Positions 1 to 64,000 of a DNA stretch of 64,000 bases are shown here, in pieces. The position numbers were made by a program, and so were the translations under genes. Below the pieces are notes generated by a model, which saw only the letters and a list, made by a program, of their open reading frames with translations, was not told the origin of the DNA and made no database searches. This DNA comes from Dehalococcoidia bacterium (GTDB lineage Bacteria; Chloroflexota; Dehalococcoidia; DSTF01; JACRBR01). Every line of letters begins with the position of its first letter. Position 1 is the stretch's first letter. The DNA is taken from the NCBI GenBank assembly GCA_021462855.1, contig JAJTXQ010000020.1, positions 124,001 through 188,000 of the forward strand, in the 5' to 3' direction.

Positions 1-390
1 CACGCTGTCGCGGTCGCCGGCCACGACGCCGGCCTCCTCGAGCAACTGCTCGACCGTCGCCGCGTGCGTCCGGATCTCGAACGCCTGCCCGTCGGCGGTG
101 AGGCGCACGGCGTGCGCGCGCTCGACGCGCAGCACGTCGCGGCCCTCCCCGTCGAGCGCCGTCAGCCGGTCGCCGGGGCGCAAGTCGTAGCCCGCGGCTT
201 CGAGCACCGCCACGTCGTTTCCGGAGTGCGTGCGGAGCGTTGCCGAAGCGCCGTCCACCTGGAGCTGCACCGTGCGCGGCGGCAGCATCAGGTAGCCGAA
301 CGCGCTGACGACGAAGATCGCGGACAGCACCGCGAGATGCTCGCGGCGGCGGCGGTCGAAGTGAAGGCCGCGCCTCCCTGCGACAGTCAC
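1..390 (-). CDS. DUF348 (YabE/Rpf-like) cell-wall protein, N-terminal part
   Basis: The reading frame starts at a GTG at 388-390 and runs off the left edge, so only about 130 residues are visible. After a basic N-terminus there is one hydrophobic segment (about residues 23-37, LAVLSAIFVVSAFGYLM), followed by two DUF348-type units. Each has the pattern of a short beta strand, a 'T/RTH' motif and 'V.(L)LEEAG...GD' (about 40-80 and 88-130). In the family these domains precede G5, 3D or resuscitation-promoting catalytic domains in exported peptidoglycan-acting proteins; the catalytic part would lie outside the window. A second in-frame GTG at 433-435 is an alternative start. The gene lies just downstream of the SRP RNA on the same strand. 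Confidence 0.72.
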   Translation of the reverse strand, partial: MTVAGRRGLHFDRRRREHLAVLSAIFVVSAFGYLMLPPRTVQLQVDGASATLRTHSGNDVAVLEAAGYDLRPGDRLTALDGEGRDVLRVERAHAVRLTADGQAFEIRTHAATVEQLLEEAGVVAGDRDSV

Positions 391-513
391 GTCGCCGGCC
401 GGGGGCGCTGGCCCCCGCCGGTCCCTGTGCGGCACGCCGTCTCCAGTGCTTGCCCGCGCCTCCCTGCGTGTGCCCCGGGCGCCGCCAACAGCGCGGCGCG
501 GAGGGCGGGCTAT

Positions 514-780
514 GGTCGTGCACCCACTGTCGATCGGGCCCTTAGGCTTAACGTCGCTGGCTGGCTCCGGCCCGGTGACCCTACGGCACCCGAAACGTGC
601 TGCTTACCGCTGCTTCCTTCCGGACCTGACGGGGTTCACAGTGCTCCGCCGCGTAGGACCAGGCCCTCAACGCTGCCCGGCGCAGCCAGTTCCCAGGTAC
701 ACCAACCTCGAGTGGGAATTCGGCCCCGCTATAGCGGCTTGCGGGTACAGGGCACCGCTGGCTCCCCGCTTAGCACGACC
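514..780 (-). ncRNA. ffs: signal recognition particle RNA, large bacterial type
   Basis: The minus strand carries the nearly invariant SRP54-binding apical motif GTCAGGTCCGGAAGGAAGCA (complement of about 610-632). Upstream is the Alu-domain signature GGTGCCCTGTACCCGCAA (complement of about 740-757), so this is the long Bacillus/Thermus/Chloroflexi-type RNA of about 270 nt rather than a 4.5S RNA. The terminal helix is formed by GGTCGTGC at the 5' end (780-773) and GCACGACC at the 3' end (521-514), which sets both boundaries. The RNA assembles with Ffh to target nascent membrane and secreted proteins. A consensus-like promoter ends at exactly the expected distance from the 5' G. Confidence 0.95.
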
Positions 781-786
781 GCTACG

Positions 787-814
787 ATCCTAGCATGGCG
801 GCTCCGCGCGTCAA
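787..814 (-). promoter_or_regulatory. promoter of the SRP RNA gene
   Basis: On the minus strand TTGACG (809-814) and TAGGAT (787-792) are separated by 16 nt, and the -10 is extended by TGC (793-795). Transcription would start 6-7 nt downstream, at the first G of the SRP RNA (about 780). The agreement between predicted start and RNA 5' end supports the call. Confidence 0.7.
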
Positions 815-850
815 GCGCGCCCGCCGCGCCGAAGCCACTACAGCTGCGGC

Positions 851-1714
<864 letters not shown>

Positions 1715-1722
1715 CGCGCGGA

Positions 1723-1731
1723 ATCATAACA
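1723..1731 (-). promoter_or_regulatory. extended -10 promoter of purU (leaderless start)
   Basis: The minus strand reads TGTTATGAT: TATGAT (1723-1728) with the TGn extension (1729-1731). The expected start point, about 7 nt downstream, falls at 1715-1716, next to the purU ATG at 1714. I see no good -35, which is usual with an extended -10. Confidence 0.5.
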
Positions 1732-1835
1732 CCGGCATGGCGCGGCGGCATTTCCCGCCGCGTCGCCGCGGTGCGGTGTATCTCGCCGACTGCGCCGGTG
1801 AGCCGCGCGTCCTGCTGAGCATCGTGCCGGCGTCT

Positions 1836-1890
1836 GTTACGCCGTCGTCGCTGTCCTCCGCGACAGGATCTGTCGCGCGACAGCCGTAAC
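1836..1890. repeat. nested inverted repeats between two minus-strand genes
   Basis: The inner arms CGCGACAG and CTGTCGCG (1859-1866 and 1870-1877) are perfect complements around a 3-nt loop. Outer arms GTTACG (1836-1841) and CGTAAC (1885-1890) also pair. The structure sits between the end of the metallophosphatase gene and the purU promoter. No T-run follows on either strand, so it is not an obvious intrinsic terminator, though it could end or protect the phosphatase mRNA. Confidence 0.45.
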
Positions 1891-1978
1891 CTCGCATCGG
1901 CGGCGGTGCGCACGGCTCGCGCGCTCGAGGGCTGTGCCCGGCCGGGCGCGCCCCGCCACGCGCGCCCGCGCGCTCCGG

Positions 1979-3562
1979 CTACGGGCAGAGCCCGCTCTGT
2001 CCCGCCACGAACTGCAGGTCGATGACGTTGATGTAGCCGTCGCGCGTAACGTCGATCCCGATGACGTAGCCAGCACCGCCGGACGGCGGCACGCTCAGCG
2101 CGACCTGCTGCAGGTCGATGACGTTGACGAGCTGGTCGGCGTTGACCGACGCGACCTCGCAGCCATCGGGCAAAGCGTCGCCGTCGGTGTTCGCGCTTGC
2201 GTTGCTCGTACCGAAGTGGCACAGCTCGCGCGAGTCAGGCACGCGGTCGGCGTCGGCGTCGCCCGTCGTCTGGCACGTGGCCATCGGTGGCTTGCTCGCT
2301 GCGTTCGCCGGATCGAACCCCATGGCGCACTCCACGCCATCGAGCGCGCGGTCGCCGTCGCTGTCGCGGTTCGCCGCGCCCGTCGGTGCGCTGGCGGAGG
2401 CGCAGGGCGGGCCGCCGCCTTCGGTGGCGTCGGACAGCGTGTCGTTGTCGTCGTCGGCGTCGCAGGCGTCCCCCTGCGCGTCGGAGTTCGGCCACGTCAG
2501 GTCGTCGAACGGTTTCGACGGGCCGAGGTCCACGAACGCGTCGCTGTTGAGCTGCGTCGGGTTCGCGATGCCCGGGCAGTTGTCTCCCGTCTCCGCGACG
2601 CCGTCGTAGTCGCTGTCGTACGCGTTGCCCGCGTTGCACGTGCCCGAACCGGTGTCCGTGAACGATGCGCCGGCGACCGGCACGAACTCCCAGTCGTAGC
2701 TCGTCGCGTGCAGCGACAGCTTCAGCACGCCGTACGACGTGTTGTCGCGCACCTCGCTGTTGGGCTTTATCGATCCGAACGCACGGTGGTTCTTCCCGCC
2801 CGTGCCCACTACGAACTCGCGGATGCCGAACGACGGGTCGGCCGCGCCGGTGGGCGTCTGCGGCGCGAAGCGCTCGTAGTTGTGATCGTGTCCACCCAGC
2901 ACGACCTCCGCGCGGTAGTCGTACAGGATCTGCCAGATCGGCTGCATCGACGCGTTGTCGCCGTGCTGGCCGGAGCTGAACCGCGGGTGGTGCCAGTACG
3001 CGAGCGTGCAGGCGGCGGGATTCGCCGCGAGGTCAGCGCGCAGCCACTGCTCCTGCGGCGACCCCGCGCCGCATCCGCCGATCGCCGAGCAGTTGCTGTT
3101 GATGACGATGACGTGCCAGTCGCCGAGGTCGTAGCTGTAGTATCCCTTCGACGGGTCGCCGGCGGCCGAGCCGAAGTAGCCGTAGTACCCAGTCGCTCCG
3201 GCGGTGTTGTACTCGTGGTTACCCGCGGACGGGCGCGTGCGCGCCTTGTGGCGGCCCCACGACGGGTCGTAGCAGTTGGTGAACTCTGCGACGGTCCCGC
3301 TCTCGTACGCGTTGTCGCCGAGCACCGCGACGTCGCCGGTGAGCGTGTCGAGCAGGTCTGCCGTTGCCTCGTCGCCGCTCGAAGCGCACGACGCGATGTC
3401 GCCGGCCGCGAGCAGCGTCGCCTCAGCCGCGAGTGCGCGCGGCGGGTCGGTGCGCACATCGCCCGCGGTGAGCAGCGCAAGCGCCAGCACGGCCGGGGCG
3501 GCGAGCCGCGTCACCCACAACAACCGTGGGTCGCGTTCGGTCATAGCTACCATGGCGACCAT
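1979..3562 (-). CDS. exported calcineurin-like metallophosphatase with thrombospondin type 3 repeats and dockerin-like tail
   Basis: A 527-residue secreted protein. A signal sequence (hydrophobic about 16-33, probable cleavage after ALA near 45) precedes a metallophosphatase domain (about 48-310). The metal ligands are in the expected order: AAGD, VLGDNAY, SAGNHEY, WHHPRF and GGHDHNYERF, the purple-acid-phosphatase-like set. A region rich in acidic D-x-D-x-DG repeats (about 318-465, e.g. DSDYDGVAETGDNCPG) resembles calcium-binding thrombospondin type 3 repeats. The C-terminus (about 470-527) has two dockerin-like segments, VNADQLVNVIDLQQVA and DVTRDGYINVIDLQFVA. It likely acts outside the membrane as a phosphoesterase of unknown substrate. 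Three closely spaced ATGs at the N-terminus leave the exact start uncertain. Confidence 0.88.
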   Translation of the reverse strand: MVAMVAMTERDPRLLWVTRLAAPAVLALALLTAGDVRTDPPRALAAEATLLAAGDIASCASSGDEATADLLDTLTGDVAVLGDNAYESGTVAEFTNCYDPSWGRHKARTRPSAGNHEYNTAGATGYYGYFGSAAGDPSKGYYSYDLGDWHVIVINSNCSAIGGCGAGSPQEQWLRADLAANPAACTLAYWHHPRFSSGQHGDNASMQPIWQILYDYRAEVVLGGHDHNYERFAPQTPTGAADPSFGIREFVVGTGGKNHRAFGSIKPNSEVRDNTSYGVLKLSLHATSYDWEFVPVAGASFTDTGSGTCNAGNAYDSDYDGVAETGDNCPGIANPTQLNSDAFVDLGPSKPFDDLTWPNSDAQGDACDADDDNDTLSDATEGGGPPCASASAPTGAANRDSDGDRALDGVECAMGFDPANAASKPPMATCQTTGDADADRVPDSRELCHFGTSNASANTDGDALPDGCEVASVNADQLVNVIDLQQVALSVPPSGGAGYVIGIDVTRDGYINVIDLQFVAGQSGLCP

Positions 3563-3643
3563 CCCGCTGGATGCGCTCGCGGTGCCGCCAGTATAGACGC
3601 GGCCGGCGCGGACCGTCGCGCGACTGCTACGCGTGCCCGGGCG

Positions 3644-5161
3644 CTAGATCGCGCCGGCGCGCAGCCACTCGCCGGCGCGCTCGCCGATCATCACCGAGGT
3701 CAGGTGGATGTTCGCGCGCGGGCATTTCGGCATCACCGACGCATCGGCCAGGTAGAGGCCGTCGAACCCGCGGACGCGCAGGTACTGGTCGACCACGCCC
3801 ATCGGGTCCGATGCCGGCGCCATCTTGCCGGTGCAGCTCGGGTGGAACCCGCTCGAAGCGACCATCTGGCACCAGCGGCCGAGATCCTCGTCATTCTCCA
3901 GCACCGACGCCGACGGACCGCGGATCCCCTCGACCAGGTGCGCGAACTCCGGCATCGAGCCGACTTCGAGCGCCATGTGCACGCCTTCGACGAGCCGCGC
4001 GACGTCGTCAGGGTGCTCGCAGAAGCGGTTCTCGATACGCGGGAACTCGTGGGGATCGGCTGACTTCAGCGTGAGCTGCCCGATCGACTTCTGGCGGTAG
4101 ATCACCGAGCCGATGGAGAACACGAGGTTGCCGCTGCGCGTGGGCAGCTGCGACACCGGCATGAGCTGCATGTCGTTCCGCTCCTCGCCGAGCGTCGAGG
4201 TGTAGCGGTACGTCACCTGCACCACCGGGTCGTCGATCTCCAGCGAACCCTCGGGCGCCGAGAACACGACGCCCAGCATGGGATGGTCGTCGAGGTTCGC
4301 GCCGACACCGGGCAGGTCGGCGACGACGTCGATGCCGAGCTCCCGCAGGTGCGCCTCCGGGCCGACGCCCGAGCGCATGAGGATCGCCGGCGAGCCGATC
4401 GCGCCGGAGGCGAGCACGACGCGCGCGCCCTCGACGACCTGCACCACGCCGCCCGACTCGACCTCGACCCCCGTCGCCCGCGCGCCGTCGAAGATGATGC
4501 GCCGCGTCAGGCAGTCGCCACGGATCGTCAGGTTGAGCCGGTGCCGCGCCGGCTGCAGGTAGCAGATCGCGACGCTCATCCGCGTGCGCCCGCTCTTGTT
4601 CATCGGGTGGAACCCGAGGCCGTGCGACTCCGGGTCGTTGTTGTCGTCGGTCTCCGGATAGCCCGCCGCGCGCATCGCCTTCACGAACGCGAGCTGCACC
4701 GGAGCCAGGCCGTCCTCCTTGTAACGACGGACGGGGATCGGCCCGGACGAGCCGTGATAGTCGTCGCCGCCGCGATCCAGGTCGTTCTCGAGCCGCCGGA
4801 AGTACGGCAGCACCTTTTGCCACGACCACTCGGTGTTGCCGAACGACGCCCACTCGTCGTAGTCCTCGGGCGTCCCGCGCAGCGCGATCGCCGTGTTCAC
4901 CGCCGACGACCCGCCGACGACCTTCCCGCTCGGCATCGGCGCGAGCACGCCGTGCGTGTTTGCCTCGGCCATGTACTCCCAGTTGTGCGGCGAGTAGGAG
5001 TTGTTGTTGCCGTTGAGCAGACCCTCGGGCGTCTCATCCATCGTCGGGTAGTACGGGCCTGCTTCGATCAGCAGCACCGAGATGCGCGGGTCCTCCGACA
5101 GCCGCGCGGCGATCGTCGCGCCGCTGGCGCCGGCGCCGACCACGATGACGTCGTACTTCAT
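3644..5161 (-). CDS. GMC-family FAD-dependent oxidoreductase (choline/alcohol dehydrogenase-like)
   Basis: A 505-residue glucose-methanol-choline oxidoreductase. The N-terminal FAD-binding Rossmann motif is VVGAGASGATIAARL, and the GMC signature 1 region is GKVVGGSSAVNTAIALRGT. The active-site region near the C-terminus is FHPSCTGKMAP, with the conserved His, followed by ANIHLTSVMIGERA. Members oxidise alcohols, with FAD reduced and then re-oxidised by O2 or a dye-linked acceptor; the substrate cannot be read from sequence. I chose the ATG at 5159-5161 because the Rossmann strand begins there and GGAGG lies 10 nt upstream. An 8-bp inverted repeat flanks that ribosome-binding site. Confidence 0.88.
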   Translation of the reverse strand: MKYDVIVVGAGASGATIAARLSEDPRISVLLIEAGPYYPTMDETPEGLLNGNNNSYSPHNWEYMAEANTHGVLAPMPSGKVVGGSSAVNTAIALRGTPEDYDEWASFGNTEWSWQKVLPYFRRLENDLDRGGDDYHGSSGPIPVRRYKEDGLAPVQLAFVKAMRAAGYPETDDNNDPESHGLGFHPMNKSGRTRMSVAICYLQPARHRLNLTIRGDCLTRRIIFDGARATGVEVESGGVVQVVEGARVVLASGAIGSPAILMRSGVGPEAHLRELGIDVVADLPGVGANLDDHPMLGVVFSAPEGSLEIDDPVVQVTYRYTSTLGEERNDMQLMPVSQLPTRSGNLVFSIGSVIYRQKSIGQLTLKSADPHEFPRIENRFCEHPDDVARLVEGVHMALEVGSMPEFAHLVEGIRGPSASVLENDEDLGRWCQMVASSGFHPSCTGKMAPASDPMGVVDQYLRVRGFDGLYLADASVMPKCPRANIHLTSVMIGERAGEWLRAGAI

Positions 5162-5194
5162 GGCGTTAGAACCTCCGGCCCGCATGCTAACGCC
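5162..5194 (-). promoter_or_regulatory. inverted repeat enclosing the ribosome-binding site of the GMC gene
   Basis: Arms GGCGTTAG (5162-5169) and CTAACGCC (5187-5194) are perfect 8-bp complements separated by 17 nt. On the minus strand the loop contains the GGAGG ribosome-binding site, and the stem abuts the start codon. It may be an RNA hairpin controlling translation or a repressor operator overlapping the -10. Confidence 0.5.
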
Positions 5195-5212
5195 CGGACG
5201 CGTACCCGTCAC
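5184..5212 (-). promoter_or_regulatory. candidate promoter of the GMC oxidoreductase gene
   Basis: On the minus strand GTGACG (5207-5212) and TAGCAT (5184-5189) are 17 nt apart. The -10 overlaps one arm of the inverted repeat at 5187-5194. Each hexamer matches the consensus at four positions, so the call is tentative. Confidence 0.35.
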
Positions 5213-5514
5213 GGGCCTGACGGCGCCCGCGAACGGCCGGCCACGTCCAGCTTCCGCGCGATGGCGCCGGCCATCGTACGCGCCCCCGTGGTTGACCGCC
5301 GGTCCCGGCAGCCGGCCCGATTTGTGCTATGCTGGCCGGGATATCCCCCGTCGCAGTCTCCAGTACGACACGGTTCACGCCGCACGCACTCGACGACTCA
5401 GACAGGCGTCAGGCGCGGACGAACGCGCGCCGTGCATACGTGTAGAACGTCGTGGCCGCACGGACGCCTTTCCAGTCCGCAAGCGATGCAATACCCACGG
5501 CGGCAGGAGATTCC
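5195..5514. other. intergenic region upstream of the cold-shock gene
   Basis: No gene is supported here. The region separates the divergent GMC and cold-shock genes. It carries the candidate GMC promoter at its left end and a candidate extended -10 for the cold-shock gene at 5325-5333, implying a 5' leader of about 175 nt. Long leaders are common on cold-shock mRNAs; I could not resolve its folding. Confidence 0.5.
5325..5333 (+). promoter_or_regulatory. candidate extended -10 promoter of the cold-shock gene
   Basis: TGCTATGCT reads as a TGn extension plus TATGCT (5328-5333). No -35 lies at the usual distance. Start would be near 5340. Confidence 0.4.
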
Positions 5515-5730
5515 ATGGCCTCAGGGCAAATCAAGCGACTCGTTCGGGATCGGGGCTTCGGCTTCATCCAGCCGGCAGGAGAGTCGGAAGACATCTTCTT
5601 CCACTCGTCCGCGGTGCAGTCCGGCATGTTCGACTCGCTCAACGAGGGTCAGACGGTCGAGTTCGACAAGGAAGCCGACCCGCGTGACTCGCGCAAGTCG
5701 CGAGCCACGAACGTCCGCCTGGCGGGCTGA
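5515..5730 (+). CDS. cold-shock domain protein (CspA family)
   Basis: A 71-residue single-domain cold-shock protein that binds single-stranded RNA/DNA and melts RNA structure. The RNP1-type motif appears as RGFGFIQP (about 12-19) and the RNP2-type motif as DIFFHSSAV (about 25-33), both with the stacking aromatics. The start at 5515 fits the family N-terminus (MASGQIKRL) and follows AGGAGA at a good distance; the open frame upstream is non-homologous. It is monocistronic, with a long leader before it and a GC-rich hairpin after it. Confidence 0.95.
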   Translation: MASGQIKRLVRDRGFGFIQPAGESEDIFFHSSAVQSGMFDSLNEGQTVEFDKEADPRDSRKSRATNVRLAG

Positions 5731-5747
5731 CACGCGACGGCATACAG

Positions 5748-5773
5748 CGCGGCCGGGATCCGTCCCGGCCGCG
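5748..5773 (+). terminator. hairpin terminator after the cold-shock gene
   Basis: Arms CGCGGCCGGGA (5748-5758) and TCCCGGCCGCG (5763-5773) pair perfectly around a 4-nt loop, starting 18 nt past the stop codon. The sequence after it, TTGTGTGTAT, is only moderately T-rich, so termination may be partial. Confidence 0.6.
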
Positions 5774-5932
5774 TTGTGTGTATCGCACGCGGCGGCATCC
5801 GGCGGAGATCGGCGCGCGCAGCGCGTGCCGCCGCCGTGGACGGCGCAGGTCCGGGGCACTGCCAGCGTTGCTCCAAGACGGGCGCAACTGCGCGCATCAG
5901 CGCCACAATCGCCAGCATTCCGGTCTGGGGAG

Positions 5933-6008
5933 TGGCACGCCCGGAGGGATTCGAACCCCCGACCCTCGGTTCCGAAGACCGATGCTCTATCCGCTGAGCT
6001 ACGGGCGC
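5933..6008 (-). tRNA. tRNA-Arg (anticodon TCG)
   Basis: The minus strand folds as a 76-nt tRNA with an encoded CCA end (complement of 5933-5935). The acceptor stem GCGCCCG pairs with CGGGCGT, the anticodon stem TCGGT pairs with ACCGA around loop CTTCGGA, and the T-arm contains GGTTCGAATCC. The anticodon UCG reads the Arg codon CGA. It lies between the cold-shock gene and the membrane-anchored repeat protein. Confidence 0.95.
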
Positions 6009-6020
6009 GCAAGCCGCCGC

Positions 6021-6029
6021 AGTCTATCA
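6021..6029 (-). promoter_or_regulatory. extended -10 upstream of tRNA-Arg
   Basis: The minus strand reads TGATAGACT, 12 nt before the mature 5' end. The same TGATAGACT string serves the tRNA-His gene, which makes chance less likely. No clear -35 is seen. Confidence 0.45.
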
Positions 6030-6139
6030 CGCATCGCCGGCGCCCCGAGCGCGCGCCGCTCGGCCGCGGCCCACGTGCGCGCGCGATACGGCGCGCTGCG
6101 CGGATGCGGTCCGGCACGCCGTGCGTCCGCGCGGCGCTG

Positions 6140-7174
6140 CTATTTGTCGACGCTCACCTGGATGTCGATCCGCGCGTAGTTCGCGTCCTCGTCGAACTCG
6201 CCGGCGAACACCCGGCCCGACAGGTTGTCGCCGTCCGACGCAAAGGTGATCGCCTCGGCGCCCGGCAGCGGTGACTGGCTCGAATCGCCATCAGTGACGT
6301 CCCACCCTTTGTCGCCGAACGCGTCGCGGTAGAACTCGATAGCGCTCGACGGGTTGTCCTTCGTGATGAACGATACGACGAACGTGTCGCCTGCCGGCTC
6401 ATGCTGGAACGCGGACTCAATTGCGATGCTGTCCGGGTACGCAGGCACCTCGCCGGGGAACCCGTCGGGCAGCGCCTTGCTCACGCCGGGCTCGAACTCG
6501 CCCTTGTCGCCGTTGTTGGCGCCCGCGATTACCTGCACGCTCAGCACGATGGTCGTCGACTCCCGCTCCTGCGACTCCGCTACGAGCAGCACGCCCGTCA
6601 CGTCGGGATCGTTGATCTTGCTGAACTGCCGCAGGTCGCCATCCTCGCGGTCGCGGCCAGCGTCGCCCTGCCACGGGTCCTCGCCGAGCCGTTCGTCGAA
6701 ATGCGCCACCACGTCGTCGGCGGCATCGCCCGTGTGGTACACGACGAGGTAGGCGACGTCCTCGCCAGTGAACTGCGCCAGCGACGAGACCACATCCGCA
6801 TCCGGGTACGACGGGATGTCGCCCGGGAGACCGGGCGGCAGCGCGCCCTCGTACCGGCGGGTCACCGTGCCGTCCTGGCCCGCGCTGAACGCGTTGATGA
6901 CGCTGCTGACGGTCGCGTTCGCGTGACCGCCGCCACCGTCATCGAGCAGCGACGATGCCAGCCAGCCGCCGCCGGCTGCCGCGATGCCCACCACCACGAT
7001 CGCGCCGATCCATGCCCACGGCAGGCGTCGTCGCGGCGCGCGCGGTGGCGCATCGGCCGCGGCCACACCGTCCGGGACGACGCTGTACGCGTAGCCGCCG
7101 ACGGTGACGGCGTCGCTACCGGGCGCGGGGCGCTGCTCCGCTGGCTTCTCGCCTGACGGTCGTTCTTCGCTCAC
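6140..7174 (-). CDS. membrane-anchored protein with two tandem extracellular repeats, function unknown
   Basis: I do not recognise a named family. The 344-residue product has a Pro-rich cytoplasmic N-terminus (1-50), one membrane segment (about 52-76, WAWIGAIVVVGIAAAGGGWL), a short Gly-rich linker, and two homologous units of about 110 residues. Each unit starts with a shared pattern: ALPPGLPGDIPSYPDADVV in the first and ALPDGFPGEVPAYPDSIAI in the second, followed by 'F..E..D..Y/FVV.....D....V..FY/DE'. It is probably exposed outside the membrane. I chose the GTG at 7172-7174 because AAGGAG precedes it; a longer frame would run into the tRNA-His gene. Confidence 0.7.
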   Translation of the reverse strand: MSEERPSGEKPAEQRPAPGSDAVTVGGYAYSVVPDGVAAADAPPRAPRRRLPWAWIGAIVVVGIAAAGGGWLASSLLDDGGGGHANATVSSVINAFSAGQDGTVTRRYEGALPPGLPGDIPSYPDADVVSSLAQFTGEDVAYLVVYHTGDAADDVVAHFDERLGEDPWQGDAGRDREDGDLRQFSKINDPDVTGVLLVAESQERESTTIVLSVQVIAGANNGDKGEFEPGVSKALPDGFPGEVPAYPDSIAIESAFQHEPAGDTFVVSFITKDNPSSAIEFYRDAFGDKGWDVTDGDSSQSPLPGAEAITFASDGDNLSGRVFAGEFDEDANYARIDIQVSVDK

Positions 7175-7198
7175 GGGGGCTCCTTGAAGGGGGAGAGA

Positions 7199-7275
7199 TG
7201 GGGTGGACGGAGGGATTTGAACCCTCGATCTCCAGGGCCACAACCTGGCGCCTTAACCGCTAGGCCACGCCCACC
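7199..7275 (-). tRNA. tRNA-His (anticodon GTG)
   Basis: The minus strand forms a complete tRNA with the extra 5' G (G-1, at 7275) opposite C73 that is diagnostic of tRNA-His. The acceptor stem is GTGGGCG / CGTCCAC, the anticodon stem CCAGG / CCTGG with loop TTGTGGC, and the T-arm contains GGTTCAAATCC. CCA is encoded (complement of 7199-7201). Confidence 0.96.
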
Positions 7276-7321
7276 ACGCGAATGACCTGAACCGGACCGC
7301 GCCCGCTTCAGCAATCGAAGA

Positions 7322-7351
7322 AGTCTATCAATCGCCATTTGAGGCGGTCAA
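7322..7351 (-). promoter_or_regulatory. promoter of the tRNA-His gene
   Basis: TTGACC (7346-7351) and TAGACT (7322-7327) are 18 nt apart on the minus strand, with a TGA extension before the -10. They lie in the gap between dut and tRNA-His, about 46 nt upstream of the tRNA. A shared transcript with the downstream membrane protein gene is possible. Confidence 0.6.
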
Positions 7352-7372
7352 GGAACGCGACCGCCGCCCGCG

Positions 7373-7807
7373 TCAGCGGCCCGTCGAGCCGTGGCCGCCC
7401 TCGCCGCGCTGCGTGACGGAGAGGCTCGTCGCCAGCACGACCTCCACATCGGCGAGCCGCGCGATCACGAGCTGCGCGATCCTGTCGCCATCGCGCAGCG
7501 TGTACGTGGCGGTGTCGCCGAATGTCCACATCGTCACCAGCACCTCGCCGCGGTAGTCCGCGTCGATCGTCCCGAACGATGCCATGACGCCTCGCGCCAC
7601 GAGGCCTGAGCGCGGACGCACCTGCGCGTCGTACCCCACGGGCAGCTCGATCGCGATGCCGGTCGGCACGCGCTGCGGCGCGGGCCCCAGCACCACGTCG
7701 GCTTCGAGGCATGCGTGCAGGTCGAGTCCGGATGCGCCGGGCGTTGCACGCTCGGGCATCCGCGCGTCCGCGCGCAGCTTCTGGACCAGGAGATCGATGC
7801 GGGTCAT
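7373..7807 (-). CDS. dut: deoxyuridine 5'-triphosphate nucleotidohydrolase (dUTPase)
   Basis: A 144-residue trimeric dUTPase that hydrolyses dUTP to dUMP and pyrophosphate, keeping uracil out of DNA and feeding thymidylate synthesis. All five family motifs can be seen in order: GASGLDLHA, PRSGLVARG, GTIDADYRGEV (catalytic Asp), GDRIAQLVI, and a C-terminal RGEGGHGSTGR. The last normally reads RGxGGFGSTG; here the Phe that stacks on the uracil ring is His. Length is typical. It is divergent from the exported beta-lactamase-like gene. Confidence 0.95.
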   Translation of the reverse strand: MTRIDLLVQKLRADARMPERATPGASGLDLHACLEADVVLGPAPQRVPTGIAIELPVGYDAQVRPRSGLVARGVMASFGTIDADYRGEVLVTMWTFGDTATYTLRDGDRIAQLVIARLADVEVVLATSLSVTQRGEGGHGSTGR

Positions 7808-7828
7808 GTGCGCATCCGTCTGAGCGAT

Positions 7829-7857
7829 TTGACCGACGCGCGCCGGTCGCGGAGAAT
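7829..7857 (+). promoter_or_regulatory. candidate promoter of the beta-lactamase-like gene
   Basis: TTGACC (7829-7834) and GAGAAT (7852-7857) are 17 nt apart; start would be near 7864, about 24 nt before the ATG. Confidence 0.4.
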
Positions 7858-7887
7858 CATACCGGCCGGGTACGGGTGCAGGGAGGT

Positions 7888-9228
7888 ATGCGCCCCTTGA
7901 AATGGATTCTTGCGCTCGTAGCGGCGTGTGCGCTCGTCGCCGGCCTCACGCTCTCGCTCGTCCCCGTCGCTCCTGACTCCGAAGCCGGCGCCGCATCGTC
8001 GCCCGCCGCGACGCGCACGCGCACGGCCACCCGTACGCCCACACCGACACGCACCCGCACGCCCACGCGCACGCCGATCGGCGGCGTCCCCACGGCCACG
8101 CCGACACCGCTCGCGCCATCGGCGCCCGCGATTGGCCCTGGGCTGATGGTCGCCGAGTGCGCCGGGACGACGGCGAACTCGGCGCGCGCGATCTTCCTCT
8201 GGACGCCGTCCGGCGCGGGGCCGCAGTGGCTCGACCTTAGCATCTTCGACAACGGCTTCGCGCCGGCGACGTTCGTCGGACTCGGCGGCTACGCGCCCGA
8301 CCGCTGGGGTCTCGTCTGGGACGGCCTGCGACAGGGCACGACGCATTACGCGCGCATCAACACGCTCACCCGCGACGGCTGGATGTCGAGCGGCACGCTC
8401 GCGTTCTACACGCCCGTGTGCGATGGCAGCGCGCACGAGCCCGCCCCCGCCGCAGACATGCTGCGGCTGCGCGACAGCCTCGACGCCGCCGTCGCATCGT
8501 CCGGCATCAACACCGCGATCGCGATCACCGACTTGCGCACCGGCGAGACGGTCGACGTCAACGGCTACGACGTGCGGCTTCCCGGTTGCACCATCAACCT
8601 CTTCGCGCTGATGCGCGTGACCGTCGACCTGCAGCACGGCCGATACCCGGAAGCGCAGCCCGGCGACCTCATCGGCCAGACGATCAACCGCTCCGACCCC
8701 GTCACGGCGCGCACGCTCATGAAGTACTGGATCGGGGACGGCGACCTGGGCGCCGGCATGAACCGCGTCAACGACTTCGTGCACTCGCTGGGCATGAACG
8801 ACACGCTGCTCGACCACCCGCCCGCGTACCCGCAAGAGTCGATGTATGGCGGCATCGATAACCGCATCACCGCGCGCGACGCGAACCGCGGCCTGCGTGC
8901 GCTGTGGGACGGCCGCGTGCTTGAGCCGGGATGGCGCGACTACTTTCTCCAGAAGATGACCCTTGTAAAGCCGGGCCTGAACTACCTTATCCCCGCCGGG
9001 GTCGGGTCCGGCGCGACGGTGTCGCACAAGAACGGCTTCCTCTACTCCGAGGGATGGGCCGACAACGACATCGGCATCGTCTGGTTTCAGCGCGGGGACG
9101 AGCGCTACGGCTACGCCATCTCGTTCTTCACGCAGTTCGTCCCGACCAAGTACGGCGACATCGCCCTCGGCCAGCGGGTGTCCAGCCTCGCCTGGCAGTG
9201 GCTGGTCAGCCGTTACGGCTACCCCTGA
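7888..9228 (+). CDS. exported class A beta-lactamase-like serine hydrolase homologue with altered active site
   Basis: The 446-residue product has a signal peptide or anchor (about 5-27), a Thr/Arg/Pro-rich low-complexity linker (about 41-75), a small domain (about 85-180) and a C-terminal domain of class A beta-lactamase/transpeptidase fold (about 190-446). The KTG-like triad is KNG (381-383) and the SDN-like element is SDP (269-271). Where the catalytic SxxK should stand the sequence reads CTIN (234-237), so both the nucleophile Ser and the general base Lys are replaced. It is probably a non-hydrolytic binder or uses Cys. An in-frame GTG at 7876 is an alternative start; the GGGAGG lies unusually close to the ATG. 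Confidence 0.72.
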   Translation: MRPLKWILALVAACALVAGLTLSLVPVAPDSEAGAASSPAATRTRTATRTPTPTRTRTPTRTPIGGVPTATPTPLAPSAPAIGPGLMVAECAGTTANSARAIFLWTPSGAGPQWLDLSIFDNGFAPATFVGLGGYAPDRWGLVWDGLRQGTTHYARINTLTRDGWMSSGTLAFYTPVCDGSAHEPAPAADMLRLRDSLDAAVASSGINTAIAITDLRTGETVDVNGYDVRLPGCTINLFALMRVTVDLQHGRYPEAQPGDLIGQTINRSDPVTARTLMKYWIGDGDLGAGMNRVNDFVHSLGMNDTLLDHPPAYPQESMYGGIDNRITARDANRGLRALWDGRVLEPGWRDYFLQKMTLVKPGLNYLIPAGVGSGATVSHKNGFLYSEGWADNDIGIVWFQRGDERYGYAISFFTQFVPTKYGDIALGQRVSSLAWQWLVSRYGYP

Positions 9229-9247
9229 CATCTATGCACGACCGGCA

Positions 9248-9275
9248 TTGACCCGCCCCGGCACGATGCTACGAT
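9248..9275 (+). promoter_or_regulatory. promoter of the XRE regulator gene (leaderless)
   Basis: TTGACC (9248-9253) and TACGAT (9270-9275) are 16 nt apart, with a TGC extension. The start point would fall at about 9282, 3 nt before the ATG. No Shine-Dalgarno sequence is present, so translation is probably leaderless. Confidence 0.6.
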
Positions 9276-9284
9276 GAGCTAGCG

Positions 9285-9722
9285 ATGCCTGAACGAGACG
9301 AACTCCAGGTCGCGCGCTGGGACGCCATCCGCGCCCGCATCGGCGAGCGCCTGCGCGGCATGCGCGGGCGCAGCCGCTCGCAGGCGCAGCTCGCCTGGGA
9401 AATGGATGAGCTCGGCTTCCACATCAGTCAGAGCATGGTGTCCCGCTACGAGCAGGGACAGGGCGAAGTCCCGCTGACGCTCGAGCGGATGGTCGGCTGG
9501 GCGCTCTGCTGCGATGCGCTCGGCTCGGAGCATCTCCGCGAGCTGCTCGAACTCGGCGGCTACGCGCTGCCGTGGACGCGCGGCGACATGCGCCAGTTCG
9601 ACGACCTGCTGCACCGCTACCGCGCGCTGTCCCGCCCGGACCAGATGGCGCTGCGTCGCCGCATGTTGTGGCACCTGGTCGGCCTGCACCCCGAGCCCGC
9701 TCCATCGGAGGCGCCCCGATGA
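9285..9722 (+). CDS. XRE-family helix-turn-helix transcriptional regulator
   Basis: A 145-residue protein with a Cro/CI-type HTH in the N-terminal half (about 15-75). It includes the turn region AQLAWEMDELGFHISQSMVS, with recognition-helix residues before RYEQGQGEVPLTLERMVGW, which matches the usual 'YE.G...P....L..IA.AL' ending of the XRE domain. The C-terminal 70 residues are helical and rich in Arg and Leu, perhaps for dimerisation. It overlaps the next gene by ATGA, so the two are co-translated. The target is unknown; self-regulation at 9248-9275 is plausible because the start site is next to the coding region. Confidence 0.85.
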   Translation: MPERDELQVARWDAIRARIGERLRGMRGRSRSQAQLAWEMDELGFHISQSMVSRYEQGQGEVPLTLERMVGWALCCDALGSEHLRELLELGGYALPWTRGDMRQFDDLLHRYRALSRPDQMALRRRMLWHLVGLHPEPAPSEAPR

Positions 9723-10342
9723 TCGAGGTGCGCCTCTGCGACGACGCCCGCCGCGCCCTCCGCGACCGCGTGCGCGCGCTCCCCGCCGATGGCGACGCGC
9801 GCATCCGCACGCAGCGCATGCGCGCGCTCCTGCAGGAGCTTGGCGTCAGCTGCGACGACAAGGCCGAATTCGAGGAACTCGACGCCGTGCTGCTCGCCTC
9901 GGCGAACGGCACCGAGGCGCTGGTCGCCGCGCGTCTCGACGACGAACAGCGCGCCATCGCCTACGCCCGGCTGCTCGCCCGCATGCTCGCCGACGAGTTC
10001 CACGCGCCGCTCGACGCCAAGATGGAGTACACCGAGGGACTCGGCGCGCCGCCGAAAAGCGACCGCGAGCGCGAGCGCATGGTCATCGCCCTGGCGCACG
10101 CGATCCTCGATGGCGACCTCGACGCCGCGCCGCGCCCCCTGTACGAGGACGTGCCGATGTTCACGCTCGCGTTCACGCCGCGCTCCGCCGCCCGCTCCAC
10201 GCTCGGCGGCTTCCACCTCTGGAGCGACTTCTGGTACCGGCGGTCGAACATGTACCGCCGCTGGCGCTCCCGCCGCGACGTCAGCAGCGCCATCCGCCAG
10301 GTGTGCACGATCCTCACGCGCGTGAGCGTCCCCGCCGCCTGA
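9719..10342 (+). CDS. uncharacterised protein coupled to the XRE regulator
   Basis: I do not recognise this 207-residue protein. It starts in a 4-nt ATGA overlap with the XRE gene, a strong sign of stoichiometric expression and joint function. It is helical and charge-rich in its first 150 residues (RTQRMRALLQELGVSCDDK, RLLARMLADEFHAPLDAKM) and ends in a basic, aromatic region (FHLWSDFWYRRSNMYRRWRS). Position suggests an ImmA/IrrE-like partner, but the metalloprotease HExxH motif is absent, so this is only a positional guess. No signal peptide or membrane span is seen. Confidence 0.6.
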   Translation: MIEVRLCDDARRALRDRVRALPADGDARIRTQRMRALLQELGVSCDDKAEFEELDAVLLASANGTEALVAARLDDEQRAIAYARLLARMLADEFHAPLDAKMEYTEGLGAPPKSDRERERMVIALAHAILDGDLDAAPRPLYEDVPMFTLAFTPRSAARSTLGGFHLWSDFWYRRSNMYRRWRSRRDVSSAIRQVCTILTRVSVPAA

Positions 10343-10406
10343 CCGCTTTCGCCAGCCGCGTCCGTGCGCGATCCTTTGAGCAACACCACGCGCAGAGGAG
10401 CACGCC

Positions 10407-11315
10407 ATGACGCCGAAACCGGCACTTTCACTCGCCGCCGTCGCCGGCCGGCGCAGGGCCACGATCGAGCTCGCAAAGGACATCGAGCGGCGAGGCTACA
10501 GCGGCATCTACATGCCGAGCTTTGGCGATGCCATGGGCCTCGGCGTCGCGCTCGCGCTCGAGACGCAGTCGATCCGGTTCGGCACGACCGTGCAGCCGAT
10601 CTATCTGCGCCACGCGTCCGATTTCGCCGCCGCCGCGTCGTTCATCCACGAGTTGAGCGGCGGGCGCTTCCGCTTCGGTATCGGCGTCACCCACGGGCCG
10701 GTGCACCAGGCGCTCCGCGTGACGCCGGGGAAGCCCCTGACGGACATCCGTACGTTCGTCGCGACGCTGCGCAAGTCGGCCGAGCGCGCCGGCGAACTGC
10801 CACCGATCGTCCTCGCGACGCTGCGGCAAAAGATGGTTGAACTGTCGGCCGAGATCGCCGAAGGCTGCGTCTGGGCGAACGGCGCCCGGTCGCACATGGC
10901 GGCGTCGCTCGCGCACCTCCCCGCCGGACGGCGGGACGACGCGTCGTTCTTCATCGGCGACATGATCCCGACGTGTATCTCCGACGACCGCGAGGCGGCC
11001 GCCGCCGTGATGCGGCGCACGCTCACCGGTTACGTGATGCTCCCGAACTACCGCAACTACTGGATCGAGGCCGGGTACGAGGAGGAGATGCGCGCCATCG
11101 AGGCGGCACAGCAGGCCGGCGACCTCGCCCGCATCCCATCGCTCATGTCGGAGCGCTGGCTCGGCGACGTCACGCTGTATGGCAGCGCGGACGAAGTCCG
11201 GAAGGGGTACGAGGCGTGGCTCGCCGCGGGCGGGCGCACGCCGATCCTCGTGCCGTCGAGCGCCTCGGGCGGCCAGATGAAGGCGTTCGAGGAGATGTTC
11301 GCCGCCTTCGGCTGA
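10407..11315 (+). CDS. LLM-class (luciferase-like) flavin-dependent oxidoreductase
   Basis: A 302-residue TIM-barrel enzyme of the bacterial luciferase/F420-dependent family. Typical elements are the N-terminal strand and helix with KDIERRGYSGIYMPSF, the central TTVQPIYLRH segment, and SGGRFRFGIGVTHGP, the loop that contacts the cofactor phosphate. It probably uses FMN or F420 to oxidise or hydroxylate a small organic substrate. GAGGAG precedes the ATG. It is followed after 61 nt by an acyl-CoA dehydrogenase gene with its own promoter-like sequence. Confidence 0.85.
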   Translation: MTPKPALSLAAVAGRRRATIELAKDIERRGYSGIYMPSFGDAMGLGVALALETQSIRFGTTVQPIYLRHASDFAAAASFIHELSGGRFRFGIGVTHGPVHQALRVTPGKPLTDIRTFVATLRKSAERAGELPPIVLATLRQKMVELSAEIAEGCVWANGARSHMAASLAHLPAGRRDDASFFIGDMIPTCISDDREAAAAVMRRTLTGYVMLPNYRNYWIEAGYEEEMRAIEAAQQAGDLARIPSLMSERWLGDVTLYGSADEVRKGYEAWLAAGGRTPILVPSSASGGQMKAFEEMFAAFG

Positions 11316-11317
11316 GA

Positions 11318-11347
11318 TTAGACCCAGCAATCGCCAGCCCGTATGAT
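11318..11347 (+). promoter_or_regulatory. candidate promoter of the acyl-CoA dehydrogenase gene at 11377
   Basis: TTAGAC (11318-11323) and TATGAT (11342-11347) are 18 nt apart. Start would be near 11354, giving a short leader that contains GGAGGA just before the ATG. Confidence 0.5.
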
Positions 11348-11376
11348 CGAAGGCGTAGCGACGCCCGGAGGATTGC

Positions 11377-12570
11377 ATGGATTTCAACGATACCCCCGAA
11401 GAGGCCGCATGGCGAAAGGAAGTCAACGACTTTCTCGGTAAGGAGTACCCGGCCGAGCTCAAGCGCGGCGGCCGCGGCGAAGAAGGCGAAGGCCTGTTCC
11501 GCGGACCCAACGAAGGCTCGGCGATGAAGCAGTGGCGCACGGCGCTGCGCGAACGCGGCTGGGTTGCGCCCGCATGGCCGAAGGAGTACGGCGGCGCCGG
11601 CCTCGACATCAAGCGCCAGTTCATCCTGAACGAGGAGTTCGCGGAATACGGTGCGATGAACGTCGGCGGGTTCGGCGTGATGATGCTCGGTCCGACGCTC
11701 ATCGTGCACGGCACCGAAGAGCAGAAGAAGGAGCATCTGCCCGGCATCCTCGACGGCTCGGTGCAATGGTGCCAGGGCTGGTCCGAGCCGAACGCCGGGT
11801 CCGATGTCGCGTCGGTCCAGACGCGCGCGGTGAAGGACGGCGACGACTACGTCATCAATGGCCAGAAGATCTGGACGACGGGCGCGCAGTTCGCCGACAT
11901 GATGTACATGCTCGCGCGCACCGACCCCGACGCGCCGAAGCACCGCGGCATCAGCTACTTCCTGCTCGACATGAAGGCGCCCGGCGTGACCGTGCGCCCG
12001 CTCATCACGATGGCCGGCTCCGCCACGTTCAATGAGGTGTTCTTCGAGAACGTGCGCGTGCCGAACCGCAACCGCCTCGGCGAGGAGAATCGCGGCTGGT
12101 ACATCGGCGCCACCACGCTCGACTTCGAGCGGTCGTCGATCGGTTCCTCGGTCGGCATTCGCAAGCAGATCGAGGGCTTGATCAAGTTCGCTAAGGATCA
12201 CCGCGCGATGGCGCCCGGCGCCGCCAGGCGCGAAGTGCAGATGGCGCTTGCCGACCGCTGGATCGAAGCGAACGTCGCGCGCCTGATGTCCTACCGCGTG
12301 ATCAGCATGCAGAACGCCGGCCTCGTACCGAACCACGAGGCGTCGATGTGCAAGCTGTTCACATCGGAGATGCAGCAGAAGATCGCGTCGCTCGGCGTGA
12401 AGCTCACCGGCCTGTACGGCATGGTCGCCGGCGGCTCGGCGCAGTACAGCGCCGGCGGCCGCTTCGGCTATAACTACGTGAACTCCGTGTCCTCGACGAT
12501 CGCCGGCGGCACGAGTGAGATCCAGCGCAACATCATGGCCCAGCGCGGCCTTGGGCTCCCGCGCGACTGA
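11377..12570 (+). CDS. acyl-CoA dehydrogenase (FadE-like)
   Basis: A 397-residue FAD-dependent acyl-CoA dehydrogenase that introduces the 2,3-double bond into an acyl-CoA and passes electrons to ETF. The N-terminal helical domain contains RGWVAPAWPKEYGGAGLD. The flavin and substrate motif is WCQGWSEPNAGSDVAS, followed by INGQKIWTTGAQFADMM. The C-terminal bundle ends in SSTIAGGTSEIQRNIMAQRG. The canonical Glu of the 'YEGTSE' motif is not there (AGGTSE), as in the FadE-like family acting on long or branched substrates where the base lies elsewhere. The gene ends 26 nt before a strong hairpin and converges on an SDR gene. Confidence 0.93.
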   Translation: MDFNDTPEEAAWRKEVNDFLGKEYPAELKRGGRGEEGEGLFRGPNEGSAMKQWRTALRERGWVAPAWPKEYGGAGLDIKRQFILNEEFAEYGAMNVGGFGVMMLGPTLIVHGTEEQKKEHLPGILDGSVQWCQGWSEPNAGSDVASVQTRAVKDGDDYVINGQKIWTTGAQFADMMYMLARTDPDAPKHRGISYFLLDMKAPGVTVRPLITMAGSATFNEVFFENVRVPNRNRLGEENRGWYIGATTLDFERSSIGSSVGIRKQIEGLIKFAKDHRAMAPGAARREVQMALADRWIEANVARLMSYRVISMQNAGLVPNHEASMCKLFTSEMQQKIASLGVKLTGLYGMVAGGSAQYSAGGRFGYNYVNSVSSTIAGGTSEIQRNIMAQRGLGLPRD

Positions 12571-12595
12571 CCGCGCGTCCGGCGCCGGAACAGCG

Positions 12596-12623
12596 AAGGG
12601 GTTGCACGATCGTGCACCCCCTT
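12596..12623. terminator. bidirectional hairpin between convergent genes
   Basis: Arms AAGGGGTTGCACGA (12596-12609) and TCGTGCACCCCCTT (12610-12623) pair at 13 of 14 positions. The A2G4 and C4T2 ends give both strands a run after a GC-rich stem. It lies exactly between the acyl-CoA dehydrogenase stop and the SDR stop, so it can serve both. Confidence 0.75.
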
Positions 12624-12661
12624 CCTTATCGCTTGCAGACCGGCCCGCACGAGTCCCGGGC

Positions 12662-13477
12662 CTACCGCCGCGGCAGCGCGTTCGCGTCGCCCGAGGTCAC
12701 CGGCAGCGTAATCGGCGGGTCGACGACGCGCCGCGTGTCGTTGAGCGACACACCCATCGCGATGCCCGTCGCCGTATCGTCACGGATCAGGTCGTACACC
12801 GCGCCGGCGATCTCCTCGGGCGGCAGCATCGGCATCATGTTCATGCGCCGTTCCGCCTCCGCCCGCGCCGCGCCGTCAAGCGCGTCGAGTCCCGACGTCA
12901 CGAGTGGCGTGCGGACGACTGCCGGGCACACCGCGTTCACGCGGATGTTCGCTTCCGGCAGCAGGTTCACGCTCGCCCGCGTGATGCCGACAACGCCGTG
13001 CTTGGCGGCCGAGTACACGGGGTCCGCCTGGAAGCCGAACAACCCGGCCAGCGACGCCGTGTTGATGATCACACCTCCACCGCGCGCCTTCAGCAGCGGG
13101 ATCGCCTTCTGCATGCCCCGGATCACGGCGATCAGGTCGATGTCGACCGTCCGCATCCACTGGTCGACCGGCGTATCCGGCCAGCGCGGATTGCCGCTCG
13201 TCACGCCCGCGTTGTTATGCAGGATGTCGAAGCCGCCGTAGGTATCGCGCGCGAAGCCGAACATGCGCTCCAGGTCGGCGTCCTTCGTCACGTCGACCTT
13301 CACCGCAGCCGCGCCCCCGCCGGCCGCCGCAATGCCCGCGACGGTCTCCTGCGCGCCCGCCTCGTTCCAATCGGCGACGACGACCGACGCGCCGTTTTTC
13401 GCCAGCAACTCACACGTCGCCCGGCCGATGCCGGAGCCGCCGCCTGTGACGATCGCTACCTTCCCACGCACGTCCAT
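12662..13477 (-). CDS. short-chain dehydrogenase/reductase
   Basis: A 271-residue classical SDR using NAD(P)H to interconvert a hydroxyl and a keto group. The nucleotide-binding motif is TGGGSGIG (about 11-18), the acidic residue after the second strand is Asp (VVADWNEAG), the NAG motif is HNNAGVT, and the catalytic Ser-Tyr-Lys are in TASLAG and YSAAKHG. The ATG at 13475-13477 is chosen because AAAGGAG lies just upstream and the SDR N-terminus starts there; an upstream in-frame extension has no homology. Specificity is unknown. Confidence 0.92.
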   Translation of the reverse strand: MDVRGKVAIVTGGGSGIGRATCELLAKNGASVVVADWNEAGAQETVAGIAAAGGGAAAVKVDVTKDADLERMFGFARDTYGGFDILHNNAGVTSGNPRWPDTPVDQWMRTVDIDLIAVIRGMQKAIPLLKARGGGVIINTASLAGLFGFQADPVYSAAKHGVVGITRASVNLLPEANIRVNAVCPAVVRTPLVTSGLDALDGAARAEAERRMNMMPMLPPEEIAGAVYDLIRDDTATGIAMGVSLNDTRRVVDPPITLPVTSGDANALPRR

Positions 13478-13567
13478 CCCATACTCCTTTGCGCTTGATG
13501 CGCCAGCGTACATCGTGAAGGCCGGACGCTCACGCGCCCGACCTCCGCGCTCGATCAAGCATCGCCC

Positions 13568-14884
13568 TTACCGGCGTGACGCCGCCGTGCGCTCGTCGAA
13601 GCGGGCGACGATCTCGCGCATCCTCCGCATCAGCGCGATGCGCCGCTGCTGCGCCTCCGGCAGCGACGACACGTCGATCTCGGCGATGCTGAAGCCGTAC
13701 GCCTCGAACTGCGGGATCTGGTCGTCGCGCAATTCGGCCATGCGCTGCTTGCGTTGCATCGCCGCCTCGACGTACGGCGCGAGTTCTTCTTCCTTGCGGC
13801 GGAGGCGCGCCTCTTCCTCGGCTTTGAACTCCGGCATCACCTCGCGCGCGAACAGCTCCAGGTCCTCGCAGATGTGCTCGTGCCGGTTCTTGCCGCCCTG
13901 CTGGATGAACACCGCCTGGTCGACGCCCGCGTCGGCGAACGTCCGCAGATGCTCGCGCAATTGCCGCGGCGTGCCGATTCCGCCCGTCCCCTCGCCCAGC
14001 ACCTCGAGCCCCATCTCGTCGCGCACGGCCTCGTACCGCTCCCAGATGTTCGTGCGGCCGGGCATGTGCTTGCCGAACGCGTAGAAGTGGCCGAGCGCAA
14101 ACTGGAAGAACCGGAAGCCGTCGGTGCCGCGGCGGATCGCCTCCTGCGCATCCGGGTGGCACGAGAAGCTCGACACCATCGCGATGTTCGGGTTGACCGC
14201 GTGCCCGACCGGCACGCACTCGCGTTTGAACGTCTCGTAGTAGTCCGTCACCCAGTGCCGCGCCTCGGCCGGGTCGACGAACGCGAACGTCAGCGCGCCG
14301 AGCCCCATCTGCGCCGCGAGATGGATCGTGTCACGGTTCGAGCAGGCCACCCACATCGGCGGATGCGGCTTCTGCACCGGCTTCGGCACGACGTTGCGCA
14401 CCGGCATCGAGAAGTACTTCCCCTGGTACCCCGGGTAGGGGTCCATCGCCATCATGTTCGCGATCTGTTCGATGCTCTCGCGCCACATCGCCCGGCGCTC
14501 CGCAGGATTGATGCCGAAGCCCTCCAGCTCCATGCGGCTCGCCGATTCGCCCGTGCCGAAGTCGACGCGCCCGTTCGACACCAAGTCGAGCGTCGCGATG
14601 CGCTCCGCCACGCGCGCCGGCGGATTGTACGCCGGCGGCAGCAGCACGATGCCGTGGCCCAGGCGGATCTGCTTCGTCCGCTGCGATGCCGCCGCAAGGA
14701 ACACCTCCGGCGCCGCCGAGTGCGAGTACTCCTCGAGAAAGTGGTGCTCGACCTCCCAGGCGTGGTCGATGCCGATGCGATCGGCGAGCTCCACCTGGTC
14801 GAGCGCATCCTGGAACAGTTTCAGCTCCTGCCCGTCGTCCCACGGACGCGGCAGCTGGTGCTCGTAGAAGATTCCGAACTTCAT
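13568..14884 (-). CDS. LLM-class flavin-dependent monooxygenase
   Basis: A 438-residue luciferase-like flavin enzyme (MKFGIFYEHQLPRPW start, typical of alkanal/limonene-type monooxygenases). The barrel includes HAWEVEHHFLEEYSHSAAPE (the His-rich loop of this subgroup), GHGIVLLPPAYNPPARVAER and NGRVDFGTGES. The last 70 residues form a charged extension with Glu/Arg-rich helices (KAEEEARLRRKEEELAPYVE), making it longer than the usual 350-380. It probably inserts oxygen into, or oxidises, a hydrophobic carbonyl or terpene-like substrate using reduced flavin. Upstream is a 337-bp gap without a gene. Confidence 0.88.
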   Translation of the reverse strand: MKFGIFYEHQLPRPWDDGQELKLFQDALDQVELADRIGIDHAWEVEHHFLEEYSHSAAPEVFLAAASQRTKQIRLGHGIVLLPPAYNPPARVAERIATLDLVSNGRVDFGTGESASRMELEGFGINPAERRAMWRESIEQIANMMAMDPYPGYQGKYFSMPVRNVVPKPVQKPHPPMWVACSNRDTIHLAAQMGLGALTFAFVDPAEARHWVTDYYETFKRECVPVGHAVNPNIAMVSSFSCHPDAQEAIRRGTDGFRFFQFALGHFYAFGKHMPGRTNIWERYEAVRDEMGLEVLGEGTGGIGTPRQLREHLRTFADAGVDQAVFIQQGGKNRHEHICEDLELFAREVMPEFKAEEEARLRRKEEELAPYVEAAMQRKQRMAELRDDQIPQFEAYGFSIAEIDVSSLPEAQQRRIALMRRMREIVARFDERTAASRR

Positions 14885-15221
14885 CCGGTGCTCCTGTCCG
14901 TGATCAGCGTCCGCCCTTCACGCCGCATGATCGGACGTGCAGAGCCTGGAGTGCCACAGCGTAGTCGCCGATCCTGGCAACGATTCGGTCGTCGCTGTTC
15001 ATGGCGGGGCGGACCGCCGGTCTCGGCCGCGATGCGGTGTCGCCGGCGTTCCGCGCGAGGTTACTCCTGTCCCCCTCCGGTGCGAGGAAGAGCCGACTTC
15101 AACTTCGTCGGGAATACTAGTTCCGGGCGTTCGCTTCTGTAAAGAGCGACGGTGGCCGCACGGCGCGCAGCCAACCACGGCGGCCGGCAGTGCACCCACA
15201 GTGCCTGTGCTAGCCTGACGC
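14885..15221. other. intergenic region between divergent monooxygenase and DNA ligase genes
   Basis: I find no gene, RNA or repeat here. Only a candidate extended -10 for the ligase gene at the right edge stands out. The region presumably carries promoters for both divergent genes. Confidence 0.5.
15208..15216 (+). promoter_or_regulatory. candidate extended -10 of the DNA ligase gene
   Basis: TGCTAGCCT: TGC extension plus TAGCCT (15211-15216). The ATG follows 5 nt later, so a transcript would be leaderless. No Shine-Dalgarno is seen. Confidence 0.35.
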
Positions 15222-16265
15222 ATGCCGCTTCCCTTCCAGCCGCCGATCGAGCCGATGCTCGCGCAGGCGCGCGATGCGATCCCCGATGGCGACGGCTGGA
15301 TCTACGAGCCGAAGTGGGACGGCTTCCGCGCCCTCATCTTCTACGACGGAAGCGAGGCGTACCTCCAGAGTCGCGACCTGAAGCCGCTCGCCCGCTACTT
15401 CCCGGAACTCAAGGATGGGATCGAGTCGGCGCTGCCCGGCCCGTGCGTGCTCGATGGCGAGGTCGTCATCGTCACGCGCGATGGCCTTGACTTCGGCGCG
15501 CTGCTGATGCGAATCCATCCGGCGGCGTCGCGCGTGCGCATGCTCGCCGCGGACACGCCGTCTTCGTTCGTCGCCTTCGACCTGCTCGCCGACGGCAACG
15601 ACGACCTCCGCACGACGCCGTTCGCCCAGCGCCGCGAGCGCCTCGATCGGCTCCTCGGCGACGTGGCGCCGCCCGTCTACCTCACGCCGGCGACGCGCGA
15701 CCGCGAGCTCGCCGCGACGTGGTTCGAGAAATTCGAGGGTGCCGGCCTCGACGGCGTGGTCGCCAAGCCGGCGGGCGACCCGTACCGCCCCGGCGTGCGG
15801 GCGATGGTCAAAGTGAAGCACCTGCGCAGCGCGGACTGCGTCATCGGCGGGTTCCGCTGGGGCAAGAACGCCGAGGGCGCCTCCGTCGGCTCGTTGCTCC
15901 TCGGCCTGTACGACGACGGCGGGGGGCTGCACCACGTCGGGCACACGTCGAGCTTCACCGCCGCGCAGCGGCGCGAGCTCGCCGAGATGCTGCGCCCGCT
16001 CGTCACCGACGACGCGCGCGACGGCTTCGGCGAAGGGCGCACGCCCGGCGGCCCGAGCCGCTGGAACGCCGGCCGCGACGTCAGCTGGGTGCGGGTGCGC
16101 CCGACGCTCGTGTGCGAGGTGTCGTTCGACCACCTGCAAGGCGACCGTTTCCGCCACGCGACGACGTTCCTCCGCTGGCGGCCCGACAAGCCGCCCGCGG
16201 CGTGCACGTACGACCAGCTCGAGACCACGCCGCCGTACGAGATCAAGGAGATTTTTCGGCGCTAA
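15222..16265 (+). CDS. ligC: ATP-dependent DNA ligase (LigC type)
   Basis: A 347-residue ligase consisting only of adenylation and OB-fold domains, the LigC layout. Motif I is EPKWDGFR with the AMP-accepting Lys31; motif III-like FVAFDLL, motif IV GLDGVVAKP and motif V MVKVKHLRSADCVI follow. The OB domain begins near 205 (VIGGFRWGKNAEG). It seals nicks with ATP, probably in a repair pathway. No Ku or LigD polymerase domain is nearby, so a role in end joining is not supported here. The last 4 bases overlap the convergent enoyl-CoA hydratase gene. Confidence 0.92.
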   Translation: MPLPFQPPIEPMLAQARDAIPDGDGWIYEPKWDGFRALIFYDGSEAYLQSRDLKPLARYFPELKDGIESALPGPCVLDGEVVIVTRDGLDFGALLMRIHPAASRVRMLAADTPSSFVAFDLLADGNDDLRTTPFAQRRERLDRLLGDVAPPVYLTPATRDRELAATWFEKFEGAGLDGVVAKPAGDPYRPGVRAMVKVKHLRSADCVIGGFRWGKNAEGASVGSLLLGLYDDGGGLHHVGHTSSFTAAQRRELAEMLRPLVTDDARDGFGEGRTPGGPSRWNAGRDVSWVRVRPTLVCEVSFDHLQGDRFRHATTFLRWRPDKPPAACTYDQLETTPPYEIKEIFRR

Positions 16266-17083
16266 CCCTCGCCGCGGAACGCGTCGATCGCGCCGCGAAT
16301 GCCCTTCTCGCGCACGAGCGCCCGCATCGCCTTCACCGCGTCGGACTCGTGCAGGATCGCGTCCCACTCGACACCCATCTTCACCGCCGTCGCGAACCCC
16401 ATCACATCCATTTGGCGGTTGATGGCGAGTTTCTTCACGCGCAGGATCTCGAGCGGCACGCGGGAGATTTCGCGCGCCACGCGCTCGACTTCGCGATCGA
16501 TGTCCGTCGCCGGCACGGCGAGCGTGGCCCAACCCCATGCGGCGGCCTCGCGCCCGTCGACTGCGCTGCCCGGGCGGAAGGACATGTACTTCGCCCGCCC
16601 CGGCCCGACAAGCCACGCCCAGATCGGGCTGATGAATCCTCCGCCGAGCGGCAATCCCGGCCACGCGAAGCGCGCGTCCTCCGCCGCGATGACGATGTCG
16701 CACATCGCGCAGAGCTGCGTCGCCCCGCCGATGCAATGCCCTTCCACCTGCGCGATGACCGGCTGCGGCATGTCGCGCACGAGCATCCAGCGCTTCAGCG
16801 TCTCTTCGAGCTGCGCGCGGTCGTGCAGGATGTCCGGCCGCGGCGGACGTGGCGCATCGGGATCGCGGCGGGGCGCCGGCGCAACATCGTAGCCCGCCGA
16901 GAACGACCCACCGGAGCCTCGGATAACGAGCACGCTCGTCTCATCACGCGCCGCGACTTCGCGCACCGCGTCCTCGAATTCGTGCAGCATCGTGGCGTCG
17001 AACGCGTTGCGCTTGTCCGGCCGATTGAACGTCAGCCGCGCGATCCTGCCGTCGTACGCCAGGTCGATCGTCGTCCGCGCCAT
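16262..17083 (-). CDS. enoyl-CoA hydratase/isomerase family protein
   Basis: A 273-residue crotonase-fold protein. The first oxyanion-hole segment is GGSFSAGYD and the second EGHCIGGATQLCAMCDIVIA. At the usual catalytic Glu positions the sequence reads WPGLPLGGGF, so a simple hydratase mechanism is uncertain, and it may be an isomerase, hydrolase or lyase. The gene lies 12 nt downstream of a CoA-transferase gene on the same strand and probably ends that operon (cyclase, CoA-transferase, CoA-transferase, hydratase). Confidence 0.88.
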   Translation of the reverse strand: MARTTIDLAYDGRIARLTFNRPDKRNAFDATMLHEFEDAVREVAARDETSVLVIRGSGGSFSAGYDVAPAPRRDPDAPRPPRPDILHDRAQLEETLKRWMLVRDMPQPVIAQVEGHCIGGATQLCAMCDIVIAAEDARFAWPGLPLGGGFISPIWAWLVGPGRAKYMSFRPGSAVDGREAAAWGWATLAVPATDIDREVERVAREISRVPLEILRVKKLAINRQMDVMGFATAVKMGVEWDAILHESDAVKAMRALVREKGIRGAIDAFRGEG

Positions 17084-17095
17084 TGCTGCCTCCTG

Positions 17096-18373
17096 CTATC
17101 CCGCCCACACGTCAACCAGCGGCTCCGCGCCGATCACGTGATCTCGTTCGAGCGCGGCGATCGCGTCGTCGCCAAGGCCCAGCAGGTCGCCGAGCACCTC
17201 CCGGTTGTGCTCGCCGAGCGTTGGCGCCGGACGCCGCGTCGCCAGCCTCGCGCCGTCCAGGACGTACGCCGACGACGGGTACTCGTGCGTGCCCGCGACG
17301 GGGGGCGTCACCTCTTCGAAGAAGCTGCGCGACCGCACGTGCGCATCTTCGAAGATCTGGCGGTTGAGGTACACCGCCCCGGCCGTCACGCCGGCGTCGG
17401 CGAGCTCGCGCTCGGCGGCAGCCTGTGTGCGCTCGCAAGCCCACACGGCGATTGCGGCGTCGATCTCGCCGGCGCGCGCATGGCGATTGTCCGCCGTCGC
17501 CAGCGCTGGGTCATCGCTCCACTCCGCGCGCCCGATGATGCGCGCGAGCGCGCGCCATTCGGCGTCGGTCTGCGCGCAGATGGCGATCCATGCGTCCTCG
17601 TCGGCCGTCTCGTAGCAGCCCTGGGGCGCATGCACGAGGTCGCGATTGCCTGTGCGCTCGAAGAGGCGCCCGTTCACGGACTGTTGGAGGACTGCGTCGG
17701 CCGCGAAGCCGGTCAGGGCCTCGATCTGCGCCACCTCGACGACCTGACCGGATCCCGTTGCCTCGCGCTCGATCAGCGCCATCATCACCGCGCCGGCCGC
17801 GTGCGTGCCCGAGATCGGGTCGCCGTACCAGAAGCCCGACTTCATCGGTGGCCCGCCTGCGTAGCCGGTGAGCCCGGTGATGCCGGACAGCATCTCCAGC
17901 GTCGAGCCGAAGCCGACGTAGTCGCGCTCGGGGCCGCTGGCGCCGATCGCGGGCATGCGCAGCAGCACGAGGCGCGGGTTCAGCGCCCGGAGCGCGTCGA
18001 ACCCGATGCCGAACCGCTCCATCTCGCCGGGCGCGTAGTTCTCCGCGACAACGTCGCTGATGGCCGCGAGCCGCCGGAACAGCTCGACGCCGCGCGCGTC
18101 CTTGAGGTTCAGCGTGATCCCGCGCTTGTTGCGGTTCGGCTTCAGGAACGTGTCTGCGCGCTCGTAGGGCCGCTCGGCTCCGCGTCGCGCGTAGGCGCGC
18201 CAGTCCTCCCGCCCGGTGGGACCGCGCGTCAGGTCGTACGCCTGAACGGCCTCGATCTTGATCACGTCGGCGCCGAGGTCGCCGAGCGCCTTGGTGCACC
18301 ATGGCCCCGCCCACGACGTCGTGAGGTCGAGGACCCGCAGGCCCTGCAGCGGCAACGCCGTTTGTTCAGGCAA
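17096..18373 (-). CDS. class III (CaiB/BaiF) CoA-transferase, subunit with catalytic Asp
   Basis: A 425-residue class III CoA-transferase moving CoA between carboxylates through an aspartyl-CoA anhydride/thioester. The N-terminal strand and CoA-binding segment is GLRVLDLTTSWAGPWCT...GADVIKIEA. The catalytic Asp is Asp185 in SGFWYGDPISG, aligned with the 'GD..GG' motif of the family. The start overlaps the stop of the upstream CoA-transferase gene by 8 bp, so the two are translationally coupled. The partner at 18366 lacks the Asp, which suggests the two make one heteromeric enzyme. Confidence 0.92.
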   Translation of the reverse strand: MPEQTALPLQGLRVLDLTTSWAGPWCTKALGDLGADVIKIEAVQAYDLTRGPTGREDWRAYARRGAERPYERADTFLKPNRNKRGITLNLKDARGVELFRRLAAISDVVAENYAPGEMERFGIGFDALRALNPRLVLLRMPAIGASGPERDYVGFGSTLEMLSGITGLTGYAGGPPMKSGFWYGDPISGTHAAGAVMMALIEREATGSGQVVEVAQIEALTGFAADAVLQQSVNGRLFERTGNRDLVHAPQGCYETADEDAWIAICAQTDAEWRALARIIGRAEWSDDPALATADNRHARAGEIDAAIAVWACERTQAAAERELADAGVTAGAVYLNRQIFEDAHVRSRSFFEEVTPPVAGTHEYPSSAYVLDGARLATRRPAPTLGEHNREVLGDLLGLGDDAIAALERDHVIGAEPLVDVWAG

Positions 18374-19547
18374 CGCCCGCCTCCGTCAGCGCGGCCACCT
18401 CGTCCGGCGACATGTCCAGCTCGCCGCCGAACACGGCACTGTTGTGCTCGCCGAGCGATGGCGCGGGCGACATGGCCCACGGCAACGCGTCGAGGCGAAA
18501 TGGCGCGCCGGGCGCCTTCATCATCCCGATCCCTGGCTGCTCCCATTGGTCGAAATATCCGCGCTCCGCGAAATGCCGCGACGCGAGGATATCGCTCGCG
18601 TCGCGCACGCTGGCGAAGGGCAGCGAGAGCGCCTGCGCGCGGTGGTAGATCTCCTCCTTATCGTGCGTGACTATCCACGGGAGCATCAGCGCGTCGACTT
18701 CGTCGCCGTACTTCACGCGGCCGCCGAGCGTGCGGAAGCGGTCGTCCGCCAGCCGCTCGTCCTCCATCAGCTCCGGGATGCGCCGCCACATCTTCCCCGA
18801 CCCGGGCACGATGACGCCGGCATAGCCGTCGGCGCACGGGTAGACGCCGTTCGCGACCGCGGCCACCGCGTCGCGTCCCACCTCGACACGCTCGAACGAC
18901 CACTTCATCAGCGTGCTGTGCAGGAACTGCAGCACGCACTCCAGCACGGCCACGTCGGCGTGATGCGCGCTGCCGCTGCGCCGCGCCCACAGCAGCGCCG
19001 CCATCGTCGCCTGCAGCACGTTTGCGCCGGCGATGAGTTGCGCCTGGTGTCCCCACATCTTCAGCGGCGGGCGGCCGCGCGAGCCGTTGCGCGCCATCAT
19101 GCCGCCAAGCGCCTGCATCGTGATCTCGCTCGCGCGTCGATCGCGGTACGGGCCGGTTTCGCCGAAGTTGGTGACGCTGACGCTGGCGATGCGCGGGTTC
19201 GCCGCAGCCAGTGCATCGTGCCCGATGCCGAACGCCGCCTTGCGCGGCGGCCGCACGCTCTCCACCACGACATCCGCGCGCGCGACGAGCCGGTGGAGTG
19301 CATCCCGCCCGCGCTGGCTCGAGAGGTCGAGCGTCACGCCACGCTTGCCGGCGTTGAGCCATGCGAAGTACGCGCTGTGCTGCGTGCCGTCCTTGACCGG
19401 TGGCAGGCGGCGGCTCCAGTCGCCCGCGCCGGGCCGCTCGACCTTGATGACGTCGGCGCCAAAGCCGGCGAGGATACGCGTGGCGTATGGGCCGGCCACG
19501 CCCGACGTGACGTCGACGACGCGCAGGCCGCGGATGCCGCCCGTCAT
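18366..19547 (-). CDS. class III CoA-transferase-like subunit lacking the catalytic Asp
   Basis: A 393-residue CaiB/BaiF-fold protein with a normal N-terminus (GLRVVDVTSGVAGPYATRIL, GADVIKVERP). In the active-site loop it reads MWGHQAQLIAG (165-175): there is no Asp anywhere between Pro161 and the following helix, so it cannot form the usual aspartyl-CoA intermediate. The start ATG overlaps the upstream cyclase stop (ATGA), and its own stop overlaps the start of the Asp-containing paralogue. This arrangement fits a non-catalytic partner subunit. The loop signature GxQAQxxAG is shared with the protein at 20668. Confidence 0.9.
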   Translation of the reverse strand: MTGGIRGLRVVDVTSGVAGPYATRILAGFGADVIKVERPGAGDWSRRLPPVKDGTQHSAYFAWLNAGKRGVTLDLSSQRGRDALHRLVARADVVVESVRPPRKAAFGIGHDALAAANPRIASVSVTNFGETGPYRDRRASEITMQALGGMMARNGSRGRPPLKMWGHQAQLIAGANVLQATMAALLWARRSGSAHHADVAVLECVLQFLHSTLMKWSFERVEVGRDAVAAVANGVYPCADGYAGVIVPGSGKMWRRIPELMEDERLADDRFRTLGGRVKYGDEVDALMLPWIVTHDKEEIYHRAQALSLPFASVRDASDILASRHFAERGYFDQWEQPGIGMMKAPGAPFRLDALPWAMSPAPSLGEHNSAVFGGELDMSPDEVAALTEAGVA

Positions 19548-20482
19548 TTCAGCGCGACGGCGTTCGCGGGCGAGGCGACGCCGCCCGGCAAGTACAGCGG
19601 CACCGCCGCGAAGAACGCATCCCAGCGCCCGTCGGCGCGGCAATCGGCCGCCAGCTCCTCGAACGTGAACAACTCGCCGATCGGGATGCCGAGCATCGGC
19701 AGGATGCGGCGATGGAGCGAACCGGCGGCCTTGTCGCCCGGAGCGACCTCGAGCGCCGGATTGTCGGCCGCAACGGCGGCGATGCGCAGGTTCCAGAGGT
19801 AGCGCGCGGTCTCTTCGCCGGCGTACAGCCCCGGGAAGGCGAACGTCTTCGCAAACTTCACGCGGCCCTCGGAGTCGGCGGCGAGGTACCCCTGCATCCA
19901 CCCGGTGCGGATGAGCAGCAGGTCGCCGGCGCGGATCTCGACGCCCTGCGCCAAGCGCGTCGCTTCGAGAAGCTCAACGGTGATCGCCAGCGATGTCAAC
20001 GGCTCGACCGGCGTTCCGCGCTCCGCAAGGTGCCCGGCGACGTCGAGCAGCACGGCACGGCCGACGAGCCCGTGTTCGACAAACCGCTCGATACCCAGCC
20101 GGTCGCCGCCCTCTCCCGTCCGTTCCGCCTGCGTGCCGCCGTAGTAGCCGAATTCGCGCGCGGCGACGTGCCGGAAGCCATCCCACTGCGACGACACCTG
20201 CAGGTAGAACTGGTCGACGTAGTCGTCCTGCTCGTTCCGCCCCAGCGGCACGATGTGGTGCTCGTACTTCTTGCGGCGGAAGAGCGGCGGGTCGGGCAGG
20301 TTGAGGGGAAGCGACAGGTTAAACACGCGCCCGCGCTTGATGAGCGCGCTCGCCGCGACCCGCGCCGCGCCATCGAGGTGGTTCAGTGTGCCGCGTTCGT
20401 CCCCCTCGCCGAACACGCCCCACGAATTGCGCATGCCAAGCTCCGTGTTGAGCGGCAGGTCATCGTAGTCCGGCACCTTCAC
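19544..20482 (-). CDS. cyclase/kynurenine-formamidase-like family hydrolase
   Basis: A 312-residue member of the 'cyclase' family of metal-dependent amidohydrolases, which cleave amides or lactone-like bonds. The N-terminal part has NSWGVFGEGDERGTLNHLD, common in the longer cyclase subgroup. The central metal site region reads SSQWDGFRHVAAREFGYYGG (the family's HxGTHxDxPxH element is altered to W-D-G-x-x-H). GDLLLIRTGWMQGYL and DNPALEVAP follow. I chose the GTG at 20480-20482, preceded by GGAGGAG; an ATG at 20515 would add 11 residues. It heads the minus-strand operon with two CoA-transferases and a hydratase. Confidence 0.82.
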   Translation of the reverse strand: MKVPDYDDLPLNTELGMRNSWGVFGEGDERGTLNHLDGAARVAASALIKRGRVFNLSLPLNLPDPPLFRRKKYEHHIVPLGRNEQDDYVDQFYLQVSSQWDGFRHVAAREFGYYGGTQAERTGEGGDRLGIERFVEHGLVGRAVLLDVAGHLAERGTPVEPLTSLAITVELLEATRLAQGVEIRAGDLLLIRTGWMQGYLAADSEGRVKFAKTFAFPGLYAGEETARYLWNLRIAAVAADNPALEVAPGDKAAGSLHRRILPMLGIPIGELFTFEELAADCRADGRWDAFFAAVPLYLPGGVASPANAVALK

Positions 20483-20667
20483 GGGGTTCTCCTCCTCGCG
20501 CTCGCCCAGTCTCATCAGCGGCGCCGCGACGGTCTATCCGGCATCGTGATGAGCAGACTGTAGGGCCACACCCGACAGTCCCCGCATCGCTGCCCGATTG
20601 ACCGCACGCGCCGCGGGCATCGACACTTGCCGCAGCCAAACGACGTCCGTTTCTGGTGCGCGTGAGC

Positions 20668-21795
20668 ATGTCGTTAGACCTTCGCGTCGTTGAGATAAGC
20701 CTGTCCGCCGCCGGCGCCTTCGCCGGCCGCTTCTTCGCCGACGCTGGCGCCGACGTCATGCTCGTCGAACCGCCGGCCGGCCACGCACTGCGGCACGAAG
20801 GCCCGTTTCGCGACGACCGCTTCGACATCGAGACGTCGGCCGCGCATCTGCACATGAACGCCGGCAAGCGCTCGCTCGTCGCCGACATCGCCGCCGACGC
20901 GAGTGATATCGCCCGGCTGATCGCGACGTCGGATGTGCTGGTCACCGACGCACGCGCATCCGTGCTCGACCCGCTCGGGCTGTCCTGGCCGGCGCTCAGC
21001 GCCGCGAACCCCGCCCTGCTCATGACGCGCGTATCGCCGTTCGGCGACACCGGCCCGTATCGCGCGTATGACGCGACGAACATCATCAGCATGGCGCTCG
21101 GCGGGCAGCTCAAGATCACTGGCGATTCTGGCCGCGCGCCGCTGTGCAACTTCGGCGCGCAGGCGCAGTACCAGGCGGGCATCGCCGCGTTCGCCGGCAC
21201 GCTCGCCAACCTCCTCCTGCGCGATGCCACGGGCGAGGGCGAATACCTCGACCTCTCGGTGCAGGATGTCGTCGCGAACAACCTCGAAGGCCGCAGCCTC
21301 ACCTTCAACCTTGGAGTGATGGCCGAGCGCGCCGGCCTGAACGTCTCCGCCGTGTATGGCGTCTACCCTTGCGCCGACGGCTGGGTCTTCATCTCTGCGT
21401 TCGCGCCCGCGCTCTGGGAACAGCTGAAGATCGCCGCCCGCATCCCCGAGCTCGACGACCAGCGCTTCTCGACCCAGGCTGGCCGGCTCGACAACAACGA
21501 TGAGCTCGAGGCGATCATTATGTCGTGGACGCTGTCGTCCACGAGTGATGAGCTGCGCGTCCTCGCGCAGCAGGGCTACCCCCTCACCGTCAGCGAGACG
21601 CCCGAGCGGCTGCTCGCGTCGGAGCAGTGGCGCTCGCGCGGCGTCGCGCGCACGGTGGCGCATCCGCATGCGGGTGACATCGCGCTGCTCGCGCCGGCGT
21701 GGGTCGGGGGCGACGCGGCCCCGGTCCGCCCCGCGCCGCTCCTCGGCGAACACACCGCCGCCATCCTCGGTCCCCTCTCGCGGGCGGTGCGCTGA
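20668..21795 (+). CDS. class III CoA-transferase-like subunit lacking the catalytic Asp
   Basis: A 375-residue CaiB/BaiF-fold protein. The N-terminus is normal for the family (LRVVEISLSAAGAFAGRFFA, GADVMLVEPP). The active-site loop reads NFGAQAQYQAG (161-171) and contains no Asp up to the following helix, so the catalytic nucleophile is lost. It shares the GxQAQxxAG loop with the Asp-less protein encoded at 18366-19547 on the other strand. The stop TGA overlaps the ATG of the next, Asp-containing CoA-transferase by one base. An in-frame GTG at 20656 is an alternative start. Confidence 0.9.
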   Translation: MSLDLRVVEISLSAAGAFAGRFFADAGADVMLVEPPAGHALRHEGPFRDDRFDIETSAAHLHMNAGKRSLVADIAADASDIARLIATSDVLVTDARASVLDPLGLSWPALSAANPALLMTRVSPFGDTGPYRAYDATNIISMALGGQLKITGDSGRAPLCNFGAQAQYQAGIAAFAGTLANLLLRDATGEGEYLDLSVQDVVANNLEGRSLTFNLGVMAERAGLNVSAVYGVYPCADGWVFISAFAPALWEQLKIAARIPELDDQRFSTQAGRLDNNDELEAIIMSWTLSSTSDELRVLAQQGYPLTVSETPERLLASEQWRSRGVARTVAHPHAGDIALLAPAWVGGDAAPVRPAPLLGEHTAAILGPLSRAVR

Positions 21796-23078
21796 TGGAC
21801 TGGCGCCGCGACCGGTTGCCGTTGCGCGGCCTGCGTGTCATCGACTGGTCGGTGTACTGGGCCGGCCCGTACCTGAGCCTCATGCTCCATGATCTCGGCG
21901 CGGAGGTCATCAAGATCGAGTCGCCTTCGAGCTGGGACCCGATGCGCACGGTGATCGATGTCAACCGCGGCGTGCGCGGCACGGCCCGCCCGATGACGCC
22001 GCAGGAGCGCTCGAATGTCAACCAGCACTTCAACGAGTGGAATCGCGGTAAGCGGAGCCTGGCGGTCGAGCTGCGCGAGCCACGCGGGCGCCACATCCTC
22101 CTCGACCTGGTCGCGAACGCCGACGTGTTCATCGAGAACCACCGTCCGCACGTGAAGGACAAGCTGCACATCGCCTGGGGCGACCTGCGGCCGCTGCGCC
22201 CGTCGCTCGTCTACGTCTCGTTGTCCGGATACGGGCAGACGCTGCCCGACCGCAACGCGATGGCGCTGGGCAGCCCCGTCGAGGTCGCCAGCGGGCTGTT
22301 CTCGCTCAACGGCTATCTCAACGAGCCAACGCCAGCGAAGACCGGCTTCTCATACGGCGACCCGGTGGGCGCACTAACGGCGCTCTCGGCGACGTTGCTC
22401 GCGATCCGCGAGGCGCGGCGCACGGGCGAGGGCCGCTACCTCGATGTGGCGCTGCGTGATGCGCTGGCGTTCGGCATCGGCGCCGCCTTCATCGACTGGT
22501 CGATGAACCAGCGCGAGCGCCCGCGCCGGGGCAACCGGCACGAGGTGTATGCGCCGCAGGGCGTGTACCGCGCGCTCGGCGAGGACGAATGGGTGGCGAT
22601 CAGCGTGCGTGACGACGCCGATTGGCGCGCGTTCGGCGAGGCGCTCGGCTCCCCGGCGTGGCATTCCGGCGCGGCCTTCGCGACCGCAGAAGGCCGCCGG
22701 AGCGGCCACGACGAGATCGACGCGCAGATCGAGGCGTGGACGTCGACGCGCTGCGCGCGCGACATCGAGATCGCGCTGCAGGAGGCGGGCGTGCCGGCCG
22801 CCGCGGTGCTCAACTACCGGCAGTTGCGCCGCGACCCGCAGCTCAACGCGCGCGGCATGTTCCAGGAGATACCGCACCCGGCGTTCGGACTCGAGGTGCG
22901 CAGCGCGTCGCTCTTCGAACGCGGCAACTTCCCGCAGCCCATCGACCGGCACGCGCCGATGTTCGGCCAGCACAACGACGACGTGCTCGCCGGCCTGCCT
23001 GGTATGGATGACGCATCGATCGCCGCGCTCCGGCGCGATGGCATCATCGGAGAGGAGATCCTCGCGACCGGCGACTGA
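21795..23078 (+). CDS. class III CoA-transferase, subunit with catalytic Asp
   Basis: A 427-residue CaiB/BaiF CoA-transferase. It begins GLRVIDWSVYWAGPYLSLML and has GAEVIKIESP; the catalytic Asp is Asp189 in TGFSYGDPVGAL. The start codon overlaps the stop of the Asp-less paralogue (TGATG), implying coupled translation and a heteromer. It is followed after 15 nt by an acyl-CoA dehydrogenase and then a MaoC hydratase, so the CoA ester it makes is likely oxidised and hydrated in turn. Confidence 0.92.
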   Translation: MDWRRDRLPLRGLRVIDWSVYWAGPYLSLMLHDLGAEVIKIESPSSWDPMRTVIDVNRGVRGTARPMTPQERSNVNQHFNEWNRGKRSLAVELREPRGRHILLDLVANADVFIENHRPHVKDKLHIAWGDLRPLRPSLVYVSLSGYGQTLPDRNAMALGSPVEVASGLFSLNGYLNEPTPAKTGFSYGDPVGALTALSATLLAIREARRTGEGRYLDVALRDALAFGIGAAFIDWSMNQRERPRRGNRHEVYAPQGVYRALGEDEWVAISVRDDADWRAFGEALGSPAWHSGAAFATAEGRRSGHDEIDAQIEAWTSTRCARDIEIALQEAGVPAAAVLNYRQLRRDPQLNARGMFQEIPHPAFGLEVRSASLFERGNFPQPIDRHAPMFGQHNDDVLAGLPGMDDASIAALRRDGIIGEEILATGD

Positions 23079-23093
23079 GCCGCGCGAGCACGC

Positions 23094-24257
23094 ATGGACT
23101 TCCGCGATTCAGCCGAAGAAGCCGCATTCCGCGCCACCGTGCGCGGTGTCATCGAGCGAGAGCTGCCGCCCGACCTCCGCGGCGGCAGCTCCGACGAGGA
23201 CGAGACCGGGCGGTTCAATGCCTGGCTCGACAAGCTGCGCGAACGGAGCTGGATCGCGCCGGCGTGGCCGCGCGAGTACGGCGGCGGCGGCGCGTCGATC
23301 GTCGAGCAGTTCATCCTTAACGAGGAGATGGCGCGTCCCCGCGCGCCGCGGCCGTCGGGCGTTGCGATCGGCTTCGTCGGCCCGACGATCATCACGTACG
23401 GCACGGATGAACAGAAGGCGCAGTTCCTTCCCGGCATCCTGAACGGCGACCAGTGGTGCCAGGGGTTCTCCGAGCCCGGCGCCGGATCCGACCTGGCGTC
23501 GCTCGCCACGCGGGCCGAGCGGGACGGCGACGAGTACATCGTCAACGGCCAGAAGATCTGGACGTCGCTCGCGCACCGTGCGCAGTGGATGATCATGCTC
23601 GCGCGCACCGACCGTGAAGCGCCGAAGCATCGCGGCATCTCCTGCTTCATCCTCGACATGCGCACCCCCGGGATCACGATCCGGCCGCTCGAGAACATGG
23701 CGGGCACGCACGAGTTCAACGAGGTGTTCTTCGACAACGTGCGCGTGCCGGCATCGATGCGGATCGGCGAGGAGAACCGCGGGTGGTACGTCGGCATGAC
23801 AACGCTCGAGTTCGAGCGTTCGCACATCGGCGCGGCGGTCGGGCTCGACCGGAACGTTTCGGATCTCGTCGCGACGCTGCGCGATGGCGCGTGCGCGAAC
23901 GGGCGCGCCACCGCCGCGCGGAACGAGGTCATCGACCGCACCATCGAGATCAATGTCGCGAAGCTGATGGCGTACAACGTCTTCAGCCTGCAGAAGAGCC
24001 GCCGCCCCATCGAGCACGAGGCATCGACGACGAAGCTCTACGTGACGGAGCTGACGCAGCGCGTGTTCCGCACCGGCGTGAAGCTGCTCGGCGCGTATGG
24101 CCTCCTCCGCGCCGACGACCTGAAGCGCTTGGGCCAGCCGCTGCGCTACGTGCCGGGGCAGTACCTGTACTCCGTGCAGTCGACGATCGCCGGCGGCACC
24201 AGCGAGATCGTGCGGGGCGTCGTCGCGACGCGCTCGCTCGGCCTCCCCCGCAGCTAG
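23094..24257 (+). CDS. acyl-CoA dehydrogenase (FadE-like)
   Basis: A 387-residue FAD enzyme for alpha,beta-desaturation of an acyl-CoA. It has RSWIAPAWPREYGGGGAS, the flavin-site motif WCQGFSEPGAGSDLAS, VNGQKIWTSLAHRAQWM, and the C-terminal STIAGGTSEIVRGVVATRS. It is closely similar in layout to the enzymes at 11377 and 32454, with AGGTSE in place of the usual YEGTSE. Three bases separate it from the MaoC gene, and it follows the CoA-transferase pair, so the four or five genes form one operon. Confidence 0.93.
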   Translation: MDFRDSAEEAAFRATVRGVIERELPPDLRGGSSDEDETGRFNAWLDKLRERSWIAPAWPREYGGGGASIVEQFILNEEMARPRAPRPSGVAIGFVGPTIITYGTDEQKAQFLPGILNGDQWCQGFSEPGAGSDLASLATRAERDGDEYIVNGQKIWTSLAHRAQWMIMLARTDREAPKHRGISCFILDMRTPGITIRPLENMAGTHEFNEVFFDNVRVPASMRIGEENRGWYVGMTTLEFERSHIGAAVGLDRNVSDLVATLRDGACANGRATAARNEVIDRTIEINVAKLMAYNVFSLQKSRRPIEHEASTTKLYVTELTQRVFRTGVKLLGAYGLLRADDLKRLGQPLRYVPGQYLYSVQSTIAGGTSEIVRGVVATRSLGLPRS

Positions 24258-24259
24258 CG

Positions 24260-24730
24260 ATGTCGTCCGGCGCCGGCGACCGCATGTACTTCGATGATAT
24301 CGCCGTCGGCGACGAGTGGACGAGTCCCGCCCGCACGATCACGGAAACCGATGCGATGATGTGGTCGTACATGACAGGCGACTGGACATCGCTCCACGTG
24401 GACGAGGAGTACGCGAAGACGCATTCCCCGTTCGGCACCCGCATCCCGCCGGGGATGATGACCGCCGCCATCAGCCACGGCCTGCTCGCCCAGCTGCGGC
24501 TGTTCCACGAGACCGCGCTGGCGTTCCTCGAGCTGACGATCCGCTACCGCGATGTCGTGCGCGTCGGCGATACGGTGCATGCGCGGCTCCGCATCAGCGA
24601 AAAGAAGCTCACGTCGAAGGGCGACCGCGGGCTCGTGCGGCTCGAACAACGGGTGCTGAACCAGCATGGCGGCGTCGTGCAGGACGGCGAATGGCTGATC
24701 CTCGTCGCCTGCCGGCCCACCGCGTCCTGA
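24260..24730 (+). CDS. MaoC-like (R)-specific enoyl-CoA hydratase
   Basis: A 156-residue single-hotdog MaoC protein that adds water to a trans-2-enoyl-CoA. The hydratase motif with catalytic Asp and His is MTGDWTSLHVDEEYA (about 36-50), followed by FGTRIPPGMMTAAISHGLL, which has the family's G-x-x-x-P-G. It lies directly after the acyl-CoA dehydrogenase gene (two bases between stop and start), as expected for consecutive beta-oxidation steps. No ribosome-binding site of its own is obvious; expression probably depends on coupling. Confidence 0.9.
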   Translation: MSSGAGDRMYFDDIAVGDEWTSPARTITETDAMMWSYMTGDWTSLHVDEEYAKTHSPFGTRIPPGMMTAAISHGLLAQLRLFHETALAFLELTIRYRDVVRVGDTVHARLRISEKKLTSKGDRGLVRLEQRVLNQHGGVVQDGEWLILVACRPTAS

Positions 24731-24900
24731 GGCCGCGGGGACCGGTAGGGCGAAACCCCACCGCCCATTCCGGCGTCTGCACGACAGAAGCACACAGCGC
24801 CGCTCCCTAGAATCACACCACCGGGCCGGCGCCTCCGATCGCGTCCTCGCGCGCGCGTGCGCGGACGCCCGCATGCGCCGCGGCCCACGCGAGGACGAAC

Positions 24901-26070
24901 GTGGATTTCCGTTTCAGCGAAGAGGAAGAGGCGTTCCGCGGCGAGGTGCGCCAGTTCATCGCCGAGAACATGACGGACGAGATCCGCTCGCACTGGCTCG
25001 GCGGCCTGCTCGATACGCCCGCGCGCCGCGACTTCGTCACCAAGATGGCCGACCGCGGCTGGCTCTCCATGGGCTTTCCGGCCGAGTACGGCGGCACGCG
25101 GCAGACGGTGCCGCTTGCCCAGTACATCATGAACCAGGAGCTGCACCGCGCCGAGGCGCCGATCGTCGGCAAGAACCTTGGCGTCATCGTCAACACCATC
25201 CTCCGGCACGGCAATGAGCCGATGAAGCGCGAGTTCATCCCGCGCATCTTCCGCAACGAGATCCAGTGGGCGATCGCCTACAGCGAGCCCGAGGCCGGCT
25301 CCGACCTCGCCAACATGCGCGCGAGCGCCGTGCTCGACGGCGACGAATACGTGATCAACGGCAGCAAGCGATTCATCACGTCGGCGCACTTCGGCGACTA
25401 TATGTGGACCGGCGTGCGCACCGACCCGAACGCGCAGCCCAAGCACAAGGGCATCAGCCTGATCATCATCGACGCGACACTGCCCGGCATCACCGTCACG
25501 CCGACGTGGACGATCATCGGCGAGCGCACGAACGACGTGTTCTTTGACGACGTGCGCGTGCCGAAGGAGTACCTGGTCGGCGAGGTCAACAAGGGCTGGT
25601 ACTACATCTCCGAGGCGCTGACGTACGAACGCTTCGCGATGACGTCGATCATCCCGACCGTGCGCAAGCTGGATCGCCTCGTCGAGTACGTTCGCACGAC
25701 GGAGGTAGACGGCGAGCCGCTCGCCAACGACCCCGTTGTGCGCCGCATGGTCGCCCGTATGGCCACGCTTGTCGAAATGGGCAAGATGCTCGACCTGCGC
25801 TGCCTGTGCATGGCGATCAAGCCCGACTACGTGCCGAACAACGAGGCGGCGATGAACAAGATGTGGGGCGGCATCATCGAGACCATCCTCTCCGACGAAA
25901 CGCTGGACGTGCTCGGCCCCGACGGCTTCCTCTGGAAGGACGAAGACGCGCCGATGGACGGCGAGGTCGTCGACGACTACCTCTGGGCCGGGCACCAGCG
26001 CGTCGCCGCCGCCGGCGTCGACATCTCCAAGAACATCCTGGCAAAGCGCCTGCTCGGGCTGCCTTCCTGA
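24901..26070 (+). CDS. acyl-CoA dehydrogenase, subunit of a probable heteromeric pair
   Basis: A 389-residue acyl-CoA dehydrogenase beginning with GTG (no in-frame ATG is positioned for a full domain). It has RGWLSMGFPAEYGGTRQT, the flavin motif IAYSEPEAGSDLAN, and INGSKRFITSAHFGDYM. The C-terminus departs from the usual 'GTSEIQ' (QRVAAAGVDISKNILAKRLL). The next gene encodes a different acyl-CoA dehydrogenase 22 nt downstream. In mycobacterial sterol catabolism such adjacent FadE pairs form alpha2beta2 enzymes, so this may be one subunit. It is the first gene of the long plus-strand operon; a possible -10 TAGAAT lies at 24808-24813. Confidence 0.9.
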   Translation: MDFRFSEEEEAFRGEVRQFIAENMTDEIRSHWLGGLLDTPARRDFVTKMADRGWLSMGFPAEYGGTRQTVPLAQYIMNQELHRAEAPIVGKNLGVIVNTILRHGNEPMKREFIPRIFRNEIQWAIAYSEPEAGSDLANMRASAVLDGDEYVINGSKRFITSAHFGDYMWTGVRTDPNAQPKHKGISLIIIDATLPGITVTPTWTIIGERTNDVFFDDVRVPKEYLVGEVNKGWYYISEALTYERFAMTSIIPTVRKLDRLVEYVRTTEVDGEPLANDPVVRRMVARMATLVEMGKMLDLRCLCMAIKPDYVPNNEAAMNKMWGGIIETILSDETLDVLGPDGFLWKDEDAPMDGEVVDDYLWAGHQRVAAAGVDISKNILAKRLLGLPS

Positions 26071-26092
26071 GTCCGCGCGCGAAGGGACTGGC

Positions 26093-27226
26093 ATGGACAT
26101 CGAGCTAACCGAAGAACAGCGCCAACTCATGGACGCGGCGCGCCGCTTCGTCGAGCGTGAGTGTCCGCTGTCGTACGCGCGCGCGATCGAGGGTGAGGCC
26201 GCCGGCTACTCCCGCGACCTGTGGGAGCGCATGGCCGCGCTCGGCTGGCCGGGGCTCCTCGCGCCCGAGGAGCACGGTGGCGCCGGCCTCGGCATGATCG
26301 ATGTCGCTGTGCTGTGCAAGGAGCTTGGCCGCAATCTCACGCCGAGCCCGCTGATCCCGTCTGCCGTCATCGCCGCGAGCGCCATCGCTGCTGCGGGCAG
26401 CGACGCGCAGAAAGCCGCGTTGCTGCCGCGCATCGCATCGGGTGACCTTGTCGTCGCGCTGGCGATGCAGGAGGGCAAGCGATACGACGGCGCGGGCGTG
26501 CGGATGACCGCGCGCGCGGAGGGCGACTCGTTCGTGTTGAACGGCCAGAAGCCGTACGTCGAACATGCTGCCGGCGCCGACCGGCTGCTGGTGCTGGCGC
26601 GCTCGTCGGGCGCCGCCGGTTCGAATGACGGCGTGACGATGTTCCTCGTCGACGCGCGAGCTCCGGGCGTTTCGGTCCGCCCGCGCGGCACGATGGCGCG
26701 CGACCACCAGGCCGCCGTCACCTTCGCCGATGTGTCCGTCAATGCGGCCGACGTCCTAGGTCCGGCGGGCGGCGCGTGGCCGCTGCTCGAGCCGGCGCTC
26801 TATCGCGGCGTCGTCGCGTTCTGCGCATACATGGTCGGCGCCGCCGAGAAGATCCACGCGATGGCGACCGACTTCGCCAAGCAGCGCGTGCAGTTCGACA
26901 AGCCGATCGGCAGCTTCCAGGCCATCCAGCACTACCTCGCCCAGAGCATCACCGAGATCACCGCCGCCGATACGATGACGTTCTACACCGCCTGGGCGCT
27001 CGACCAGCGCGAGCCAGCGCGCGCGATGGTCGCCAAGACGAAGATCTGCGCCGGCGATACGCTGAAGCAGGCGTCCGCTATCGGCGCGCAGATCTACGGC
27101 GGCATGGGGTTCAACGAGGATGTCGACACCACGCTCTTCCTGCGTCGCGGGAAGCAGTGGCAGATGTCGATGGGCGACAGCGGCTACTGGGGCGACGTCC
27201 TCGCCACCGAGCTGCTCGGCGCCTAG
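26093..27226 (+). CDS. acyl-CoA dehydrogenase, second subunit of the pair
   Basis: A 377-residue acyl-CoA dehydrogenase of the shorter-N-terminus type (MDIELTEEQRQLMDAARRF). It has ERMAALGWPGLLAPEEHGG, a modified flavin-site region (VALAMQEGKRYDG, without the usual SEP..GSD), and the C-terminal IGAQIYGGMGFNEDVDTTL region followed by LRRGKQW. The canonical flavin-stacking motif is missing, which is common in one of the two subunits of heteromeric FadE enzymes. It lies between the other dehydrogenase gene (22 nt) and the hydratase gene (12 nt). Confidence 0.9.
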   Translation: MDIELTEEQRQLMDAARRFVERECPLSYARAIEGEAAGYSRDLWERMAALGWPGLLAPEEHGGAGLGMIDVAVLCKELGRNLTPSPLIPSAVIAASAIAAAGSDAQKAALLPRIASGDLVVALAMQEGKRYDGAGVRMTARAEGDSFVLNGQKPYVEHAAGADRLLVLARSSGAAGSNDGVTMFLVDARAPGVSVRPRGTMARDHQAAVTFADVSVNAADVLGPAGGAWPLLEPALYRGVVAFCAYMVGAAEKIHAMATDFAKQRVQFDKPIGSFQAIQHYLAQSITEITAADTMTFYTAWALDQREPARAMVAKTKICAGDTLKQASAIGAQIYGGMGFNEDVDTTLFLRRGKQWQMSMGDSGYWGDVLATELLGA

Positions 27227-27238
27227 GAGCACGCGCCC

Positions 27239-28321
27239 ATGCCCGACGAGAGCGCGCTGCAGTTCCTCCGCGACGACGTGCCGGATGACGTCCGGCGCAC
27301 GATCCTCGCGCTCACCGACGAGACGGAGCCCGAACCGGCGCCGCTCGAAGTGAACGAGTACCTCATCCGCCACTGGTGCGAGGCGCTGGAGGACGGCAAC
27401 CCGCTCTACCTCGATGCGGCGTACGCGCGCGCGAACGCGCACCCGGGTGTCGTCGCGCCGCCGGCGTCGCTGCTGACGACGTTCCTCCTGCCGCTGCGCT
27501 GGCCGTGGCCGCCCGATGGCCGCGAGCCCCGCCGGTTCATCCATTACGACCTGAAGGAACTGCTCGACCTGCCCGTCGGCATCGTCACGGACATCGATGT
27601 CACGTACCACGCGGCCGTGCACGCCGGCGACCGGCTGAACACCACGCAGCGGCTCGTGTCCATCTCGCCGTGGAAACGCACGCGTGTCGGCGAGGGGCAC
27701 TTCTGGACCATCGACCGCACGTACCGCAACCAGCGCGCCGAAGTCGTCGCGCGCGAGCGGATGACCATCTTCTCCTACGGAGGCGGCAGCGCGCAGCAGG
27801 AGGCGGCAGGCGCCGGCGGCTGGAGCGCGGCCGTCGAGGAGATGATCGGCGGCGATGGCCGCTACCTGCCGCCAGAGCCAGCTTCCGTGTACTGGGATGA
27901 CGTGCGGGTCGGCGACGCGTTGCCGCCGCTGTCGATGCCGATCACGTTCACCCGCGCCGTGTACCTCGCATCGGCGACGCGCGACTTCTCGCCGCAGCAC
28001 TCGAACCGCGACTACGCGCAACAGCGCTCGAACACGCGCGACGTGTTCGTCAACACGCCGTTCAACATGGGCATGGTCAGCCGGCTCCTCACCGACTGGG
28101 CGGGCCCACGCAGCACCGTGCGCCGCCTGAAGCTGGCGATGCGCGGCAACGTCTGCGCGGGCGACGTGATGACGCTCACCGGCGCCATCACGGCCAAGTA
28201 CGTCGAGGACGGAGAACCGCGCGTCGATGCCGACATCATGATCGCGACGGCCGACGGCCCTGCCACGCCGTGCTCGGCCACGCTCGCTCTGCCGGCGCGC
28301 GCCGGCGCCGTGCCCGCATGA
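27239..28321 (+). CDS. double-hotdog MaoC/FAS1-like hydratase
   Basis: A 360-residue protein with two hotdog domains. The N-terminal half (about 20-190) is of the FAS1-like dehydratase type (VNEYLIRHWCEALEDGNPLY, HPGVVAPPASLLTT) and lacks the catalytic Asp/His pair. The C-terminal half (about 215-355) holds it in ATRDFSPQHSNRDYAQ. One active and one inactive hotdog in a single chain is typical of hydratases for bulky CoA esters, such as the ChsH1-ChsH2 type in sterol side-chain degradation. The stop overlaps the next start (ATGA), so it is co-translated with the fused CoA-transferase. Confidence 0.87.
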   Translation: MPDESALQFLRDDVPDDVRRTILALTDETEPEPAPLEVNEYLIRHWCEALEDGNPLYLDAAYARANAHPGVVAPPASLLTTFLLPLRWPWPPDGREPRRFIHYDLKELLDLPVGIVTDIDVTYHAAVHAGDRLNTTQRLVSISPWKRTRVGEGHFWTIDRTYRNQRAEVVARERMTIFSYGGGSAQQEAAGAGGWSAAVEEMIGGDGRYLPPEPASVYWDDVRVGDALPPLSMPITFTRAVYLASATRDFSPQHSNRDYAQQRSNTRDVFVNTPFNMGMVSRLLTDWAGPRSTVRRLKLAMRGNVCAGDVMTLTGAITAKYVEDGEPRVDADIMIATADGPATPCSATLALPARAGAVPA

Positions 28322-30834
28322 GCGGCGCCTGCGACGGCCTCCGCGTCATCGACTTCAGCACATGGATGGCGGGCCCGCTCGCCACGATGGTGCTCGCCGA
28401 CAACGGCGCCGACGTCATCAAGGTGGAATCGCCCGCGGGCGACCCGGCGCGCGCGCTCCCCGCGTTCCAGACGTGGAACCGCGGCAAGCGCGCCGCGACG
28501 ATTGACCTCAAGACGCCGCACGGCCGCGCGTCTGCGCTCGACCTCGCACGCACGGCCGATGTGGTCGTCACGAGCTTCCGGCCCGGCGTGGCCGAGCGCC
28601 TCGGCATCGGCTACGACGATATCCGCGTGGTCAATCCGCGGGCCGTCTACGCCGCGATCAGCGGCTACGGCGAGGCCGGCGCGCGCCGCGACCTTGCCGG
28701 GTATGACGCGCTCGTTACCGCGCGCTCCGGCCGCATGATGATGTTCGAGGGCGTCGCGGAGCGCGCCGGCCCGGCGTATCCCGCGCTCCCCTGCGCCTCG
28801 TACTCGGCAGCCATGCTCACGGCGCAGGGCGTCCTCGCGGCGCTGCACCGCCGCCGCGTGACGGGCGCCGGCGACCGCGTCGCCGTCTCGCTGCTCGCCG
28901 CGCTCATGCCGTTCGACTTGATCATGTGGATCGGCTGGCAGCTCCGTGGCCAGGACCTCGAGACCGAGGGCGTCTCCGCGCCCATGCTGCTCCAGAAGCT
29001 GATGGGCGAGCGGAAGATGATCGAGAAGGCGCCGCCGAAGGAAGGCGCGTACGACCCGACACAGCTCCATCGCCCGAAGGTGCGCGTTCCGCGGCCAAAC
29101 TACCTGACCGCCGTCACGAAGGACGGCGTCTGGATCCAGTTCGCCAACACCATGGACCATCTCTGCGTCGCGCAGATGACCGCGCTCGACCTGCTCGACC
29201 TCTACGGAGAGGAGCGCTTCGCCAAGCTGCCGGCGATCTTCACCGAGGACGACGCAGACGACCTCTGGGGCATTGTGCTCGAACGAGTGCGGACGAAGAC
29301 GTGGGAGGAGTGGTCCACGATCTTCGCGCGGCACGAGGATCTCGCGGTCGAGCGCGTCCGCGGGCCGCTCGACTCGCTGCGCCACCGTCAGATCGCGCAC
29401 AACGGCCAGGCCGTCGCGGTCCCAGGCTTCGACGGCAAGCCCACGCTGCAGCCTGGACCGATCGCGCTCCTTTCGGCGAACGCGCCAACGATCGGTCGCC
29501 CGGCGCCGTGCCCCGGCGAGCACACCGACGCCGTGCTCGCGGAACAACGCCAGGTGCCAGACAGCGGACCTCCAGCCGTAGCCGATGCGGGCGCGCCGCT
29601 CGCCGGCATCACCATCCTCGACTTCTCGGCCTGGATCGCCGCGCCGCTGTCGACGACCATGCTCGCGAACCTCGGCGCGCGCGTGATCAAGATCGAGCAG
29701 GTTGGTGGCGACATGAGCCGCTACTCGACAGGCGGCCTCCTCGCGTTCCCGATGACGCAAGGCAAGGAGAGCATCGCCCTCAACCTCAAGTCGCCGGAAG
29801 GGCTGGCGATCGCGCGCAAGCTCATCGAACGCTCCGACATACTCGTGCACAACTACCGGGCGGGCGTTGCCGCGCGCATCGGCATCGACTACGCGACATG
29901 CCGCGCGCTGAACCCGCGCATCATCTACCTCGACGCCGCGTCCTACGGCGCCGACGGCCCCGACTGCCGCAAGCCGGCGTTCTTCGCCGTCGCGGCCGCG
30001 CTCGGCGGCAACCAGGCGCGGCAGGTTGGCGCCGGACACCCGCGCCCCGGCGTCGAACACGGCACGCTCGATGAACTCAAGACCGAGGCCTGGCGCCTGC
30101 TGAAGGCCGCCGAGGGCAACGCCGACCCCATCGCCGCCCTTGGCGCCGCCACGGCGCTGCTGCTCGCGCTCCACGCGCGCGACGCGTCGGGCGAGGGCCA
30201 GTCGCTGGTCACGACGATGATCGGCTCGACGCTCTACGCCAACTCGGACGAGACGATCGACTACGATGGCCGCCCGCCGTCGCCGCAGGTCGACGAGCAA
30301 CTACTGGGCCTCGGCCCGGCGTACCGGCTCTACGAGACGCGCGACGGATGGCTGTTCGTTTGCTGCATGAGACGCGCCGAGTGGGACGCGTTGTGCGACG
30401 GGATCGGCCGCGCCGACCTCGCGCCGCGCTGGGTCGACGTGTGCCGGGCGCCCGCGTCCGACGCGGTGGCGTCGGAGCTGGAATCTGTGTTCCGCACGCG
30501 CTCCGCCACGGAATGGGAACGCGACCTCGCGCCGCGCGGCGCGCCGGTCGCCGCCGTCGAGACCCGCGACCCCGGCCGCTTCAACATGGAAGACCCGGAT
30601 ATGAGGGCGCAGGGTCACGCGGTGCAGGCGCACTCGCCGGTGCACGGCGCGTACTGGCGGCACGGCGCCCTCTACCGATTCGGGAGCGGCGCGCCGCAGG
30701 CGTTCGGCGCGTGGGAGCCGCTCGGCGGTCACTCGCGCGCCATCCTCGCGCAGCTCGGCTACGCGCCCGATGCCATCGATGCGCTGGTGGACGCGGGCAT
30801 CGTCGAGGCATGGGCGCCGGAGGCGAACGAATGA
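28318..30834 (+). CDS. fused double class III CoA-transferase (Asp-less N-domain, Asp-containing C-domain)
   Basis: An 838-residue protein made of two complete CaiB/BaiF units, about 5-400 and 428-835. The first starts GLRVIDFSTWMAGPLATMVL, the second GITILDFSAWIAAPLSTTML. In the N-terminal unit the active-site loop is ALPCASYSAAM, with Ser161 where the nucleophilic Asp should be. In the C-terminal unit the loop is EGNADPIAALG with Asp603 in place. The chain is thus a natural fusion of the Asp-less/Asp-containing pairs found elsewhere in the window. The gene overlaps both neighbours by ATGA and sits in the middle of the igr-like operon, so it probably makes the CoA ester that the operon degrades. 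Confidence 0.92.
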   Translation: MSGACDGLRVIDFSTWMAGPLATMVLADNGADVIKVESPAGDPARALPAFQTWNRGKRAATIDLKTPHGRASALDLARTADVVVTSFRPGVAERLGIGYDDIRVVNPRAVYAAISGYGEAGARRDLAGYDALVTARSGRMMMFEGVAERAGPAYPALPCASYSAAMLTAQGVLAALHRRRVTGAGDRVAVSLLAALMPFDLIMWIGWQLRGQDLETEGVSAPMLLQKLMGERKMIEKAPPKEGAYDPTQLHRPKVRVPRPNYLTAVTKDGVWIQFANTMDHLCVAQMTALDLLDLYGEERFAKLPAIFTEDDADDLWGIVLERVRTKTWEEWSTIFARHEDLAVERVRGPLDSLRHRQIAHNGQAVAVPGFDGKPTLQPGPIALLSANAPTIGRPAPCPGEHTDAVLAEQRQVPDSGPPAVADAGAPLAGITILDFSAWIAAPLSTTMLANLGARVIKIEQVGGDMSRYSTGGLLAFPMTQGKESIALNLKSPEGLAIARKLIERSDILVHNYRAGVAARIGIDYATCRALNPRIIYLDAASYGADGPDCRKPAFFAVAAALGGNQARQVGAGHPRPGVEHGTLDELKTEAWRLLKAAEGNADPIAALGAATALLLALHARDASGEGQSLVTTMIGSTLYANSDETIDYDGRPPSPQVDEQLLGLGPAYRLYETRDGWLFVCCMRRAEWDALCDGIGRADLAPRWVDVCRAPASDAVASELESVFRTRSATEWERDLAPRGAPVAAVETRDPGRFNMEDPDMRAQGHAVQAHSPVHGAYWRHGALYRFGSGAPQAFGAWEPLGGHSRAILAQLGYAPDAIDALVDAGIVEAWAPEANE

Positions 30835-32000
30835 CCGACGCATCGATGGTGCGCGACCGCACGGCCATTGCCGGCATCGGCACGACGGAGTACGTGCGAA
30901 ACATCGGCCGCAGCGAACTCGAGACGGCGCTCGACGCGATCGGCCTCGCGCTCGATGACGCCGGGCTGACGGCGCGCGAGGTCGACGGCATCTTTAAGAT
31001 CGACACGCCGGGCGAGGAGTCGAACAGCGAGCTCGAGATCGCGCGGAACCTGGGTGTCGCGAATCTGCGCGCCTGGGGCGGCGCAGGGTACGGCGGCGGC
31101 GCGGCATGCGCGCCGGTCGTCCTCGCCACGATGGCGGTGGCGACGGGCATGGCCTCGGTGGCCGTGGCTGTCCGCGCTCGGAATCGCGGCTCCGGCGGCC
31201 GCCCGTGGGCGCGCACCGGCGCGCGCGTACCCGGGCTCGCGGCGTTCGAGATCCCGTACGGACTCGTGTCGCCCGTGCAGCAGCTTGCCATCCTCGCGCG
31301 GCGCTACATGCACGAATTCGGCGCCACGTCCGAGGATTTCGCGCGCGTGTCGGTCGTGCAGCGGGCGCACGCGGGCCGTAATCCGCGCGCCTGTTTCCGC
31401 GACCCGATCACGGTTGACGACGTGCTGAACTCGCGGATGATCGCCGACCCGCTTCACCTGCTCGATTGCTCGCTCGAGACGGACGGCGCGTGCGCGGTCA
31501 TCGTGACGAGCGCGGAGCGCGCGCGCGACCTGCGCCGGCCGCCGGTATACATCAGCGGCATCGCCCAGGGCATGGGGCCGCGCCACTACATGATGAACGG
31601 CCTCGGCTATCGCGAAGATCCGTTCGACATGCCGCCGCTGTACGCGGCGCGCGACGTCTACGCCGCAGCCGGCATGGGGCCGCAGGACATCGATGTCGCG
31701 CTGCTCTACGACGTGTTCAGCCCGATGGTGCTCTGGCAGCTCGAGGCATACGGCTTCTGCAGGCGCGGCGAGGCGGCAGGTTTCGTGCGCGACGGACGGA
31801 TCGCCTGGCCCGGCGGTGACCTGCCGGTCAACACGCACGGCGGCAGCATCTCCGAAGCGTACGTGCATGGCTTCAACCACGTGCTCGAGGGCGTGCGGCA
31901 GTTGCGCGGCGAATCGACGTGCCAGGTCGAAGGCGCGGACGTCGCGCTCGTCGCCGCCGCCGCCGTCGTGCCGACGAGCGCGCTCATCCTTCGGAGGTGA
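30831..32000 (+). CDS. thiolase-superfamily protein lacking the catalytic Cys (Ltp2-like aldolase candidate)
   Basis: A 389-residue thiolase-fold protein of the lipid-transfer-protein/SCP2-thiolase branch. The nucleophile Cys of thiolases is replaced by Tyr87 in WGGAGYGGGAAC, and the C-terminal GHP motif is replaced by NTHGGSISEAYVHGFNH. It therefore should not act by classic thiolysis. Ltp2-type proteins with such changes work as retro-aldolases that remove a side chain from a 3-hydroxyacyl-CoA, together with a DUF35 partner. The next gene, 4 nt downstream, encodes exactly such a DUF35 protein. The start overlaps the fused CoA-transferase stop by ATGA. Confidence 0.86.
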   Translation: MTDASMVRDRTAIAGIGTTEYVRNIGRSELETALDAIGLALDDAGLTAREVDGIFKIDTPGEESNSELEIARNLGVANLRAWGGAGYGGGAACAPVVLATMAVATGMASVAVAVRARNRGSGGRPWARTGARVPGLAAFEIPYGLVSPVQQLAILARRYMHEFGATSEDFARVSVVQRAHAGRNPRACFRDPITVDDVLNSRMIADPLHLLDCSLETDGACAVIVTSAERARDLRRPPVYISGIAQGMGPRHYMMNGLGYREDPFDMPPLYAARDVYAAAGMGPQDIDVALLYDVFSPMVLWQLEAYGFCRRGEAAGFVRDGRIAWPGGDLPVNTHGGSISEAYVHGFNHVLEGVRQLRGESTCQVEGADVALVAAAAVVPTSALILRR

Positions 32001-32004
32001 CACG

Positions 32005-32424
32005 ATGACGCAACAGGCGATGACGTCGCAGCGCCCCATGCCCGAGATCACGCCGATGACCGAACCTTTCTGGTCCGCCGCACGCCGGCGCGAGCTCGTG
32101 GTGCAGCGTTGCGACGGCTGCGGCACGCTCCGCTTCCCGCCGGAGGTCGCGTGTTACGCCTGCGGCTCACGCAGGGCGGCGTGGACGCCCGTCAGCGGCC
32201 GCGCGACGCTCTACAGCTGGACGGCGGCGCCCCCGCCGCTGTTGCCGTACTTCGCCGACCGCGCGCCGTGGCCCGTCGCGCTCGTGCAGTTGGCGGAGGG
32301 CCCCCGGATGTTCACGAACCTCGCCGGCATCGCGGTCGAGGAGTACGCGATCGGCATGGAGCTGCAGGCCGGCTTCGAAGACATAGACGGCGAGACCACA
32401 CTCGTCGTCTTCAGGCGCGCATGA
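32005..32424 (+). CDS. Zn-ribbon/OB-fold (DUF35) partner protein
   Basis: A 139-residue DUF35 protein. A rubredoxin-like Zn ribbon is formed by CDGCG and CYACG (about 36-58), followed by an OB-fold (about 63-135, SGRATLYSWTAAPPPLLPYF). In this family the protein binds a thiolase-like partner and helps bind acyl-CoA. GGAGG lies 8 nt before the ATG. Its position right after the Cys-less thiolase homologue supports a two-protein enzyme, as in Ltp2-ChsH2 or archaeal thiolase-DUF35 complexes. Confidence 0.9.
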   Translation: MTQQAMTSQRPMPEITPMTEPFWSAARRRELVVQRCDGCGTLRFPPEVACYACGSRRAAWTPVSGRATLYSWTAAPPPLLPYFADRAPWPVALVQLAEGPRMFTNLAGIAVEEYAIGMELQAGFEDIDGETTLVVFRRA

Positions 32425-32453
32425 ACCCGGCGGCGCACGGATAGGACTCACAC

Positions 32454-33629
32454 ATGGACTTCGCGCCAACCCCGGCGATGGACGACATCCGCGAGGAGAT
32501 CCGCGCGCTGCTCGCGTCGGTGCTGCCCGGCGATTGGCAGGGCAGCGGCTTCCTGCCGATGGACGTCCGCCCCGAGCACTTCGACCTCGCACGCAAGCTC
32601 GACCATGCGCTCGCGGCGCGGCGGCTGCTCGCGCCATCCTGGCCGGTGCAATACGGCGGGCGCGGCTTCACGCCGTACGAGCAATTCGCGCTGTTCGAGG
32701 AGCTCGGCTACCACCTCGCGCCGCGCATGACGACGATTTCCGTCGACCTCGTCGGACCGGTGCTGATCCACTACGGCAGCGACGAACAGCGCTCGCGCTG
32801 GCTGTCCGCGATCGCCAACGACGCGCAGATCTGGTGCCAGGGCTTCAGCGAACCGGGCGCAGGCTCCGACCTCACGTCGCTCACCACCCGCGCCGAGCGG
32901 CAGGGCGACGAGTACGTCGTCAACGGCCAGAAGATCTGGACGAGCATGGCGCATCGCTCCGAATGGATGATCCTCCTCGCCCGCACCTCGCAGGAGCTCC
33001 CGCGCGGACGCGGACTGAGCCTGTTCCTGCTCCCGACCGATTCCCCGGGCATCGAGATCCGCGCGATCCACGATGCCGGCGGCGAGCACATGCTGAACGA
33101 AGTGTTCCTCAACGACGTGCGCATCCCCGCGTCGCAGTTGATCGGAGAGGAGAACCAGGGGTGGCGCTACGCCACCACGCTCCTCCAGTACGAGCGCGGC
33201 GATGTGCTGCTCATCGGCCAGTACCGGCGGCTGCTGGACGATATCGAGCGCGGGCTGGCGGGCGCCACGCGCACGGAGCTGGCGCGCTCGAACGCGCGGG
33301 CGCTGCTGGCTGAGTGCGAGATCGAGTGGAACGTCGGCCGCCTGCTGACGCTGCGCGTCGTCGACATGCACACGCGCGGTCTGCTGCCCGACACCGAGGC
33401 ATCGGTCACCAAGCTGTTCATGACGGAGGCGTACCAGCGCCTCGCGGCGGTGGCGAGCAGGATCGGCGGGCTGCGCTCGATCCTCCGCCACGACGACACG
33501 CTCGCGGCGCTGGGCGGCCGCATCGAACAAGCGGTGGTGTCATCGACGATCGGCACGGTCATGGGCGGCACCTCGGAAGTGCAACGGACGATCATCGCGA
33601 CGCGCGGGTTCGGGCTGCCGCGCGGCTGA
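32454..33629 (+). CDS. acyl-CoA dehydrogenase (FadE-like)
   Basis: A 391-residue acyl-CoA dehydrogenase with ARRLLAPSWPVQYGGRGFT, flavin motif WCQGFSEPGAGSDLTS, VNGQKIWTSMAHRSEWM and C-terminal SSTIGTVMGGTSEVQRTIIA. The residues before GTSE are MG rather than YE, so the base is not in the canonical place. It is the third acyl-CoA dehydrogenase of the plus-strand operon and stands alone rather than in a pair; it may act on a different intermediate from the 24901/26093 pair. Confidence 0.93.
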   Translation: MDFAPTPAMDDIREEIRALLASVLPGDWQGSGFLPMDVRPEHFDLARKLDHALAARRLLAPSWPVQYGGRGFTPYEQFALFEELGYHLAPRMTTISVDLVGPVLIHYGSDEQRSRWLSAIANDAQIWCQGFSEPGAGSDLTSLTTRAERQGDEYVVNGQKIWTSMAHRSEWMILLARTSQELPRGRGLSLFLLPTDSPGIEIRAIHDAGGEHMLNEVFLNDVRIPASQLIGEENQGWRYATTLLQYERGDVLLIGQYRRLLDDIERGLAGATRTELARSNARALLAECEIEWNVGRLLTLRVVDMHTRGLLPDTEASVTKLFMTEAYQRLAAVASRIGGLRSILRHDDTLAALGGRIEQAVVSSTIGTVMGGTSEVQRTIIATRGFGLPRG

Positions 33630-33643
33630 GACAGGACGGCGCA

Positions 33644-34405
33644 ATGGACATCCGGTTCGACGGCAAGACGGCGATCATCACCGGCGGCGCGAGCGGGATC
33701 GGTCTCGGCATCGCAACCGAGCTCGCGATGTCCGGCGCATCGGTGATCCTCTTCGACATCGACGACGCCGCCGCGGCGGCGGCCTGCCGCCAGATCGCGG
33801 CCGCCGGCGGCACGGCCGACGCCGCGCACGTCGACGTCACCGACATCGCGGCAGTGCGCTCGGGCATCGAGGATGCGGTCAACCGCGCCGGCGGCGTCGA
33901 CATCGTCGTCACGTCTGCCGGCACGGCCGCGCGCCATGAGCTGCTCGGCCACGGCGACCCCGGCATGTGGCGCATGATCGTCAACATCAACCTCTACGGC
34001 ACCGTCAATACGTGCGACGCCGTCATCCCGCACCTCGTCGACCGCGGCGGCGGACGCATCATCACCATCGCGTCCGACGCTGCGCGCGTTGGCTCCGCGG
34101 GCGAGGCGGTGTACTCCGCGACGAAGGGCGGCGTGATGGCGCTCACACGGTCGCTCGCGCGCGAGCTCGCGCGTTACAACATCACCGTCAACTGCGTGTC
34201 GCCCGGCCCGACCGACACGCCGATGCTTCGCGGCTGGGCTGTCGGCCAGGAGGCGGTGCTCGACAAGATCGTCCGTACCGTGCCGTTGCGCCGCCTCGGG
34301 ACGCCCGAAGACATCGCCGCGGGCGTGGCGTTCCTCGCCTCGGCACAGGCGTCGTTTATCACGGGACAGGTGCTCAGCGTCAGCGGCGGCGTGACGATGT
34401 CGTAG
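33644..34405 (+). CDS. short-chain dehydrogenase/reductase
   Basis: A 253-residue classical SDR closing the operon. It shows the TGGASGIG nucleotide motif (about 13-20), Asp at the end of strand 2 (LFDIDDA, pointing to NAD rather than NADP), VTSAG in place of NNAG, and the catalytic Ser-Tyr-Lys in IASDA and YSATKGG. In its context it is a candidate 3-hydroxyacyl-CoA or alcohol dehydrogenase. It ends 7 bp from the convergent CoA-transferase gene, with no room for a terminator. Confidence 0.92.
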   Translation: MDIRFDGKTAIITGGASGIGLGIATELAMSGASVILFDIDDAAAAAACRQIAAAGGTADAAHVDVTDIAAVRSGIEDAVNRAGGVDIVVTSAGTAARHELLGHGDPGMWRMIVNINLYGTVNTCDAVIPHLVDRGGGRIITIASDAARVGSAGEAVYSATKGGVMALTRSLARELARYNITVNCVSPGPTDTPMLRGWAVGQEAVLDKIVRTVPLRRLGTPEDIAAGVAFLASAQASFITGQVLSVSGGVTMS

Positions 34406-34412
34406 CGCGGCG

Positions 34413-35621
34413 CTACGCGCCGGCGATCACCTTCGCCTCGGCCATCTCCGCGATCGCGGCGTCTCCGAATCCCAGTTCTTCGAGCACTTCCCGGGTGTGC
34501 TGCCCGAGCGTCGGCGGCGCGCGCCGCACCGCACCCGGCGTCCGCCCGAAGTGCACGGGCACGCCCGTCACCTTCAGCGCGCCGAGCGTCGCGTGTTGCG
34601 TTGTCGCGATCATGCCGTTGTGGCGGATTTGCGGGTCGCCCGCGATATCGGCCAGCTCGTTGATCGGCGCAGCCGGCACATCGCCGTCGGCAAGGCGAGC
34701 CAGCAGCTCCGCCCGCGGCATCGCGCTGCAGCGCGCGGCGACTGCCGATTCGAGCGCGTCCTCGTTCGCCATCCGTGCGTCGTGCGTCGCGAAGCGGGGG
34801 TCGCTGTCCCAGCCGGAATCGAGCGCACGGCACAGCTTTGCAAAGAACCGCTCGCTCGGGCAGCAGAGGTACACGAGCCCGCCGTCCGCGCAGGTGAATG
34901 CGCCGGCCGGCGCGAAGTACGGACTGCGGTTCCCGGTGCGCGGCAGCGTCCAGCCGTCGATGAAGAAGTTGCCGAGCGCGTTCGCCTGGGCGTGCACCAG
35001 CGCGTCGAGCAATGACACATCGATCCGCTGACCGAGTCCGGTGCGGTCGCGCTCGCGCAGGGCCGCGAGGACGCCCGTGACGGCGAGCAGCGATGTAAGC
35101 ATGTCGGCGAATGGCGTGGTCGTGCGCACCGGCTCCGATCCGGGCGCGCCCGTCAGCGCGATGACGCCGGCGAGCGCCTGCGCGACGGCGTCGATGCCGG
35201 GGCGCCCCGCGTACGGCCCATCGGCTCCAAACGTCGACACGCCGACCCAGATGACGTCGGCGCGGTGACGCCGCAGGCTGTCGTAGTCGAGCCCCAGCCG
35301 CGAGAGCGCCGGCTCGCGCGTGTTCGTGATCAGCGCGTCTGCCGTGGCCGCGAGGCGGGCGAACACCTCCTGCGCGCGCGCCTGCGCCAGGTCGAGCGCG
35401 ATGCCGCGCTTGCTGCGGTTGATGCCGGTGTACGAGCCAGTCTCCCCGGCGCGCGCCGCGCCGAGCCGCCGCAGGTCGTCGCCGTACACCGGTTCGATCT
35501 TGATCACGTCCGCGCCGAGGTCGCCGAGGAGCGTGGCGCCGTACGGGCCGGCGATCATCGTGCCGGCATCGAGCACGCGCAGGCCCGCGAGTGGGCCGCC
35601 CGCGGCGCGGTCGTCGTTCAT
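34413..35621 (-). CDS. class III (CaiB/BaiF) CoA-transferase, single Asp-containing type
   Basis: A 402-residue enzyme with N-terminal GLRVLDAGTMIAGPYGATLL, CoA-binding GADVIKIEPV and catalytic Asp173 in TTPFADMLTSLL. Unlike the paired sets, no Asp-less paralogue lies beside it, so it is probably a homodimer. Ten bases separate it from the upstream SRPBCC gene, and it appears to be the last gene of a minus-strand operon that starts with the KstD-like flavoprotein. Confidence 0.92.
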   Translation of the reverse strand: MNDDRAAGGPLAGLRVLDAGTMIAGPYGATLLGDLGADVIKIEPVYGDDLRRLGAARAGETGSYTGINRSKRGIALDLAQARAQEVFARLAATADALITNTREPALSRLGLDYDSLRRHRADVIWVGVSTFGADGPYAGRPGIDAVAQALAGVIALTGAPGSEPVRTTTPFADMLTSLLAVTGVLAALRERDRTGLGQRIDVSLLDALVHAQANALGNFFIDGWTLPRTGNRSPYFAPAGAFTCADGGLVYLCCPSERFFAKLCRALDSGWDSDPRFATHDARMANEDALESAVAARCSAMPRAELLARLADGDVPAAPINELADIAGDPQIRHNGMIATTQHATLGALKVTGVPVHFGRTPGAVRRAPPTLGQHTREVLEELGFGDAAIAEMAEAKVIAGA

Positions 35622-35631
35622 CGCCGGTCCG

Positions 35632-36201
35632 TCAGGATGATGCGCCCCGGCGCGTGATGCCGCGCCACAGCTGCCGCAGCACGACCAGCGGCACCGTGAG
35701 CGCGCTCCAGATCCCCGCCAGCGCCAAGCCGATGCGGCTCCGCTTCTCGCGCTCGACGTGCTCGCCCGTCACCGCTTCGACGATCTGCACGACGAGCTCA
35801 TCCGCCCCGCTCTCGATGAACGGCGCGATGAGATGGTTCACCACCGGCCCGAGGCTCCCGCCGAACTCGATCGTCGCGTCACCGCGGATCTCCGTGCGCT
35901 GTCCGCCGTGCGAGTCGGCGAGCATGATCGCGCCGCCGCCGGTCAGCGGCTCGTTGATCCCCTTGACGGTGAACGCCACGCGCTCGCCCTCGATCCACTC
36001 CGTGATCAGCACCTGCACCTTCGTGACGCGGGAGATCGGGCCCAGGTCACCGCGCACGATCCACAGCGACTCGAACTCGTTGAGGATCTCGTGGCTCTGG
36101 TAGCCGCGCGTGAACGGCGCCCAGTTGTTCATGTCGCGCACGAAGTCCCAGACGCGCGGGCGCGGCGCGCCCATCGTCGTCGTGTAGCTGATCTCAGGCA
36201 C
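35632..36201 (-). CDS. SRPBCC (START/polyketide cyclase-like) protein
   Basis: A 189-residue helix-grip protein. The N-terminus ISYTTTMGAPRPRVWDFVRD and the repeated beta strands (about 5-150) are typical of the SRPBCC superfamily, which binds hydrophobic ligands in a deep pocket. A hydrophobic stretch near the C-terminus (LALAGIWSALTVPLVVL) followed by basic residues may anchor it to the membrane, as in CoxG-type members. It lies 12 nt downstream of the flavoprotein gene. Function is not defined; a substrate carrier or binding role is a guess. Confidence 0.8.
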   Translation of the reverse strand: MPEISYTTTMGAPRPRVWDFVRDMNNWAPFTRGYQSHEILNEFESLWIVRGDLGPISRVTKVQVLITEWIEGERVAFTVKGINEPLTGGGAIMLADSHGGQRTEIRGDATIEFGGSLGPVVNHLIAPFIESGADELVVQIVEAVTGEHVEREKRSRIGLALAGIWSALTVPLVVLRQLWRGITRRGASS

Positions 36202-36213
36202 CGCGCGCCCCGC

Positions 36214-37863
36214 TCATCGCACCGCGCGCTCGGGCGCCGTCTTCGCCGCCGCTGCTGCATTGATGCCGCAGATGTATCCCCACGTCATCCCGAGTCCGAT
36301 CGTGCCTCCGCCGCCGAAGTAGCCGGGCCCGGAGACCCCCGCCATCGCGTTGCCGGCCGCGTAGAGCCCTTCGATGACCTCTCCGCGCACGTTTAGCACT
36401 TCGCCGCGCGCGTTCGTGCGCGGCCCACCCTTCGTCCCGGACGACGCTACGTGGATCCGCAGCGCATAGAACGGACCCTGCTCGATCGCGCCCAGGTTCG
36501 GGTGCGGCGTCGTCGGATCGCCGAGCCAGTGCTCGTATCGTGACTCGCCACGGCCGAAGTCGTCGTCGCGCCCGGCCGCCGCCATGGCGTTGAACCGCGC
36601 CACCGTTGCCGCCAGCCCCGCCGCGTCGACGCCGATCGCCGCGGCCAGGCCATCGAGCGTGTCGCTCTTCGCGAGCCACTCGGGGTCAGGGTCGGCGGGC
36701 ATCACCGTCAGCACGGGGTAACGCGCGCGGAATTGACTGTCGAACACCGACCAGCACGGAATGTTCGGATAGCCGTAGGACGCGGCGTCGAACTGGTGCA
36801 TCGCCTTCGACATATCGTTGTAATTCGCGCCCTCGTTGACGAAGCGCTTGCCAGCCCGATTGACCACGATGCAGTGCGGCAGCGTGCGCTCGCCGATGAC
36901 CCAGCGGCTGACCGGACGGCCATCATGCTCCTCGCCGGGGATCTCGGCGCCGGGGTACAGCCACGCCTCAGCCATGTTACCGACGTCGGCGCCGGCCTCC
37001 TGCGACATCAGCAGCGCGTCGCCCTCGTTGTGGCCCGGCGAGCAGTGATGCGTGATCGGCCCCTGCAGGAACCGGTCGCGCAGCTCCTCGTTCCACTCGA
37101 ACCCGCCGCACGCCAGCACCACCCCTCCGCGCGCTCGGATGCGGACGTCCGCGCCGTCCTGCTCCGCGCGCAGTCCGGCGATACGGCCGTCCTCCCGGAC
37201 CAGTTCGCGCGCCCGCACCCCGAGCCGGATCTCGATGCCTCGGTCGAGGCACGCCTTCAGCAGGCCGCCGACGAGCGCGTTGCCCGACGAAACGAGCCCG
37301 GCCTTCATCCGCTCCACGATTTGCCCCATCGGCAGGCTCTTTGGCTGTGCGGGCGCCTTCAGCGCCTCCTCCATCGTCATCGGGATGAACATCAGCGGCG
37401 AGGGGCGCACGTGCGCCGCCCAATCGCCGAGCTGCTTCAGGTCGAACAGCCCCGGGTCGAGCGAACGCCCCCCTTGCGCCGCGCCCTCGAACTCCGACTG
37501 GTAATCCGGCAGTGTGCACGCCTGGAACGCGACGGGCGTGCGCTCCTCGAGGTACTTCACCATCACGTGCGCGGTGTCCACGAACGTCTCGATCAGCTCC
37601 GGCGGTGTGCGGCCGGCGGCGAGCTTCGTGCAGTATGCGAGCGCACGCTCTCGCGAGTCGGGCGCGCCCGACTGCGCCATGTGGTGGTTCAGCGGGATCC
37701 ACGCGCCGCCGCCCGACACGGCGGTCGTCCCGCCGACCTTCGACGAGCGTTCGAGCACGAGCACGCGCGCGCCGCGGTCGGCAGCGAGGATCGCGGCCAC
37801 CAGCCCTGACCCGCCCGAACCGACGACGAGCACGTCGACTTCGCTATTCCAGTTCGCCGCCAC
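36214..37863 (-). CDS. KstD/fumarate-reductase-type FAD-dependent oxidoreductase
   Basis: A 549-residue flavoprotein of the 3-ketosteroid-Delta1-dehydrogenase/flavocytochrome c group. FAD-binding motifs are DVLVVGSGGSGLVAAILAAD at the N-terminus, VGGTTAVSGGGAWIP, and at the C-terminus IEGLYAAGNAMAGVSGPGYF followed by GGGGTIGLGMTWG. The Tyr in the last segment matches the KstD active-site region. It probably desaturates or reduces a ring ketone. I chose the GTG at 37861-37863 because homology begins there; an in-frame ATG at 37995 would add 44 unmatched residues. It heads a three-gene operon with SRPBCC and CoA-transferase genes. Confidence 0.82.
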   Translation of the reverse strand: MAANWNSEVDVLVVGSGGSGLVAAILAADRGARVLVLERSSKVGGTTAVSGGGAWIPLNHHMAQSGAPDSRERALAYCTKLAAGRTPPELIETFVDTAHVMVKYLEERTPVAFQACTLPDYQSEFEGAAQGGRSLDPGLFDLKQLGDWAAHVRPSPLMFIPMTMEEALKAPAQPKSLPMGQIVERMKAGLVSSGNALVGGLLKACLDRGIEIRLGVRARELVREDGRIAGLRAEQDGADVRIRARGGVVLACGGFEWNEELRDRFLQGPITHHCSPGHNEGDALLMSQEAGADVGNMAEAWLYPGAEIPGEEHDGRPVSRWVIGERTLPHCIVVNRAGKRFVNEGANYNDMSKAMHQFDAASYGYPNIPCWSVFDSQFRARYPVLTVMPADPDPEWLAKSDTLDGLAAAIGVDAAGLAATVARFNAMAAAGRDDDFGRGESRYEHWLGDPTTPHPNLGAIEQGPFYALRIHVASSGTKGGPRTNARGEVLNVRGEVIEGLYAAGNAMAGVSGPGYFGGGGTIGLGMTWGYICGINAAAAAKTAPERAVR

Positions 37864-38043
37864 AGTGGTCCGCCTGTCGAGTGCATGCCCGCGCGTGTCG
37901 CCGCGGGTGATCGCGATGGCCAGCGCGCCGCCCGCAATGCGCGGCGCCGGCCACACGTACACTGCCGAACGCGCTCCGGTGAGTCTGTCGGGCATTCCCC
38001 GAGCCGCGTAAGGTTTTGCGCGAGACTGCCACGGCGCGCTTCG

Positions 38044-39252
38044 CTACAGGCTCAGCAGCCCCTGCCGCAGCGCGTAACGGATGAGTTCCGACCGGTGGTG
38101 CAGGTCCAGCTTGCCCGTGATCCGCGCGCGGTACGTGTCGACCGTCTTCGGGCTCAGGTAGAGCTTCGCGCCGATCTCCTGGTTCGTGTAGCCCTCCGCA
38201 GTCAGGCGCAGCACCTCCCGCTCGCGCTCCGAGAGCGGGTCGGCGCCGAAGCCCGAGCCGTCCTGCGCGTGCTCGTCCTGCGACGAGACGAGCGCGCGCG
38301 CGGCCGACGCCGACAGGAACACGCCGCCCGCCGCGACCGCGCGGATGCCGGTCATCAGGTCGGTGTCCGCCGCGTTCTTGACCACGTACCCGGCGGCGCC
38401 TGCCTCGAGCAGGTGGTGCAGGTAGTGCTGGTCGTTGTGCCCGCTCAGCGCAAGGATCGCCGGCGCGTGCTGCACGGCCGCGATCTCGCGGATCGCGCCG
38501 ATGCCGTCGGGCGTCGGCGTCGTGAGGTCGATGACGACGACGTTCGGCTGAAGCTCGCCGACGAGGCGGATCGCCTCGCGGCAATCGCGCGCCTCTCCGA
38601 CGACGTGCAGGTCGTCCTCGGCCGCCATCAGCTGGCGCAGCCCCGAGCGCACCACGACATGACCTTCGGCGAGGAGCACGCGGATCGGCCGCGGCTGCGC
38701 GTCCGCGGCGCCGTCGATCTCGGCATCGCCCGCCGTGCCGCGCGCCATGCGCACGATCGCGGCAGCGCCGTTGACGCGCGCGCGTCCATCGGGCAGCGCC
38801 GGCAGCTCATCGTTTGCCCGCTGCTCGGGCGCCCGCTCTTCGAGCGCCGGCGCCACCAGCCGCGCAATGCGCTGCACGTCGCGCAGCGCCACGGTGATGT
38901 TCATCGAGAGCTCGTTGAAGTCCTTGCGCAACCCCACGTGCGTCGCGATCCGCTCAATGCGCTGCAGCGACGACAGCGCGCTCGTCAGCGACTGCGCCAC
39001 GTCGTTGTCCAGCCCGCGGGCCAGCCGGTCGCGCTCGCCTTCGAGCACGATCAGCGCCTTGTTTGAGAGCGCCACCAGTTGCCGCTGCTGCTCCTCGATC
39101 GACCGCGCGAGCGCGTAGAACGACTCCAGCGACTCATCGATCGCGCTCTGATCGGGCGCCGTCTCACGCGCCGGCCGCTTCGGTTTGCGCGCGGGTATCC
39201 GCGCGGGCGCCGTCTTCTGTATCGCCACCAGGTTTGTCTGCCGTCTCGCCAT
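38044..39252 (-). CDS. NarL/LuxR-type response regulator fused to a degenerate histidine-kinase dimerisation domain
   Basis: A 402-residue protein with three parts. Residues 40-140 resemble the HisKA_3 dimerisation helices (ERDRLARGLDNDVAQSL), but the phospho-accepting His of 'LHDxV' is Asp82 here. Residues 188-310 form a receiver domain with the acceptor Asp242 (VVIDLTTPTPDG) and Lys292. However, the acidic pair that binds Mg is Glu196-Gly197 instead of Asp-Asp. Residues 339-400 form a LuxR-type HTH (LSEREREVLRLTAEGYTNQE). No kinase ATPase domain is present. It is a DNA-binding regulator, perhaps regulated without phosphorylation or by an unlinked kinase. No partner gene is adjacent. Confidence 0.87.
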   Translation of the reverse strand: MARRQTNLVAIQKTAPARIPARKPKRPARETAPDQSAIDESLESFYALARSIEEQQRQLVALSNKALIVLEGERDRLARGLDNDVAQSLTSALSSLQRIERIATHVGLRKDFNELSMNITVALRDVQRIARLVAPALEERAPEQRANDELPALPDGRARVNGAAAIVRMARGTAGDAEIDGAADAQPRPIRVLLAEGHVVVRSGLRQLMAAEDDLHVVGEARDCREAIRLVGELQPNVVVIDLTTPTPDGIGAIREIAAVQHAPAILALSGHNDQHYLHHLLEAGAAGYVVKNAADTDLMTGIRAVAAGGVFLSASAARALVSSQDEHAQDGSGFGADPLSEREREVLRLTAEGYTNQEIGAKLYLSPKTVDTYRARITGKLDLHHRSELIRYALRQGLLSL

Positions 39253-39531
39253 GGCACGCTACTCCGCGTTCCGTCAACCGAACGATTGTTTACGGCGCTC
39301 CCCCACCGCGAGGGAATCGAACCAGAATTGCCCCACATCCGTCAACCTTGCCGCCGCCGTGCCTGACAAGGAAGCGCCCCCGCGCGCCGAATCCAGCACA
39401 ATTGTGCGGTGACGCCGGACGCTGCTGCAGGGTCACCCCACAGACGCCGTCAAGCTCGCGCGTCACGCTGTGGGGCGCGCGCGGAGGCGGCGGACGCCCC
39501 GGCCGGACACCCACAGACAGGTTCGAGCCGC
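39253..39531. other. intergenic region between divergent response regulator and CoxG-like genes
   Basis: No gene is supported in this 279-bp stretch. The only notable sequence is a perfect 12-bp palindrome at 39393-39404. Promoters for the two divergent genes should lie here, but I could not fix their hexamers. Confidence 0.5.
39393..39404. promoter_or_regulatory. perfect palindrome, candidate operator
   Basis: GCACAATTGTGC is a perfect 12-bp palindrome in otherwise GC-rich intergenic DNA, 128 bp before the CoxG-like start and 141 bp before the response-regulator start. It could be a regulator-binding site; no protein is assigned. Confidence 0.35.
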
Positions 39532-40125
39532 ATGCCGGTCAAGCTGAGTGAGACGTTCCGGATCGCGGCGCCCGTGCAGCAGGTGTGGGAGTTCATGCTC
39601 GACCCGCACCAGGTCGTCACGTGCATGCCTGGCGCCGCGCTCGACGAGGTCGTCGACGAGCGCACGTTCCTCGGGGCGATTCGCGTGAAGGTTGGGCCGA
39701 TCGTCACCAGCTACAAGGGGCGCGTGCAGTTCACCGACGTCGACGCAGCCGGCTACCGCATCGAGATGGTCGCCGAGGGGCGCGAGTCCGGCGGCAGCGG
39801 GAATGCCCGCGCGTCGATGCGCAGCAGCCTCGCCGCGCTGCCCGACGGTGGCACCGAGGTCGCCGCCGAGGCGACCGCCGAGATCACCGGCCGCGTCATG
39901 CAGTTCGGGCAGAGCATGATCGAGGGCGTCTCGCACCAGCTGTTCCTGGACTTCGTAAAACGCACCCGCGAGCGACTCGAGGCAACGAGCGACGGCGTGC
40001 CCGCGGCCGCCGACGCCACCGCGCCGGCCGAGCCGATCTCGATCATCAGCGTGGTGCTGCGCGCGATCTGGGCGGCGATCACCGGCCTGTTCCGGCGCAT
40101 CTTCCGCCGGCGGCGCGCGCCCTGA
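39532..40125 (+). CDS. CoxG/SRPBCC family protein with C-terminal anchor
   Basis: A 197-residue member of the carbon monoxide dehydrogenase subunit G family. The SRPBCC domain (about 1-150) shows the typical VQQVWEFMLDPHQVVTCMPG start and VKVGPIVTSYKGRVQFTD. The C-terminus has a hydrophobic helix (SIISVVLRAIWAAITGLFRR) ending in an Arg cluster. In carboxydotrophs CoxG recruits CO dehydrogenase to the membrane. No coxL/M/S genes occur in this window, so here it may serve another molybdo-hydroxylase or bind a lipid-like ligand. It converges on the enoyl-CoA hydratase gene with a 2-bp gap. Confidence 0.87.
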   Translation: MPVKLSETFRIAAPVQQVWEFMLDPHQVVTCMPGAALDEVVDERTFLGAIRVKVGPIVTSYKGRVQFTDVDAAGYRIEMVAEGRESGGSGNARASMRSSLAALPDGGTEVAAEATAEITGRVMQFGQSMIEGVSHQLFLDFVKRTRERLEATSDGVPAAADATAPAEPISIISVVLRAIWAAITGLFRRIFRRRRAP

Positions 40126-40127
40126 CG

Positions 40128-40946
40128 CTACGCTCCGCGGAAGTCCGGTTCGCGCTTCTCAATGAACGCTTCGATGCCCTCCCGCGCGTCCGCGCTCGCC
40201 GCGGCGACGCCCGCCGAGAAGTCCTCGTACGACAGCACGTCCTCCAGCGTCGACGACAGCGACCGGTATATCCCGCGTCTCGCCAGGTCGACGGCAATGC
40301 TCGCGCCGCGCGCGAGTTGCGTCGCGTACGCCATTGCGGCATCCAGCGCGCCGCCTTCGTCGACCAACTCATCGACAAGGCCGGCGGCATACGCATCGTC
40401 CGCCTTGAGCATCGCGCCGGTCGTCACCATATGCAGCGCCATCGGCAGGCTCACGACCCGCGGCAGGAAATACGACAGGCCGCAGTCCGGCGCCAGCCCG
40501 CGCCGCACGAAGATCGCCGACATCCGCACGGTGCGGTCGGCGATGCGCCGGTCGCAGGCGAGCGCATAACTCAGTCCCGCACCGACGGTCGGCCCGGCGA
40601 GCGCAGCGATCACCGGCTTGTCGACGCCGACGATCGCGCGCGTGAAACCGGCAAATGTACCCATCGGCGCCTTCTTGTCGGCGCGCCCCGCGGTTGGCGG
40701 CGCGTCGCCCATGGCAACGGCCGACTCGTCCTCGACCATCGACAGGTCGGCGCCCGCGCAGAAGTTGCGCCCGGCGCCGGTCAGCACGATCGCGCGCACG
40801 TCGTCTCGCCGGCGATACTCGTCGAACAGCGCGATCAGGCGGCCCGCCATCGTCCGGTGCACCGAGTTCAGCCGGTCCGGCCGGTTCAGCGTCACGATCG
40901 CGACGCCATCGCGCACTTCGGTCAGCACATGGTCCGCGCCGCTCAT
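40128..40946 (-). CDS. enoyl-CoA hydratase/isomerase family protein (PaaG-like)
   Basis: A 272-residue crotonase. Oxyanion-hole segments are GAGRNFCAGADLS and ALAGPTVGAGLSYALACD. The catalytic region reads RRGLAPDCGLSYFLPR, with an Asp in the position used by PaaG-type isomerases and without the two Glu residues of classic hydratases. It may shift or hydrate a double bond in a cyclic or unsaturated acyl-CoA. Two ATGs occur in tandem; the second (40944-40946) is better spaced from GGAGG. The region upstream, to the divergent CoA-transferase gene, is about 170 bp. Confidence 0.88.
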   Translation of the reverse strand: MSGADHVLTEVRDGVAIVTLNRPDRLNSVHRTMAGRLIALFDEYRRRDDVRAIVLTGAGRNFCAGADLSMVEDESAVAMGDAPPTAGRADKKAPMGTFAGFTRAIVGVDKPVIAALAGPTVGAGLSYALACDRRIADRTVRMSAIFVRRGLAPDCGLSYFLPRVVSLPMALHMVTTGAMLKADDAYAAGLVDELVDEGGALDAAMAYATQLARGASIAVDLARRGIYRSLSSTLEDVLSYEDFSAGVAAASADAREGIEAFIEKREPDFRGA

Positions 40947-41118
40947 CATCGCCTCCTGCCGCGTCGCTCCGCCGCGCGGCGTTTGATTGTCCCCGCAGGC
41001 GCGCGACCGCAAAGTCGGGCAAAACCGTACAGATCGCCTGACGGGCGCCCGATAGACGCCCACCCGCGCGCCCGGCACGATCGCGGCGCAGCGACGAATC
41101 GCAGTTCCCGAGGTGCTC

Positions 41119-42333
41119 GTGGCCGCAGGCGCGCTCGACGGTATCCGCGTCATCGACATGGGCGAGCTGATCGCCGCGCCGTTCTGCGCCCGCCTCTTCG
41201 CCGACTACGGCGCCGACGTCGTCAAGGTCGAGCCGCGCGGCCGCGGTGACCGCTCGCGCACATGGGGCCCGTTCCCCGGCGACGCCCGCGACGCTGAACG
41301 TAGCGGCCTGTTTTTCTATCTCAACACCAACAAGCGCGGCGTCACGCTCGATGCCACGACGCCCGATGGGCGCGACCTGCTGCTCGCGCTCCTCCGCGAC
41401 GCCGACGCGTTCATCCACGGCATGCGCCCGCGCGAGCTTCGCGCGCTCGGTCTCGACTTCGACGCGCTGGCGGCCATCAACCCGCGACTCGTCATGATCT
41501 CGATCACGCCGTTCGGCCAGACCGGGCCGTACAGCGACTGGAACGCCTACGACATCAACGCCTTCCACCTCACGGCCTCCGGCATGCGCTACCTCGGTCG
41601 GCCGGGCGAGGCGCCGCTCGAGCCCGGCACGTTCATCGCCGACTTCTACGGCGCGTACGCCGGAGCCGCGTGGGGGCTCGCCGCGATTATCGGCCGCGAC
41701 GCGATCGGCGGCGGCCAGCACGTCGACGTGTCGACCGCCGAGGTGATCGCCGCGCTGTTCACGGGCGCGCAGAACATCGGCGGGTACGCACAGGACGGCG
41801 TGTACGAGACGCGCAGCGGCGTCGGCATGCGCCTCGGCGCGCCGGCGACGATCTTTCCGTGCAAGGACGGCTACGTGTGGATGCTGGCGCTCGAACCCGG
41901 GCAGTGGAAAGGCCTCGCGCGCGCGATGGGCGACCCCGACTGGATGCAGCTTGAACAGTTCCTCGACATGTACAACCGCGCCCAGAACGTCGATGCGATG
42001 AACCCGCTGATCGCCGAATGGACGGTCCAGCACACCAAGCAGGAGATCATGGACCTGTGCCAGTCCAACGGCTGCCCGACGACCGCGATCTACACCGTCG
42101 ACGAGGTGGCGAATCACCCGCACCTCGCAGAGCGCGGGTTCATGCGGGACATCGCGCATGCGTCGCTCGGCGACGTGCGCACCACCGGCGCGCCCGTGCG
42201 GCTGCCGGGAAGCCCCGGCGGTCCGGCGCGGCCGGCGCCGCTCCTCGGTGAGCACAACGCCGAAGTCTTCGGCGCGCTGCCCGGCCGCGACGGCGACGCC
42301 GTCCGGCGTCTGCAGCAAGCGGAGGTGATCTGA
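41119..42333 (+). CDS. class III (CaiB/BaiF) CoA-transferase
   Basis: A 404-residue enzyme, first of three consecutive paralogues. It begins GIRVIDMGELIAAPFCARLF with GADVVKVEPR; the catalytic Asp175 is in GTFIADFYGAYAG, and the GGGQHVDVSTAEV motif follows. I chose the GTG at 41119 because GAGG lies 5 nt upstream; a GTG at 41113 is also in frame. The next CoA-transferase gene starts 1 nt after its stop. All three in this run keep the Asp, unlike the paired sets. Confidence 0.92.
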   Translation: MAAGALDGIRVIDMGELIAAPFCARLFADYGADVVKVEPRGRGDRSRTWGPFPGDARDAERSGLFFYLNTNKRGVTLDATTPDGRDLLLALLRDADAFIHGMRPRELRALGLDFDALAAINPRLVMISITPFGQTGPYSDWNAYDINAFHLTASGMRYLGRPGEAPLEPGTFIADFYGAYAGAAWGLAAIIGRDAIGGGQHVDVSTAEVIAALFTGAQNIGGYAQDGVYETRSGVGMRLGAPATIFPCKDGYVWMLALEPGQWKGLARAMGDPDWMQLEQFLDMYNRAQNVDAMNPLIAEWTVQHTKQEIMDLCQSNGCPTTAIYTVDEVANHPHLAERGFMRDIAHASLGDVRTTGAPVRLPGSPGGPARPAPLLGEHNAEVFGALPGRDGDAVRRLQQAEVI

Positions 42334-42334
42334 C

Positions 42335-43555
42335 ATGGCACGCGCGCTCCCGCTCGCAGGCGTCCGCGTGTGCAACTTCGGCTCGGGCTGGCTCGGGCCT
42401 GTGTTCGGCCAGACACTCGCCTTCCTCGGCGCCGAGGTCTACAAGGTCGAGTCAAGCGCGCGCGTCGACATCAACCGGCGCCTGCCGCCGTTCGGCGGCG
42501 GCGTGCCCGGCCCCGACCGCAGCCTCTCCAACCACGCCTGCTGGGCGGGCAACGGCAGCGTCACGCTGAACCTCAAGCACCCCGCGGCGCGCGACCTCGC
42601 GCTTCGCCTGGTCGCCGTGTCCGACATCGCCGGCGAGAACTTCGGGCCGGGCGTGATGGACTCGCTCGACCTGGGTTACGACGCGCTGCGCGGCGCGCGC
42701 CGGGACATCATCATGATCTCGATGCCGGCGGCGGGGCTCACCGGACCGCTAAAGGGCGTGCGCACGTACGGCATGAGCCTGAGCAGCATCACCGGTCTCG
42801 ACAGCATGACAGGCTACGCTGGAGGCGGGCCGGTGCCGTTCGAGAACGCGTTCGCCGACCCGCTCGGCGGTGTCATCGGCGCGTTCGGCACGCTCGTCGC
42901 GCTTCACCACCGCAACCGCACCGGCGAAGGCCAGCACATCGACTACTCGCAGCAGGAAGGCGTGATGCAGATGGTTGGGCCGGCGTTCATGGACTATTTC
43001 ATGAACGGCCGCGTCGCCGCGCCGATGGGCAATCGCCACCCGGTGAGCGCGGGCGCGCCCCACGGCGTCTTCCGCTGCGCTGGCGACGACCGCTGGATCA
43101 GCATCGCCGTGCTCACCGACGACGAGTGGCGCGCGCTCGCCGAAGCGATCGGCGCGCCCGCATGGACGCGAGCCGCGGAGTTTGCAACCGCCCCCGACCG
43201 CCTCGCCAATATCGATGCGTTGCACGAGCGCATCGCCGCGTGGACGTCCGGCCAAGACGCAGCCGCGCTCGCTGGCCAACTGCAGGAGCGCGGCATCGCA
43301 GCCGCGCCTGTGCTGAACATCCCCGACCTGCTCAGCGACCCGCACTACCGCGAGCGCGGCACGTTCATCTCTGTGCATCACCCGCTCGGCTTCGACGAGA
43401 CGATCTACGGCGGATACGTGAAGATGAGCCGCACGGAGCCCAACATCCGCACCGGACCGCTCATCGGCCAGGACAACGACCACGTCTTCCGCGATCTGCT
43501 CGGCATCGACGGCGCGGAGTACGAGCGCCTCGTCGCCGAGCAGGTGATCTTCTAG
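42335..43555 (+). CDS. class III (CaiB/BaiF) CoA-transferase
   Basis: A 406-residue paralogue in the three-gene run. The N-terminus VRVCNFGSGWLGPVFGQTLA and GAEVYKVESS are followed by catalytic Asp175 in ENAFADPLGGVIGAFG and GEGQHIDYSQQE. Spacing to the previous gene is one base and to the next nine bases, so the run is one operon. The acceptor acid cannot be inferred from sequence. Confidence 0.92.
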   Translation: MARALPLAGVRVCNFGSGWLGPVFGQTLAFLGAEVYKVESSARVDINRRLPPFGGGVPGPDRSLSNHACWAGNGSVTLNLKHPAARDLALRLVAVSDIAGENFGPGVMDSLDLGYDALRGARRDIIMISMPAAGLTGPLKGVRTYGMSLSSITGLDSMTGYAGGGPVPFENAFADPLGGVIGAFGTLVALHHRNRTGEGQHIDYSQQEGVMQMVGPAFMDYFMNGRVAAPMGNRHPVSAGAPHGVFRCAGDDRWISIAVLTDDEWRALAEAIGAPAWTRAAEFATAPDRLANIDALHERIAAWTSGQDAAALAGQLQERGIAAAPVLNIPDLLSDPHYRERGTFISVHHPLGFDETIYGGYVKMSRTEPNIRTGPLIGQDNDHVFRDLLGIDGAEYERLVAEQVIF

Positions 43556-43564
43556 CATGCGCTG

Positions 43565-44743
43565 ATGGCGTTACTGAGCGGCCTCCGGCTCATCGATATG
43601 GCGTGGTTCGGGCCAGGCCCGTTCTGCGCGCGCATCCTCGGCGACCTCGGGTTCGATGTCATCAAGGTGACGGCCGTCGGCGAGCAGCCTCGCCGGGCGC
43701 CGATGCTCTTCCACCAGGAGCCGCAAAGCCGCATCGACGCCGGCTACCGCCACGCGAACGCGCGCAGCATGCAACTCGACCTGAAGTCCGACGCCGGGCG
43801 CGACGTGTTCGCGCGCCTGCTCGCCACCGCCGATGCACTGCAGGAAGGATTTCGGCCCGGCGCCGCCGACCGCATCGGCGTCGGCTACGAGCGCGCGCGC
43901 GAGCTCAAGCCGGACATCGTCTACGCGTCGCTCACCGGGTACGGGCAGACGGGGCCGTACCGCGACCGCGCCGGGCACGACCTCAACTACCTCGCCGTCG
44001 CCGGCATCATCGAGATGAACGGGCGCGCCGGCGGACCGCCCACCGTCCCGGCGGCGGTGCTCGGTGACTACGCCGCCGGCGGCATGTCCGCGGCTGTGCA
44101 CATCCTGGGCGCGTTGCTGCGGCGCGCGCAGACCGGCGCCGGCGCCTACTGCGACGTATCGATGACCGACGCGGCGTTCGCGCTCAACGCGCTCGTCGTC
44201 GACGAGCACCTGGCGACGTCGATCGAGCCGCGACGCGGCGAGACGCTCACATCGGGCTACTGGCCGTGGTACGACGTGTACGAGACCGCGGACGGCGGCT
44301 GGGTCTCCGTGGCGGCGATCGAGCCGCAGTTCTACCGTGCGCTCTGCACCGCGCTGGGCCGCGACGATCTCCACGACCGGCAGTGGGACACGGCGGGCCG
44401 CGAGCGCACGCGCGCGGAGTTCGCCGCCGCCTTCCGCTCGCGCACACGCGACGCTTGGGTCGACGCGTTCGACGGCGTCGACGCGTGCTTCGCGCCCGTG
44501 AACAGCACGGCCGGCGCCGTGGGCGACCCGCAGCTGCGCGCCCGCGGCATGATCGTCGACGTGCAGCACCCGGCGCATGGCGCCGTGCGCGCGCTCGGCT
44601 CGATGCTCCGGTTCGACGGCGAGTCGCCCCGGCCCGAGCGCTGGATCAGCGCACCCGGCGAGCATACGGAGGACGTGCTGCGCGAACTCGGTTACGATCC
44701 GGGCGAGATCGCGGACATGCGCGCGGCCGGCGTGATCAACTGA
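43565..44743 (+). CDS. alpha-methylacyl-CoA racemase-like enzyme
   Basis: A 392-residue CaiB/BaiF-fold protein that differs from the true transferases nearby. It has the racemase His in the segment YGQTGPYRDRAGHDLNYLAV (His138) as well as Asp168 in AAVLGDYAAGG. These match the His126/Asp156 pair of mycobacterial and human alpha-methylacyl-CoA racemases, which invert the methyl-bearing C2 centre of branched acyl-CoAs such as pristanoyl- or sterol side-chain CoA. It follows two CoA-transferases, and its stop overlaps the start of the MocA-like gene. This supports a branched or isoprenoid-type substrate for the region. Confidence 0.85.
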   Translation: MALLSGLRLIDMAWFGPGPFCARILGDLGFDVIKVTAVGEQPRRAPMLFHQEPQSRIDAGYRHANARSMQLDLKSDAGRDVFARLLATADALQEGFRPGAADRIGVGYERARELKPDIVYASLTGYGQTGPYRDRAGHDLNYLAVAGIIEMNGRAGGPPTVPAAVLGDYAAGGMSAAVHILGALLRRAQTGAGAYCDVSMTDAAFALNALVVDEHLATSIEPRRGETLTSGYWPWYDVYETADGGWVSVAAIEPQFYRALCTALGRDDLHDRQWDTAGRERTRAEFAAAFRSRTRDAWVDAFDGVDACFAPVNSTAGAVGDPQLRARGMIVDVQHPAHGAVRALGSMLRFDGESPRPERWISAPGEHTEDVLRELGYDPGEIADMRAAGVIN

Positions 44744-45378
44744 TGCCGGACGACCGCGCGGACGCCGCGATCTGCGGCATCATCCTCGCCGCCGGCGCCT
44801 CGACGCGCATGGGCCGCGCCAAGCAGCGGCTCCCGTTCCACGGCAAGCCATTGCTCCAGCACGTGATCGACGCCGCGGCCGCCGCCGAACTCAGCGACAT
44901 CATCGTCGTGCTCGGCCACAGCTCCGGCGACATCGCCGCGTCGTTGCGACTGCCCGAGCGTACGCGGGTCGTCGTCAACGCCGAATTCGCCACCGGGCTC
45001 GCATCCTCGCTCCGCCGCGGCCTGGGCGCCGCCGCCGACCGCGCCCGCGCCGCCGCGATTCTCCTGGGCGACGAACCCTCGGTGGCCGCGACGACGATCG
45101 ACACCGTGCTCGGCGCCTGGCGGGCGAGCGAGGCGCCGATCGCGCGCGCGGTCTACCGCACGGGCGACGGTTTGCCCGTTCCCGGACACCCGGTCGTCAT
45201 CGACCGCGCGCTATGGCGCCTCGTCGATGACCTGCGGGGCGACGAGGGGTTGCGGGCCATCGTACGCGCACATCCGGAGTGGACGCTGGACGTCGCACTG
45301 GGTGGCCCGCCGCCCGCCGACATCGACACGCCCGGCGAGTACCGCGCCGCCGGCGGTGACGCTGCGCCAGACCGCTAG
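44743..45378 (+). CDS. MocA/MobA-like nucleotidyltransferase (molybdenum cofactor cytidylyltransferase type)
   Basis: A 211-residue NTP transferase. The N-terminal nucleotide motif LAAGASTRMGRAKQRLPF with the Lys, LLGDEPSV for metal and sugar or pterin binding, and PGHPVVIDRALW are typical of MocA-family enzymes. These attach CMP to molybdopterin for xanthine-oxidase/CO-dehydrogenase-type enzymes. The start overlaps the racemase stop (TGATG). A CoxG-like gene lies about 4.6 kb upstream, but no molybdo-hydroxylase subunit is in the window. The stop overlaps the convergent flavin oxidoreductase gene by 4 bp. Confidence 0.86.
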   Translation: MPDDRADAAICGIILAAGASTRMGRAKQRLPFHGKPLLQHVIDAAAAAELSDIIVVLGHSSGDIAASLRLPERTRVVVNAEFATGLASSLRRGLGAAADRARAAAILLGDEPSVAATTIDTVLGAWRASEAPIARAVYRTGDGLPVPGHPVVIDRALWRLVDDLRGDEGLRAIVRAHPEWTLDVALGGPPPADIDTPGEYRAAGGDAAPDR

Positions 45379-46316
45379 CGTGCCGTTGCGGGGAGTTTCG
45401 ACGCCACCTCGTCGGCGTATCGCTCGATGCCGTGGAGCACGCCCGCGCACGCGGCGCTCTGGCCCGGCTCCGGCGCGCGCTCCGCACCCGGCGCGATGCC
45501 CCGGCGGGCCTCCGGGCTGAACCACGGCGCAAGCAGCAGCCGGTCGACGCCCGCTTCCTCGAACTGCTCGATCTGTTCGCGCGTCACCCACGCGCCGCCG
45601 CAGACCATCGTCTCGAATCGCTCGTGGTCGCGGCCGGCGGCACGGCGCAGATCCCGCAGCTTCTCGATCTTCGCGCGCGCGCTCTCCGGCGTGTCGATGA
45701 CGCCAGAGCTGAGCCAGCCGTCGCCGAAGCGCGCCGCCCGGCGCATCGCCGCGTTCGTTTCGCCGCCGAACAGGATCGGCGGGTGCGGCTTCTGCACGGG
45801 CTTCGGGTCGAACTTCACAGCGGGGAAGTCGAAGTGCTGGCCGTGGAACTCCGGATCCTCTTGCGTCCACAGCGCCTTCAACACCTGCGCGATCTCGTTC
45901 GCCCGCGCGCCGCGCGTCGCGAAGTCCTGCCCGAGCAGCGCGTACTCCTCTTCCAGCCAGCCCATCCCCGCGCCGACGATCACCCGCCCGCCCGACAGCA
46001 CGTCGAGCGTCGTGATGGCGCGCGCGGTCAGGAAGGGGTTGCGCAACGGCAGGATGTAGATGTTCGTCCCGAGGCGGATGTTCTTCGTCACCGCGGCGAT
46101 GTGGCTCAGCGTCACCCACGGATCGAGCGTGCGGTGGTCGGCGAACGGCGCCGCGCCTGTCGGCGTGTACGGGTATTTGCTGTGGATCTCCTTCGGGTAG
46201 ACGACATGCTCCCAGATCCACACCGACTCGTAGCCAAGCTCATCGGCGCGCTTCGCGATCGGCGCGAGGTCGGTCGGCTCCTGCCCGCCCCAGAACAGCC
46301 CAAGCCCCAGCTTCAT
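45375..46316 (-). CDS. LLM-class F420-dependent oxidoreductase
   Basis: A 313-residue luciferase-like enzyme of the F420-type subgroup. It shows KLGLGLFWGGQEPTDLAPIA at the N-terminus, SVWIWEHVVYPKEIHSKYPY, the ATLDPW-like DHRTLDPWVTLSHIAAVT, LPLRNPFLTARAITTLDVLS and GGRVIVGAGMGWLEEEY. These match the layout of actinobacterial and Chloroflexota F420-dependent oxidoreductases. It is the last gene of the long minus-strand run, 20 nt after the enoyl-CoA hydratase gene. Substrate unknown. Confidence 0.88.
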   Translation of the reverse strand: MKLGLGLFWGGQEPTDLAPIAKRADELGYESVWIWEHVVYPKEIHSKYPYTPTGAAPFADHRTLDPWVTLSHIAAVTKNIRLGTNIYILPLRNPFLTARAITTLDVLSGGRVIVGAGMGWLEEEYALLGQDFATRGARANEIAQVLKALWTQEDPEFHGQHFDFPAVKFDPKPVQKPHPPILFGGETNAAMRRAARFGDGWLSSGVIDTPESARAKIEKLRDLRRAAGRDHERFETMVCGGAWVTREQIEQFEEAGVDRLLLAPWFSPEARRGIAPGAERAPEPGQSAACAGVLHGIERYADEVASKLPATAR

Positions 46317-46336
46317 GCGTCCTCCTGCTGTTGTGG

Positions 46337-47110
46337 TTAGCGTCCCGTGAATCTGGGCGGGCGCTTCTCGCCGAACGCACGCGGCCCTTCCTGCGCGTCC
46401 TCGGAAGCGAACACGCGCGCCCCGAGCGCCCGTTCGAGCACAAACCCCTTTTCAACCTCCAGCGAGCGGACCGCGATCTCTTTCGCCGTACGGACGGCGA
46501 GCGGTCCGTTCTTGCAGATCGTCTCGGCGAGTTCCCGCGCCACGGGCATGACGTCGGCCGCCGGCACGACGCGGTTCACGAGGCCAACGCCGTACGCGCG
46601 GTGCGCGTCGATGGGCCGCCCCGTGAGCAAGAGCTCCATGGCGATCGCCCACGGCACCTGCCGCGGCAGCCGGATGTGCGAGCCGCCGGCCGGGATCACA
46701 CCCCAGCGCACTTCGCCGAGCCCGAACGTCGCGTGTTCCGCGGCGATGCGCAGGTCCGTGCCGAGCACCAACTCCAGCCCACCGGCGATGCAGAAGCCGT
46801 TGATCGCCGCGATCACCGGCTTGTAGACGTCGGAAAGCTGCCGCTTGGTGATGTCCGGGTTCCCGAGTACCGCCCCACCGGCGAAGCTCGGTATGGCTTC
46901 CTTCAGGTCGGCGCCGGCGCAGAAGGCCTTTTCTCCCGCGCCCGTGATGATCGCCACCCAGATCTCGGGGTCATCGTTGAAGTCGATCGCCGCCTCGTCG
47001 ATCGCCGCGAGCATCTCCAGCGTCAGCGAGTTCATCGCCTCGGGCCGGTTGATCGTGATCGTGGCGACGTGCCCCTGCTTCTCGTAACCGATGGTCGCCG
47101 GCAGTTGCAT
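46337..47110 (-). CDS. enoyl-CoA hydratase
   Basis: A 257-residue crotonase with the more classic motifs: GAGEKAFCAGADLKE for the first oxyanion-hole segment, AINGFCIAGGLELVLGTDLR for the second, and ATFGLGEVRWGVIPAGG with the first catalytic Glu in place. It is likely a true hydratase. The ATG at 47108-47110 starts 8 nt after the thiolase gene ends, so the two are co-transcribed; the longer open frame upstream lies inside the thiolase gene. Confidence 0.92.
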   Translation of the reverse strand: MQLPATIGYEKQGHVATITINRPEAMNSLTLEMLAAIDEAAIDFNDDPEIWVAIITGAGEKAFCAGADLKEAIPSFAGGAVLGNPDITKRQLSDVYKPVIAAINGFCIAGGLELVLGTDLRIAAEHATFGLGEVRWGVIPAGGSHIRLPRQVPWAIAMELLLTGRPIDAHRAYGVGLVNRVVPAADVMPVARELAETICKNGPLAVRTAKEIAVRSLEVEKGFVLERALGARVFASEDAQEGPRAFGEKRPPRFTGR

Positions 47111-47118
47111 CGCCTCGC

Positions 47119-48300
47119 CTATCGCTTGAGGATCACGGCGGTGCCATTCGCGCCGAGCCCGATCGTCTGCCCGAGCGCGACCTTCGCATCCGGCACCTGG
47201 CGCGCGCCTGCTTCGCCGCGCAGCTGCCAAGCCAGCTCACACACCTCGAACACGCCCATCGCCGTCGTCGCCTCGCCGAAGCACAGGAAGCCCCCGCTCG
47301 GGTTGATCGGCATCTTCCCGGTCGGCTCCGTCTCGCCGCGCTCGAGCAGCCATTCGGCCTGGCCCGGCTCGCACAGCCCCCACTCCTCCGGGAACGCGAG
47401 CTCGTAGTACACCGTGTTGTCCTGCAGCTCGACGAGGTCGACGTCCGACGGCGCGACGCCGGCCGTCGCGAAGGCTTTGCGTACCGCCGCCGTGACTTCG
47501 CTGTGGTGGGCGCGGCCGTCGGTCGTGAGTGCGGACACCCCGCGCGGAATGCCGTCGCCGGGCTGCCCGGTCGCGACGACGCTCGCCGCGATCCACACGG
47601 GCTTCGTCGTGCGCTTGCGCGCTTCCTCGGCCGAGCACAGCACAACCGCGGCCGCGCCGTCGCTCACGGGACACACTTCGTACAGGCGCAGCGGGTAGCT
47701 CACGACGGCGGAGTTGAGCACGTCTTCAAGCGTGAACTCCTGGCGGTAGCGCGCGTTCGGGTTGTGCGCGGCGTTCTTGTGCGCCTTCACCGCGACGCGA
47801 GCGAGCTGCTGCTCGGTCGTGCCGTAGTCGACCATCCGCCGGTGCGTGAGCATCGCCCAGAACGCCGGGCCGGTCATGCCGGCGCACGCCCACTGCAGGT
47901 ACTGCAGGTCCGTCGCGTCACCCTCGCTGCCGGATGTCGGCAGGAAGCCGCGCGGCATCTTCTCGCCGGCGACGACGAGCACTGTGTCCGCCTGACCGCT
48001 CGCGACGAGCATGTGCCCGACGCTCAGCGCGCTGCCGCCCGTCGCACAGCCGGCCGACAGGTTGTATACCGGCACCCCCGTCAGTCCTATGTCCATTGCG
48101 ATCTCGTTGCCGTTCAGCCCCCAGCCGAACCCGCCCGAGAAGCGCGAGCTGCCCGCCGAGATCGCCTCGATCTCGTTCCACGCGACACCGGCGTCGCTCA
48201 GCGCCGCACCGACGGCCTCGCGGCACATCAGCGTCAGCGGCTTGTCGTCGAACTTGCCCCACGGGTGCATCCCGACGCCGACGATGGCCACGTCTCTCAT
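47119..48300 (-). CDS. thiolase-superfamily protein with catalytic Cys but altered C-terminal motif
   Basis: A 393-residue thiolase/SCP2-type protein. The nucleophile Cys85 is present in NLSAGCATGGSAL. The C-terminal 'GHP' motif of classic thiolases reads FLCFGEATTAMG, so the general-acid side is changed. VELQDNTVYYELAFPEEWG matches the lipid-transfer-protein-like branch. It lies 4 nt after a DUF35 gene, the usual partner. With the upstream carboxylase and CoA-transferase genes it is a candidate to cleave or release a 3-ketoacyl-CoA. It differs from the Cys-less homologue at 30831. Confidence 0.88.
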   Translation of the reverse strand: MRDVAIVGVGMHPWGKFDDKPLTLMCREAVGAALSDAGVAWNEIEAISAGSSRFSGGFGWGLNGNEIAMDIGLTGVPVYNLSAGCATGGSALSVGHMLVASGQADTVLVVAGEKMPRGFLPTSGSEGDATDLQYLQWACAGMTGPAFWAMLTHRRMVDYGTTEQQLARVAVKAHKNAAHNPNARYRQEFTLEDVLNSAVVSYPLRLYEVCPVSDGAAAVVLCSAEEARKRTTKPVWIAASVVATGQPGDGIPRGVSALTTDGRAHHSEVTAAVRKAFATAGVAPSDVDLVELQDNTVYYELAFPEEWGLCEPGQAEWLLERGETEPTGKMPINPSGGFLCFGEATTAMGVFEVCELAWQLRGEAGARQVPDAKVALGQTIGLGANGTAVILKR

Positions 48301-48304
48301 CGCA

Positions 48305-48754
48305 TCAACCTCGTTTCACCTGCGCCGGCGCCGCACGGAACTTCCACGTCGTGACGGCGTTCCCGTGATCGTCGTGGTACAGCGGTTCGATCACCAGCTC
48401 CATCGGCATGCCGATCTTGAGCGCAGCCGGATCCGGCGCGCTCATCATCGTCAGCACGCGCAGCCCTTCCGGCAGGTCGACCAGGCCGATGCCGTACGGC
48501 ACGAACGGATCGTCGAACCGCATCGGCGCCGGCGGCTTGTAGTGCTGGATCGTGAAGCTCCACAGCACGCCATGCGGACCGAGGTGCACATCCTCGACAT
48601 CGGCGCTGTTACAGGCGGGGGTGCGGCACACCGGCGAGCGCGGGAAATGCGGCGTGCCGCATGCGCGGCACCGCGTGCCGATCAGCCGCGGACCAGCCGC
48701 GGTGTCCGTGAAGACCCCTTCGACGATCGGTCTGCTCGTTGTGCTCGTTGTCAC
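48305..48754 (-). CDS. Zn-ribbon/OB-fold (DUF35) partner protein
   Basis: A 149-residue DUF35 protein. The Zn ribbon is CRACGTPHFPRSPVCRTPAC (C-x2-C and a less usual C-x4-C spacing) at about 28-47, followed by an OB-fold (GVLWSFTIQHYKPPAP onward). It precedes the thiolase-fold gene by 4 nt, reproducing the partner arrangement of 30831/32005 in the opposite gene order. It probably forms a complex with that thiolase and contacts CoA. Confidence 0.9.
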   Translation of the reverse strand: MTTSTTSRPIVEGVFTDTAAGPRLIGTRCRACGTPHFPRSPVCRTPACNSADVEDVHLGPHGVLWSFTIQHYKPPAPMRFDDPFVPYGIGLVDLPEGLRVLTMMSAPDPAALKIGMPMELVIEPLYHDDHGNAVTTWKFRAAPAQVKRG

Positions 48755-48800
48755 GCCATCGTCCCTTCGTGCGGCGGCCGGCTCGCGCCGGACGCTTCCG

Positions 48801-50060
48801 TCACAGGATCACACCCTGTTCCTTCATCCGCCCGATGTCCTCCCATGAGTACCCGAGCGTATCGACGAGCAGTTCTTCGGTATGCTGGCCCAGCTCCGGC
48901 CCGAGCGAACGTACCGCGCCCGGCGTCTTGCTCAGGCGGATCGGCAGGCCACGCACCGTCACCTCGCGGTTCACCTCGTCGCAGTGCGTCCGCAGCAGAT
49001 ACTCGTTTGCCCACGCCTGCCCGTCCTCGGCGAACTCCGCCAGGTTGTTCACCGGACCCGCCGCGATGCCCGCATCGGCCAGCCGCGCCAGCCACTCCGC
49101 CGCGTCGCGCGTCGATGTCAGCGCGTCGATGGCGTCCGTGAGGTCGGCGGTGTGCTCGCGCCGTCCGCCGGCCGTCGCGAAGCGCGTGTCGTCGCGCAGC
49201 GCCGCGGCGTCGAGTGCGCCGCAGATCCGCGTCCACACATCATCATCGTTCCGGGCGCAGACGGTGATCCACTTGTCGCGCGCCGGGAACACGTTCCACA
49301 ACGGGTTGCGCCGCGCACGGCGCGACTGCTGCCGTGCGTGCCTCTGGTCGCCCGTCGCGAGGTACGCCTGCAGCGAAGGCGCCGCCAGGAACAGCTGCGC
49401 GCCGTACAGCGACGCGTCGATGAACTGCCCGCGCCCGGTCCGCCGCCGCGCCTGCAGCGCCAGCACGATGCCGAGCGCCGCCATCAGCCCGCCCATCGCG
49501 TCGCCCGAGCCCATGCCGGCGTAGATCGGCGGCTGCCCCGGCTCGCCGAGCCGCATCATCAGCCCCGTCAGCGCCTGCACCGTCAGGTCGAACGATGGCC
49601 GCGTGATCTGCCCGAAATGCCCGTACCCGCTGCCCACGGCGTAGACCAGGCGCGGGTTGATCGCGCTGAGCCGCTCGTACGTCACCTCCCACTTCTCGAG
49701 GTTCTCCACGGTGACGTTCGAGAGGAACACGTCCGCCTCGGCGGCAAGGCGGTACATCACCTCGCGCCCCTCGGGTTTGTTCAGGTCGAGCGCGAGGCTC
49801 TTCTTGTTGCGGTTGATGACGAGGAAGTACTGGTTCCAGTCGCCCACCGGAAGCGCCTTGATCGAGCGCACGCCGCGTCCCAGGTCACCGCCCTGCGGCC
49901 GCTCGACGTGGATCACCTCGGCGCCGAAGTCAGCGAGCAGCTGACCGGCGACCGGCCCCTGAAACCACATCGTCAGGTCGATGACTCGCAGCCCGCTGAG
50001 CGCGCCCTTCGTGTCGCGCGCGGCCTCGGCCGCCGCCGGTGCGCCGTCAGGCGATGACAT
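48801..50060 (-). CDS. class III CoA-transferase, subunit with catalytic Asp
   Basis: A 419-residue CaiB/BaiF CoA-transferase. The N-terminal GLRVIDLTMWFQGPVAGQLL, GAEVIHVERP and catalytic Asp187 in AGMGSGDAMGGLM are all present. Its start lies within the 3' end of the upstream CoA-transferase gene (14-bp overlap), so translation is coupled. That upstream protein has Tyr instead of the Asp, and the aligned loops (AGMGSGDAMGG versus AGVGPMYTAVM) show the substitution clearly. The pair follows the acetone-carboxylase-type genes. Confidence 0.92.
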   Translation of the reverse strand: MSSPDGAPAAAEAARDTKGALSGLRVIDLTMWFQGPVAGQLLADFGAEVIHVERPQGGDLGRGVRSIKALPVGDWNQYFLVINRNKKSLALDLNKPEGREVMYRLAAEADVFLSNVTVENLEKWEVTYERLSAINPRLVYAVGSGYGHFGQITRPSFDLTVQALTGLMMRLGEPGQPPIYAGMGSGDAMGGLMAALGIVLALQARRRTGRGQFIDASLYGAQLFLAAPSLQAYLATGDQRHARQQSRRARRNPLWNVFPARDKWITVCARNDDDVWTRICGALDAAALRDDTRFATAGGRREHTADLTDAIDALTSTRDAAEWLARLADAGIAAGPVNNLAEFAEDGQAWANEYLLRTHCDEVNREVTVRGLPIRLSKTPGAVRSLGPELGQHTEELLVDTLGYSWEDIGRMKEQGVIL

Positions 50061-51258
50061 GGCGCATCTCCATCGCGGCGATCGCATCCTCGTCGCGGCC
50101 GAGCAGATCGTGCAGTATCTCGGCGGTGTGCTGGCCGAGCGCCGGCGCGGCGCTGCGCAGGCGCGCCGGCGTCTCGCTCATGAAGATCGGAAAGCCGATC
50201 GTCTTGACGCGGCCTGCGCCGGGATCGTCGCGCTCCACGATGTAGCGGTTGCGCCGCGCGTGCTCGTCGTTCGCCGGATACGCGTAGTCTTCGATCACGT
50301 CGCCCGAGAGCCCGTGCTCACGGAAGGCGGCGCGCCAGTGGTCGGCGTCCTGCGTGCGGAAGATGTCGTCGAGGACGCCCATCATCTCGAGCCGGTGTTC
50401 TTCGCAGCGTTTCTCGTGTGTGTCGAAGCGCGCGTCGTCGACTTCGAGGCCCGTGACCTGCGCGAACGCCTGCCAGTAGCGCCCGGTGTCCGGCATCGTC
50501 AGCGTCACCCAGCGGCCGTCCTTCGTCGGATACACCGGCCCGCTCATCGGGTTGCCCGCATCGAGGCGTGACAACGGCTGCAGGAAGCGCTCGCCGCCGA
50601 TCGCCAGGTATGCCTGCACGTCGAGGCTCGCCCCGTAGATGTTGCCGCCGAACAACGACACGTCGACGTCCTGTCCCTCGCCGGTGTCTGCGCGATGCTC
50701 CAGCGCCGCGCCGATGCCGTACGCCAGCATTACCGCCGTATACATCGGCCCGACGCCGGCGTACACCGGCGGCTCGCCCGGTTGCCCGAGGATCGGCATC
50801 ATCCCGGTGCGTCCCGCTGCCAGCTCGTCGAGCACGGGCGCATCCGCGTCCGGCCCCTCCGGCCCGAACGCCGAGGCCCGCGCGTAGATGATCCGCGCGT
50901 TCTGCGAGCGCGCCGTCGCCGCATCGCAGCCGATGGCGCGCAGGTCCTCGAGCTGGCGGTCGCTGGCGAACACGTCGGCGCGCTCCAGCAGGCCGCGCAC
51001 GATCGCCGCGCCTTCCGCGGACGTCGCGTCGATGGCGATACTGCGTTTGTTGCGGTTCGCGAGCGCGAATTCGTAATCCCAGCCGGCGCCGTCGCCTCGC
51101 CCCTGGCCGCCGCGCGTCATGCGCTCGTCGCCTGCGCCCGGCAGCAGCTCCAGCCGGATGACGTCGGCGCCGAAGTCGGCGAGCAGGGCGACGCCCAGCG
51201 ACGCCCAGAACGTCGTGGTAGCGTCGATCACCACGAGGTCCTGGAGCGCCCTGCTCAT
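50047..51258 (-). CDS. class III CoA-transferase-like subunit lacking the catalytic Asp
   Basis: A 403-residue CaiB/BaiF-fold protein. The fold signatures are intact (LVVIDATTTFWASLGVALLA, GADVIRLELL, GEGQDVDVSLFGG). The catalytic Asp is replaced by Tyr173 in AGVGPMYTAVML, and no other Asp occurs in the loop. It lies 28 nt downstream of the carboxylase gamma subunit gene and overlaps the Asp-containing paralogue, so it is best seen as the non-catalytic half of a heteromeric CoA-transferase that may act on the carboxylation product. Confidence 0.9.
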   Translation of the reverse strand: MSRALQDLVVIDATTTFWASLGVALLADFGADVIRLELLPGAGDERMTRGGQGRGDGAGWDYEFALANRNKRSIAIDATSAEGAAIVRGLLERADVFASDRQLEDLRAIGCDAATARSQNARIIYARASAFGPEGPDADAPVLDELAAGRTGMMPILGQPGEPPVYAGVGPMYTAVMLAYGIGAALEHRADTGEGQDVDVSLFGGNIYGASLDVQAYLAIGGERFLQPLSRLDAGNPMSGPVYPTKDGRWVTLTMPDTGRYWQAFAQVTGLEVDDARFDTHEKRCEEHRLEMMGVLDDIFRTQDADHWRAAFREHGLSGDVIEDYAYPANDEHARRNRYIVERDDPGAGRVKTIGFPIFMSETPARLRSAAPALGQHTAEILHDLLGRDEDAIAAMEMRHVIA

Positions 51259-51286
51259 ATCACTCTCGCTGCGCCGATCGCCGTTG

Positions 51287-51832
51287 CTACGCCTGCCACC
51301 CTCGTACGGTGTCCAGCGTCTTGTCCGCGAACTCGACCTTGCGATCGAGCGGCTGGCCGAGCCATTCGCTGTAGAACGTGTCGAGATCCGGCAGGAACTC
51401 GAAGTCCGGCGGACAGCCGCGCGGCACCGCCTCGACTTCGAGCTGGTTGCCGCAGCCGGGGCAGTAGTACTCCCGCACCTGCACCCACTCCGCCTCGGGC
51501 ATCTCTGACCCGCGATAGATCTTTCCGAGCTCCTTTTCGCTGTCGCGCACGTGGATGAGCGCCGACAGTTTCCAGTTGACGCGGTAGTCGCCGAACTCCT
51601 GCCCGCACGTGCACTTCACGACGCGCTCACCGCCCGCCCGCTCGACCACGTACAGGTGCGGCGTCAGCGGCAGCAGGATGCGCTCCTCCCACGGCACGCG
51701 GCTCTGGAGGATCTGCACCCACTTCTGGAATCGGGAGCCATCCTTCGGCGACTTCATGATCTCCTGGACGCGTGTCCACGGCAGATCGCCGTCGATCAGG
51801 CGTTCCAGTTCGTTGACGTTGTACTCGGGCAT
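51287..51832 (-). CDS. acetone carboxylase-type gamma subunit
   Basis: A 181-residue protein matching the small zinc-containing subunit of acetone carboxylase (about 170 residues in the family). A Zn site is suggested by CTCGQEFGDYRVNWK and YYCPGCGNQLEVEAVP. The N-terminus YNVNELERLIDGDLPWTRVQ and HLYVVERAGGERVVKCTCG are also family-like. It is encoded 22 nt downstream of the alpha subunit gene, giving the order beta, alpha, gamma. In the complex it is needed for the carboxylation of a ketone enol-phosphate. Confidence 0.87.
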   Translation of the reverse strand: MPEYNVNELERLIDGDLPWTRVQEIMKSPKDGSRFQKWVQILQSRVPWEERILLPLTPHLYVVERAGGERVVKCTCGQEFGDYRVNWKLSALIHVRDSEKELGKIYRGSEMPEAEWVQVREYYCPGCGNQLEVEAVPRGCPPDFEFLPDLDTFYSEWLGQPLDRKVEFADKTLDTVRGWQA

Positions 51833-51853
51833 CGCTTGTTCCTCGTTTCGCCG

Positions 51854-54091
51854 CTAGAACGTGAAGTCGTCGGGCAGCTGCCAGAACGCTCGGATCTCCT
51901 CGCCATACTTCGGCGAGAGGCGCATCGAGCTCCGCCACATCTCGAGCACGGCGGGGTCCATGTCCTCGCGCGCCTCGACCTTCTTGCGCTCCTTGCTCCA
52001 CCACTCGCGGAACGGCACGCCGCGTGACTTGCGCGCCTCGCGCTCCTTCGCGCGCTCGCGCTCCGTCGCCGCCGCGTCGATGTCCCACGCCTGCGCCTTC
52101 TCGTCGTACTTCGCGACGACGCGGTTGATGTTGCGTGCCACCCAGTCGCGTGTCCAGCCGGCGTCCAGGTCGGAGCGCACGAGCTCCGGGTCGCGCTCGA
52201 TCGGGTCGCCGAGCGCCTGCGCGCCCGACACGTGGTGCACGACGAGGTCGTACTCGTGCAGCGCCTCGGGCGTGACGAACGGCGTGATCAGGTCGGTCTC
52301 CCGCACCCTCGCCTCGATGTACTTGTCCATGTTCGGGTTGTCGGGGTCGCCGCGCTCGTGGAGCAGCGGCTTCTGCTCGTCGATCAGTTGCTTCACGTTG
52401 GTGCCGGCGGCGTAGCTGCCGCGTTCCGGCCACTTGGGGTAGGCGCCGTACATCCCGTGGTTGCCCACGAGCTTGCTGCGGATGCCCGCGCAGCCGCACT
52501 GGTACTCCACGCCCGGTGAGTTTTTGATCATCCAGATCGCCGTGTGGCCGAGGCCGCCGCGGAACTTGCCGTAGCCGCCCGAGTCCGGCTCGAGCCCGCG
52601 CCCGAGGTACATCAGCGGGAAGTACAGCTCCGTCACCTCGGCGTTGCCCTGGTCGGCCTGCGGCGTGTAGATGCACCAGGCGCTGTTCTCGCCATCGGCG
52701 ATGGCGCGCGCCGGGCCGCCGTTCGACGCCTGCTCCAGCGTCAGGCCGGCCACGAACATCCCGAACTGGCTGATGCCCGAGAACTCCGCCGTCATCGTGC
52801 AAGCCGCGCCCGCCGCCACCTCTTCCAGGTAACCGCGCGAGAAGTACGACCGCGTGATCGTCTCGTACACCGAGCTCAGCCACATCACTGCCGGCGCCCA
52901 CGCCACGCCGCTCGCGACGTGATAGTCAACGGGGTGCGGGTTCGCCCACGACCCCGGCGGCGGCAACTCGAGGTCGTACGTCGCCACCGTTCCCGAGCTG
53001 AACATGTCGAATCCGACGATGTGCGAGAAGGCGTTGAGCAAGATCGACGCGAGCGCCGTCGGGTTGATGTTCTCGCCGAACGGCACCGTGCCACTCACGC
53101 CGGCGAGGCTCAGCGCCATCCGCGCATCGCGCCCGACCGTCACCTCGAGCGGCAGGTTGAACAGCACGTCGACGTCCTGGTGCGGCAGGATGACGCGCTT
53201 CCCCTTCATCGCCAGGTCCTTGAAGTTGGACTTGCGCAGGCGGCCCGGGATGGTCTGCGTCTTGATCCGCCGCTGCGCGTACCGCCGGCTGTCCTCGACG
53301 TACTCTTTTGTTACCTGCTTGTAGTAGTCGAGACCGTACTTGTCCACGAGCTGGATGATCCGTTCGCGAATCGTGAACGATCCGGCGAGCCGCGCCCGCG
53401 CGTCCGCCATCACCCAGTCGGGCATGCGCGTGCGCGACGTCACGCGCTTTTCATACCAGGGGAACAGCCGGTCGTTCTGCCCGACCTTCTCCATCGTCAC
53501 CGGCATCCCGTCCGAGAAGCAGTCAGGGTTCAGGAAGCCGATCGACCCGGGCAGGATGCAACCGATGTCCTGCACGTGCGTCACTGAGCCAATCCAGCCG
53601 ATCAGCTCGTCCTTGTAGAAGATCGGGACGGCGGTGTCGAAGTCCATCGGGTGGATGCCGCCGTAGTGCGGGTCGTTGTTCTCGAAGATGTCGCCCGGGT
53701 TGAACCCCGGGTCGTTCTCGTATCCCTGCTCGATGAGCGTGCGGATGAACGCCGCGAGCATGCCCGTGTGGCCCGTGATCCCGCGCGACGTGCAGATGCA
53801 TTCGCCCGTCGGCAGGTGCAGCGTCCACATCGCGTCGCCGCCTTCGACGGCGATCGGCGACGCCGCCACCTGGCAGCCGACCGCCCAGCCCGTGTTGCAG
53901 ATGTTGAGCAGGATGTGCCAGACCGCCTCGTAGGTGCCCGGGTCCGTCTCCTTGCGTTCGAGTTTGTCGAGCCCGAAGAGATGCCCGGTCTGCTGGAACA
54001 GCCGGTCGTTCTCCGCGACGCGGGTCTGCAGGTTGCCCGCTCCGGCGGAGGCGCCGTTCGTGCCGGTTCCCGGCGTCAGTACGCTTGTCAT
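51854..54091 (-). CDS. acetone carboxylase-type alpha subunit (hydantoinase B/oxoprolinase family)
   Basis: A 745-residue HyuB-family protein, near the length of acetone carboxylase alpha subunits. Family segments are NICNTGWAVGCQVAASPIAV, FENNDPHYGGIHPMDFDTAV, VTHVQDIGCILPGSIGF, and GGYGKFRGGLGHTAIWMIKN. In acetone carboxylase this subunit binds Mn and performs the carboxylation using the phosphorylated ketone and carboxyphosphate. It starts 2 nt after the beta subunit gene, with which it must assemble. Simple hydantoinases or oxoprolinases lack the gamma protein encoded next, which favours a ketone carboxylase. Confidence 0.9.
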   Translation of the reverse strand: MTSVLTPGTGTNGASAGAGNLQTRVAENDRLFQQTGHLFGLDKLERKETDPGTYEAVWHILLNICNTGWAVGCQVAASPIAVEGGDAMWTLHLPTGECICTSRGITGHTGMLAAFIRTLIEQGYENDPGFNPGDIFENNDPHYGGIHPMDFDTAVPIFYKDELIGWIGSVTHVQDIGCILPGSIGFLNPDCFSDGMPVTMEKVGQNDRLFPWYEKRVTSRTRMPDWVMADARARLAGSFTIRERIIQLVDKYGLDYYKQVTKEYVEDSRRYAQRRIKTQTIPGRLRKSNFKDLAMKGKRVILPHQDVDVLFNLPLEVTVGRDARMALSLAGVSGTVPFGENINPTALASILLNAFSHIVGFDMFSSGTVATYDLELPPPGSWANPHPVDYHVASGVAWAPAVMWLSSVYETITRSYFSRGYLEEVAAGAACTMTAEFSGISQFGMFVAGLTLEQASNGGPARAIADGENSAWCIYTPQADQGNAEVTELYFPLMYLGRGLEPDSGGYGKFRGGLGHTAIWMIKNSPGVEYQCGCAGIRSKLVGNHGMYGAYPKWPERGSYAAGTNVKQLIDEQKPLLHERGDPDNPNMDKYIEARVRETDLITPFVTPEALHEYDLVVHHVSGAQALGDPIERDPELVRSDLDAGWTRDWVARNINRVVAKYDEKAQAWDIDAAATERERAKEREARKSRGVPFREWWSKERKKVEAREDMDPAVLEMWRSSMRLSPKYGEEIRAFWQLPDDFTF

Positions 54092-54093
54092 GG

Positions 54094-56238
54094 TTACTTC
54101 GACCTCCGATCGAGCCAGATCGTCTCCGTCTCATCGAACCGTGCCCGCCAGTTCTCCGGCACGAACAGCGTCGTGCTCGGCGCCTCGATCACCGCGAGGC
54201 CGTTGACCTCGTTCCCCGGACGCAATTCGCTCATCTCAAACAACTGGGCGTCGACCCAGCGGCCGTGCTGGTACAGGGGCCGCGTGCCCTTCGACGCGCT
54301 CTTGCGCGGGTCCTTGCCTTCGAGGTCGGACTTCCGGATCTGCGGCTTGAGCGTGCTGACCTGCGCGATCACCGCGACCTCCGTGATGAGGAAACTCGGG
54401 TACGGTGGCTTCGCGATCAGCGTGTACATCTGCTCGAAGTCCGCTTCGAACTTCGCCATCAACTTGTCGACGTCCGCCACGGACGTCAGCTGCGGCGTCG
54501 GCGATTCGACTTCGATGTCGTACAGCTGGCCGTAGTACCGTACGTACGCGGCCGGGCGCAGCGTGATCTGCTCACGGTTGAACCCTTCCTTCAGCAGCTC
54601 TTCGGTCAGTTCGGCGCTCAGCTCCTGCCACGCGCTGCTGATCATGCCGGCGGCCTGCATCTTCGCCGCGTCGTCGGCGCCGTACGCAACCATCGCCGAG
54701 ATGCTGCGGTGGCGCCGGTGCGCGTAGTCCATGCACGCGCCGCCCCACGCCGAGAACGCCGCGGCGTACGGCACGGTTGCGACGCCCTTCCACGGGTCGT
54801 CGGCCGCGTAGCCGCAGAGGTGCATCGGCCCCGCGCCGCCGTAGCCCAGCAGCACGTAGTCGCGGATGTCGAAGCCGAGCATCAGGCTGCGCACCAGGTG
54901 CTCGCGCATCACCACGTTGATCAGGTTCATGCACTGCTCGGCCGCCGTGTACACGTCGAGGCCGAGCGGCCGCGCGATCTGCTCCTCGAAGTTCGCTATC
55001 GACTTGTCCTTGTTCACCTTCACGCGGCCACCGAGGTAGTAGTCCGGGTTGATGATGCCGAGGATCAGGTCGCAGTCGCCGATCGTGGGGATCTCGTTGC
55101 CGCTCTCCTGGAACACCGGTCCGGGCGTGCCGCCGGCGCTGTCGGGCCCCAGCTTCAGCCGCTGCGTGTCCGGGTCGAGCCGGATGTACGTGCCGGTGCC
55201 CGCGCCGATCGACTGGATGTCGAGCATCGGCACGTTCACCCACATCTGCATGAATGGTGGCTCGCGGTTGATCGGCAGGATGCCCGCCGAGATGGCGCCC
55301 GCGTCGAAGCTCGTGCCGCCCATGTCCGAGCAGACGATGTTCTTCTCGCCGATCAGGTTTCCCAGGTACGACGCGCCCATGATGCCGCCGACCGGGCCCG
55401 ACATCATCGTCTCGAACAACCGCGGGTAGCGGATGTTCGTGACGCCGCCATAGCAGAGCACCGTCTTCAGCGACTTGTCGTAGCCCGTCGCGGCGAGCTT
55501 CTCCTCGACGCCGTGGAGCTGCTTGCGCGCCGGCTCGGCGGCGTACGCCTGGATCACCGTCGCATTCGCGCGCGACACCTCGCGCTGCACCGGTGCGACA
55601 TCGACCGAAAGCAGCAGCGGCACCTCGCGCCCCATCTCCTTCATCACTTCGCGCGCGATCTCGCCGGCGCGGCGCTCGTGCATCGGGTTCGCGAACGAGT
55701 ACAGGAAGACGATGACGATCGACTCGACGCCGTTCTCCAGCAGCTCGCGGACGGCGTTGCGCACCTCGTGCTCGTAAAGCGGGATCACCACCTGCCCGAA
55801 CAGGTCGATGCGTTCGGTCACGCCGCGGCAGTCGCGCCGCTGGACGAGCGGCTGGCGGTGCTTGCGGTACTGCATGTGCACGATCTCAGACCAGTCGCAG
55901 CCGATGAACGTCTGCGACCCGCGCCCCTGGATCACCATGTCCTCGAACCCGCGGTTGGTGATGAACCCCGTGCGCACCCCCGACATGTTGATGAGCGCGT
56001 TCAGCATCGACGTGCCGGTGTAGATCGCCGTCTCCGTTTGCTGGCAGACTTCGCGCCCGTTCGCGTCCAGCGTCTTGTCCCAGTACGTCAGCGCCTCGCT
56101 GAACGACTCCATGTACCCGACGCTCTCGTCATGCGGCGTCGTCGGCGCCTTGCCGATGACGAACTTCCCTTCATCATCGACGATGATCACGTCGGTCATC
56201 GTGCCGCCCGCGTCGCAGGCGAGTAGGTAACGGCTCAT
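54094..56238 (-). CDS. acetone carboxylase-type beta subunit (hydantoinase A/oxoprolinase family)
   Basis: A 714-residue HyuA-family protein, matching acetone carboxylase beta (about 717). The ASKHA-type ATP-binding start is LLACDAGGTMTDVIIVDDEG. CSDMGGTSFDAGAISAGILP carries the phosphate motif and LLGYGGAGPMHLCGYAADDP the adenosine region. In acetone carboxylase it phosphorylates the ketone and bicarbonate with ATP. I chose the ATG at 56236-56238 because it follows AAGGAAGAG and starts the ATPase domain. A 217-bp gap without genes separates it from the upstream SnoaL gene, so the carboxylase genes may have their own promoter. Confidence 0.9.
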   Translation of the reverse strand: MSRYLLACDAGGTMTDVIIVDDEGKFVIGKAPTTPHDESVGYMESFSEALTYWDKTLDANGREVCQQTETAIYTGTSMLNALINMSGVRTGFITNRGFEDMVIQGRGSQTFIGCDWSEIVHMQYRKHRQPLVQRRDCRGVTERIDLFGQVVIPLYEHEVRNAVRELLENGVESIVIVFLYSFANPMHERRAGEIAREVMKEMGREVPLLLSVDVAPVQREVSRANATVIQAYAAEPARKQLHGVEEKLAATGYDKSLKTVLCYGGVTNIRYPRLFETMMSGPVGGIMGASYLGNLIGEKNIVCSDMGGTSFDAGAISAGILPINREPPFMQMWVNVPMLDIQSIGAGTGTYIRLDPDTQRLKLGPDSAGGTPGPVFQESGNEIPTIGDCDLILGIINPDYYLGGRVKVNKDKSIANFEEQIARPLGLDVYTAAEQCMNLINVVMREHLVRSLMLGFDIRDYVLLGYGGAGPMHLCGYAADDPWKGVATVPYAAAFSAWGGACMDYAHRRHRSISAMVAYGADDAAKMQAAGMISSAWQELSAELTEELLKEGFNREQITLRPAAYVRYYGQLYDIEVESPTPQLTSVADVDKLMAKFEADFEQMYTLIAKPPYPSFLITEVAVIAQVSTLKPQIRKSDLEGKDPRKSASKGTRPLYQHGRWVDAQLFEMSELRPGNEVNGLAVIEAPSTTLFVPENWRARFDETETIWLDRRSK

Positions 56239-56418
56239 CGCGAACTCTTCCTTCGCTACTTCGTACAGGGGTGCGTCAGGTCGCGGGCGACAGCGAACCA
56301 TCCGCATCGGCTCGCGTCACCGGGACGCGCGGATGCGGAACGGGAACCAGCTTCGGCCGTTGGCATACGATACGTCCGGCCCCCGCCGCCTACTGTCCGG
56401 CGAGTTGGGACATTTGCG

Positions 56419-56435
56419 GTAGGGTCACGCCCTAC
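56419..56435. repeat. short inverted repeat upstream of the carboxylase genes
   Basis: Arms GTAGGG (56419-56424) and CCCTAC (56430-56435) pair around TCACG. It lies in the gap between the SnoaL gene and the carboxylase operon and could be a weak terminator for the former or an operator for the latter. Nothing else stands out in 56239-56456. Confidence 0.35.
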
Positions 56436-56456
56436 GATTCCCGGGCCGGTCCGCGG

Positions 56457-56879
56457 TCACCCGTCGGCGTTGGTCAACTCGTGCATCTTCAGCACGCGCG
56501 AGCGAAACTTCCAGCCGTCTGGCGTGCGCACGTAACGATCGGCGTACGAGCCGAACCCGGACATCCGCGTGCCACCCATCACCGCGCGCAGTTCGAGGTC
56601 GCACCATCCGCGAGCCTCGTCGCCGCCAAGCTCGACCACGTGGTTGTGCACCGTCGGGAAGAAGTCGTCGGCCGCGAACGTACGCTCGTATGTCGCGCGG
56701 ATCGCGTCACGGCCGCGCATCACTTCTCCCGTGCCCGCATCCATCTCGCCGTCCGCGGCGAACAGCGCGGCGACGGCAGTCACGTCTTTCCGCCACACGC
56801 CGTGCGCGTACCGGATCGCCAGCTCGCGGATCTCGTCCCGGTCGAGCATCGCCCGCAGGCGCCGTTCATCGTCCGTCAT
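56457..56879 (-). CDS. SnoaL-like/NTF2-fold protein
   Basis: A 140-residue single-domain NTF2-like protein. The start helix RAMLDRDEIRELAIRYAHGV, the ALFAADGEMD strand and GRDAIRATYE follow the SnoaL_4 pattern, which includes ring hydroxylase small-subunit-like proteins, dehydratases and isomerases. Its ATG overlaps the upstream SDR stop (ATGA), so the two are co-translated. No catalytic assignment is possible; a role in ring or side-chain isomerisation would fit the neighbours. Confidence 0.83.
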   Translation of the reverse strand: MTDDERRLRAMLDRDEIRELAIRYAHGVWRKDVTAVAALFAADGEMDAGTGEVMRGRDAIRATYERTFAADDFFPTVHNHVVELGGDEARGWCDLELRAVMGGTRMSGFGSYADRYVRTPDGWKFRSRVLKMHELTNADG

Positions 56880-57625
56880 CGTCCCGCCTCGCTGCTCGCG
56901 ATGATCCGCCCGCTGAACGAAGCGTCGCGCGTCGCGAGCCACAGCGCCGCCTCCGCGATCGCCTCGGGCGTCGCCCAGCCGGTGTAATCGCCACCCGGGT
57001 TCAGCGCCCGGGCGCCCTCCGTCGCCACCGCGCTGTCGATGCGAAGCGCATTCACGGTCACACCGCTTCCGGCGACCTCCGCCGCCAGCCCGCACGTCAG
57101 CGCCTCCACCGCCGCCTTCGATGCGGCGTACGAGGCGATATCCGGCAGTGCCATCGTCACCGCGCCCGACGATACGTTGACGATACGTCCATACCCGCGC
57201 CCGACCATCCCCGGCAGGAACGCGCGGATGCACCGCGCCGCGCCGCCGAGATTCACGTCCAGCACGCGTTCCCACTTCTCCAACGGCGTCGCGATGAACG
57301 GCGCGCGGAACATGTACGCGGCGTTGTTCACGAGCACGTCGACGCGGCCGAACACATGGTCCGCCTCACGCACGAGGTCCGCGACGGAAGCGTCATCGCC
57401 GACGTCGGCGCGCACCGCGAGCGCGCGGCTCCCGAGCGCCCGTACTTCCGCGGCGACGCCGTCGACCGTGCCCGCGAGCTTCGAGGGCGCCGCGTCCGTC
57501 GACCGCGCCGCGACGATGATGTCCGCGCCCGCGCGCGCATACGCCAGGCAGATCGCCCGGCCGATACCGCGGCTCCCGCCGGTGACGAGCGCGACGCGTC
57601 CGGCGAGGGGTCCATCGACCGTCAC
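56876..57625 (-). CDS. short-chain dehydrogenase/reductase
   Basis: A 249-residue classical SDR with TGGSRGIG (about 15-22), Arg in VAARSTDAA after strand 2 (suggesting NADPH), LVNNAAYMF, and catalytic Ser-Tyr-Lys in NVSSGAV and YAASKAA. FabG-like in layout. It overlaps the upstream flavin-oxidoreductase gene by 4 bp and the downstream SnoaL gene by 4 bp, so the three are tightly coupled. Confidence 0.92.
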   Translation of the reverse strand: MTVDGPLAGRVALVTGGSRGIGRAICLAYARAGADIIVAARSTDAAPSKLAGTVDGVAAEVRALGSRALAVRADVGDDASVADLVREADHVFGRVDVLVNNAAYMFRAPFIATPLEKWERVLDVNLGGAARCIRAFLPGMVGRGYGRIVNVSSGAVTMALPDIASYAASKAAVEALTCGLAAEVAGSGVTVNALRIDSAVATEGARALNPGGDYTGWATPEAIAEAALWLATRDASFSGRIIASSEAGR

Positions 57626-58671
57626 GCGCGCTTGAGCTGCGCCAGCACCGCGCCGAAGTCACGGAACATCTGACGCTGGCGTGCCTGCAGCTCCTGGTAC
57701 GGCGGCCCAAACACCAGGTTCACCGTCGTCGCGATGCCGTCGTATCGCTCGCGGACGCGCGCGGGGAGTTCGTCCCATGTCCCGACGATCGCCAGCTTGT
57801 CGAGCATCTCGTCGGAGATCATGCCGCCCATCTCGCTCCAGCGTCCCTGCGTCGACATCTGGTACAGCTGTTCGCCTGTCTCGCCCCAGCCGTGATGATC
57901 GAGCACGCGGAAGTACGCGCGCGTCGCCGCGTAGTACGAGAGGTGTTGCCGGATCAGCTTCTTCGCCGCCTCCAGATCTTCCTCCGTCCGGCCGGTGATC
58001 GCGAACGGGTTCGCGACGATGTTGATGTCGGCGATGTCCCGCCCGCTCTTCGCCGCGCCCGCCGCGATCGCAGGCCGGACCACCTCGGCGATGTAGCTCG
58101 CCGTGTTCAGCGGGTGCAGCCGCACGCCGTCGGCCAGCTCGCCGACGAGACGGCAGTTGTACTCGTTCACCGCCGCCAGGTAGATCGGCACGTGCGGGTG
58201 CTCGTTCGGGCCGGGGTTGAAGAACGGCGTGATCAGCGAGAACTGGTAGTGCTTCCCCTGGAAGTACGTCGGCTGCTCCGAGTTCTGAAACGTCTTGAAG
58301 ATCGCCTGCAGGCACAGGATGTACTCGCGCAGCCGCGGGCCCGGCGGCGACGGCCACGGCGTCGAGTAGCGGCGTTCGTTATGTCCTCGGACCTGCGTGC
58401 CCAGCCCCAGCTGGAAGCGCCCGCCCGAGAACCGCTGCAGGTCCCACGCCAGTTGCGCCGTCACGAACGGGCTGCGCGGGAACGCCACTGCGATCCCCGT
58501 CCCGATCGTCGCGCGCCTGGTGTGCTCCGCGAGGATGACCGCGGGCAAGAACGGATCGTGACCCGCCTCCGGCACGAGGATCGTGTCGTATCCCAGCGCG
58601 TCGAGCTCCCGCCCGTGCGCGATCAGATCATCGATGCTCGATGGCGCGGTGATCGTAGCCTCTACCTTCAT
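57622..58671 (-). CDS. LLM-class F420-dependent oxidoreductase
   Basis: A 349-residue luciferase-like enzyme of the F420-dependent subgroup that begins MKVEATITAPSSIDDLIAHG. Further features are YDTILVPEAGHDPFLPAVIL, IGTGIAVAFPRSPFVTAQLA and SGGRFQLGLGTQVRGHNERR. The subgroup is expanded in mycobacteria and Chloroflexota. The gene overlaps the downstream SDR gene by 4 bp. The substrate is unknown, but the operon context suggests a cyclic ketone or alcohol. Confidence 0.88.
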   Translation of the reverse strand: MKVEATITAPSSIDDLIAHGRELDALGYDTILVPEAGHDPFLPAVILAEHTRRATIGTGIAVAFPRSPFVTAQLAWDLQRFSGGRFQLGLGTQVRGHNERRYSTPWPSPPGPRLREYILCLQAIFKTFQNSEQPTYFQGKHYQFSLITPFFNPGPNEHPHVPIYLAAVNEYNCRLVGELADGVRLHPLNTASYIAEVVRPAIAAGAAKSGRDIADINIVANPFAITGRTEEDLEAAKKLIRQHLSYYAATRAYFRVLDHHGWGETGEQLYQMSTQGRWSEMGGMISDEMLDKLAIVGTWDELPARVRERYDGIATTVNLVFGPPYQELQARQRQMFRDFGAVLAQLKRA

Positions 58672-58722
58672 CCGTCCTCGCGTCCTGCCGGCCCGGCGTG
58701 CCGGCGATCCGCCGTGCGCGAC

Positions 58723-59604
58723 CTACGCGCCCGGCCCCGGCGCCTGGTCCCCGGCGCGCTTGAGTTGCTCACGAAGCGCGACTTCCTCACGGCGGAGCCG
58801 CCAGAAGCGCGGTTTTCGCTTCTCGATGAACGCCGTGGTGCCTTCTTTCGCCTCCGCCGAGTCGAACCAGTCCGGGTACATCTGGTGCGAGATCACGCCC
58901 ATGTCGGCATACGCGTCCATCTGCTGGTCGAACGCCGCCTTCACGATCTCGAGCACGCCCGGACTGACCGCGAGCAACTCTTCGCACCAGCGGTCGACCT
59001 CCGCTTCGATCTCGCTCGCGGGCACCACGGTGTTGACGAGGCCCATCGCCAGAGCCTGCTCGGCGGTGTAGCGGCGGCACAGCATCCAGATTTCCCTCGC
59101 GCGCTTCGCGCCGACGACATGCGCCAGGTACGGCACGAACGCGCCGTCCGCCGGGCTGCCCACGCGCGGACCCGCCTGCCCGAACACGGCGTTATCCGCC
59201 GCGATCGTGAAGTCACAGCAGTACGCCAGGTGGTGCGACCCGCCGATGCAGTAGCCTTCGACGGCGGCGATCACCGGCTTGGGCGACAGGCGCGGCAGCC
59301 GGTTCGCCGGGTGGCGCCAGTAGAACGCCTCGCGGAGCCCCCACTGCTCCCACTCGATGTCGCCGCCCGCGCCAAAGTGCCCGTTCGCCCCGCGCAGCAC
59401 GATCGCGCCGATCATCCGGTCGTGGCCGGCGTCGTAGAACGCGCGGAACATCTCGTCCGCCGTGTGCGTGGTCATCGGGTTGTACTTGCCGCGGTTGATC
59501 GTCACGCGCGCGACGCCGCCCTCCAGTTCCTCGTGGAACTTCTTCTCGTAAATCAGTTCCTCGAACTCGAGCCCGGCGACGCGTTCCCATGCAGTCCACG
59601 ACAT
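58723..59604 (-). CDS. MenB/BadI-like crotonase (ring-forming or ring-cleaving acyl-CoA enzyme)
   Basis: A 293-residue crotonase closest in pattern to 1,4-dihydroxy-2-naphthoyl-CoA synthase and 2-ketocyclohexanecarboxyl-CoA hydrolase. Shared segments include AVEGYCIGGSHHLAYCCDFT, IAADNAVFGQAGPRVGSPAD, AREIWMLCRRYTAEQALAMG and LVNTVVP. The first oxyanion region reads GANGHFGAGGDIEWEQWG. No other menaquinone genes are near, so a BadI-like hydrolytic cleavage of a cyclic 3-ketoacyl-CoA is as likely as naphthoate synthesis. It lies 11 nt downstream of an SDR gene in the minus-strand operon. Confidence 0.82.
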   Translation of the reverse strand: MSWTAWERVAGLEFEELIYEKKFHEELEGGVARVTINRGKYNPMTTHTADEMFRAFYDAGHDRMIGAIVLRGANGHFGAGGDIEWEQWGLREAFYWRHPANRLPRLSPKPVIAAVEGYCIGGSHHLAYCCDFTIAADNAVFGQAGPRVGSPADGAFVPYLAHVVGAKRAREIWMLCRRYTAEQALAMGLVNTVVPASEIEAEVDRWCEELLAVSPGVLEIVKAAFDQQMDAYADMGVISHQMYPDWFDSAEAKEGTTAFIEKRKPRFWRLRREEVALREQLKRAGDQAPGPGA

Positions 59605-59615
59605 GCGCGCTACCC

Positions 59616-60437
59616 CTAACGCCCGCTGGGCCGCTTGAGCGGCTCGTGCACGCGGAAGTTCGGAAACTGTTTCCGCCACGGCATGCCGACGGAGCCGCCG
59701 CCGTCGACGGCAAGCGCGTGGCCGGTGACGAACGTCGATTCGTCGCTCGCCAGGAACAGCGCAGCGTGCGCGATGTCCTCCGGCTCGCCGGCGCGCTGGA
59801 TCGGCTGCGTGTCGGCCAGCCCCTCGCGTATCAACGCTTCGACCTGCGGCGTGTTCGGCACTCCTGCCAGCACCAGCGGCGTCAGGATGCCGCCCGGACA
59901 GATGGCGTTCACGCGCACCTTCTCCTCGGCCAACTCCAGCGCCACGCACTTCGTCAGATGAATCACCGCCGCCTTCGCCGTGGCGTAGACGTGCGGCCCG
60001 TCGCCCGGCCGCAACCCCGCCATGCTCGCCGTGCTGATGATGCTCCCCGAGCCCTGCGCCTTCATCACCGGCGCGGCGTGTTTCATACCGAAGAACGGCC
60101 CGCGCAACAGCACACTCATCGTCAGGTCGTATTCGTCCGCCGGGATGTCTTCGATCGGGCCGTACGTGCCGATGAACCCGGCGTTGTTGTACATGCAGTC
60201 GAGCCGCCCGTACTCCCGCACCGCCCGGCCGATCGCGCCCCGCACATCCTCCTCGGCGGTGACGTTTGTGTGCTGGTACACGCCGCCGATCTCACGCGCC
60301 AGCGCTTCACCGCGCTCGTCCTGGATATCCGCAATGACGACGCGCGCGCCTTCATCCACGAAGAGACGGGCTGTCGCCTCGCCGATGCCGCTCGCCGCGC
60401 CAGTGATGACCGCTACCTTGCCGTCGAGCCGTCCCAT
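59616..60437 (-). CDS. short-chain dehydrogenase/reductase
   Basis: A 273-residue classical SDR with TGAASGIG (about 12-19), Asp in VIADIQDERG after strand 2 (NAD preference), MYNNAGFIG, and catalytic Ser-Tyr-Lys in TASMAG and YATAKAA. It starts 3 nt after the ABC transporter permease gene livM and precedes the MenB/BadI-like gene, so transport and oxidation genes share a transcript. Confidence 0.92.
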   Translation of the reverse strand: MGRLDGKVAVITGAASGIGEATARLFVDEGARVVIADIQDERGEALAREIGGVYQHTNVTAEEDVRGAIGRAVREYGRLDCMYNNAGFIGTYGPIEDIPADEYDLTMSVLLRGPFFGMKHAAPVMKAQGSGSIISTASMAGLRPGDGPHVYATAKAAVIHLTKCVALELAEEKVRVNAICPGGILTPLVLAGVPNTPQVEALIREGLADTQPIQRAGEPEDIAHAALFLASDESTFVTGHALAVDGGGSVGMPWRKQFPNFRVHEPLKRPSGR

Positions 60438-60440
60438 GCG

Positions 60441-61958
60441 TCAACCGCCCTTTCCATGCCGCCCGGCGCTCGCCATGTGCTCCACCGGACCGAAGTCCGC
60501 TCGCGTCATCTCCTCGTCGACCGGCGTGACGGGATCGCCGCCCGTAGCCGGCGTGGTGAGCCGGTCGCGCACGGCTGAGCCCATCTCCCCCCACGTCAGC
60601 GACCGCAGCCGCCTCAACATGCCAGCGACACCCTCTGGCAACGCTACCACGGTGATGATCAGGAACATGCCCGTCAGCGCGCCCCGCAGCGTCACGAGGT
60701 CCAGGAACCCTTCCGTCGCCTTGCGCACGACCGCCGTGAACGCCACCCCGAGCCCGAGGCAGCAGAGCATCAGTGCGGCGTTCAGCGCAAGCGCGCCGTA
60801 TCGAGGGTGCACGCGCGCGCCATACCGCCGCACCCAGGCGGTGACCAACGTGCTCCCGAACAGCGCCACCGCGGCGATCACCACGCCGGCCAGGAACAGC
60901 GGCATATCGTCGCCCTGCTGCATGCGCCGCGAGAGGTCGTCGAATGACTCGCGATACAGGTACACCAGGAAGAACGATCCGATCAGCGAGCCCTCGATCG
61001 TCGCCATCCCCCCGATGATCATCGCGATCAGGTATTCGATCGAGATCAGCACGGTGTAGCTTTCCGGCGACACGAAGCGGTTGCTCAGCAGGAACAGCAG
61101 CCCGCCCGCGCATCCCGCGTAGGCCGAGCTGATCGCGAACGCCGTGATCTTCGTCGCCGCCACGTTGATGCCGGCGGCCGCGGCAGCCACCTCGCCATCG
61201 CGCACCGCCCGAAACGAGCGTCCCACGGCGGATTCGGTCAGGTGGCGCGCCAGGACAATCGCGACGATGAGCAGCGCCAGCGCGATGAAGTAGTACCAGC
61301 GCGCGTCTGTGAGCCACGCCCAGTCGACCGGCGGCCCGAGATCGTGCGCGAACAAGTTCAGGCCCGCCCGCCCGCCGGTGAAATCCTCGAGTTCATGCAG
61401 CTTCACGATCGGGCCGAACACCACCGCCAGCCCGAGCGTCGCGATCGCCAGGTACGGCCCGCTGAGCCGCAACGCCGGCACGCCGATGATCACGCCCGCG
61501 AGCGTCGCCGCCAGCGTCCCGATCGCCAGCGCGACGAGGAAGTGCGCGTCCCACTCGTTCACCACGATGGCCGTGGTATACCCGCCGAGCCCGAGGAACG
61601 CGGAGTGCCCGATCGAAACCTGCCCGGTGTACCCGGTGAGCAGGTTTAGCCCGAGCACGCCGATCGCGATGTACGCGGCCGTCGCCATCTGCGTGATGCG
61701 GAAGTCGCCCTCGGCGACGAATGGCGCGATCACGGCGAGTGCGAGGATGACGGCGGCCCAGGCCACGCCCGTGCGCTCCTGCGCCCACGAGACACGCCGC
61801 GCGAACCGCGTCACGAGCATCCCGGCGGCGACGGCCGCTACGCCGATCAGCGCGCCCTGATTGCCGCCGGCGATGAACCCGAGCAGATACCCCGCGAACG
61901 CGAGCGCGCCGACCTCGGCCGGAGTCGGAGCGGGCAGCGCTGCACGCGTGGCGCTCAT
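60441..61958 (-). CDS. livM: branched-chain amino acid-type ABC transporter permease (LivM family), enlarged
   Basis: A 505-residue membrane permease. The core LivM signatures are LGLNLLTGYTGQVSIGHSAF and GVPALRLSGPYLAIATLGLA, and the EAA-like cytoplasmic loop is VGRSFRAVRDGEVAAAAAGI. Usual LivM proteins have about 320-420 residues. Here there is an additional segment of roughly 80 residues with two extra hydrophobic helices (MPLFLAGVVIAAVALFGSTL and ALNAALMLCCLGLGVAFTAV) before the final helix, plus a charged tail. The start overlaps the livH stop by ATGA. With catabolic genes downstream, the cargo may be an organic acid or amide rather than an amino acid. Confidence 0.9.
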   Translation of the reverse strand: MSATRAALPAPTPAEVGALAFAGYLLGFIAGGNQGALIGVAAVAAGMLVTRFARRVSWAQERTGVAWAAVILALAVIAPFVAEGDFRITQMATAAYIAIGVLGLNLLTGYTGQVSIGHSAFLGLGGYTTAIVVNEWDAHFLVALAIGTLAATLAGVIIGVPALRLSGPYLAIATLGLAVVFGPIVKLHELEDFTGGRAGLNLFAHDLGPPVDWAWLTDARWYYFIALALLIVAIVLARHLTESAVGRSFRAVRDGEVAAAAAGINVAATKITAFAISSAYAGCAGGLLFLLSNRFVSPESYTVLISIEYLIAMIIGGMATIEGSLIGSFFLVYLYRESFDDLSRRMQQGDDMPLFLAGVVIAAVALFGSTLVTAWVRRYGARVHPRYGALALNAALMLCCLGLGVAFTAVVRKATEGFLDLVTLRGALTGMFLIITVVALPEGVAGMLRRLRSLTWGEMGSAVRDRLTTPATGGDPVTPVDEEMTRADFGPVEHMASAGRHGKGG

Positions 61959-62866
61959 ACGCGCTCCACGATCGCGCGCCCGAACAACCCGCGCGGCCGC
62001 AGCGCCAGCACGACGATGATCAACCCCATCGCGACGATGTCGCGGTACTGGTTCGGGTCGCGGATGCTTCCCACATGCAGCGCGCTCACGAGATCGTCGA
62101 CGTACACGCCGACAAGGTTCTGCGTCACGCCGACGATCACGCCGCCCACGACGGCGCCCGGTGCGCTGTCGAGTCCGCCCAGCACCGCCGCGGCGAACCC
62201 GAACAGCAGCACGAAGAACATCATGTTCGGCGTCAGCACGATCATCGGCGCGACGAGCATGCCGGCCACCGCGCCGACCGCGGTCGCCAGGCCCCACCCG
62301 AGCATCAACATGTACCCGGTCGGCACGCCCATCAGTTCCGCGCCCGTGCGGTCGGCCGCCGTCGCGCGCAGCGCCAGGCCCACGCTGGTGTAGCGGAAGA
62401 ACGCGTAGAACAGCGCCGAGAGCAGCATCGCCACGCCGAACAGGTACGCGCTGTGCCGGCCGATCGTCACGCCGCCGATGTCGATCGGCCCGCCGGTGAA
62501 CGGCTGCTCGAAGTGGTGCGGCTCCGGCCCATAGATGCTCGCGCTGATCGAGTTGAACGCAATGAACAGCCCCAGCCCGACCATCACGCCGCTCATCGCC
62601 GGCTTGTCCTCGACCAGCCGGATGACGCCGCGCTCCAGCACCGCGCCGATGCCGAATGCGATCACCACCGCCAGCACGAAGCCGAGCGCGTACGGCATGT
62701 GCAGCATCAGCGACCAGGCGATAAACGTCGTGAACGTCGCGATCTCGCCCTGCCCGAAGTTGAACATGCGCGTGCTCTGGAAGATCATCACGAGCGCGAG
62801 CGCGACGATGCCGTAGACGCTCCCCGTCATCACCCCCGACACGACCTGCTCGATGAACGTATCCAT
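61955..62866 (-). CDS. livH: branched-chain amino acid-type ABC transporter permease (LivH family)
   Basis: A 303-residue permease of the usual LivH length, with about eight membrane segments. Typical parts are GVMTGSVYGIVALALVMIFQ, STRMFNFGQGEIATFTTFIA, the EAA-like loop GLALRATAADRTGAELMGVP and FGFAAAVLGGLDSAPGAVVG. It forms a heterodimeric channel with LivM. It starts 2 nt after livF and overlaps livM by ATGA. Confidence 0.94.
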   Translation of the reverse strand: MDTFIEQVVSGVMTGSVYGIVALALVMIFQSTRMFNFGQGEIATFTTFIAWSLMLHMPYALGFVLAVVIAFGIGAVLERGVIRLVEDKPAMSGVMVGLGLFIAFNSISASIYGPEPHHFEQPFTGGPIDIGGVTIGRHSAYLFGVAMLLSALFYAFFRYTSVGLALRATAADRTGAELMGVPTGYMLMLGWGLATAVGAVAGMLVAPMIVLTPNMMFFVLLFGFAAAVLGGLDSAPGAVVGGVIVGVTQNLVGVYVDDLVSALHVGSIRDPNQYRDIVAMGLIIVVLALRPRGLFGRAIVERV

Positions 62867-62868
62867 AC

Positions 62869-63603
62869 CTATCCCAGGTAGCTCCGCCGCACGCTCTCGT
62901 TTCCGCGCAACTCCGCCGGCGTCCCTGACACCACGATCCGCCCTGCCTCCAGCACATACGCGCGATGCGCGACCTCGAGCGCCATCTCGGCGCTCTGCTC
63001 GACCAGTAAAATCGTCGCGCCGCGCTGTCCGCTGATCATGCGGATGATGTCGTAGATCTCGCGCACCACGAGCGGCGCGAGCCCGAGCGATGGCTCATCG
63101 AGCAGCAGCAGCCGCGGCTGTGCCAGCAGCGCGCGGCCGATCGCCAGCATCTGTTGCTCACCGCCGGACAGCGTCGCCGCGCGCTGGCGCCGGCGCTCGT
63201 GCAGGATCGGGAAATCCTCATACACCTCCGCGAGCGCGCGCTTCGTATCCGCGCGCCGTTGCGTGAACGCGCCCAGGCGCAGGTTCTCCTCGACGCTGAA
63301 CTCTCCGAAGATCCGCCGCCCCTCGGGGACATGCACGAGTCCCTGCCGCACGAGGTTGCTCGGCGCCCGTCCGCCGATGCGTTCGCCGTCGTATTCCACC
63401 GTGCCGGCCGCGGGCGCGAGCATCCCGGAGATCACGCGCAGCGTCGTCGACTTGCCGGCGCCGTTCGCGCCGAGCAACGCCACCACCGTCCCGCGCGCGA
63501 CGTCGAGGCTGACGCCGTGCAGCGCCCGCACCGCGCCATACGACGCATGCACATCGCAAAGCCGCAGGAGCGTATCGGCTGGCGCCGCCACCCCGGCCGT
63601 CAC
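62869..63603 (-). CDS. livF: ABC transporter ATP-binding protein (LivF family)
   Basis: A 244-residue ATPase. Walker A is GANGAGKST, the Q-loop region VPEGRRIFGEFSVEENLRLG, the signature LSGGEQQMLAIGRAL, Walker B LLLLDEPSLGL, and the switch His is replaced by Gln in LLVEQSAEMAL, normal for LivF. The GTG at 63601-63603 overlaps the livG stop (GTGA) and is the best start. With LivG it powers uptake through LivH/LivM. Confidence 0.93.
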   Translation of the reverse strand: MTAGVAAPADTLLRLCDVHASYGAVRALHGVSLDVARGTVVALLGANGAGKSTTLRVISGMLAPAAGTVEYDGERIGGRAPSNLVRQGLVHVPEGRRIFGEFSVEENLRLGAFTQRRADTKRALAEVYEDFPILHERRRQRAATLSGGEQQMLAIGRALLAQPRLLLLDEPSLGLAPLVVREIYDIIRMISGQRGATILLVEQSAEMALEVAHRAYVLEAGRIVVSGTPAELRGNESVRRSYLG

Positions 63604-64000
63604 GCCGGCTGCTCCCCCGGCGTGTCGCCGAGATACGCGCGGATCACCTCGGCGTTCGACTTCACCTCGTCCGGGCACCCCTCGGCGATCTTCCGGCCGA
63701 AGTCCATCACGCACACCTTGTCCGAGATGGTCATCACCAGCTGCATGTGGTGCTCCACGAGCAAGATCGTCACGCCCAGGTCCGTCCGCACCGAGCGGAT
63801 GAGCTCGCCGAGCTCGCGCACCTCTTCGTGGTTCAGGCCGCCGGCCGGCTCGTCCAGCAGCAGCAGCCTGGGTGATGACATGAGCCCGCGCGCCAGTTCG
63901 ACGCGTTTTCGCGTGGGGAACGGCAGCGCCCCCGCCGGCCGGTCGGCGACATCGCGCAGGTCGAAGTAGTCGATGAGCGTCGCCGCCCGCTCGCGGGCCG
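63600..64000 (-). CDS. livG: ABC transporter ATP-binding protein (LivG family), C-terminal part
   Basis: The frame enters from the right edge, so only the last 133 residues are visible. They include the signature region LPFPTRKRVELARGL, Walker B LLLLDEPAGGL followed by NHEEV, and the switch His in LLVEHHMQLVM, all as in LivG. Walker A lies outside the window. A periplasmic substrate-binding protein, normally part of the system, is not in the window and may lie further upstream. Confidence 0.93.
   Translation of the reverse strand, partial: ARERAATLIDYFDLRDVADRPAGALPFPTRKRVELARGLMSSPRLLLLDEPAGGLNHEEVRELGELIRSVRTDLGVTILLVEHHMQLVMTISDKVCVMDFGRKIAEGCPDEVKSNAEVIRAYLGDTPGEQPA

Follow-up and report, generated by a model that had tools for sequence, protein, structure and literature searches.

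BbsEF of the toluene pathway (PDB 9FN0/9FOL) is a class III CoA-transferase encoded by two genes: BbsE lacks the catalytic Asp (Tyr is found at this column, with Gln two residues before it), while BbsF carries the Asp (D178) that forms the adduct with CoA. DddD is a two-domain fusion of the tandem CoA-transferase type. The bbs operon includes a dehydrogenase and a hydratase, as stated in an excerpt of PMC10818641, and SptAB (phthalate) is mentioned in one of PMC11659651. On the other hand, the homodimeric members of the Frc family (Frc, CaiB, Mct, and SUGCT) are each encoded by one gene and have Asp in both halves, as given for Mct in extracts of PMC9813914 and PMC9196870.

Two gene pairs and their relationship to BbsEF

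The window (the whole stretch of DNA analyzed, 64,000 nucleotides from a Dehalococcoidia bacterium) contained two neighboring gene pairs, referred to as E1-F1 and E2-F2 (Table 1). The earlier note had described the proteins at 18366 and 20668 as lacking Asp and carrying similar loops, and this description held: both genes were intact and matched PF02515 along the length of their proteins (312.8 and 234.2 bits for E1 and E2, respectively). All four proteins gave full-length matches of 234.2-351.3 bits, against a Pfam cut-off of 23.3 bits. In the alignment with their neighbors, the catalytic Asp was present in F1 and F2 and replaced by Gln in E1 and E2, and the latter were, therefore, regarded as homologues of the class III (Frc) family rather than as its catalytic members. 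The genes within each pair overlapped: the first 8 bases of F1 are the last 8 of E1, and the start of F2 overlapped the stop of E2 (TGATG). Although the E1 frame may be extended back to 19901, the likely start is the ATG at 19545-19547, whose bases are shared in part with the stop codon of the PF04199 gene; an alternative start of E2 is GTG at 20656.

Table 1. Coordinates of the two gene pairs and surrounding features in the window.
Feature	Position	Strand	Length	Remarks
E1	18366..19547	-	393 aa	Asp-less class III CoA-transferase homologue; proposed non-catalytic subunit, pair 1
E1 loop GHQAQLIAG	19026..19052	-		Residues 166-174; second Gln at catalytic Asp column
F1	17096..18373	-		Asp-bearing class III CoA-transferase; proposed catalytic subunit, pair 1
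F1 catalytic segment YGDPISG	17807..17827	-		Putative nucleophilic Asp, by homology with BbsF D178
E2	20668..21795	+	375 aa (from ATG)	Asp-less class III CoA-transferase homologue; proposed non-catalytic subunit, pair 2
E2 loop GAQAQYQAG	21154..21180	+		Residues 163-171 from ATG at 20668; second Gln at catalytic Asp column
F2	21795..23078	+		Asp-bearing class III CoA-transferase; proposed catalytic subunit, pair 2
F2 catalytic segment YGDPVGA	22353..22373	+		
PF04199 (putative cyclase) gene	19544..20515	-		Stop overlaps E1 start (ATGA); in the operon of pair 1
Enoyl-CoA hydratase/isomerase (PF00378)	16262..17083	-		Downstream of F1
Acyl-CoA dehydrogenase	23094..24257	+		Downstream of F2
MaoC-like dehydratase	24254..24730	+		In gene run of F2 and acyl-CoA dehydrogenase
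Natural fusion, Asp-less (CASY) and Asp-bearing (NADP) domains	28300..30804	+		Asp-less half outside E-clade

Among PDB sequences, the best matches of E1, F1, and F2 were BbsE (9fn0_A, 5.5e-50) and BbsF (9fn0_B, 2.8e-72 and 2.6e-51), respectively, while E2 matched 4ed9_A (3.1e-37) ahead of BbsE (9fn0_A, 2.9e-34). The 4ed9 entry is a CaiB/BaiF protein solved alone, and not BbsE. The Asp of F1 aligned with D178 of BbsF (row number 171, plus 7 residues missing from the row). The structure prediction for a natural E-F fusion from another phylum (L083; loop GQQAYIQAG) gave a single unit, with a pTM of 0.91 and a mean pLDDT of 85.4. Class III CoA-transferase matches were obtained for both of its halves, and the best Foldseek match was the D chain (BbsF) of 9fol, whose entry title reads "D178-CoA adduct".

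The pairs share with the homodimeric Frc-family enzymes the fold, PF02515, an expected interlocked dimer, and the Asp chemistry (in F), but the E1/E2 half has lost its Asp. DddD has two class III domains in a single chain, as do four fusions in the host genome, whereas E and F are encoded separately in E1-F1 and E2-F2. The fusion at 28300-30804 represents a different Asp-less lineage. There is also a difference from BbsEF itself, in that E1 and E2 were not placed in the BbsE subclade. Benzylsuccinate synthase is a member of the PFL-like glycyl radical enzyme family (PF02901), and no match to this family was found in the host genome (97.47% completeness).

The loop and the Asp column

Since the overall identity of E1 and E2 was 34%, the six of nine loop residues common to them were modest evidence alone. 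At the family level, the likeness that had been pointed out went beyond chance: Gln occupied the position two residues before the Asp column in 66 of 143 E-clade rows and in 0 of the 241 rows from elsewhere. The complete pattern (G-x-Q-x-[cat]-x-x-x-G) was present in 35 and 0 rows, respectively. The loci behind these counts had been retrieved by stretches other than the loop. The Asp column itself was variable in the E-clade, with 16 residue types and an entropy of 3.3 bits (Y 26, E 25, Q 25, L 19, and D 12 among the 143 rows). The 12 members retaining Asp, several of them in the same loop, meant that loss of this residue does not define the E subunit.

The earlier note had taken the conserved loop as a sign of selection for a new role. 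In that sense the proposal was not supported: a role as a non-catalytic half is likely and has a precedent in BbsEF, and the Asp position is variable; on the latter ground, together with the members that keep Asp, the loop was also not favored as a replacement nucleophile. It appears highly improbable that the Asp-less proteins have acquired a new chemistry (e.g., as an acyl-CoA lyase, isomerase, or hydrolase) in which catalysis would rest on the loop Gln or on whichever residue occupies the Asp column. The restriction of Gln at this position to the E-clade would fit such a change, as would the racemases among class III relatives and the CoA-transferase/lyase DddD, which is named as homologous to CaiB/BaiF in part of PMC5395668; however, less than half of the clade had this Gln, the Asp column showed no conserved residue, and the Asp-less proteins were almost always tied to an Asp-bearing partner. 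Judged from the aligned sequences, the loop most likely marks the BbsE-type lineage rather than a new catalytic residue, and its occurrence in both operons reflects common descent.

Pairing, descent, and selection of the Asp-less domains

Beyond the two proteins originally described, 10 of the 31 CoA-transferase domains in the host genome were Asp-less, and the G-x-Q loop was found in only four of the 10. All 10 either lay immediately upstream of an Asp domain or were fused ahead of one, and the resulting pairs accounted for 20 of the 31 domains. In a census of eight genomes, an Asp domain adjoined 34 of the 37 Asp-less domains, compared with 5 of the 116 Asp domains (Fisher p 3e-25). Four of these genomes had been picked because a locus of theirs had matched; domains shorter than 330 residues and five fragments or broken copies (G040:C2:46217-47383, G040:C1:1067716, G041:C142, C40, and C579) were excluded, and two rows with Asp aligned one column off were scored as Asp, one of which (L214:1845) is doubtful. 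A check proposed earlier, on whether a loop protein always accompanies an Asp-containing neighbor, was answered with "nearly always": the Asp domain was directly downstream in 116 of the 143 E-clade rows, directly upstream in 6, and within 1.5 kb in 5, while 6 rows were cut off and 10 had no Asp neighbor in the available DNA. This near-obligate pairing has no universal order, because 5 of 11 Asp-less domains in one genome (G018) came after the Asp domain.

In a tree built without the loop columns, E1 and E2 fell into one clade with BbsE, and F1 and F2 into one with BbsF; the two clades were sisters, and each branch had an SH-aLRT of 99. The support for the E-clade was 0.979 (SH-like) in a 387-row tree, from which domains shorter than 345 residues and identical copies had been dropped. 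E1 and E2 were outside the BbsE subclade proper, and another pair of the host genome (C22, L010) was nearer. A single origin of all Asp-less domains was rejected: when the E rows, the Asp-bearing E rows, and the second Asp-less group were forced together, the likelihood fell by 50 (p-AU 0.011), and at least two origins are therefore favored. A single Asp-less group within the E-clade without exceptions was also rejected (p-AU 0.001), and the single-origin test without the Asp-bearing E rows gave 4e-10, but mixed two questions. These p values are soft since a tree had already been inspected when the groups were named. A separate origin is favored for the Asp-less half of the fusion at 28300-30804.

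The distances in the E and F trees co-varied (r = 0.735 for 116 pairs; the largest value in 2000 permutations was 0.142), also after thinning to 89 pairs (r = 0.67), and shared species history could explain part of this. Fusions of E and F were present in several lineages, and the E2-F2 orthologue in one genome (G014) was a single 838-codon frame (L127). These observations bear on the very unlikely case that E1 and E2 are homodimeric or independent, and stand beside a catalytic paralogue merely through tandem duplication. Sister E and F clades are expected from an old duplication, and three Asp-bearing CoA-transferases do lie in tandem at 41122-44737 of the window; however, the duplication is old, the pairing has been kept across phyla, the trees co-vary, and fusions are seen in several lineages.

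Selection rather than decay, as the earlier note had suggested, was supported. The E2 orthologues of three genomes from the same taxonomic order had dN/dS of 0.09-0.12 among themselves, as low as that of F2 (0.11 in one comparison). Internal stops were found in none of 62 E1-like places listed for 40 genomes, including the host; no close E1 orthologue was found among these (best 41%), and the measured purifying selection concerns the E2 lineage. It is extremely unlikely that the Asp-less genes arose as CoA-transferase duplicates and are now decaying: the Asp has been lost, and relatives do carry broken copies (e.g., the fragments G008:C3:224087-225879 and G018:C5:6638-7752), but the intact frames and the dN/dS of the E2 lineage, equal to that of its partner, reject decay, and the E-clade retains conserved columns of its own.

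A proposed heteromeric CoA-transferase

E1-F1 and E2-F2 very probably each constitute a heteromeric CoA-transferase of class III (Frc family) that resembles BbsEF in its build, with E1 and E2 most likely as the structural halves. Complex formation, the identity of the live site, and the action of the loop are inferred. E and F would be folded as two interlocked rings, and the composite sites would, therefore, combine the large domain of one subunit with its partner's small domain. Asp would be present only in the site on the large domain of F, where it would carry CoA as an aspartyl-CoA thioester; the site of E would be dead, with E supplying its small domain to F and acting as a fixed, asymmetric partner. 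Each pair probably takes CoA from an acyl-CoA donor (e.g., succinyl-CoA) and transfers it to a carboxylic acid, which would then be oxidized by the neighboring acyl-CoA dehydrogenases and hydratases; acyl-CoA dehydrogenase, MaoC hydratase, and enoyl-CoA hydratase were included in the gene runs around the pairs. The paired arrangement is widespread and represents a known kind, not a new enzyme.

It is unlikely that E regulates F through an allosteric pseudo-site, with CoA or an acid still bound at its dead site. The large domain of E retains much of the family scaffold, such as the R45, K66, and D90 columns (10uh row numbering), but two polar columns that are conserved across the family have drifted in E (Asn, 25% in E versus 84% outside; Arg, 71% outside, with Thr in 69% of E), and CoA binding may be weaker. 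Similarly doubtful is a reading in which the E-clade is an old and extensive family of pseudo-subunits whose dead site serves as a second, functional site for a ligand. The G-x-Q loop would then hold CoA or the acceptor acid and couple the halves, making these enzymes two-site machines, and the members that keep Asp within this loop would represent either revertants or ancestors with two active sites.

If the BbsEF-type model is correct, either half expressed alone would fail, which matters for the testing of these enzymes. The catalytic and non-catalytic halves can be told apart by reading the Asp column and the neighbor together, and the occurrence of split and fused orthologues in different genomes provides material on why a dimer gives up one active site. 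Gene callers label both halves "CoA transferase".

Gene arrangement of the two pairs

The window contained two divergent gene sets, that of pair 1 on the minus strand and that of pair 2 on the plus strand, each including a class III CoA-transferase homologue without the catalytic Asp (E1 and E2, respectively) and its Asp-bearing partner (F1 and F2). The Asp column was occupied by Gln in E1 (GHQAQLIAG) and E2 (GAQAQYQAG), and by Asp in F1 and F2, confirming the earlier note that two Asp-less homologues on opposite strands carry the same loop. The stop of the PF04199 gene overlapped the start of E1, the overlap of E1 with F1 spanned 8 bases, and the shared junction of E2 and F2 read TGATG. Past F2, the plus-strand set continued with acyl-CoA dehydrogenase, MaoC-type dehydratase, and another acyl-CoA dehydrogenase. 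An ATP-dependent DNA ligase gene (15222-16265, plus strand) sits amid the catabolic operons.

Genes of the two divergent sets (positions in the window)
Feature	Position	Strand	Remark
PF04199 gene	19544-20515	-	gene set of pair 1
E1	18366-19547	-	full-length PF02515
F1	17096-18373	-	full-length PF02515
Enoyl-CoA hydratase gene	16262-17083	-	gene set of pair 1
E2	20668-21795	+	full-length PF02515
F2	21795-23078	+	full-length PF02515

Pairing of Asp-less and Asp-bearing domains

In the host genome (3.02 Mb), 32 places were found, two of which were pieces of one domain, giving 31 PF02515-type domains: 21 with Asp and 10 without. Each of the ten Asp-less domains was either followed immediately by an Asp domain or formed the N-terminal part of a fusion with one. 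The G-x-Q loop was present in just four: E1, E2, GSQAE (C28), and GNQGY (C22). Named genomes were scanned using an alignment of those four (two conserved stretches, the loop not included), and 80 of the 515 confirmed loci were kept. Among their 68 Asp-less domains, an Asp domain was directly downstream of 55 and only upstream of three; ten had none within 350 bases. A census of nearly all PF02515 domains in eight genomes (the host, three relatives, and four reached via hit loci) gave 153 intact domains, 37 Asp-less and 116 with Asp. An Asp-bearing neighbour on the same strand was present for 34 of the 37 Asp-less domains and lacking for three. The Asp domains were beside an Asp-less domain (34), beside Asp domains only (5), or single (77); Asp-less domains had an Asp neighbour far more often (34 of 37 versus 5 of 116, Fisher p 3e-25). 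One genome (G042) had 12 domains, none Asp-less, and zero pairs. In another (G018), part of the pairs were in reverse order, with the Asp half first (L176, L178, L179, and L180), and several Asp-less halves of this subgroup carried the loop GGGN[AG][WY]H.

Phylogeny and the loop

In a tree of 387 domains (loop columns left out), one branch (support 0.979) set apart 144 rows (the E clade): 132 Asp-less, among them BbsE (PDB 9FN0) of the two-subunit toluene-pathway CoA-transferase BbsEF, and 12 with Asp. The rows beyond it numbered 10 without Asp and 233 with it, BbsF being one of the latter. All 12 Asp-keeping members stand first in their pair. In a smaller tree (64 rows, mixture model), the E clade (30 rows) and the F clade (14 of the 16 F rows, BbsF included) were sisters, with SH-aLRT of 99 on each branch. 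By these trees, E and F probably arose by an old duplication, and E lost its Asp, with exceptions. A plus-strand tandem of three class III CoA-transferase genes at 41122-44737 has Asp in all, and the first (GTFIADFYG) is in the E clade despite its Asp; so is the Asp-keeping L058, a two-gene relative from a Polyangiaceae record.

The ten Asp-less domains outside the E clade include two in the window. One is the Asp-less half of a natural Asp-less/Asp fusion (28300-30804, plus strand), which belongs to the gene run of E2-F2. The other (VGPMYT; 50053-51279) and its Asp-bearing neighbour (GSGDAM) on the minus strand (48807-51279) were sisters in the 64-row tree (support 99), which points to a separate, apparently independent origin.

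Gln at -2 from the Asp column was found in 66 of 143 E-clade rows (67 of 144 with BbsE) versus none of 241 outside, and the full pattern (G-x-Q-x-[cat]-x-x-x-G, cat being the residue at the Asp column) in 35 versus none. Orthologues of E2 in other genomes carried the loop GSQAEYQAG. Other common residues were G at -4 (107), G at +4 (105), and A at +3 (86). Gln at -2 is a mark of lineage, and it also occurred beside a retained Asp (GHQAD, GFQAD, and GYQAD). The Asp column itself was variable, with Tyr in 26 rows, Glu in 25, Gln in 25, Leu in 19, Asp in 12, and further residues in the rest; since a new catalyst at this position should be conserved, that possibility was not supported.

Selection and the probable role of E1 and E2

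The E2-F2 orthologues in G013, G014, and G016, genomes of the host's order, showed 59-60% identity, and were encoded by two genes in G013 and G016 and by a single 838-codon frame in G014. The dN/dS values among them were 0.09-0.12 for E and 0.11 for F (one comparison); those against the window (E, 0.27-0.36; F, 0.24-0.29) were less sure because the synonymous distances were 0.8-1.1. Of 99 listed E2-like places, two each had a single in-frame TAG, and that of L126 was the gene's own stop at the F junction. Selection rather than decay was therefore upheld for the E2 lineage, in which decay is excluded. Decay of E1 is unlikely; a search of 40 genomes gave no close orthologue of it, the best match having 41% identity. 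E/F tree distances co-varied (116 pairs). Decay of CoA-transferase genes does happen: broken copies were seen in two relatives (L172, 4364-6252; L177, 670-1847).

By sequence, the solved chain nearest to E1 was BbsE, and E2 was closest to 4ed9, with BbsE second. F1 and F2 were nearest to BbsF, and their Asp aligned with D178 of 9FOL (titled as the BbsEF D178-CoA adduct). In L083, a natural fusion from a Candidatus Lambdaproteobacteria record (GQQAYIQAG), the predicted structure (pTM 0.91), based on 12 aligned fusion proteins, matched class III structures in both halves. On this basis we infer that, in the putative E:F dimers, the live site is that of F and not that of E. The new role that the loop had been taken to mark is not supported, the residue at the Asp column not being conserved; E1 and E2 are most likely silent partner subunits of a kind already known. 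The principle is familiar from BbsEF, and the instructive part is the generality of the arrangement.

A PF02901 enzyme was absent from the host genome (97.47% complete), and therefore benzylsuccinate is an unlikely substrate. Expansion of CaiB/BaiF genes has been reported in SAR202 Chloroflexi (PMC5395668). On plasmid 3 of Variovorax sp. SRS16 (L247), two adjoining CoA-transferases, enoyl-CoA hydratase, thiolase, and a Zn-ribbon OB-fold protein form a gene run similar in layout to the bbs operon.

Follow-up and report, generated by a model that had tools for sequence, protein, structure and literature searches.

The window analyzed here, a 64,000-nucleotide stretch of DNA from a Dehalococcoidia bacterium, encodes class III CoA-transferase units both as separate gene pairs and, at positions 28318 to 30834 (+), as two units fused in a single polypeptide. 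This raises the question of whether the fusion is informative about the separate pairs, as the original prediction held, or represents a system with its own descent and role. The gene is an uninterrupted frame of 838 aa, joined to both its upstream and downstream neighbors by 4-nt overlaps (ATGA). Its only Pfam family is CoA_transf_3 (PF02515; E = 3.4e-148, 494 bits against a cut-off of 23.3), which matches in three stretches, the best covering residues 428 to 795 (model positions 1 to 354 of 366), and which also matches the N-terminal half (N-half). VIA-align fitted whole class III chains to residues 1 to 411 and 423 to 835 (Z of 23 to 27), finding the class III fold in each unit. Both analyses bear out the earlier description of two complete class III units, an N-terminal one in which the catalytic Asp is replaced (residues 1 to 411; 28318 to 29550, +) and a C-terminal one predicted to be catalytic (C-half; residues about 424 to 832; 29587 to 30813, +). 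Fused orthologues with 60 to 63% identity occur in other genomes, so the fusion is neither a chance open reading frame nor an assembly artifact; its best named matches are metagenome-assembled genomes of Dehalococcoidia. In G052, a genome assigned to the same class, the ORF recovered (L032) coincides in coordinates and scores with that of the Dehalococcoidia isolate Baikal-deep-G102 (L038). The two halves are only 26% identical to each other, versus 62 to 63% for each half and its own orthologue, and a single-chain AF2 model built from a 10-sequence alignment has a mean pLDDT of 83 and a pTM of 0.89 over both halves. Searches of 99 relatives with the C-half recovered no split form of this subfamily, all 32 matches with E < 1e-60 lying within open frames of at least 706 aa. 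NCBIfam returned only subthreshold matches to formyl-CoA and succinyl-mesaconate transferases, and hence no equivalog name can be attached to the protein. The window contains a second, unrelated ORF of 838 aa (60441 to 62957, -), which matches BPD_transp_2, a permease family of the branched-chain amino acid type.

To place the catalytic residues, we aligned class III units, both fused and single, drawn from the window and its genome as well as from relatives, plasmids, and named genomes. The alignments agree with the earlier assignment of Ser161 (codon 28798 to 28800, +) to the catalytic Asp column of the family in the N-half and of Asp603 (codon 30124 to 30126, +) to that column in the C-half, the latter being invariant across all fused homologues compared. 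The Asp is present in the C-half of every related fusion (40/40) and in 73 of 75 single-gene class III enzymes, but is missing from 38 of 40 N-halves; its loss is not absolute, since in two other fusions the N-half does have an Asp at this column or close to it. The residue at the Ser161 column itself varies (S, T, G, A, V, and others), the constant feature being that it is not Asp. Within the DddD-type lineage (see below), neighboring motifs are also eroded on the N-terminal side: the Asn of ENF/Y is kept in 6 of 21 N-halves versus 18 of 21 C-halves, and the GP of GxGxxGP in 11 of 21 versus 21 of 21. Together, the losses of the Asp and of these motifs are the pattern of a partner half that would be inactive. 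The C-half shares its fold and catalytic Asp with the homodimeric class III CoA-transferases (FRC, YfdE, SUGCT, and CaiB); however, those enzymes have two identical active subunits, whereas the fusion appears to combine one active and one inactive half.

This architecture is already known from DddD, a DMSP CoA-transferase/lyase that carries out both steps and needs a catalytic Asp for activity (PMC4437653). We compared the DddD sequences of the Sinorhizobium fredii NGR234 plasmid locus and of Pseudomonas sp. MPC6, traced via a Sinorhizobium plasmid locus (L118) and PMC3338564, which names NGR234 as a dddD-bearing strain. Both align end to end with the fusion and, like it, carry two class III domains on a single chain of roughly 838 aa, with Ser in the N-half site (S168/169) and Asp in the C-half site (D599/603); moreover, their halves fall in the same N-half and C-half clades as those of the fusion. 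The DddD-type proteins of the fusion's Dehalococcoidia subclade differ in having about 15 extra residues just before the catalytic Asp, which DddD lacks. In the fusion this longer stretch corresponds to residues about 570 to 601 (window positions about 30025 to 30120) and is helical in the model.

The gene neighborhood supplies a functional context. The fusion is the fourth gene of a seven-gene order in which it is preceded by two acyl-CoA dehydrogenases (24901 to 26070, +, closest to the solved structures 4x28 and 6wy9; and 26093 to 27226, +) and a MaoC-type hydratase (27239 to 28321, +), and followed by a thiolase-fold aldolase (30831 to 32000, +), its partner, a DUF35/ChsH2 OB-fold and zinc ribbon protein (32005 to 32424, +), and a third acyl-CoA dehydrogenase (32454 to 33629, +). 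The arrangement is conserved in three further genomes, two from the same taxonomic order, G013 and G014 (where the first gene is cut by the contig end), and one from the same class, G076, with protein identities of 51 to 79%. The hydratase combines ChsH1- and ChsH2-like halves in one chain (best PDB matches 4w78/4wnb, E = 1e-14), and the thiolase-fold protein is closest to Ltp2 (6ok1, 352 bits, E = 3.9e-104, versus 201 bits for the next structure). It retains Tyr294 and Tyr344 of TcLtp2, whose roles are described in PMC12329534, within the motifs YDVF and AYVHG; as it has Val in place of His296, the retro-aldol step is a prediction. These components recall the igr-type side-chain removal module (PMC12502768), in which ChsE1-ChsE2, ChsH1-ChsH2, and Ltp2-DUF35 remove the side chains of cholesterol and bile acids. 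Common to both are the acyl-CoA dehydrogenases, a ChsH1/ChsH2-related MaoC hydratase, an Ltp2-like aldolase with both catalytic Tyr residues, and DUF35. The present operon differs in having the MaoC halves in one chain, DUF35 as a separate gene, a third dehydrogenase, and the fused CoA-transferase; and whereas the igr substrates are steroids, a steroid is a candidate substrate here. Judged by its gene content, the operon is a predicted igr-type side-chain removal module with a CoA-transferase built in.

In our assessment, the 838-aa protein is probably a fused class III CoA-transferase of the DddD type whose two halves fold together into an intramolecular pseudo-heterodimer, with Asp603 as the sole catalytic Asp, an inactive N-half, and an operon-linked acid as the acceptor. 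By homology, Asp603 would accept the acyl group from a donor acyl-CoA, forming a mixed anhydride, an enzyme-CoA thioester would then form at the same residue, and the CoA would be handed to the acceptor acid, while the N-half would serve as an inactive structural partner completing the interface active site. The acceptor would be the acid that the operon degrades, one whose branched or alicyclic side chain is broken down through the igr-type reaction series. Aldolase cleavage would release a short acyl-CoA that could act as the donor, allowing CoA to be recycled without ATP. Because the fusion shares a conserved seven-gene operon with a ChsH1/ChsH2-like hydratase, an Ltp2-like retro-aldolase, and DUF35, it most likely activates a branched or alicyclic acid by CoA loading so that the side chain can undergo beta-oxidation. 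Dehalococcoidia have many CaiB/BaiF paralogues, and the link to an aldolase-type operon gives one of them a concrete, testable role. More tentatively, and with the balance of our judgment against it, the operon may represent a conserved Dehalococcoidia pathway in which the fused CoA-transferase replaces an ATP-dependent acyl-CoA ligase: it would draw CoA from the short acyl-CoA that the retro-aldolase produces and attach it to the next acid, which would be alicyclic or steroid-like. Dehalococcoidia, the class in which SAR202 is placed, have been proposed to oxidize recalcitrant organic matter, and such a pathway, if real, would provide ATP-free side-chain removal from that material.

Since DddD combines transferase and lyase activities, the reaction of the fusion could exceed CoA transfer. 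It might act like DddD on another substrate, loading CoA and then eliminating a leaving group. The fusion shares its clade with DddD, which performs both steps, and the SAR202 genomes have expanded CaiB/BaiF families, some members of which have DddD as their top Swiss-Prot match; the authors of that study raised the idea that such proteins have novel lyase functions (PMC5395668). However, the dehydrogenase, hydratase, and aldolase steps of the operon explain a pathway without any elimination, and we regard a lyase activity of this kind as unlikely. Still less probable is that both halves are active, the N-half acting through another residue, for instance as a racemase or isomerase of an alpha-methyl acyl-CoA. 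The fold of the N-half does resemble alpha-methylacyl-CoA racemases about as well as it resembles transferases, but the half lacks the family-column Asp, its neighboring active-site motifs are lost, and the analysis revealed no other conserved residue in it that might serve in catalysis.

The original prediction took the fusion to be strong gene-fusion evidence that the separate pairs of the window interact, which amounts to regarding it as a fused version of those pairs, with an N-half orthologous to the Asp-less subunits and a C-half orthologous to the Asp-containing ones. We investigated this with a tree of 99 class III units (LG+C20) and with approximately unbiased (AU) tests on a 52-unit subset under LG and mixture models. 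The tree contains three separate heteromeric lineages that pair Asp-less with Asp-containing units. Lineage I comprises the DddD-type fusions, including the 838-aa protein and DddD, with an N-half clade (N1, support 99) and a C-half clade (C1, support 71) that adjoin each other, a nearness that is weakly supported (12 to 13 in the 52-unit mixture tree). Lineage II is BbsEF-type, with an Asp-less clade (A2, support 98) and an Asp-containing clade (D2, support 99) that include chains A and B of PDB 9fn0, the window pairs 18366/17096, 20668/21795, and 41113/42335, and several fusions. Lineage III consists of the pair 50047/48801 together with L052. Within lineage I, the distances among N-halves and among C-halves are congruent (Mantel r = 0.86), as expected if a single fusion was followed by joint inheritance of the two halves. 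In lineage II, fused and split forms swap at least three to five times, and over the whole tree the Asp state changes at least four times.

The predicted correspondence holds at the level of the active-site pattern: the fusion shows the same Asp-less/Asp-containing division as the pairs 18366/17096, 20668/21795, and 50047/48801, and in the same order, the Asp-less unit first. It does not extend to descent, the fusion and the pairs belonging to separate lineages. The AU tests reject a grouping of the N-half with the BbsE-type Asp-less subunits (N1+A2; P = 0.0013 under LG and 0.00013 under the mixture model), of the C-half with the BbsF-type Asp-containing subunits (C1+D2; P = 0.012 and 0.0014), and of all Asp-less units in a single clade (P = 0.00025, LG). 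Further, the fusion halves are no nearer to A2 and D2 (mean identity of 23 to 26%) than to single-gene enzymes (28 to 29%). The phylogeny that had been proposed as a check on the prediction thus goes against it, and it is very improbable that the fusion is a joined version of the neighboring pairs. The original prediction would also have been undone by halves that were recent duplicates of each other with no relation to the paired subunits; at 26% identity they are not recent, but ancient, duplicates, and the lack of any special relation to the pairs does hold. Because the AU tests reject both groupings, these sequence comparisons indicate that the fusion is not a Rosetta stone for the BbsEF-type pairs. 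CoA-transferases built of a "dead" and a "live" half have had at least three independent origins (the DddD-type fusions, the BbsEF type, and the 50047/48801 type), and therefore the existence of a fusion in one lineage is no direct evidence on the pairs of another. Three further two-unit class III fusions are encoded in the same genome: L033 (G000:C76) lies in the DddD-type lineage beside the DddD branch, while L034 (G000:C42) and L036 (G000:C13), the latter about 13 kb past the end of the window, lie in the BbsEF-type lineage.

That the fusion is DddD itself, converting DMSP to DMS and 3-hydroxypropionate, is scarcely credible despite the common domain layout, length, Ser and Asp positions, and clade, for it is 27 to 29% identical to the DddDs, which share 58 to 86% with one another, DddD groups with L033, L009, and L041 outside its subclade, and its neighbors are beta-oxidation and aldolase genes, with no transporter or DMSP genes among them and none of the genes that accompany dddD in its own loci (BCCT or ABC transporter, GMC or iron alcohol dehydrogenase, LysR). 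The Pseudomonas plasmid dddD, for example, is surrounded by genes for a BCCT transporter, an alcohol dehydrogenase, a semialdehyde dehydrogenase, and a LysR regulator. Similarly, dddD-like genes on Sinorhizobium and Ensifer plasmids (L118 and L119) have GMC oxidoreductase and LysR regulator genes beside them, and downstream of the one in L118 lies an ABC transporter. The S. mexicanum plasmid locus (L009) was ruled out as a DddD by its leuCD-, ETF-, and lyase-like neighbors. Plasmid-borne dddD-like genes occur across many Rhizobium and Agrobacterium strains, where their annotation, if there is any, goes no further than CoA transferase or carnitine dehydratase.

The DddD-type transferase that we favor for the 838-aa protein leaves the partnership in the separate pairs to be argued from BbsEF, whose lineage, and not that of the fusion, holds two of the three pairs named in the original prediction. 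The structures 9fn0 and 9fol show BbsEF as a heteromer of an Asp-less and an Asp-containing subunit, and among solved structures, 9fn0 chain A is the top match to a profile of the Asp-less subunits of lineage II, with a margin of 64 bits. Chain A has Tyr at the catalytic Asp position, whereas chain B has Asp (residue 178 by count on the alignment), in line with the D178-CoA adduct given in the title of 9fol. Like the fusion, BbsEF joins Asp-less and Asp-containing class III partners with one active Asp per pair and belongs to a beta-oxidation operon that also encodes a thiolase-fold/DUF35 pair; unlike it, BbsEF has separate subunits, and its Asp-less partner is, according to the AU tests, of separate origin. 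On account of this structural precedent and of the true lineage II fusions, two of which are encoded in this genome, rather than of the 838-aa protein, the BbsEF-type pairs of the window probably do form heteromers, and for these pairs the predicted interaction is probably right. For 50047/48801, a heteromer may be proposed by analogy only.

The window also encodes a BbsEF-type pair absent from the original prediction, at 41113 to 42333 and 42335 to 43555 (+), followed by a third class III gene at 43565 to 44743 (+). Although it groups within the Asp-less clade, the upstream member of this pair carries Asp at the catalytic column (FIADFYGA). Directly upstream of 50047/48801 lie genes for an acetone carboxylase gamma-like protein and for hydantoinase B- and A-like proteins (51287 to 56307, -), which suggests that an ATP-dependent carboxylase or hydrolase is linked to that pair.
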